This document shows positions 1 through 25,617 of a stretch of DNA of 25,617 nt, piece by piece. The DNA comes from a virus. Positions within the stretch are counted from its first letter, which is position 1. Each line of letters begins with the position of its first letter. The notes below the pieces were generated by a model. It did not search any database. It had not been told where the DNA came from and was given only the letters and a program-made list of their open reading frames with translations. The position numbers and the translations under genes were made by a program. The DNA lies in the IMG/VR virus record IMGVR_UViG_3300013114_000475, positions 1 through 25,617 of that record; one strand, 5' to 3'.

Positions 1-123
1 CTCCTCAAGATTGTCGAAGAAGAAAGTAAAGACTACTCTTCTTTTTGGTTTGCTGGTGGTGCCCTTTCCGGGATTCTCCTTTCTGTGGGCATTTTTTATG
101 CTTCTGTCCAAATTACGAGGTAA
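1..123 (+). CDS. C-terminal fragment of a membrane protein (5' end outside window)
   Basis: Reading from base 1 gives about 40 residues ending at the TAA at 121-123. An acidic stretch (IVEEESKDY) is followed by a hydrophobic, glycine-rich segment (FWFAGGALSGILLSVGIFYA) typical of a transmembrane helix, then a short polar end (SVQITR). The layout suggests a single C-terminal membrane anchor. The next gene's SD (GAGG, 117-120) lies within the last codons, so the two genes are adjacent in one operon. A competing TTG-started frame at 11-250 overlaps this and the next gene and looks unnatural (basic, low complexity). No function can be assigned; a holin- or spanin-like role is possible but unsupported. 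Confidence 0.6.
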   Translation, partial: LLKIVEEESKDYSSFWFAGGALSGILLSVGIFYASVQITR

Positions 124-128
124 GAGAA

Positions 129-503
129 GTGAAAAACGACGGCACAAACCTAGGCCAATACGAAATGGCAATCGCGGAAAAGTATGGAGACGAAACAGTT
201 CAGAACCCCAGAAGCAATTGGGACGAAAAAAAAGAAAAAGAATACATTGAACAACTCAAGAAAATTGCTAAGTTAGAGAGGGAAAATCGTTCTAAGGACG
301 ACCTAGTGGAACATGAGGGTGTTTTAATCTCGAAAAAACTACTTACTAGGAGAGAAGAGAGGACTTGTCCTTCCTGTGAGGAATATTCTTTTAGTGCAAA
401 AGACGACCTTTACATGAACAAGTTTAGGTGCTGCTTCAAATGTTATGTACAACATGTTGAAGGCAGAGAGGAAAAGTGGATCGAACGAATGGAGAATGAT
501 TAG
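129..503 (+). CDS. Small zinc-ribbon-like protein
   Basis: The chosen start is GTG at 129 with GAGG at 117-120, eight bases upstream, giving 124 residues. An upstream in-frame ATG at 45 would add an implausible Cys/Trp-rich leader that overlaps the previous gene's membrane segment. The N-terminal half is charged and probably helical (WDEKKEKEYIEQLKKIAKLE). The C-terminal third has a CPSC pair and, about 18 residues later, a CCFKC cluster, consistent with a zinc ribbon, followed by an acidic/basic tail. It stands two genes before the large terminase, where T4-type phages often encode the small terminase, but nothing in it identifies a small terminase. The zinc-binding reading is inferred from cysteine spacing; function unknown. 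Confidence 0.7.
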   Translation: MKNDGTNLGQYEMAIAEKYGDETVQNPRSNWDEKKEKEYIEQLKKIAKLERENRSKDDLVEHEGVLISKKLLTRREERTCPSCEEYSFSAKDDLYMNKFRCCFKCYVQHVEGREEKWIERMEND

Positions 504-505
504 AG

Positions 506-694
506 ATGACAACAGAGAAGTTGAGAGAGATTTTAGATTTATTGACCGTCGCAGTTGCCGACAGTGAAAAGTTTGACCGAGGCATGGATGCACCGGGAAC
601 TAGGTTGCGAAAAAAGGCAATGGACGCGTCAAAATTATTAAAGGATTTGAGACAACATGTTCTCGATGTCCGAAAAGGAAGAAGGGACAAGTAA
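506..694 (+). CDS. Hc1-like histone H1-type small DNA-binding protein
   Basis: This 62-residue protein starts at ATG 506, two bases after the previous stop, with GGAG upstream at 491-494. Its sequence follows the pattern of the chlamydial Hc1 histone family N-terminus: a helix, then an aspartate/lysine stretch with a glycine (SEKFDRGMDAPGTRLRKKAM), then a second basic helix (SKLLKDLRQHVLDVRK) and a basic tail (GRRDK). Known Hc1 proteins condense DNA; this one lacks the long Lys/Ala-rich tail and would be only the helical-hairpin part. Its place directly before the packaging motor suggests a role with late DNA, but that is inference. The family call comes from pattern recognition and needs a profile search. 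Confidence 0.6.
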   Translation: MTTEKLREILDLLTVAVADSEKFDRGMDAPGTRLRKKAMDASKLLKDLRQHVLDVRKGRRDK

Positions 695-700
695 CAATCC

Positions 701-2296
701 ATGAGCTATCAGCTAACAAAAAAAGAGATTGTTAGCGAGATTCTCCAATCTGGCAAAGATCCAGTCTATTTCACAAACACCTATGCTCGTATCACCCATC
801 CAATGCGTGGGCAAATACCGTTCAAAACATATGATTTTCAAACCCAACTCCTAAAAGACTTTAATGATTATCGATTTAATGTCATCCTGAAGGCAAGGCA
901 GTTGGGCATATCGACCGTCACTGCTGCATATGTTGCGTGGTTGATGATGTTTCACAAAGATAAGAATGTTTTGGTAATTGCAACCAAACTCGGAACTGCC
1001 ACAAATCTCGTTAAAAAAGTAAAGCAGATTATTAAGAATCTGCCCACATGGTTGTTGACTTCGACCATCTCTGTGGATAACAGAACCTCCTTTGAATTAT
1101 CGAATGGTTCCCAAATTAAAGCAACTTCCACTTCCGGTGATGCAGGCCGTTCGGAAGCACTATCCCTGCTCGTCGTCGATGAAGCTGCTTTCGTTGAGGG
1201 ACTTGACGATCTCTGGACCGGTCTGTATCCAACCTTATCAACTGGTGGTAGGTGCATTGCTCTCTCTACACCAAACGGTGTGGGAAATTGGTTTCACAAG
1301 ACATTCATAGATTCAGAAAACCAAGTCAACGATTTCCATCACACAACTCTCAACTGGGATACCCACCCCGATAGGGATCGAGCATGGTTCGAAAAAGAAA
1401 CAAGAAACATGTCACGCAGAGAAATAGCACAAGAACTGGAATGTTCGTTCCTCGCATCGGGGGAGACAGTTATTCATCCCGATGATATTGAAAGAATCAT
1501 GGGTGCCGTTATTGAACCAAAGCACAGGACAGCATTTGATCGCAACCTATGGATTTGGGAAGAGTATAAACAGGAGAATAAGTATCTTCTCGTTGCCGAC
1601 GTTGCAAGGGGAGATGGAAAAGACTATTCGGTGTTTCACGTCATAAAGTTGGAAACGATGGAGGTCGTTGCAGAGTACAAGGGAAAACCAAATTCAGAGA
1701 TGTTTGCAAATCTCCTTGCGTCCACGGCAAACGAATATGGTCAATGTTTGCTAGTTGTTGAAAATAACAATATTGGTTTCAATATTTTGGAAAAATTAAT
1801 AGAAAAGAATTACCCAAATTTATATTATTCCCACAAAACTACACACGAATCGGTAGACCCCGTTGGGGCAGAAAATAGAACAAATGTTGTCCCTGGCTTC
1901 ACCACGTCCATGAAAACCAGACCTCTGATTATTGCAAAATTGGAAGAATTCGTCAGAAACAAACTACTTATCCTATATTCCAATCGGGTATTGGATGAAA
2001 TCCGAACTTTTGTTTGGGTTCATGGTAAACCCCAAGCAATGAGGGGATACAACGACGACCTCGTTATGTCTCTTGCAATTGCCTGTTGGGTCAGAGATAC
2101 TGCCCTGATTGCGAACAAACGTGCGGAGGAATATAACAAGGCTTGTCTTGATGCAATGGTTGTGACAAATACTAAAATAAGTACTAAAATTCCTGGCCAA
2201 ACAGGGTATACTAGAACACTAGACCACGACAGGGGAACCGAAAGAGAGAGGGCTCTGAGAGAGAGATCAGAGTACTCATGGTTATATAAGGGATAA
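701..2296 (+). CDS. Terminase large subunit (T4 gp17-type packaging ATPase/nuclease)
   Basis: This 531-residue protein is the DNA-packaging motor that docks on the portal, translocates DNA by ATP hydrolysis and cuts concatemers. The N-terminal ATPase domain shows an adenine-binding-type region (about 41-50), a variant Walker A KARQLGIST (64-72), Walker B LLVVDE (156-161) with catalytic E161, and a coupling motif ALSTP (187-191). The RNase H-fold nuclease domain carries the expected acidic residues: D300 in VADVARGDGKD, E354 in LVVENNN, and D452/D453 in YNDD. It is somewhat shorter than T4 gp17 (610 residues), mainly at the termini. ATG 701 has AGGGA upstream (683-687). The portal gene follows after three bases, without the gp18 and gp19 genes found between them in T4. 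Confidence 0.97.
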   Translation: MSYQLTKKEIVSEILQSGKDPVYFTNTYARITHPMRGQIPFKTYDFQTQLLKDFNDYRFNVILKARQLGISTVTAAYVAWLMMFHKDKNVLVIATKLGTATNLVKKVKQIIKNLPTWLLTSTISVDNRTSFELSNGSQIKATSTSGDAGRSEALSLLVVDEAAFVEGLDDLWTGLYPTLSTGGRCIALSTPNGVGNWFHKTFIDSENQVNDFHHTTLNWDTHPDRDRAWFEKETRNMSRREIAQELECSFLASGETVIHPDDIERIMGAVIEPKHRTAFDRNLWIWEEYKQENKYLLVADVARGDGKDYSVFHVIKLETMEVVAEYKGKPNSEMFANLLASTANEYGQCLLVVENNNIGFNILEKLIEKNYPNLYYSHKTTHESVDPVGAENRTNVVPGFTTSMKTRPLIIAKLEEFVRNKLLILYSNRVLDEIRTFVWVHGKPQAMRGYNDDLVMSLAIACWVRDTALIANKRAEEYNKACLDAMVVTNTKISTKIPGQTGYTRTLDHDRGTERERALRERSEYSWLYKG

Positions 2297-2299
2297 TAA

Positions 2300-4237
2300 A
2301 TGGCAGATCAAACAAAGAATCCAAGAAACAATCAATCACCACTTTTTAGGAGCCTAACGAGATTACTTTCAGGACCACTCCAAAACAGGAGAGTCCAGAT
2401 GTACCGGCGTCAACGCCGCAGAGATTTAGACAAGTATAAATTTAAATCAGCACAGGGACTAAACTTCCAAAAGACGACATACAACCCGATGGATAGGTTC
2501 TATTCAGAAAACATGATGAATAGAAATAGATCAGAGAGGTATACGGACTTTGATCAAATGGAGTATGTTCCTGAGATTGCCTCGGCAATGGATATTTATG
2601 CCGACGAGATGACGACATCAACAGTTCTACAAGAGATGCTCAAAATAAATTGCAAAAACGAAGAGATCAGAACAATCCTTCAGAATCTTTATCACAATGT
2701 TTTAAACATAGAATTTAATTTATACGGTTGGTGCCGTTCGATGTGTAAATATGGAGACTATTTTCTCTATATGGATATCGACGAAACTCTGGGGGTCACT
2801 AACGTGGTTGGACTGCCACCACAAGAAGTGGAGAGACTAGAGGGAGAAGATCCAACAAACCCGAATTATATACAATTCCAGTGGAACTCAGGTGGTATCA
2901 CCTTCGAGAACTGGCAAGTTGCCCACTTCCGCGTCCTCGGAAATGACAAATATGTTCCCTACGGTTCTTCTATTTTAGAGCCGGCAAGAAGGATCTGGAG
3001 GCAACTTACCTTACTGGAAGATGCTATGATGGCTTACCGAATCGTTCGTTCCCCGGAACGACGAGTATTTTACATTGATGTTGGCAACATCTCCCCCCAA
3101 GATGTTGAACAATATATGCAAAAAGTAATGACTTCTATGAAGAGAAATCAAGTAGTTGATGTCAATACAGGAAGGGTTGATCTTAGATACAACCCCCTAT
3201 CTGTAGAGGAAGATTACTTTTTGCCAGTCAGAGGAGATGCCTCTTCCCGAATAGAGAATCTACCAGGAGGAACATTTACAGGAGACATAGACGATGTAAA
3301 ATACTTGAGAGACAAATTATTCTCCGCTCTCAAGATCCCTCAGTCATACCTCTCCCGCGGAGAGGGTGGCGACGAAGAAAAGACGACCCTCGCACAAAAG
3401 GATGTTCGTTTTGCCAGAACCATACAGAGATTGCAGAGAAGTGTCTTATCTGAGATTGAGAAGATTGGCATTGTTCACCTTTACACTCTCGGTTTCAGGG
3501 GCGATGATTTGGTATCCTTTAAACTTTCTCTCAACAATCCATCTAAGATTGCTGAGTTGCAGGAATTAGAACACTGGAGAACAAAGTTTGACGTTGCCTC
3601 GGCCGCAACAGAGGGGTTCTTTAGTCATCGATGGATTGCCACTCACTTGTTCGGATTAACTGACGAGGAAATTATCCGTATGCAAAGAGAGATGTTTTAT
3701 GATAAGAAACTTATTGCTGCCCTGACCGCGGCCGAAGAACCTCCCGAAGAGGGTGGTGACGACTTAGGAGGTGGCATGGGCGGTGACGATCTGGGCGGTG
3801 ATCTCGGAGACGATCTCGAAGGAGACATGGGTGATACCGAAGAAGAGCCGGAAGAAGAGGAGACTCTACTTGCTGCCCCCGATGAACTTGAGGAAGATGA
3901 AGAGGTGAAAGTGGGGCAAGAGTATACGAAAAAAGGATGGAAGGGAAAAACCCGTGTCAAGAAGGGTGAGATAGGGAAAAGAAATGCTGCCAGACAAAAA
4001 AGCATGAAGTCCAAATTCAGCAGAGAGACTGCCAGTTCCACAAAGAGAAACATTTTACCAGGATTGACAGACATCTCTACGTTATATACAGGGATTGATA
4101 ATGGAATTTATGAGAACGAAACAACTAATTACCAAGAAGACGAAGAGAAAATTCTCTTCAATTCCAGGAATCAAATAAAACAAATTGTAGAAGGTTTGGA
4201 GAAACAAAAGATTGGAGACAACGATGATGAGGAATAA
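2300..4237 (+). CDS. Portal vertex protein (T4 gp20-type) with long acidic C-terminal extension
   Basis: This 645-residue protein should form the dodecameric ring at the capsid vertex through which DNA enters. Gp20-family features include the basic N-terminus, the segment YVPEIASAMDIYADEMTT near residues 95-112, a central region with a FRVLG-containing strand, LEPARRIWRQLTLLEDAMM, and the stretch LFSALKIPQSYLSR. ATG 2300 is preceded by AAGGGA (about 2287-2292). T4 gp20 is about 524 residues; the excess here is C-terminal. Roughly residues 478-535 are low-complexity Gly/Asp then Glu, followed by a basic stretch and about 60 residues ending EGLEKQKIGDNDDEE. The family call is secure; the role of the tail is unknown. 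Confidence 0.95.
   Translation: MADQTKNPRNNQSPLFRSLTRLLSGPLQNRRVQMYRRQRRRDLDKYKFKSAQGLNFQKTTYNPMDRFYSENMMNRNRSERYTDFDQMEYVPEIASAMDIYADEMTTSTVLQEMLKINCKNEEIRTILQNLYHNVLNIEFNLYGWCRSMCKYGDYFLYMDIDETLGVTNVVGLPPQEVERLEGEDPTNPNYIQFQWNSGGITFENWQVAHFRVLGNDKYVPYGSSILEPARRIWRQLTLLEDAMMAYRIVRSPERRVFYIDVGNISPQDVEQYMQKVMTSMKRNQVVDVNTGRVDLRYNPLSVEEDYFLPVRGDASSRIENLPGGTFTGDIDDVKYLRDKLFSALKIPQSYLSRGEGGDEEKTTLAQKDVRFARTIQRLQRSVLSEIEKIGIVHLYTLGFRGDDLVSFKLSLNNPSKIAELQELEHWRTKFDVASAATEGFFSHRWIATHLFGLTDEEIIRMQREMFYDKKLIAALTAAEEPPEEGGDDLGGGMGGDDLGGDLGDDLEGDMGDTEEEPEEEETLLAAPDELEEDEEVKVGQEYTKKGWKGKTRVKKGEIGKRNAARQKSMKSKFSRETASSTKRNILPGLTDISTLYTGIDNGIYENETTNYQEDEEKILFNSRNQIKQIVEGLEKQKIGDNDDEE
3735..3908 (+). repeat. 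GGDDLG-type acidic low-complexity tract within the portal gene
   Basis: The DNA encodes a run of GGDDLGG, GGDDLGGDLGDDLEGD and then EEE-rich blocks, about 55 residues. It marks the junction between the conserved portal body and the C-terminal extension. The pattern is imperfectly repetitive at the DNA level (ggtgacga, gatctcgg, ggtgat variants), so its length may vary among relatives. Confidence 0.75.
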
Positions 4238-5057
4238 GCACAATAAAAAGAGAAATGTAGCTTTCATCTATGAAGCAATTACATTAACTATAACTGAATC
4301 GATAATTAACAAGGATGCCGATAAAAAACAAAGAGCAATGAAAATTATTAAGGAATTTTTTCAAGATACCGAAATTGCTAAAGAGCACGAAATTTATCGA
4401 TCTATATTGGAGTGCAGGGGGATAGAAAAGTCCGTTGCAGAAAAGATCATATTAGAGGCAAAACGAAGACATGACAATCTGGACAAAACAAAACTGTTTT
4501 CAGAACAAACAGCTCTGATAAAAATGATAAACAAAAACCTTGACACAGGAGTTTTTAGCACTTTTGTCCCCTCCTTTAAGTCTCTTGCTACAATTTCTCA
4601 AATGTTTAGTTCAGACGCATCCATTCGAGATCGAGTTCTGTTGGAGAATATAGTCATAGAAGAGATGATTTGCGAAGACAAGAGAGGGGAGAAGAGGTTG
4701 GAGCAAATTGACGAACTGGTTATGAATAAGTTTTTGGAAAAATTCAATGAAAAGTATTCCGGAGTTTTGTCCGAGAATCAGAAAACACTCTTGATGAAGT
4801 ATATCTCTTCTTTTTCTGACAATGGATTAGAGTTGAAGACATATTTGAATGAAGAGGTCGGGACGATCAAAAGAAAGATTGAAGGATTGATGTCCGACAA
4901 TGCCTTGTGCGATTCTCAAATGAAGACAGCTGCCGGCAAGGTTTTGTCGATCTTGGAATCACATGGAGAAAAACCAATAAACGAAGAAATGCTGAAGGAC
5001 GTTTTAAAATTTCAGGATTTGGTAAGGGAAATAGAGAATCATGACGATAGAAATTAA
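4224..5057 (+). CDS. Conserved-type helical phage protein of unknown function, next to portal
   Basis: The start is ATG 4224, with GGAG at 4214-4217 six bases upstream; the codon overlaps the end of the portal gene by 14 bases. An earlier TTG at 4212 in the same frame is less likely. The 277-residue product is almost entirely charged and helix-forming, with an N-terminal stretch NVAFIYEAITLTITESII, a middle region with AEKIILEAKRR and an acidic end. There is no signal peptide, membrane segment or recognisable catalytic motif. Its place between portal and protease, where T4 has small prohead core genes, makes a head-assembly role plausible, but no homology to gp67 or gp68 can be seen. I do not recognise the family. 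Confidence 0.8.
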   Translation: MMRNKHNKKRNVAFIYEAITLTITESIINKDADKKQRAMKIIKEFFQDTEIAKEHEIYRSILECRGIEKSVAEKIILEAKRRHDNLDKTKLFSEQTALIKMINKNLDTGVFSTFVPSFKSLATISQMFSSDASIRDRVLLENIVIEEMICEDKRGEKRLEQIDELVMNKFLEKFNEKYSGVLSENQKTLLMKYISSFSDNGLELKTYLNEEVGTIKRKIEGLMSDNALCDSQMKTAAGKVLSILESHGEKPINEEMLKDVLKFQDLVREIENHDDRN

Positions 5058-5583
5058 AATGGATCTTCCTGACAACAAGGGACAATCAGACCCTGTTGTC
5101 GAGGACATTAGTATAAAACTGAATGCGAGAAAGTCTATGGGCGGAGATGTCATGATCTTTGACCACATTGATATAGATATAGTTTATATGCCCGAAAAAA
5201 AGAAGATTGTTGCATTTCCGAAGGAAATGATGAGTGACATCGTTTATGGCGCACAAAATAGAATGTTTGATTTTCTTGTTAAGAAGGGGATGATACTCCC
5301 TGAAACAGTACAGGGTGGCAACGTCTATGGGGCCATTGAGGGAAAGTTTCCCGAATCCAAAACAGCAGATGCTGATAATTTGGTTCTCCTTACAATATCT
5401 AAATTTATGGAAGAGGAACGTCCATATTTCGCATACGACAAAGCTTACCGACAACAAGAGCAGGATAGGTTGCTCAATCCGGAAGAGGAAGACTCAACAG
5501 AGTTGGGTGAAGTCCCCCACAGCACGAAGAAGGGAAGCATCACCAGAGATACACACGGAAGGTATACACCAGGTTATAGATAG
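5041..5583 (+). CDS. Unassigned protein in the head-gene block
   Basis: ATG 5041 lies within the end of the preceding gene (17-base overlap), with AAGGGA at 5024-5029, indicating translational coupling. The 180-residue product has a mixed alpha/beta N-terminal part with alternating hydrophobic strands (HIDIDIVYMPEKKKIVAF), a central helical region (DIVYGAQNRMFDFLVKKG), and a polar C-terminus rich in Glu, Gln and Arg that ends DTHGRYTPGYR and is probably disordered. No catalytic signature is visible. Its position between portal and prohead protease suggests a structural or assembly factor. Function unknown. Confidence 0.8.
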   Translation: MTIEIKMDLPDNKGQSDPVVEDISIKLNARKSMGGDVMIFDHIDIDIVYMPEKKKIVAFPKEMMSDIVYGAQNRMFDFLVKKGMILPETVQGGNVYGAIEGKFPESKTADADNLVLLTISKFMEEERPYFAYDKAYRQQEQDRLLNPEEEDSTELGEVPHSTKKGSITRDTHGRYTPGYR

Positions 5584-5900
5584 TGTTTGAGGAGATGATT
5601 TATTTCATCCTTTGTTCTTACGGGATGACCAATATTTTAGTTTATGGTTCACTTTTCGATAAACTAAGGCCGAAGTACCATTTTTTTCGTTGTCCGATGT
5701 GTATTGGATTCTGGGTTGGGGTGCTTTTGTGGGCATTTTCACCCCACACTTCACTATTTATGTTTGATAGAGGTCCAACTACGCCACTCCTTTTGGGTTG
5801 CGTATCATCTGGGGTAAGTTACTTTCTTATCCAAATTGTGGGTGATGGAGGTATTAGGCATGAAAAAATGGATGCTACAACCAGTGAGAAGATGCCGTAA
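5583..5900 (+). CDS. Small membrane protein with a CPMCIGFW motif (DUF1360-like)
   Basis: This 105-residue protein probably starts at GTG 5583, sharing one base with the previous stop (TAGTG); AGG at 5571-5573 is a weak SD. ATG 5595 is an alternative but lies immediately after GAGGAG, too close for normal initiation. Hydrophobic segments at about 4-22, 42-58 and 68-88 predict two or three transmembrane helices. The motif CPMCIGFWVG at the start of the second helix resembles that of DUF1360-type membrane proteins. A membrane protein inside a head-assembly operon could anchor prohead assembly at the inner membrane, as T4 heads are membrane-initiated, but that is inference. Confidence 0.75.
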   Translation: MFEEMIYFILCSYGMTNILVYGSLFDKLRPKYHFFRCPMCIGFWVGVLLWAFSPHTSLFMFDRGPTTPLLLGCVSSGVSYFLIQIVGDGGIRHEKMDATTSEKMP

Positions 5901-5914
5901 AGGATGCTGACTCG

Positions 5915-5931
5915 AACGGGTAATGCCCGTT
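5915..5931 (+). other. Short hairpin between genes
   Basis: AACGGG and CCCGTT form a perfect 6-bp inverted repeat around a TAATG loop. It lies in the 58-base gap before the prohead protease gene and is not followed by a U-tract, so it does not look like a terminator. It could be an mRNA stability or processing element; chance is also possible. Confidence 0.35.
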
Positions 5932-5958
5932 GGAACAAACTGACAGAGAGGAAAAGAG

Positions 5959-6594
5959 ATGTCGAAGTATTTGCTAAGAGAATTTTTTGAGTTATGTGAG
6001 GGGGGAATCTGCGAAGACCTGCTTACCGAAGATGAGAAAAGAAGAATTAAGGAGAACAATGCCCTAATTCTTTCTGGAGTAATGCAAAGAGCAAATGCCA
6101 AGAATGGCAACGGCAGAGTCTACCCCAGACCAATACTGGAAAGAGAAGTAGAGACATACAGCAAACTCGTCAGAGAAAGAAGAGCAGTCGGTGAACTCGA
6201 TCACCCAGATGATTCAGTCATTAATTTAAAGAATGCTTCCCACATCGTCACTGACATTTGGTGGGATGGCAACGATGTGAAGGGAAAGGTAGAGATCCTC
6301 AATACCCCATCCGGTCAGATCTTGAAATCACTTGTTCAGTCAAACGTCAAGTTAGGAATTTCTTCAAGAGGTCTTGGTTCGGTCACGGAGTCTGAGGGAG
6401 GATCTACTATGGTGCAGGACGACTTCCAACTTATTTGCTTTGACTTTGTTTCTGAACCATCCACAACCGGTGCCTTCATGGGACTGCGAGAGAGCAAAAT
6501 TGTAAGTGGAGAGCCGAACATCTTCACGAAAGCAGATAAAATAAACAGAATTTTAAACGACATTATATGGAGGAATGATAATGAAAATAACTAA
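5959..6594 (+). CDS. Prohead core protease (T4 gp21-type, S80 family)
   Basis: The 211-residue length matches T4 gp21 (212). The family's serine protease matures the prohead by cleaving scaffold and capsid proteins before packaging. Visible family motifs are NGNGRVYPRPIL (50-60), the catalytic-histidine motif GELDHP with H82, the serine motif LGISSRG with S135/S136, and FDFVSEPS (161-168). ATG 5959 has GAGAGG about eight bases upstream. The gene overlaps the next one by 14 bases. The likely substrates, scaffold and major capsid protein, are expected nearby, yet no major capsid protein gene is found in the window. Confidence 0.94.
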   Translation: MSKYLLREFFELCEGGICEDLLTEDEKRRIKENNALILSGVMQRANAKNGNGRVYPRPILEREVETYSKLVRERRAVGELDHPDDSVINLKNASHIVTDIWWDGNDVKGKVEILNTPSGQILKSLVQSNVKLGISSRGLGSVTESEGGSTMVQDDFQLICFDFVSEPSTTGAFMGLRESKIVSGEPNIFTKADKINRILNDIIWRNDNENN

Positions 6595-6853
6595 AGGCAA
6601 ATTGAAGGAAATTATCATGGAAGAGATTTCTTTCTTAGAGCAAGACATGATCAATGTTCCAGGATTATACAATGTTTCTCCCGAACAACTAAAGACAAAT
6701 GTCATCGGTATGTTGGGTGAACTCGCAGAAGGTGTCAAACAAGGCGAATACGAAAAGGTCTTGAGCATCCTCGGCAACCCCGACAAGATGGAAATCTTGG
6801 CCACAAAGGTAAAAGCATTGGCAGATAACGGAGCAGGTAATGAAGAAATCTGA
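6581..6853 (+). CDS. Small helical protein after prohead protease, possible core/scaffold component
   Basis: The preferred start is ATG 6581, with GGAGG at 6569-6573 seven bases upstream; the in-frame ATG at 6575 is only one base from that SD. The 90-residue product opens with KITKGKLKEIIMEE, a short basic-then-acidic helix of a kind often seen at the N-terminus of proteins in T4-like phage head operons. It continues as alpha-helical sequence with no cysteine and no membrane segment. It overlaps both neighbours by 14 bases. The location right after the protease suggests a prohead core protein; the sequence does not prove it. Confidence 0.72.
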   Translation: MKITKGKLKEIIMEEISFLEQDMINVPGLYNVSPEQLKTNVIGMLGELAEGVKQGEYEKVLSILGNPDKMEILATKVKALADNGAGNEEI

Positions 6854-7223
6854 TTTGAAGAAAGTTTTAGAACCTATTATAAAAGAATGCATCACTGAGA
6901 TGTTGCTGGAGGAGGGACTCCTGAAGTCTGTCGTGCAGCAAATTACAGAAGGAATCCAACCATCACAACAGGTCGTTGTTAAGGAGAGTGTCGAGAAACC
7001 TTCCTATGAAGAGATCAAGAAAAAGACGAATAAAGTCATTGAAGCCATGAAGACCAAGCGCATCGGGGGAACAAACATTTTCGAAGGAACCACTCCTGCA
7101 CCACCGCAAGCATCTGCTGGATCGCAAGCCTCGAACCCCCTCGGTGGCAAAGATCCCAGAGATCCTGGAGTTGATATATCGAAAATTTACAATCCAAATT
7201 GGAAAAGATTGGCAGGATCATGA
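6840..7223 (+). CDS. Small helical protein with Pro/Ala/Ser-rich C-terminus, possible scaffold component
   Basis: This 127-residue protein starts at ATG 6840, inside the end of the previous gene, with GCAGG just upstream. The N-terminus MKKSDLKKVLEPIIKECI recalls the preceding protein's opening helix. A helical region to about residue 65 (including YEEIKKKTNKVIEAMKTKR) is followed by a flexible segment around TTPAPPQASAGSQASNPLGG and an end with DPGVDISKIYNPNWKRL. The helical-then-flexible organisation and the position fit a scaffold or inner-head protein. No homology to T4 gp22 is evident by eye. Confidence 0.72.
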   Translation: MKKSDLKKVLEPIIKECITEMLLEEGLLKSVVQQITEGIQPSQQVVVKESVEKPSYEEIKKKTNKVIEAMKTKRIGGTNIFEGTTPAPPQASAGSQASNPLGGKDPRDPGVDISKIYNPNWKRLAGS

Positions 7224-7432
7224 CAACAAATATTAAAATGAAACCAAAGCCCGGCGAATCAGCAGAAAGATTTATAAAAAGATTCTGCAAGAAGGTTAAG
7301 AAATTCAAGATTATTGAACAAATAAGAAACCGACGGTATTATGAAAAACCCTCGGACAAAAACCGGGAAATGAAAAAAAGACTCAAAAGAGAGCATGAAA
7401 AGAATGAAAAGAAGAAGAACAAAACTAATTAA
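7220..7432 (+). CDS. rpsU-like: Phage-encoded ribosomal protein bS21 homologue
   Basis: The start is ATG 7220, forming an ATGA overlap with the previous stop; a TTG at 7199 in frame is less likely. The product is 70 residues, close to E. coli bS21 (71). The bS21 signature is visible: GESAERFIKRFCKKVKKFKI, then EQIRNRRYYEKPSDKNREMK, matching the family pattern of RRFKR-C-K, a hydrophobic strand, R-x-R-x-YYEKP and a basic tail. bS21 sits near the 16S rRNA 3' end and aids initiation. Phage copies of bS21 are known from marine viruses and can be incorporated into host ribosomes. Placement in a late operon suggests a role in favouring phage mRNA late in infection, which is inference. Confidence 0.88.
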   Translation: MTTNIKMKPKPGESAERFIKRFCKKVKKFKIIEQIRNRRYYEKPSDKNREMKKRLKREHEKNEKKKNKTN

Positions 7433-7449
7433 AGACGGAGAGAAAAGTT

Positions 7450-7854
7450 ATGTCAAACTCATATAGTTACAAACCAGGCCCTATGCAAGCAGGTGCATAC
7501 CAGATTTCTGGCAGACCATACTTGGCTGGAGGAAGCATTGGAGCAGGGAACGAGGTCAAGATCGAGTTTCCCTTCGTAACCAAGGCAGTCACAATTTGCA
7601 ACACACACGCCTCCAATACTTTGCGAGTCCACTTCGACACGGACACCAACGGGAATGTTTTAACAAATAAGCATTTCATAGATATACCACCGGCCGGAGC
7701 AAGTGCAAACAATCCACTCAGCCGTCTCAAATTAGATGTTCGATGCTCAAGAGTATATCTATCATCTGCCTCTGCAACAACTTATCAACTGGCGGCTGAA
7801 TTGACCCTTATCCCCGATGTCCTTAATATGACTGGTTCGGGAATCAATGACTAA
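7450..7854 (+). CDS. Small beta-rich putative virion protein
   Basis: The 134-residue product starts at ATG 7450, with GGAGAG about seven bases upstream. The sequence is rich in Ser, Thr, Gly and alternating hydrophobics (VTICNTHASNTLRVHFDTD, YLSSASATTYQLAAELTLIP), consistent with a beta sandwich, and it has no signal peptide or catalytic motif. Its last base is the first base of the next gene's ATG (TAATG), so it is coupled to the giant fibre-like gene. A capsid decoration protein or fibre-base adaptor would fit this place, but neither can be shown. Family not recognised. Confidence 0.8.
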   Translation: MSNSYSYKPGPMQAGAYQISGRPYLAGGSIGAGNEVKIEFPFVTKAVTICNTHASNTLRVHFDTDTNGNVLTNKHFIDIPPAGASANNPLSRLKLDVRCSRVYLSSASATTYQLAAELTLIPDVLNMTGSGIND

Positions 7855-10800
7855 TGGCAAAGAAGGCAATTGGTTACAGACAGGAAGGGTCTGGCAGCTG
7901 GGGGTTTAGATTCACTGAAGATGGAAAAGTAACCCTCGGCAACTCTTCTGATGACTTAATTCAGGTTTCTGGCACCCTTGATGTTTCCGGGAGCATTCGT
8001 GCGACTGACCGAATCACGGTAACGACACCCCCAAGCTCGTACAATGCATCTGCAACAATTTTTAAAGAAGACTTCGAGGGGTTGTCAGTATCTTCGACAC
8101 CTGGCAACCCTGCTACAGACGGCACATGGACAAACGGAACAGGAAATAAGGATGGCAGTAATGTAGATAATGGATTTGAATGGTGTATACAAACGACAAT
8201 AACATCAAATTCTAAAGGACCAGAAAGTGCTCACTCTGGAAACAATTTTGCATTCACAGAAACTGCTGGGCCCAGGTATGACAAATATTACGTTATGCAA
8301 AGGAGCTTTAGTCGTTTCGATGCCGTTGGAAGGTTGTCTTTCTACTATTACGGATATACTCAGTATAACACAATGAATGCTAACGCACTAAGGGTGTATC
8401 TAAGTGGTGACGCGTCCTCTTGGACCCAGGCCACAATGACCAAAGATGCCGACGGTTCACCGAGTTCAGTATCGGCACTTTCCGACGAGCATGATGCCAA
8501 GGATGAAGATTGGAAGAGAGCAGAAGTGGATTTATCTGGATATGCTGGCAAAACTCTTTATGTACGTTTTGTCGGACTAACCCATGCCAGCGCCACTGCG
8601 AGTGAATTTGCTATTGATAAAATTGAGTTTGTCCGACACCCATTTGCTCTTCATTCTGACGGAGATATTTCAGGTTCGGCCATCACAGCAGGCACCTCTC
8701 TCCACACTCCCCTCATTGGAGGAAATGACGGAACTAGCACAATTACCATTAAAGACAGTGGACTAGGTTTTGATTTTGTTGGTAATATTTCTGCCTCCGC
8801 GGACCTCTATGTAGACAAGATTAGACGAAATTCGGATAGTCCCACAACTACAAAAATACTTCTTGATGACGAGGAGATAAAATTATATGCAGGCCACGCA
8901 TCTGATGAAGTGGTGAATATCACAAATGCTGGTGTAGAAATAGATGGATTCTTGGATGTAAACAGTGTGAGAGAACGTTCCTCGCTAACTAAAATCGAAC
9001 TCTACACCAATGCCATATGCGCATATGCAGGAACTAACAACAAAACGATGTTGATGACCAATCAAGATACGATATTTTATGGTTTTGTGAACGTCACTGA
9101 CTATGCTCTGCTAAACTCTTTAAGAGTCGGGCAAACTGAAACTGACCCTGGTAATGGTCACATGCATGTCGAAGGCAATACAACCATCGAGGGTGATCTT
9201 TTTGTTAATGACTATGCCAGAATAGATGCTCTCCGAGTTGGTACAACCTCAACAGATCCCGGTGATGGCAATCTTTATGTCGAAGGCAATGCAGACATCG
9301 ACGGTACTCTTGAGGCAGATGCGATCACTGTAGACGGTGCAACTTTACAAGTTTTTATAGAAGATACAGTAGGAGCAATGCTTAATGGTACTGAAACCGG
9401 CATTGATGTCTCTTATGACTCAACAAATAATAATTTAGACTTTGTTGTCGGAACTCTAAACCAAGATACCACTGGAACTGCCGCAACTGCTACTGCTCTT
9501 GAGTCGGCAAGAACCATCGGAGGTGTAAGTTTCGATGGTTCTGCCAACATTAACCTTCCAGGTGTTAATCAATCAGGCAATCAAGATACTACTGGCACCG
9601 CAGCAATTGCAACAACAGTTACAGTTGCCGACGAGTCTTCGGATACTTCTTGCAATGTTCTCTTCACAACTGCTGCAACTGGGGATCTTGCTCCAAAAAG
9701 TGGAACAAATCTAACATTCAATTCCAGCACTGGTCTTCTTACTGCAACCAAGTTCAGTGGAGATGGTAGTGCTTTGACGAGCATACCTGCCGGATCACTG
9801 GCATCTGACTGTGTTGAGACAGCAAAGATTGTCGATTCAAACGTCACCACTGCAAAGATTGCCGACAATGCTGTATCAAGTGCGAAGATTCTTGCAAATT
9901 CCGTTACTGCTGCAAAGATATCAACTGCTACCGTGGGAAATGGACTAACTGGTGGTGGAGGAACTGCCCTAGCAGTCGGTGCCGGAACAGGTGTTACCGT
10001 AAATTCTAACGATGTTGCCATCGGACAATCGGTGGGAACATCAGACACAGTTCAATTTGGAAAATTCCAAGTCAACTCTTCTGGAGTAACCGGAAATGAA
10101 GTCGCGAGAATAAAGGGGAGTGGAGATAACTTCAACACAATGGTCGTGTGGGGTGCAGATGAGAGTACGGAGTATATTTCTTTGGGCATAAATTCTTCTG
10201 GCAATCCAACCATTGCGGGTGGATATGCCAGCAGCACCGGAGCTTCAAACTTGTGTTTTGCGACTCAAGAAGGTAATCAAGTTGACGAAGAAGTGAAGAT
10301 GATATTGGATAACTCCGGTTCTCTTGGGATAGGGTTGTCTACTTCCGTATCCTATGGACAACTAGAGGTTTATAAGAATAGTTCAACATCAGCAGCAAAC
10401 ATAACAATACACCAAGATCATTCATCTGGAGACTCCAGACTTCACCTTCGCAGTGGAACTAATGATTGGATAATAACTAATGACGGATCTGACGATGATT
10501 TGCACATTGTTAATGAGAGTACGGAAAGGTTCAGAATCACCAATGCGGGTAAAGTTGGTATTAATAAAAGTGATCCCACTGTTGCTCTTGCTATCGGAGG
10601 AGACTTCGACTTATCAGATTCCAGCACTATAAACAGGGTTACTCTCGAAGCAGGAACCGGAGCAGATGCTTTCTTTGGATTTGGAGAAGACAGTAATGAG
10701 AGAGGTTGGATCGGATGGGATGCCGGAGATCAGAAGATAACACTTGGTAGTGTTTCTGACAACGGAACTTTTAATGATACACTGGTTGTCAATGATGCTA

Positions 10801-12101
10801 AAGTAGGAATTGGCACTTCAACTCCCTACGCAAATCTTTCTATCGAAGGTGATGCCGACGGTGGCACCGTCTCTATCCGTTTGGGAGCAGACAACTCTTC
10901 AGCTAGTAACTTCTCCGGTAGATTAGAGTTCGCAGAGGACACCGACGGAAGCCAAGTTATGACATATGGTGCGTTCATGGATTATGACGGTGATGCTGCT
11001 TCTGGATTTGGCAACGGCATGTTGAACATTGGGGTGAGAAGCAACAGCACCACCGACACAAATGTTCTCAGAATAGATAGAGATGCTCCAGCAAATTCCC
11101 TACACATCAACGATCAGAGTGTCGCAATTGGAACGACAGATCATATATCTAGTGAAAAACTTACATTAGTAAACACCACCACCGGTGAGAACACGGGATT
11201 TCTCTATGCCGGAGGAACCTCTGATGGCAGCCCCTACTTTTCCATAGGTCATGTCAACAGTAGTCTTACTAGACTTATGGCAGGATCTATCAATACTGGA
11301 GATAATGCACTTGCTTTCTCCACAAGCGACAGCACCGAGGCAGAAAGAATGAGAATCACTGCCGAGGGTAATGTGGGTATTGGAACCACCACCCCCGTCG
11401 CACCGTTGTGCGTTGACGGTAACTCAACCCTCGTTGCTCAAATCCGTTGCGAAGAAACAACAGATGCTGGAACAAGGACGGTATTAAGACTCCGGCATGA
11501 TCAGGAAGATTCCAACAACGACTTTGATTCCAGCGAAAGGTTTGTTGAGTTTTATGATTCCAATAGTCTATTGGGGTATATTCACAGTGAAGTAACTTAT
11601 GCTACATTTACCGGTGCCCACGTTTCTCAGCAAAAGTCCGGAGAACAATACGGAGATTGGAAACCAGGAATGATACTTTCCTCAACTGGAGAACTCATTT
11701 CTTCAGGAGGTCCATCCCGTTCGTGGATACAGGTTGGATTAAGTCAGCAGCAAAAAGATCCTAAAGTAGCTGGTGTGTTTACTGACTTTATGAATGAGCA
11801 TGAGTTGAAAGACTTAGACCCGAATCTTCCCGCCATAAACTACAATGCTCTTGGAGAAGGGAAGGTACTCGTCACCAATATCAATGGCAACATTGAGAAC
11901 GGTGATTATATTACCACTTGTGAAATTCCCGGATATGGAATGAAGCAGGACGATGACATTCTTCACAACTATACAGTAGCAAAAATCACCCAAGATTGTC
12001 TTTTCGATTTAAACTCAACTACTTACGAGTGTGAAGAGATACAACACAACGGTCAAACTTACAAAGCAGCCTTCGTTGGATGCACCTATCACTGCGGGTA
12101 G
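7854..12101 (+). CDS. Giant composite fibre-like virion protein (jelly roll, fibre repeats, C-terminal cap)
   Basis: This 1415-residue protein starts at ATG 7854, overlapping the previous stop by one base. An N-terminal module (TEDGKVTLGNS, then SGTLDVSGS) is followed by a probable carbohydrate-binding jelly roll at about 65-262, which includes EDFEGL, aromatic strands and DLSGYAGKTLYVRF. The middle has fibre-type repeats: two copies of LRVGxTxTDPGxG...VEGN spaced 37 residues apart (bases about 9121-9290); an AKI heptad-like series (TAKIADNAVSSAKI) at about 656-690; and GIGT-type motifs at about 900, 983 and 1173. The last 150 residues (from about 1267) form a distinct domain with VTNINGNIENGDYITT, IPGYGMKQDDD and several cysteines, resembling G2-type fibre tip domains; no S74 chaperone signature is seen. 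Likely a tail fibre or other appendage. Confidence 0.85.
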   Translation: MAKKAIGYRQEGSGSWGFRFTEDGKVTLGNSSDDLIQVSGTLDVSGSIRATDRITVTTPPSSYNASATIFKEDFEGLSVSSTPGNPATDGTWTNGTGNKDGSNVDNGFEWCIQTTITSNSKGPESAHSGNNFAFTETAGPRYDKYYVMQRSFSRFDAVGRLSFYYYGYTQYNTMNANALRVYLSGDASSWTQATMTKDADGSPSSVSALSDEHDAKDEDWKRAEVDLSGYAGKTLYVRFVGLTHASATASEFAIDKIEFVRHPFALHSDGDISGSAITAGTSLHTPLIGGNDGTSTITIKDSGLGFDFVGNISASADLYVDKIRRNSDSPTTTKILLDDEEIKLYAGHASDEVVNITNAGVEIDGFLDVNSVRERSSLTKIELYTNAICAYAGTNNKTMLMTNQDTIFYGFVNVTDYALLNSLRVGQTETDPGNGHMHVEGNTTIEGDLFVNDYARIDALRVGTTSTDPGDGNLYVEGNADIDGTLEADAITVDGATLQVFIEDTVGAMLNGTETGIDVSYDSTNNNLDFVVGTLNQDTTGTAATATALESARTIGGVSFDGSANINLPGVNQSGNQDTTGTAAIATTVTVADESSDTSCNVLFTTAATGDLAPKSGTNLTFNSSTGLLTATKFSGDGSALTSIPAGSLASDCVETAKIVDSNVTTAKIADNAVSSAKILANSVTAAKISTATVGNGLTGGGGTALAVGAGTGVTVNSNDVAIGQSVGTSDTVQFGKFQVNSSGVTGNEVARIKGSGDNFNTMVVWGADESTEYISLGINSSGNPTIAGGYASSTGASNLCFATQEGNQVDEEVKMILDNSGSLGIGLSTSVSYGQLEVYKNSSTSAANITIHQDHSSGDSRLHLRSGTNDWIITNDGSDDDLHIVNESTERFRITNAGKVGINKSDPTVALAIGGDFDLSDSSTINRVTLEAGTGADAFFGFGEDSNERGWIGWDAGDQKITLGSVSDNGTFNDTLVVNDAKVGIGTSTPYANLSIEGDADGGTVSIRLGADNSSASNFSGRLEFAEDTDGSQVMTYGAFMDYDGDAASGFGNGMLNIGVRSNSTTDTNVLRIDRDAPANSLHINDQSVAIGTTDHISSEKLTLVNTTTGENTGFLYAGGTSDGSPYFSIGHVNSSLTRLMAGSINTGDNALAFSTSDSTEAERMRITAEGNVGIGTTTPVAPLCVDGNSTLVAQIRCEETTDAGTRTVLRLRHDQEDSNNDFDSSERFVEFYDSNSLLGYIHSEVTYATFTGAHVSQQKSGEQYGDWKPGMILSSTGELISSGGPSRSWIQVGLSQQQKDPKVAGVFTDFMNEHELKDLDPNLPAINYNALGEGKVLVTNINGNIENGDYITTCEIPGYGMKQDDDILHNYTVAKITQDCLFDLNSTTYECEEIQHNGQTYKAAFVGCTYHCG

Positions 12102-12124
12102 ATCCGATCTCGAAATTATTTTTA

Positions 12125-12145
12125 GGGATATAAAAAGCATATCCC
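12125..12145 (+). terminator. Possible transcription terminator or processing hairpin
   Basis: GGGATAT and ATATCCC form a perfect 7-bp stem around AAAAAGC, 24 bases after the stop of the 1415-residue gene. It lies in the longest intergenic gap of the window. The following bases are AATTTCCC, not a clear U-tract, so intrinsic termination would be weak. It could instead stop or protect mRNA ends between two late units. Confidence 0.45.
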
Positions 12146-12163
12146 AATTTCCCAAAATAGTTA

Positions 12164-12198
12164 AGTAAATACAGGTATGTTGCCCCTAGTTATAAGTG
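12164..12198 (+). promoter_or_regulatory. Candidate late-promoter boxes
   Basis: Two boxes resemble the T4 late promoter TATAAATA: AGTAAATA (12164-12171) and TATAAGTG (12191-12198), each matching six of eight bases. They sit just before the appendage locus in the only large gap, after a hairpin, which is where a new transcription unit would begin. T4-type late promoters need only a -10-like box and a phage sigma/clamp system, neither of which is in this window. The call is weak because AT-rich gaps give such matches by chance. Confidence 0.3.
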
Positions 12199-12231
12199 AA
12201 ATCGTGCGTTTTCAAAGGGGGAACTTCGTGA

Positions 12232-13245
12232 ATGGCAAACCAGGTAAGAATATTACAAGTCATGTCCGGCAGCAATGTCGTGCATCAATTGCTCGACTCA
12301 GGAGAGGTTGAGTTCAATAGGGCATCTAATGCAGGTGCCTTTAGTGTCAGTGGGTCTGTCTCCCTCGGGCCAGAGGATAATCACATCTCGTCTGGTTCAT
12401 TCATGGCCGGACTTTTCCGAGTTCCACACTATACATCAGCAGATGATTCTTCCCTGTTGACTACTCTTGCCGGTAGCGGATTAGCTGCCGGAGACTACAA
12501 CGGTCGAATGTTTTATATGAGTGGTTCTGGAATAACTTCAGGCGATGCAACAGCTGTCTCATACTTCTCTAGGGGTGACTGTCTCTACTTCTGTAGAAAC
12601 GGAATCTGGTTCGCAGATTTGCACAACGATCATGCCGAGGTCAGCAACGTCACCGATTTTTGGGTCACTAGGTTTTCCAGCACATTATCTTTCGAACATG
12701 GTCAGGGATGGCCCGGCACCGTATCGTCACCCGATGTTTCGAGCAGAACATTTTCAGCTTCGACTACCAATACGGAGACTTTCGAAGCATCCACAGGATT
12801 CAATAAGATCTTTTCTGATGTTGACTTGAGTTCATTTTCTAACAACTGGACAGTAAGCACCGAGTCATTGTCCTTCACGTCTGCGGAGGGATTCATAGGT
12901 GAGCCGGTTGACATATCATCCTTCACTTTCTCGGCAGAGGCAACAAATCAATTAACTTATGAAGCATCCACGGGATTCAATAAGATCTTTTCTGATATTG
13001 ACTTGAGTACATTTTCTAACGACTGGACAGTGAGCACCGAGTTGCTATCTTTCACGGCTGCGGAGGGATTCCCCGACGAGCCAGTTGATATTTCGTCATT
13101 CTCCTTTTCGGCAGAGACAACAGGTCAATTAACTTATGAAGCATCCACTGGTTTTAATAAGATCTTTTCTGATATTGACTTGAGTACATTCTCTAACGAC
13201 TGGACAGTGAGTACGCACACGGAAGATCCATATGATTGGGCTTAA
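12232..13245 (+). CDS. Family A appendage protein with three C-terminal 59-residue repeats
   Basis: This 337-residue protein starts at ATG 12232, with AAGGGGGA about nine bases upstream. Residues about 1-135 match the complete 136-residue protein at 22510: LQVMSGSNVVHQLLDSGEVEF against LQVVSGSSTVHSFMDDGEVVF, a shared TLAG, and a shared YFCRNGIW/YFCRDGQW near the end. After this core come about 2.8 copies of a 59-residue unit (FEASTGFNKIFSDVDLSSFS...WTVSTE) ending HTEDPYDWA. The shared core is probably the piece that attaches to the virion and the repeats a stalk or adhesive addition. That role is inferred; no ligand-binding family is recognised in the repeats. Confidence 0.85.
   Translation: MANQVRILQVMSGSNVVHQLLDSGEVEFNRASNAGAFSVSGSVSLGPEDNHISSGSFMAGLFRVPHYTSADDSSLLTTLAGSGLAAGDYNGRMFYMSGSGITSGDATAVSYFSRGDCLYFCRNGIWFADLHNDHAEVSNVTDFWVTRFSSTLSFEHGQGWPGTVSSPDVSSRTFSASTTNTETFEASTGFNKIFSDVDLSSFSNNWTVSTESLSFTSAEGFIGEPVDISSFTFSAEATNQLTYEASTGFNKIFSDIDLSTFSNDWTVSTELLSFTAAEGFPDEPVDISSFSFSAETTGQLTYEASTGFNKIFSDIDLSTFSNDWTVSTHTEDPYDWA
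12736..13224 (+). repeat. 177-bp tandem repeats in the family A gene
   Basis: The motif GAAGCATCCAC recurs at 12784, 12961 and 13138, exactly 177 bases (59 codons) apart. Units run 12736-12912, 12913-13089 and a partial third from 13090. Units 2 and 3 are nearly identical over long stretches (for example GATCTTTTCTGATATTGACT), suggesting recent duplication or ongoing homogenisation. The reading frame is preserved throughout. Confidence 0.92.
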
Positions 13246-13272
13246 ACTTTATGATTACGGGAGAAACTAATT

Positions 13273-16200
13273 GTGGCTAAAAGTGATGTTTTTATAGTGG
13301 GAACCCCACACGATCCTTTATCAATTTCGGGGTCTGACCCCTGGAATGCATCCGGTTCGGCAAGACTAGCATGTTGGTACAACATCCAGCCAGGACTGTA
13401 TGTAACGGGAACAGCTAATTCAGCAGGAGATGAGACTATTAATACAATTTTTGATTCTTCTCAATTTGACTGGAGCACCGGCACCAGAGCACTTAGGGCA
13501 ACAGACGACCTTATACCAGCTGTCAACTCTTCTATCGGTTCAAGTGGTATAGAATACACAATAGGTGGAAACATTGACGAAACAGAAAAATCTCTTTTTC
13601 TAAAAAACAATCCCGTAGCAGGAACAGATATGGATCCTGGATCGTGGCAGGTATCACCCTGGATATCAGGTTCAACTTCTGCAAGTCAACTGAAGGGCCC
13701 AACATCAATTTTCACGACAATGAAATACAATTCTTACGGAACCAACAACACAAGACCACTTACTGTCACCTATGGCACAGGAAACAACGGTGATGCCGAC
13801 GGAAACGACGGCAAGTATGGCACTTTTTCACTAGGTCTTTGGCACGACGCAGACGCATCGACAGACGTAAAGGGAACTTGGGTTGGATATCAAAAACAAG
13901 ACGGCACCGACGTATATAAGCTTGGTAATTTTGGTTCCTTTGATTCCGGATACCACGCACTTTCGTTGGTTTTCACCACCGCATCAGTATACGACCCTAG
14001 TTACCAGATCGACGTTTACCATAACGGGAACTGGAATTATGGTGAGGATTTCACCAACGTAACAGACGCAAATCGTCCTGGCCATTTTGGAGACAAGAAG
14101 ACGGTATCTTTCGGTGGATACAATCATGACTGGGGTGGCGGAAAAACAAATGCTTCGGGTCAAAATGAAATTGGTGAAATGTTTGCTTTCGATGATGCCT
14201 TATCTGACACCAGAAGACAACAAATGGAGAGGTATCTTTGTGATAAATACGACCTCACAATGGGACCAACTTATGCCATGTCTACATTTGACGGTGGAGG
14301 TACGGGAATCTCATTTCCAAACTCAGCTTTAAATACCCAACCGTCCTCTTCATTGAACAGTTATTCATCACAATATTCAAGAAAATTCTCACAAGCGCGA
14401 CCAACTCGATATGACCAAAAGATTCATCACGAAACAGCTGGTGGAGCTTTTTGGAAAAACACCGCGGCATCCGGTTTGTTGACAGAGGCAACGGGATCAG
14501 TTTCTCTTAGAGCTTGGGTTAGAGTCGAAGACACGGGAAGTAGTGCAAAGCATGGCGGAGGGCAAGTTGCTCTCGTTGCTCACGCAACATCACCGTGGGG
14601 ACACAAGATGGACAACATTAAGGGGTATGCCATGAAATTTGGCACACTCAAGGATGGTGTCGATGTGGATGACGACACAGTATCAGATACGCACCTCAAG
14701 TTTAGATTGTCCAGCAGAGATGCCAGAAGACAATATGACGGCAGCTCTTCTGGATTCGGAGATCAAGATCTCACAATTACAGATGTCAATTTGTCAGAGT
14801 CCAGTTGGTATCAGATGCGAATGGATGTCATAACTTCGGGATCATATGTGAAACGCGAAACCTTGCCAAATTATAGAGACGTAAGTGTGTTGGCCAACAA
14901 CACTACTGTATCTGCCTCAATTGGAACAGCAGCATACTGGAATACGGTCATGGGAACAGGATCGGCCGACTTTTACAACGGATACAGGTATATGAAAAAC
15001 ACATATGAGAGAAATGAAATGCTCTCTGGCAATATTACCCACTATGATTCTTCCGGCCGAATCCGACTAACCGCATCTTCTTATTGGAATGAAAATTTGA
15101 GAGCATCTTCCGGTGGAGCAAATGGGGAATTTACAGTTTCGACTTGGATCTACAATGGTGCTAGAAACACCGAAGATTGGCCTTCGATTTTCAAGATGGG
15201 AACAAACGATGCTCTGGCAATCGGATACTACAAGTCTTATGATAGAATCTGGTGCGGATATAAGTATCAAACTTGGAATAATAACCACATGTATTTTGAT
15301 AATTCCAAAATAGACTACAACACTTGGAATCATGTGCTAGTCACTGGAAAAGCTGCCCTTGATGGTGCTGACAACGTGGCACCAATCCTATACTTAAACG
15401 GAAAGAAATTGACGGCAGCTGATACGGCTCGAAACAGCAATACTCTTACGTGGTCGGGAACTCAAACCTACGGCGGCCGCGCGATTTTCGGAGGAAATAT
15501 TAGTGGGTCCGGCATCTGGGAAGACGGATGTTTTAGAAATGCAGCTATATGGAATAAGATCTTGGACGACAACGAAGCAGCCGCAGTTTATAATAGTGGC
15601 AGTATGACGATGCCAACGGTGCAGTCTGGCAGATGTATTTTTAAATCTGCCCTAACAGGTTCAACCTCTGCTGCAACCTATATGTACAATGATAGTGATA
15701 GTCAACTGAAATTAGGATCGGGAACAAACTATAATTGGTGGAACACCAACACCTCAACGAACAACGGGGATTTAACTTTCATGGGGTGGGTCCAAATGCA
15801 GAATTTTACCGAAGATTGGAACTGCCTTTTCGGAGGAGGACAAGACTCAGGTGGAACTAGATTGAGGCTCTACTACAACAAAAGCTCAGAATATTTTCAC
15901 TTCAATATCGGGTATGGCGGTTCCCAGAAGAATTTTGATACCGCAGGAGATTCAGTTCCACGAGAGGATTTGCAATCTTGGTGCCACGTTGCACTGGTTT
16001 TGAGAAAAGCAGCACAGTGGGACTCCGGTGACGATTATCCCGGAGATCAGGAAATAAAACTCTATATCAACGGGAGACACATCCCTTGGGATTCAAAACC
16101 TTCTGCTCCTGGTAGCAACCTAAGTTACACGAACACTAACTTCAATTGGGAGTTGGGTATCGATACAGACAACAATCACAACGCACGAAGCCAATCATTC

Positions 16201-18384
16201 TTGCATTGGGGCATATGGAATGAGATGTTGACCTCCGCGCAAATACAGCAAGCATACAATAGGGGATATATCAGAAACGCATTCCAGGTACATAGCAGCA
16301 CTCCAAAGGGTTATTGGGCATTGGATGTGCCCAATACTGGAAGTTCTTATACCAACTTTGACGGTTCCGGAGATTGTCTAAAAGGAAGAGACATGCTTCA
16401 CAATGGCAGGTCCAGACCGTGGAACAACAAACTTCTAAAACCTGGCCAAGCAATTAACCCTGGCCAATTCTCTTTTTCTGGTTGGGTTTATTCCAATTGG
16501 TCTGGATTGGGACAATCAGCACCTCGCATTTTCGATATAGGAAATCAGGGGTGTATGTTATATTGGAGTGTCACTAATGAGAAACTGGAATTTCAAGTTG
16601 CCTACACACCAGATGGTTCTAATACAAATTTCGCAAGATGGACATGGAATTGGGCACCGACCAACAACTCATGGCATCACATAGCTATTTCGTTTAATTA
16701 CGGAGGAAAATACTCCGAAGTAACGGCACCAATACTCTATGTTGATGGATCTTCAGAGGGCAGCGGAACCATCGTCGGTGGCGGCACCGATGCTGGAAAT
16801 AACGATACACCGAATCCGATTAGAAACAAGGGACTCCGCATTGGGAACAACGATGACCTCAATGTAAGCTTCACAGGTCGATTCAAGGAATTTGCATTTT
16901 GGAATAAGGTTATTACCTCCGGAAATGTTACGACATTGTACAATGGCGGTACTCCCGCAGGCATCAACGAGGTAAAGGGCATAGACTACGAAACACTGAT
17001 TGCGTATTATAGATTAACTTCCAACTTTGATGATTATTCCAAGTATGGAGAATCCTTTCACGACTGGACACTAACCCCATATGGAGATGCAAAAATTGCA
17101 GGAATGACATACCCAGACTCAGCAACAAATAATGATATTGTCTGCGAAGAAATTGTTAATTCAACAAGGGTATTAGGAAATTGCCTAGATGAGTCCGGAA
17201 ACCAGGCCCATGCTCTACCTAGAGGGGGTGCTATAACGAACCAAAAGTCCCACGGCAACACCACTTGGTATTCTTCTCCTGTCACTTTCGACGCTAAGAG
17301 AGGTAGCTTTACTATTTCTGCATGGGTCATGCCAACGCAGTTTGGTGATTCCGGTGGAAGTAGCAGCACATATGTTGCAAGCACCATCGTACAAATGTCT
17401 AGCAAGGATTGGTATCACAATGGTGGTAACTACTACCCCACTTCCCATTTTGGAATACGACATGACGGATACCTCGCTTACACTTCTGGAAATTATGAGA
17501 AGGATGAGGGGACTGGAGAGGATGACATCTATGCCATGCGATCAAATTCGCAGGTATCAACTGGTGAGTGGCAACATGTCGCAGTGACTGTAACTACGGG
17601 CCTCGTCGGAAATGCCAACAAGGACAATGCTTTTTGTGAATTTTTCATAAACGGTGAAAGGGTAGGGTCAACGTCACTTAACGGTGTGAACAACGGATCT
17701 ACTGACGGATGGAGTTTCTTTGCAGATGACCCAACTGGAAAGTCTTTCCCGATGATCGGAAACGGATGTAGCTATGGAAAGACATCCGACTGGACAGCTG
17801 CCCATGTGGAGAATTTCTATGGTAAAATTGGACAAGTATCTCTATGGTCAGGCCGATTGCCGGAAGGAAAGATCAGAACCTTATATAACACCGGGTCTAT
17901 GGGCAACGATCACCTTCTCGTATCAGGTTCTGATGGACGCAACACTATGGAGAAGTGCCTTGGATTCTGGAAAATGGGTGAACCCCAATTGTCCGGAGTC
18001 AATATTACCGATGAGATGGGATACAACAATGCGGTGACTTCAAGTGACGGATGGTCTATCGAGGAAAACAGAAACGGTGTTTTTGGATACTACACCACCG
18101 TTGAAACCTCTGATGGCAATGATACCCTAAAGGCATATTATAGACTGAGAGAAGACCAGAGTTGGACATTGCTGCACGAAGAGACAATTGATGCGTTAGA
18201 TAACAACTTTAGGTTCAAAAAGAGTGACACAAAAGCATCCGGCACGTTTAAGGTGCCGGATTACAATGCTAGATATAATGGATACTATATTGCATTAAGT
18301 TCTAGTACCGGAGATAGACTCTCGACTAAGTATTATATAGATAATTTGGAAATTCACACAGATCTTAACGATGATGACAAGTGA
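13273..18384 (+). CDS. Giant multi-LamG (concanavalin A-like) adhesin, family B
   Basis: This 1703-residue protein starts at GTG 13273, with GGGAG at 13259-13263; the MAKSD start matches that of the paralogue at 20454. The N-terminus has VGTPHDPLSISGSDPWN. A first ConA-like domain ends at about 307-330 with DDALSDTRRQQMERYL, and a second begins near 405 (LRAWVRVEDT, MDNIKGYAMKFGT). Four more LamG-like domains follow at about 617-776, 832-999, 1064-1230 and 1344-1546. Each opens with a strand such as EFTVSTW, LTFMGW, FSFSGW or SFTISAW, has a central W-HVA/HIA-type strand, and closes with an AIWNKIL-type motif and a YN-G ending. The last 100 residues (from about 1604) match the ends of both paralogues (GYYIALSSSTG). 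Likely a glycan-binding virion appendage; no signal peptide or enzyme motif is seen. Confidence 0.88.
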   Translation: MAKSDVFIVGTPHDPLSISGSDPWNASGSARLACWYNIQPGLYVTGTANSAGDETINTIFDSSQFDWSTGTRALRATDDLIPAVNSSIGSSGIEYTIGGNIDETEKSLFLKNNPVAGTDMDPGSWQVSPWISGSTSASQLKGPTSIFTTMKYNSYGTNNTRPLTVTYGTGNNGDADGNDGKYGTFSLGLWHDADASTDVKGTWVGYQKQDGTDVYKLGNFGSFDSGYHALSLVFTTASVYDPSYQIDVYHNGNWNYGEDFTNVTDANRPGHFGDKKTVSFGGYNHDWGGGKTNASGQNEIGEMFAFDDALSDTRRQQMERYLCDKYDLTMGPTYAMSTFDGGGTGISFPNSALNTQPSSSLNSYSSQYSRKFSQARPTRYDQKIHHETAGGAFWKNTAASGLLTEATGSVSLRAWVRVEDTGSSAKHGGGQVALVAHATSPWGHKMDNIKGYAMKFGTLKDGVDVDDDTVSDTHLKFRLSSRDARRQYDGSSSGFGDQDLTITDVNLSESSWYQMRMDVITSGSYVKRETLPNYRDVSVLANNTTVSASIGTAAYWNTVMGTGSADFYNGYRYMKNTYERNEMLSGNITHYDSSGRIRLTASSYWNENLRASSGGANGEFTVSTWIYNGARNTEDWPSIFKMGTNDALAIGYYKSYDRIWCGYKYQTWNNNHMYFDNSKIDYNTWNHVLVTGKAALDGADNVAPILYLNGKKLTAADTARNSNTLTWSGTQTYGGRAIFGGNISGSGIWEDGCFRNAAIWNKILDDNEAAAVYNSGSMTMPTVQSGRCIFKSALTGSTSAATYMYNDSDSQLKLGSGTNYNWWNTNTSTNNGDLTFMGWVQMQNFTEDWNCLFGGGQDSGGTRLRLYYNKSSEYFHFNIGYGGSQKNFDTAGDSVPREDLQSWCHVALVLRKAAQWDSGDDYPGDQEIKLYINGRHIPWDSKPSAPGSNLSYTNTNFNWELGIDTDNNHNARSQSFLHWGIWNEMLTSAQIQQAYNRGYIRNAFQVHSSTPKGYWALDVPNTGSSYTNFDGSGDCLKGRDMLHNGRSRPWNNKLLKPGQAINPGQFSFSGWVYSNWSGLGQSAPRIFDIGNQGCMLYWSVTNEKLEFQVAYTPDGSNTNFARWTWNWAPTNNSWHHIAISFNYGGKYSEVTAPILYVDGSSEGSGTIVGGGTDAGNNDTPNPIRNKGLRIGNNDDLNVSFTGRFKEFAFWNKVITSGNVTTLYNGGTPAGINEVKGIDYETLIAYYRLTSNFDDYSKYGESFHDWTLTPYGDAKIAGMTYPDSATNNDIVCEEIVNSTRVLGNCLDESGNQAHALPRGGAITNQKSHGNTTWYSSPVTFDAKRGSFTISAWVMPTQFGDSGGSSSTYVASTIVQMSSKDWYHNGGNYYPTSHFGIRHDGYLAYTSGNYEKDEGTGEDDIYAMRSNSQVSTGEWQHVAVTVTTGLVGNANKDNAFCEFFINGERVGSTSLNGVNNGSTDGWSFFADDPTGKSFPMIGNGCSYGKTSDWTAAHVENFYGKIGQVSLWSGRLPEGKIRTLYNTGSMGNDHLLVSGSDGRNTMEKCLGFWKMGEPQLSGVNITDEMGYNNAVTSSDGWSIEENRNGVFGYYTTVETSDGNDTLKAYYRLREDQSWTLLHEETIDALDNNFRFKKSDTKASGTFKVPDYNARYNGYYIALSSSTGDRLSTKYYIDNLEIHTDLNDDDK

Positions 18385-18402
18385 TAAACGGAGGAAAATT
18401 AA

Positions 18403-20424
18403 ATGACTGCTTCTAAATTCGTATTCGTGGGTCAACCCCACGACCCCAGATCCATTTCAGGATCTGACCCCTACAATGCATTCAACAGAACCCAAGACGG
18501 TGCTGGCAATGCAAGACTTGCAGCATGGTACAACTGTGATGTTGGAAACTTTGTAACAGGAACTCTTGTTGACAACAACAACGGTTCCCTGTGGATGCTC
18601 AGGGACATTTCGGGAAATTCTAAAGATCCCGGTTTTTCCTCCATTCAGAGGAACCTCTACAGGACTAACGATTGCCGACCAATCCTCACCGGAAGCGGAC
18701 TTAACGTGTATAATGATACCAACCACATCATCACTGGAGATTCTCAAAATTGCATGGTGGGGTCCAACGACCTCGATGGTACGTACAGAGGGGTTCAAAT
18801 GATTAACTCGACAATTAATGGAAGTTCGACGCAAAACAGTGGAGACACCAACATACAAACCTGGGCATCAGGATCTATGGCCGCAGACACGAATAAAACT
18901 CTTGAAGGTGGGTACTCCCTCTTCACTACGATGAGGTTGAGAAATGTTGGACCAGGTGCTCATCACGAAGCGGATTACACCTTTCCCCTCTCTGTCACAT
19001 ACCCGACATCGGGCAACAATGGGGTTGATTACGGTGAATCCGGACCATTCTCAATGGGATTGGTCCACGGGCCAGAGGACTGGTACGGTATAGATGGAGA
19101 CAAAACACTGGCTCCACTTGAGGTAGCAAAAAGATCCATGACTGGGTACGCTAAGGACAACGACAGCATTTGGCGGTTTGGTACTGAGAGGTATGACTAT
19201 TATTGGCCAGACACTTTCCATGTTCTATCAATGACATATGACAACCAAAATGACACCAAAGAAGGTGATGCGGATCAGACGGAGAGAGACAACTGGTCGC
19301 TTAATGCATACAGGAACAGTCTTGGCATCACGTCCATCACAGGTTCTGACGGTGAAAAACAGTCGGTACAATCTTTTTGGGCAACGAGTGACGAAGACAC
19401 TGGTCGTCAAAGTCCAAGGACATACAGACCAAACATCATGATTGGTGGCACTGCTAACCAAGGTGGGGGAAGACTTGATACCTCCAATATGCAAGATTAT
19501 TATAATGCGGTCCATGAGTTTTTTGTATTTGACGATGCACTTTCGGATATTAGACGACAACAGATGGAGAGATATTTGTGCGACAGACTAGATTTGGAGC
19601 AATCCGGTGCATCCCACTTATCTCAGTTTACTGGTGGACCAAAGGGAAAAGCATATTTACACACAAGACTGTCAAACGCGTTGGCAGGCAACGGAGAATA
19701 TTGCAGAGCATACGAGCAGATGCTTACATCATCTGGATCTCCGACGATTCACTACGAAACTGCCGCAGGCGCGTTTTTGAGATCTTCTGCCGATAGTGGT
19801 GCTTTCTACAGAACACCGAGTTCAAAAGCAATTAGACTTGAGGCATGGGTTAGGTGTACGGGATTGACTGACAACCGTCACGATGGTAGTCACTTTGCCC
19901 TTGTTGCGAAAGCATCTTCACCCTTTGGACACAAGGTGGATAATATCAAAGGATATGCCCTAAAGTTTGGAACCTTCCTTAACGGTACAAAGGAAAATAA
20001 TACGTTAAAGCTTCGGTTAAGCTTGCGTCACGGAGATCAGTGGACAGACGGAACAACAATAGAGAGTTGCGGAGATATAGAGGTATCTCACGGATCGGTG
20101 TCTCTCGCTGCCGATGCCTGGTTTAAAATAAGATTGACAGTAACTCCCTCCGGACTAGCATATGATCAGATCACTTGCCACGCAAGTACTGACGGAACAA
20201 CCTGGCACGCTTTGGCAGACGGGAGCAGTAACACGTCTTGGAATGTTCTAAGAGAAGATGCAAATTACAGATTCTGGTGTAATGATCCCGATTATGACGC
20301 AAGGGTTAGATCCCAAAACGGGATACATAACGGATACTGGGTTGCGATGAAGTCCACCAATGGTGAGAGAGTCGCAACCAAATATTTTGTTGATGGATTT
20401 GCATGTATGGTAGACACAATATAG
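18403..20424 (+). CDS. Two-domain ConA/LamG-like appendage protein, family B (short form)
   Basis: This 673-residue paralogue starts at ATG 18403 with GGAGG at 18390-18394. The N-terminal module is FVGQPHDPRSISGSDPYN followed by NARLAAWYN. A ConA-like domain runs from about 205 and ends with FDDALSDIRRQQMERYL near 375-392, the usual closing helix of such domains in bacterial surface proteins. A second beta domain (about 465-673) has LEAWVRC, ALVAKASSPFGH, DNIKGYALKFGTF and a final NGYWVAMKSTNG. The layout is the same as the next gene and as both ends of the 1703-residue protein. Predicted to be a structural glycan-binding protein of the virion; the ligand is unknown. Confidence 0.86.
   Translation: MTASKFVFVGQPHDPRSISGSDPYNAFNRTQDGAGNARLAAWYNCDVGNFVTGTLVDNNNGSLWMLRDISGNSKDPGFSSIQRNLYRTNDCRPILTGSGLNVYNDTNHIITGDSQNCMVGSNDLDGTYRGVQMINSTINGSSTQNSGDTNIQTWASGSMAADTNKTLEGGYSLFTTMRLRNVGPGAHHEADYTFPLSVTYPTSGNNGVDYGESGPFSMGLVHGPEDWYGIDGDKTLAPLEVAKRSMTGYAKDNDSIWRFGTERYDYYWPDTFHVLSMTYDNQNDTKEGDADQTERDNWSLNAYRNSLGITSITGSDGEKQSVQSFWATSDEDTGRQSPRTYRPNIMIGGTANQGGGRLDTSNMQDYYNAVHEFFVFDDALSDIRRQQMERYLCDRLDLEQSGASHLSQFTGGPKGKAYLHTRLSNALAGNGEYCRAYEQMLTSSGSPTIHYETAAGAFLRSSADSGAFYRTPSSKAIRLEAWVRCTGLTDNRHDGSHFALVAKASSPFGHKVDNIKGYALKFGTFLNGTKENNTLKLRLSLRHGDQWTDGTTIESCGDIEVSHGSVSLAADAWFKIRLTVTPSGLAYDQITCHASTDGTTWHALADGSSNTSWNVLREDANYRFWCNDPDYDARVRSQNGIHNGYWVAMKSTNGERVATKYFVDGFACMVDTI
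18424..18478 (+). repeat. 55-bp near-identical 5' segment shared with the gene at 20454 (copy 1)
   Basis: This stretch encodes FVGQPHDPRSISGSDPYN and differs from 20475-20529 at only two of 55 bases, although the flanking coding DNA diverges strongly. The 1703-residue gene has a more diverged version near 13300. The pattern indicates recent exchange or strong constraint on the shared N-terminal attachment module. Confidence 0.9.
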
Positions 20425-20426
20425 AA

Positions 20427-20434
20427 ATTAAATA
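20427..20434 (+). promoter_or_regulatory. Weak late-promoter-like box ATTAAATA
   Basis: ATTAAATA matches TATAAATA at six of eight positions and lies in the 29-base gap between two family B genes, just before AGGAG and the ATG at 20454. It could start a secondary late transcript. The gap is AT-rich and very short, so chance is quite likely. Confidence 0.2.
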
Positions 20435-20453
20435 ATAAAGGAGATTATTAAAA

Positions 20454-22490
20454 ATGGCAAAATCAGATTTTACTTTCGTGGGTCAACCTCACGACCCCAG
20501 ATCCATTTCGGGATCTGACCCCTACAATGGCATTACTGTTTCGGGACAAGATAAGGCCCTTGATATTTCACTTTCTGGCAATGCCCGGTTGGCATTTTGG
20601 TATAAGTTCGATCCGGGATGCGTTTCAACTCGTGGATACTATTGGGAAACACATGAGAGAGTAGTAACAGGAAGTTTCGAATTCCACCGAAGTGGTGCGA
20701 TTGAGGTAATATGGGATGTTTCAGGAAATTCCAAATCATTCACATACACCGGCAAAGCTTGGGATCAGGGAAGTGACCGTATCTCAACTCGACACCTCTA
20801 TCCACTGGCAAATGAATACCAAAGGATTGGGAGGCTTTCTAGCTCATTTGATGCTGGCATTCCTAATTCAAACCATCGAATCCACGGAGACGACCAGAAT
20901 TTCATGATGGGAGACTCCAGGTATCATGGAGATAGAACTATAGCATACTATTCCGGATTGGGACCAACCAGCGGTGACAGGTACGGTGAAAACATGGATG
21001 GATATTCAACTTGGGTTTCTGGGAATATTACTCAAGATGGTGCCGATTCCACCACCACCAAGTGTTTCCCCGGCGGCCGTTCGACGTTTATGACAATGAC
21101 CTACAAAGCAGATGAAGGTGGACAAGGAGCACACCATCAGGATGATAGAACCTACCCCCTTCTCTGCACCTACCCCGCAACGTACCCTCACCAACTGTAC
21201 TCCAGCGAACACGACACATTTGCCGTCGGACTGGTTCATGACGGAGGATCGGATTACCGGACGACAACATTCTTCTATAGAGAGAAGGACAATAGCGATA
21301 CGGTGGAAACAAGGGGAACCACTACAGACTTGGCAACAGGTTGGCACGTTTTATCAATGACATACGACAACCAGACTAACCCTGCCGAACAAGTTACTGC
21401 AAGCATGTATCTTGCTGGAGAGCAGCAAGCACAAGTTAAGAAGAGTGCTACTGACAACACTGCCCCGAAGAATGATAGCTCTTACATGGGGGTTAAGATT
21501 GGTGCATCTCCCTCCGCAGGTGGTGGTGATATTGATTCAAACGATATGACCGACGACTACATCAATGGAGTTCATGAATATTTTGGTTTTGATGATTCTC
21601 TTTCACACGTCAGACGACAGCAAATGGAAATGTATTTGGCAGATCGACTCGATATGGTTATGTCCTCTTCGACTTACCTGCCGCAATTCGACGGTGGAAA
21701 AATCGGACTCGCATATGCTCACAGTTTGTTATCAAATCCTCTATCCGGAGAGAGCCAAGGCACCGGGTGCCGAAGGTACAAAATGGAAAACACAGGATCT
21801 GGAGTTGTAGGGCCCGTAAAACTTAACGAAGTTGGTGGTGGTGCATTTGTCAAGTCTTCTGTAGATGGGGGTGCATATTATAAGATGAAGTCAACAGAGG
21901 CAGTGCAGATGACTATGTGGGTTCGTGCAGAAGAAACCGACGATGCAAGACATGCAGGAAGTCAGGTTGCCCTAGTTGCTAAGGCAACTTCACCCTTTGG
22001 GCATCAAATGGACAACATTAAGGGATATGCCCTAAAGTTTGGTACGTTCAAAGACGGCAATGACATGGGAGATACACCAGCAATACGTTTGAGCATGAGA
22101 AACGCAGATGAGTGGTTGGATGGAACAACTCTCGAAAGTTCTGGAGACAAAGACTTGTCTTGGTCAGGTGTAACTATTGCGAGAGACAAATGGTATCAGT
22201 TGAAGTTGGAAGTAATTCCGGCTGGTCATAATTACGACAAGATTAGATGCTATGCTCGTGAACCCGGAGGATCTTATGCTGAATTAGGTTCTTCACCGTA
22301 TTACGTCTATAACGATGCAGCAAACTATAGGCACTGGTGGGACGATAATCTCGATGAAACACAGAGAGTCAGGGTTCCCAACGGCACACACAATGGGTAT
22401 TGGGTTGCACTGAGTTCGAGTACGGGACAGAGACTAGACACATCCTATTATGTTGATGAGTTTACTATCAAAACAGATACAGTTCTTTAA
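20454..22490 (+). CDS. Two-domain ConA/LamG-like appendage protein, family B (short form, second copy)
   Basis: This 678-residue paralogue starts at ATG 20454 with AGGAG at 20439-20443. It has the family B N-terminus FVGQPHDPRSISGSDPYN, then a longer insert before NARLAFWYKFDPG, a WDVSGNSK motif also seen in diverged form in the 673-residue copy, and a first ConA-like domain closing with DDSLSHVRRQQMEMYL at about 380-395. The second domain carries TMWVRAEE, ALVAKATSPFGH, DNIKGYALKFGTF and ends NGYWVALSSSTG. It is the closer match to the end of the 1703-residue protein. Predicted to be a virion surface glycan-binding protein. Confidence 0.86.
   Translation: MAKSDFTFVGQPHDPRSISGSDPYNGITVSGQDKALDISLSGNARLAFWYKFDPGCVSTRGYYWETHERVVTGSFEFHRSGAIEVIWDVSGNSKSFTYTGKAWDQGSDRISTRHLYPLANEYQRIGRLSSSFDAGIPNSNHRIHGDDQNFMMGDSRYHGDRTIAYYSGLGPTSGDRYGENMDGYSTWVSGNITQDGADSTTTKCFPGGRSTFMTMTYKADEGGQGAHHQDDRTYPLLCTYPATYPHQLYSSEHDTFAVGLVHDGGSDYRTTTFFYREKDNSDTVETRGTTTDLATGWHVLSMTYDNQTNPAEQVTASMYLAGEQQAQVKKSATDNTAPKNDSSYMGVKIGASPSAGGGDIDSNDMTDDYINGVHEYFGFDDSLSHVRRQQMEMYLADRLDMVMSSSTYLPQFDGGKIGLAYAHSLLSNPLSGESQGTGCRRYKMENTGSGVVGPVKLNEVGGGAFVKSSVDGGAYYKMKSTEAVQMTMWVRAEETDDARHAGSQVALVAKATSPFGHQMDNIKGYALKFGTFKDGNDMGDTPAIRLSMRNADEWLDGTTLESSGDKDLSWSGVTIARDKWYQLKLEVIPAGHNYDKIRCYAREPGGSYAELGSSPYYVYNDAANYRHWWDDNLDETQRVRVPNGTHNGYWVALSSSTGQRLDTSYYVDEFTIKTDTVL
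20475..20529 (+). repeat. 55-bp near-identical 5' segment shared with the gene at 18403 (copy 2)
   Basis: Partner of the segment at 18424-18478, with two mismatches in 55 bases. Both copies sit in the first 75 bases or so of their genes, in the same reading frame. Confidence 0.9.
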
Positions 22491-22509
22491 AAAACAGGAG
22501 ATATAAAAA

Positions 22510-22920
22510 ATGAGAAGGGGTTTACAAGTAGTTTCGGGAAGCAGTACCGTCCATAGTTTTATGGACGATGGAGAAGTTGTCTTCGGTAATACTGTTAATG
22601 GATTCCAATTGGGGATTTCAGGCAGCGCCGAGCTAGGACGAAGAACTAACAATGTTGCAGACGTTGTTAAGATAAACGGTTCAATGCAAATACCAAGATA
22701 CAGTGGCACTACTGAAAGTGACGTGGTTATCTTGAATACTTTAGCAGGAAACCCGACACAATACAATGGATATATGATTTATTTGAATTCCGCAGGTCTT
22801 ACTGCGGGTGCAACAGTTGGTTCGACAACAGTTACGGCAGATTGTGGCACTTATTTCGGCAGAGGGCACCGATGGTACTTCTGCCGCGACGGACAGTGGA
22901 ATGCGGATAAATTTGTATAA
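22510..22920 (+). CDS. Minimal family A appendage protein
   Basis: This 136-residue protein starts at ATG 22510 with AGGAG at 22496-22500. It is homologous over its whole length to the first 135 residues or so of the protein at 12232: LQVVSGSSTVHSFMDDGEVVF, ISGSAELG, NTLAGNPTQYNGYMIYL and a closing RGHRWYFCRDGQWNAD. It therefore represents the basic A unit without repeats. The sequence is beta-rich with two cysteines. Standing between the family B trio and the next giant repeat protein, it could be an adaptor, cap or base piece of the same appendage; no outside family is recognised. Confidence 0.82.
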   Translation: MRRGLQVVSGSSTVHSFMDDGEVVFGNTVNGFQLGISGSAELGRRTNNVADVVKINGSMQIPRYSGTTESDVVILNTLAGNPTQYNGYMIYLNSAGLTAGATVGSTTVTADCGTYFGRGHRWYFCRDGQWNADKFV

Positions 22921-22941
22921 TACAAAAGGGTTTAATTTAGA

Positions 22942-22957
22942 TTAATTAATTAATTAA
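22942..22957 (+). repeat. TTAA x4 tract in the gap before the last gene
   Basis: Four tandem TTAA units make a 16-base self-complementary AT tract in the 67-base gap 22921-22987. A 4-bp hairpin (GTTC/GAAC, 22961-22974) follows directly before the GGAGGG SD. An AT-rich leader of this kind may hold a late promoter or keep the ribosome-binding site open. No match to TATAAATA is seen here. Confidence 0.6.
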
Positions 22958-22987
22958 AAAGTTCTTAAACGAACGGAGGGATAAAAA

Positions 22988-25617
22988 ATGGTACAACCTA
23001 GAGGTTTAGCGGTAATTACAGGATCGAATACGACGGTATTCGAAGTCCTTGACAATCAAACCGCAAAGTTAAAATTAAAGAATGTTGCAATAGGCCATGT
23101 CATAACGGCATCTGCGACTGATGGAACATTGGGGACGATTGGTTTAACCGCGTCTGCAATGGCTGGTAAGTTGGGGTATGACGATACCAATACTGCTTGG
23201 GGTGGATCTACAGATACAGTCCAAAAGGCAATTGAGAAGTTGGAAGATACAACGATTTCGACAATCGCTGCCGCATCCGACACGGCAATTTCAACACCAT
23301 CTTCTGGTCAAGTTTTGATCTATGATGGTTCTAACAGTTGGGATAACAAATCTTTGTCTGGTCAGGTCACAATAAATTCTAATGGTGTAACACAGATTGC
23401 TACATCAGCAGCAGGTGCCGGACTTGCAGGTGGTGGTGGCACCGCACTTAGTTTGGATATAAATGAATTGGCAGCTGCCGCCGTAGATGTTGCAAATGAT
23501 AGTATCGCAATTGTTGATGCTAATGATAGCAACGCACCGAAGAAGGAAGCAATTGCTGATGTTGTAACTGCAATGGCAGGTACTGGTCTTGGTGCTGCTT
23601 CTGGTGTCTTGTCTGTTGACTTGAACGAAGCATCTGCCGCGACTGTAGATGTTGCTGCCGATAGCATCGCGATCATTGATGCAAACGATAGCAATGTCAC
23701 GAAGAAGGAAGCAATTGCTGACTTGATGACTGCCGCTGCCGGAAACGGTCTTGCTGCTTCATCCGGTGTTCTCGCAGTCGGTGTTGATGGTTCATCCATC
23801 GAAATAAACAGTGATGCACTTAGAGTCAAAGCAAGTGGTGTTACCAATGCTATGTTGGCAAATGCTTCTGTGACATTCGCAGCAGGAACGGGTTTGAGCG
23901 GCGGTGGAGCAACTGCACTTGGTGCAAGTTCTACAATAAACTTAGACTTGAATAGTTTAAATGCCGCATCGGTATCTCTTGCTAATGATAGCATTGCAAT
24001 CATTGACGCAGATGACAGCAATAATCCAAAGAAAGAGTCACTTTCGGACGTATTCACTGCTGCCGCAGGCACCGGTCTTGGTGTCGCATCTGGTGTTTTA
24101 TCTGTTGATTTAAGCGAGGCAGCTGCTGCTACCATCAATGTTGCTAACGACAGTTTTGCAATCATTGACGCAGACGACAGTAATGCAACAAAGAAAGAAA
24201 GCATTGCTGACTTCGTTGCTGCAATCGCAGGTTCAAACCTCACTGCAACAAACGGTGTCCTAGCAGGTTCTTCTGCGACACTAACAGTCGGTGCAGATAG
24301 TGGATCTGACGATACTGTAACTGTTGGTACTGACACTCTTGAGTTCGCAGGTACTGCGAATGAAATTACGACTACTGTCAGTGATAATACGATTACATTC
24401 GCATTGCCAGATAACGTGACAATTGGTAACAATTTAACTGTCACTGGTGATTTAACCGTAGAGGGAACAACAACCACGTTTAACAGCACAGCTGTGGAGA
24501 TTCAGGACAAAGTATTCTTACTTGCAACAGGATCTTCCAACGCAGAAATTGCTGCTGCCGGTGGTGCTGGTCTTATGTTCTGTTCTGATGACACCGACGG
24601 TGGTGAGGTTTCTGCTTCATTTTTGTACGATGGTGTTGACAGTTTCGATGTCACTGATCACATGAATTTGGCATCAGGAAATGCTTTTAAGATCAACAAC
24701 ACTACCGTCATTGACGCAAGTGGTGCTGAGAAGGTTACTGCTACTGTTGCAGGTGCAGGTCTTGCTCACAGTTCCGGAGTCTTGTCTGTTGGGGTTGATG
24801 ATAGTTCCATTCAGATAACCGGTGATACACTCAATGTTAAGGCACTCGGTGTTACCAATGCAATGTTGGCAGGTTCTATTGCGAACAGTAAGTTGACAAA
24901 CGATTCAGTCACAGTCACAGCGGGCAATGGTTTGTCTGGTGGTGGTGAGGTTGATCTCGGTGCTGCAACGTCCTTGGCACTCGACTTGAATGAACTGAGT
25001 GCAGCTACTGTTGCTGTCGGTGCAGATAGCATCGCAATTATTGATGCAGACGATAACTCCTCTAAAAAGGAGAGTATCACTGACCTCATTGCCGCAACCG
25101 CAGGAACTGGTCTTGCTGCTGCTTCTGGTGTCTTGTCTGTTGATTTGAATGAAGTAGGTGCTGCTGCCATCAATGTTGCTGCTGATAGTCTCGTCTTTAT
25201 GGACGCAGATGCTAGTGATGCAACAAAGAAAGAAAGCATTGCTGACCTGATAACTGCTACCGCGGGTGACGGATTAAAACCAACATCTGGTGTCTTGTCT
25301 CTTGACTTGAATGAACTGACTGCCGCAGCTGTTGCAGTTGGTGCAGATAGCATTGCAATCATCGATGCAGATGACAATTCTACCAAGAAAGAGGCAATTG
25401 CTGATGTCATCTCTGCCACTGCGGGAACTGGTCTTACTGCTACTTCTGGTGTTTTATCTGTTGATTTAAACCAAGCAGCTGCTGCAACAATCAGTGTTGC
25501 TAACGATAGTTTTGCAATCATCGATGCTGACGGCAGTAACGCAACAAAGAAGGAAAGCATTGCTGACTTCGTTGCTGCCATCGCAGGTGCAAACCTCACT
25601 GCAACAAACGGTGTCTT
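22988..25617 (+). CDS. Giant repeat fibre protein, 3' end outside window
   Basis: The frame is open from ATG 22988 (GGAGGG upstream at 22975-22980) to the window end, 876 codons with no stop. The N-terminus RGLAVITGSNTTVFEVLD echoes the family A opening. A helical stretch (TVQKAIEKLEDTTIST) follows, then beta-repeats: a 54-residue unit of the form AGTGLxAxSGVLSVDLNE...DSIAIIDADDSNxTKKExIAD, with KKE at codons 185, 239, 348, 402, 693, 747, 800 and 854. Between the clusters lie a GxLTVTGDLTVEGTTTTF segment (about codons 475-500) and GVTNAMLA modules. Sequence of this type is common in phage tail fibres. A fibre role is likely; the receptor-binding tip is not in the window. Confidence 0.85.
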   Translation, partial: MVQPRGLAVITGSNTTVFEVLDNQTAKLKLKNVAIGHVITASATDGTLGTIGLTASAMAGKLGYDDTNTAWGGSTDTVQKAIEKLEDTTISTIAAASDTAISTPSSGQVLIYDGSNSWDNKSLSGQVTINSNGVTQIATSAAGAGLAGGGGTALSLDINELAAAAVDVANDSIAIVDANDSNAPKKEAIADVVTAMAGTGLGAASGVLSVDLNEASAATVDVAADSIAIIDANDSNVTKKEAIADLMTAAAGNGLAASSGVLAVGVDGSSIEINSDALRVKASGVTNAMLANASVTFAAGTGLSGGGATALGASSTINLDLNSLNAASVSLANDSIAIIDADDSNNPKKESLSDVFTAAAGTGLGVASGVLSVDLSEAAAATINVANDSFAIIDADDSNATKKESIADFVAAIAGSNLTATNGVLAGSSATLTVGADSGSDDTVTVGTDTLEFAGTANEITTTVSDNTITFALPDNVTIGNNLTVTGDLTVEGTTTTFNSTAVEIQDKVFLLATGSSNAEIAAAGGAGLMFCSDDTDGGEVSASFLYDGVDSFDVTDHMNLASGNAFKINNTTVIDASGAEKVTATVAGAGLAHSSGVLSVGVDDSSIQITGDTLNVKALGVTNAMLAGSIANSKLTNDSVTVTAGNGLSGGGEVDLGAATSLALDLNELSAATVAVGADSIAIIDADDNSSKKESITDLIAATAGTGLAAASGVLSVDLNEVGAAAINVAADSLVFMDADASDATKKESIADLITATAGDGLKPTSGVLSLDLNELTAAAVAVGADSIAIIDADDNSTKKEAIADVISATAGTGLTATSGVLSVDLNQAAAATISVANDSFAIIDADGSNATKKESIADFVAAIAGANLTATNGV
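23440..25617 (+). repeat. 162-bp (54-residue) repeats and a 1356-bp higher-order repeat
   Basis: Eight clear 54-codon units are phased by their KKE codons. A longer copy is also visible: about 165 bases from 24089 match the stretch from 25445 to the window end at roughly 90 percent, including GCAACAAAGAA(A/G)GAAAGCAT and GCAAACCTCACTGCAACAAA-like DNA. The two copies are offset by 1356 bases (452 codons). The gene thus seems to have grown both by single units and by block duplication. Confidence 0.88.

Follow-up and report, generated by a model that had tools for sequence, protein, structure and literature searches.

A predicted four-LamG array within the lectin-like scaffold of one of three paralogous proteins of a T4-like phage

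How can one member of a phage protein family carry about a thousand residues more than its sisters and still share both of its ends with them? This question is raised by three neighbouring genes in the window analysed here (the whole stretch of 25,617 nucleotides). The window, a viral contig of 25.6 kb, has T4-like genes for terminase, portal and prohead protease at 701-6594 and, from about 7.8 kb to its end, a run of fibre-like genes. The relatives of the phage suggest a marine origin. The first-pass annotation had described a three-gene family with a shared N-terminal module and a two-domain layout, in which one member has received an insertion of about 1000 residues that splits the second conserved domain.

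Three paralogs and the interruption of domain 2

The open reading frames are as originally described. All genes and features of the trio lie on the plus strand. The long form (13273..18384; 1703 aa, GTG start) consists of the scaffold and an insert with four LamG domains and has orthologs in two further contigs, designated L007 and L008. It is followed by two uninterrupted short paralogs, s1 (18403..20424; 673 aa) and s2 (20454..22490; 678 aa). The N-terminal motif PHDPxSISGSDP is common to all paralogs, and the trio proteins can be aligned across their first ~520 residues with 35-45% identity. The 1703-, 673- and 678-aa proteins are thus paralogs with two ConA-like domains. In an unrooted gene tree, the long forms constitute a single clade (support 100/100), long and short forms being sister groups. 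None of the eight scaffold sequences gave a significant match of the scaffold domains to a Pfam family.

The fold of the scaffold was addressed with an AlphaFold2 (AF2) model of s2, which was computed from twelve aligned rows. Domain 2 (residues 405-678 of s2) was well modelled as a jelly roll, with blocks mostly at pLDDT 70-91. Domain 1 was weaker and of medium confidence, and the stretch 52-235 was unmodelled. A Foldseek search of the PDB with this model yielded the laminin LG pair, ERGIC-53-type and legume lectins, and PL14 and other ConA-fold alginate lyases. Thus, a ConA-like jelly-roll fold can be predicted with confidence for domain 2 and a ConA-like fold with medium confidence for domain 1. 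In the long form, domain 1 (residues 1-335; 13273..14277) was delimited by alignment, and its ConA-like assignment, which is only partly confident here, derives from a Foldseek search with the model of the paralog P0003. Of the two scaffold halves, domain 2 shows the higher conservation, and domain 1, which could be modelled only in part, is the larger.

For locating the interruption, the long forms were searched, with every filter disabled, with a profile HMM that combined six short forms, two per contig (window, L007, L008). The long form of the window was matched in two pieces, of which residues 1-524 correspond to profile positions 1-573 (322 bits) and residues 1617-1697 to positions 576-658 (43 bits, E 4.6e-15). 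No credible match of this profile was found in residues 525-1616. Since the two pieces are contiguous in the profile (573/576) yet separated by about 1,090 residues of the protein, an insertion of this length appears to have taken place at one point of domain 2. As judged by the profile, domain 2 of the long form has a single break behind residue 524 and continues from residue 1617. Its N-terminal part comprises residues 336-524 (14278..14844; profile up to position 573), the insert without a short-form profile match residues 525-1616 (14845..18120; ~1,092 residues), and the C-terminal part residues 1617-1703 (18121..18381), the latter being assigned by profile positions 576-658, alignment and a shuffle control. 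For this control, a profile of the last 100 short-form residues was used, which scored 48-55 bits at the C-termini of all three long forms; the top score among 3,000 shuffled long forms was 12 bits. The first dozen columns of the same profile map to residues 512-524, directly before the insert. The junction recurs in the orthologs: the short-form profile matches the L008 long form at 1-526 and 1633-1713, and in the L007 long form, whose 5' end is cut, two matches meet at profile positions 568-573.

These results uphold the insertion of about 1000 residues into the second domain as well as the earlier statement that the start and the last 100 residues of the long form match the short forms. The bounds of the insert were shifted from 515-1600 to about 525-1616. 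According to the profile, domain 2 is not complete before residue 600, and the C-terminus is related to that of the short forms. An assembly chimera was considered as the source of the long form and ruled out by the presence of the same architecture in independent contigs.

On the model of s2, the insertion point falls on the turn between strands 581-590 and 594-602, which form a beta-hairpin. By AF2 secondary structure and alignment, s2 residues 591-593 (22224..22232) constitute the turn where the long form bears the insert; the uninterrupted counterpart in s1 is residues 584-586 by alignment (20152..20160).

The LamG repeats of the insert

The Pfam family Laminin_G_3 (PF13385) matched four stretches of the 1703-aa protein, with an E value of 3.7e-30 for the whole protein. 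Each repeat was also tested singly against Pfam with an E cut-off of 0.01. R2 (residues 800-1002; 15670..16278; 5.3e-8), R3 (residues 1023-1232; 16339..16968; 1.4e-13), which is the best-modelled repeat, and R4 (residues 1318-1547; 17224..17913; 5.3e-10) were significant on their own. R1 (residues 586-780; 15028..15612) was delimited by a repeat HMM and alignment; the copy of the window alone does not reach the cut-off, and its L008 counterpart does so with 6e-8. The annotation of four LamG-like domains therefore holds, for R1 by way of the L008 copy.

A repeat tree revealed that R2, R3 and R4 each cluster by position across the phages with 97-99% support; the placement of R1 of L008 is not firm. 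The repeats are, as judged from this tree, orthologous by position, firmly so for R2-R4. This grouping, together with the presence of four repeats in all three phages, indicates that the array predates the divergence of these phages. The initial reading of the insert as an expandable lectin array grafted into a preserved scaffold can thus be retained for the preserved two-domain scaffold and the single insertion site. The term "expandable" has to be dropped because four domains are present in all three phages, and neither gain nor loss was seen.

The complete interrupted domain with its insert amounts to at least 1,359 aa, of which the AF2 model covered residues 380-1579, i.e. the insert and half of domain 2. 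The model, which was based on three sequences, was poor (mean pLDDT 43). In this low-confidence model, in which repeat detail is weak, each repeat appears to close with the same strand-helix signature. The low confidence of the half-domain was not taken as a sign of incompleteness because the alignment was shallower than for s2. Foldseek searches with the low-confidence insert model gave neurexin LNS1-6 as the top PDB match (2.9e-15), followed by laminin LG. Both are tandem arrays of the same fold that serve adhesion; they are eukaryotic and arranged end to end, and their likeness to the insert is by fold only. Viral fold matches (BFVD) were LamG/ConA proteins of uncultured Caudovirales and of Synechococcus phage S-SKS1. 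Clostridial neurotoxin entries were also among the matches of the insert model; they share only the common LamG-type jelly roll and were given no weight.

Occurrence, divergence and genomic setting of the trio

For finding relatives, 2.9 million viral contigs of IMG/VR were scanned with the short form, the scaffold profiles, the long-form profile, the N-terminal motif and the R2-R3 array. The trio was recovered from two contigs only (L007 and L008), and a third was represented by a fragment (L013, L100), so that the search for the same trio in related phage genomes had a positive outcome; the sample comprises three to four phages. The L008 long form comprises 1730 aa and the L007 long form, which is cut at its 5' end, at least 1463 aa, and the insertion site and the four domains are unchanged, which rules out an assembly error and a recent graft. 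In the IMG/VR scans, the array was seen on no other scaffold, and sequence relatives of the trio were found neither among the INPHARED phages nor in GTDB genome contigs nor in the PDB. The loci around the relatives of the protease and of gp22 contained no further scaffold homologs, only unrelated single-LamG genes.

Between the window and the L008 contig (G002), the portal, the protease and the small head genes are 79-95% identical. For the trio, the identity is 33-37%, and for its 337-aa neighbour 32%. Within the long form, the N-terminal part of domain 2 is 53% identical and the repeats are 28-43% identical. This fast divergence would fit proteins in contact with a partner that changes, for which the host surface is the simplest candidate.

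The trio resides between the prohead (gp21-like) protease on one side and the scaffold/capsid (gp22/gp23-like) genes on the other. In L007 and L008, the order is long form, short form, short form, a 136-aa protein, a giant repetitive fibre, a gp22-like and a gp23-like gene. In isolated relatives such as Flavobacterium phage immuto and Microcystis phage Mel-JY01, the protease, a few small genes, the scaffold and the capsid gene are closely packed. In metagenomic relatives, this slot measures about 1 to 7 kb and often contains other fibre-like genes; here it spans at least 18 kb. Thus, the protease-scaffold slot takes up appendage genes in this clade; its position alone does not discriminate between head, neck and tail for the products encoded there.

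Two neighbours on the plus strand accompany the trio. The 136-aa protein (22510..22920) is encoded directly 3' of the trio in all three phages, and the 337-aa protein (12232..13245), which is related to the 136-aa protein by phmmer, is located upstream of the long form also in L008. The 337-aa protein is probably part of the same appendage module as the trio. At its C-terminal end, it has about three near-identical repeats of ~45-60 residues each (FSAS/FSAE...EASTGFNKIFSD...NDWTVST). Moreover, a protein family of 136 to 2243 aa was observed, which is characterised by an N-terminal "VxSGSxxVHxFxDDGxVxFGN"-like region and/or a C-terminal "YFCRDGxW"-like knob motif. Its members (12232-13245, 22510-22920 and 22988-25617 in the window; L007:8540-15745; L094:7941-9380) are spread across the appendage module and also occur beside a neck gene. 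Many related viral contigs encode homologues of a 134-aa protein (7450-7854) at the corresponding position (38 ORFs in the loci compared); isolated phages gave no match to this protein, and Pfam assigned it to no family. Its identity to the L008 contig is 58%, compared with 79-95% for the genes upstream, and it marks the upstream border of the fast-diverging module.

A giant neck-type protein is encoded in several contigs, namely L094:1602-7931 and L096:2526-9962 (2110 and 2479 aa) as well as L106, L107, L108 and L109; in close relatives, it comprises 615-2280 aa. In the L094 and L096 proteins, a ~160-aa T4-like neck module is present twice in tandem and joined to a repetitive fibre; this module stands alone in L028, L036, L066 and L110. 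The giant protein is 78% identical between the L007 and L008 contigs, which is far above the conservation of the trio.

Known systems and rival explanations

A likeness in design is provided by the evolved Dit proteins of siphophages of Gram-positive bacteria, in which carbohydrate-binding modules in loops of the galectin-like Dit domain bind host cells (PMC7291167, PMC6669499). In both systems, a domain of carbohydrate-binding type is located in a loop of a beta-sandwich scaffold, in the trio between the positions equivalent to s2 strands 581-590 and 594-602. However, an evolved Dit has one or two modules, often of the BppA type, in a tail-tip hub protein, whereas here four tandem LamG domains occupy one ConA-like hairpin turn in a T4-like phage, with two uninterrupted paralogs beside. 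The trio gave no Pfam or PHROG match to Dit, and its genes belong to the head cluster rather than to a tail-tip region with tape measure and Tal. The likeness is therefore one of design and not of membership.

The Hoc capsid fibres of T4-like phages also carry a variable string of adhesive domains on a conserved anchor, and some phages have two paralogs of different length (PMC10385173). The Ig-like domains of Hoc are attached at one end of the anchor, whereas the LamG domains of the trio lie inside the scaffold. LamG3/ConA-fold domains have furthermore been described in jumbo-phage fibres (PMC7824862). The LamG proteins of jumbo phages, uncultured Caudovirales and S-SKS1 belong to the same fold family, are virion-associated by annotation and sometimes have several such domains per protein, but no nested arrangement has been described for them and they do not match the scaffold of the trio by sequence. 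Flavobacterium phage vB_FspM_immuto_2-6A, an isolate whose portal and capsid proteins are related, has tandem LamG units in the form of two neighbouring "structural protein" genes with one LamG domain each (Pfam E 1.6e-18 and 4.9e-18). These are separate genes of 220 and 233 aa beside a tail-fibre-like gene and not a nested array. Adjacent single-LamG pairs were seen at L092:27817-29182 (Flavobacterium phage immuto) and at L061:16863-18349 (viral contig); here, the duplicated LamG units of related phages are separate genes.

The literature search yielded no identical nested lectin array in a phage adhesin, evolved Dit and Hoc being the precedents. Accordingly, the view of the first-pass annotation that no characterised appendage has this architecture stands at the sequence level in the collections searched; the principle is known (PMC7291167, PMC10385173, PMC7824862). 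New is the combination of a four-LamG array in one hairpin of a lectin scaffold, a T4-like phage and two uninterrupted sisters.

We consider it probable that the trio comprises paralogous virion-surface glycan-binding adhesins of a T4-like phage, with four LamG domains inserted at the domain 2 hairpin of the long form. Each paralog would present the common N-terminal motif followed by two ConA-like lectin domains. Four consecutive LamG domains would have entered one beta-hairpin turn of domain 2 in the ancestor of the long forms. As the points at which such a turn begins and ends lie side by side, the sandwich may still close from the N-terminal strands of residues 336-524 and the C-terminal strands of residues 1617-1697. 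The array would loop out as a projecting side arm of a putative virion protein, probably bind glycans on the surface or envelope of the host, and thereby supplement the contacts of the two short paralogs. Fold and fast divergence suggest a role in host range or adhesion. The fibre-like gene product P0004 adjoins the trio, and such neighbours, together with the fast divergence, hint only indirectly at possible tail fibre or receptor-binding proteins.

The proteins could also be Hoc-like capsid fibres with a capsid-binding scaffold that exposes the lectin string on the head. This is a possibility of limited likelihood, to which the location within the head gene cluster, before the gp22/gp23-like genes, and the different-length paralogs on one Hoc anchor in phages Muldoon and PG7 (PMC10385173) lend weight. 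However, Pfam scans gave no Ig-like domain, no capsid-binding domain was identified, and varied fibre-like genes occupy the same slot in relatives, so that position alone does not mean head. It appears rather doubtful that the trio forms a Hoc-like head-decoration family with a four-lectin glycan-binding side arm on the hairpin, such that a plain and an arrayed adhesin reside on one virion. Enzymatic activity is unlikely: the scaffold domains or the array would be ConA-fold polysaccharide lyases or glycanases degrading host capsule or algal polysaccharide and not pure binders. ConA-like folds do occur in enzymes, and the s2 model matched PL14 and other alginate lyases besides lectins, but lectin and LG structures rank equal or higher, and Pfam assigns LamG_3 and no hydrolase or lyase family to any of the three proteins.

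Two further explanations concern the history of the long form. It may be ancestral, and the short forms may have lost the array precisely, either before the duplication or following it; the unrooted gene tree with its sister groups would allow this order. Nevertheless, an interrupted domain presupposes an uninterrupted one, and a clean excision that gives back a three-residue turn is less plausible than one insertion, which makes this scenario improbable. Very improbable is an illusory split, in which domain 2 would be complete on its own and the last 90 residues would have been gained separately as a further copy at the C-terminus. The closure of the split domain is a prediction from the profiles, but the profile pieces join without overlap or gap, no second match to the missing strands exists within the insert, and the junction is shared by all three phages.

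Regarding the trio as adhesins with an inserted array, the finding extends the loop insertion of carbohydrate-binding modules from siphophage tail-tip proteins to a T4-like phage, to another fold and to a four-domain array. The uninterrupted sister proteins alongside constitute a built-in control, and the long form offers a natural template for studying how a beta-hairpin turn bears about 1,090 extra residues. Moreover, the trio points to an appendage module exceeding 10 kb within a head gene cluster whose counterparts in isolated relatives are compact.
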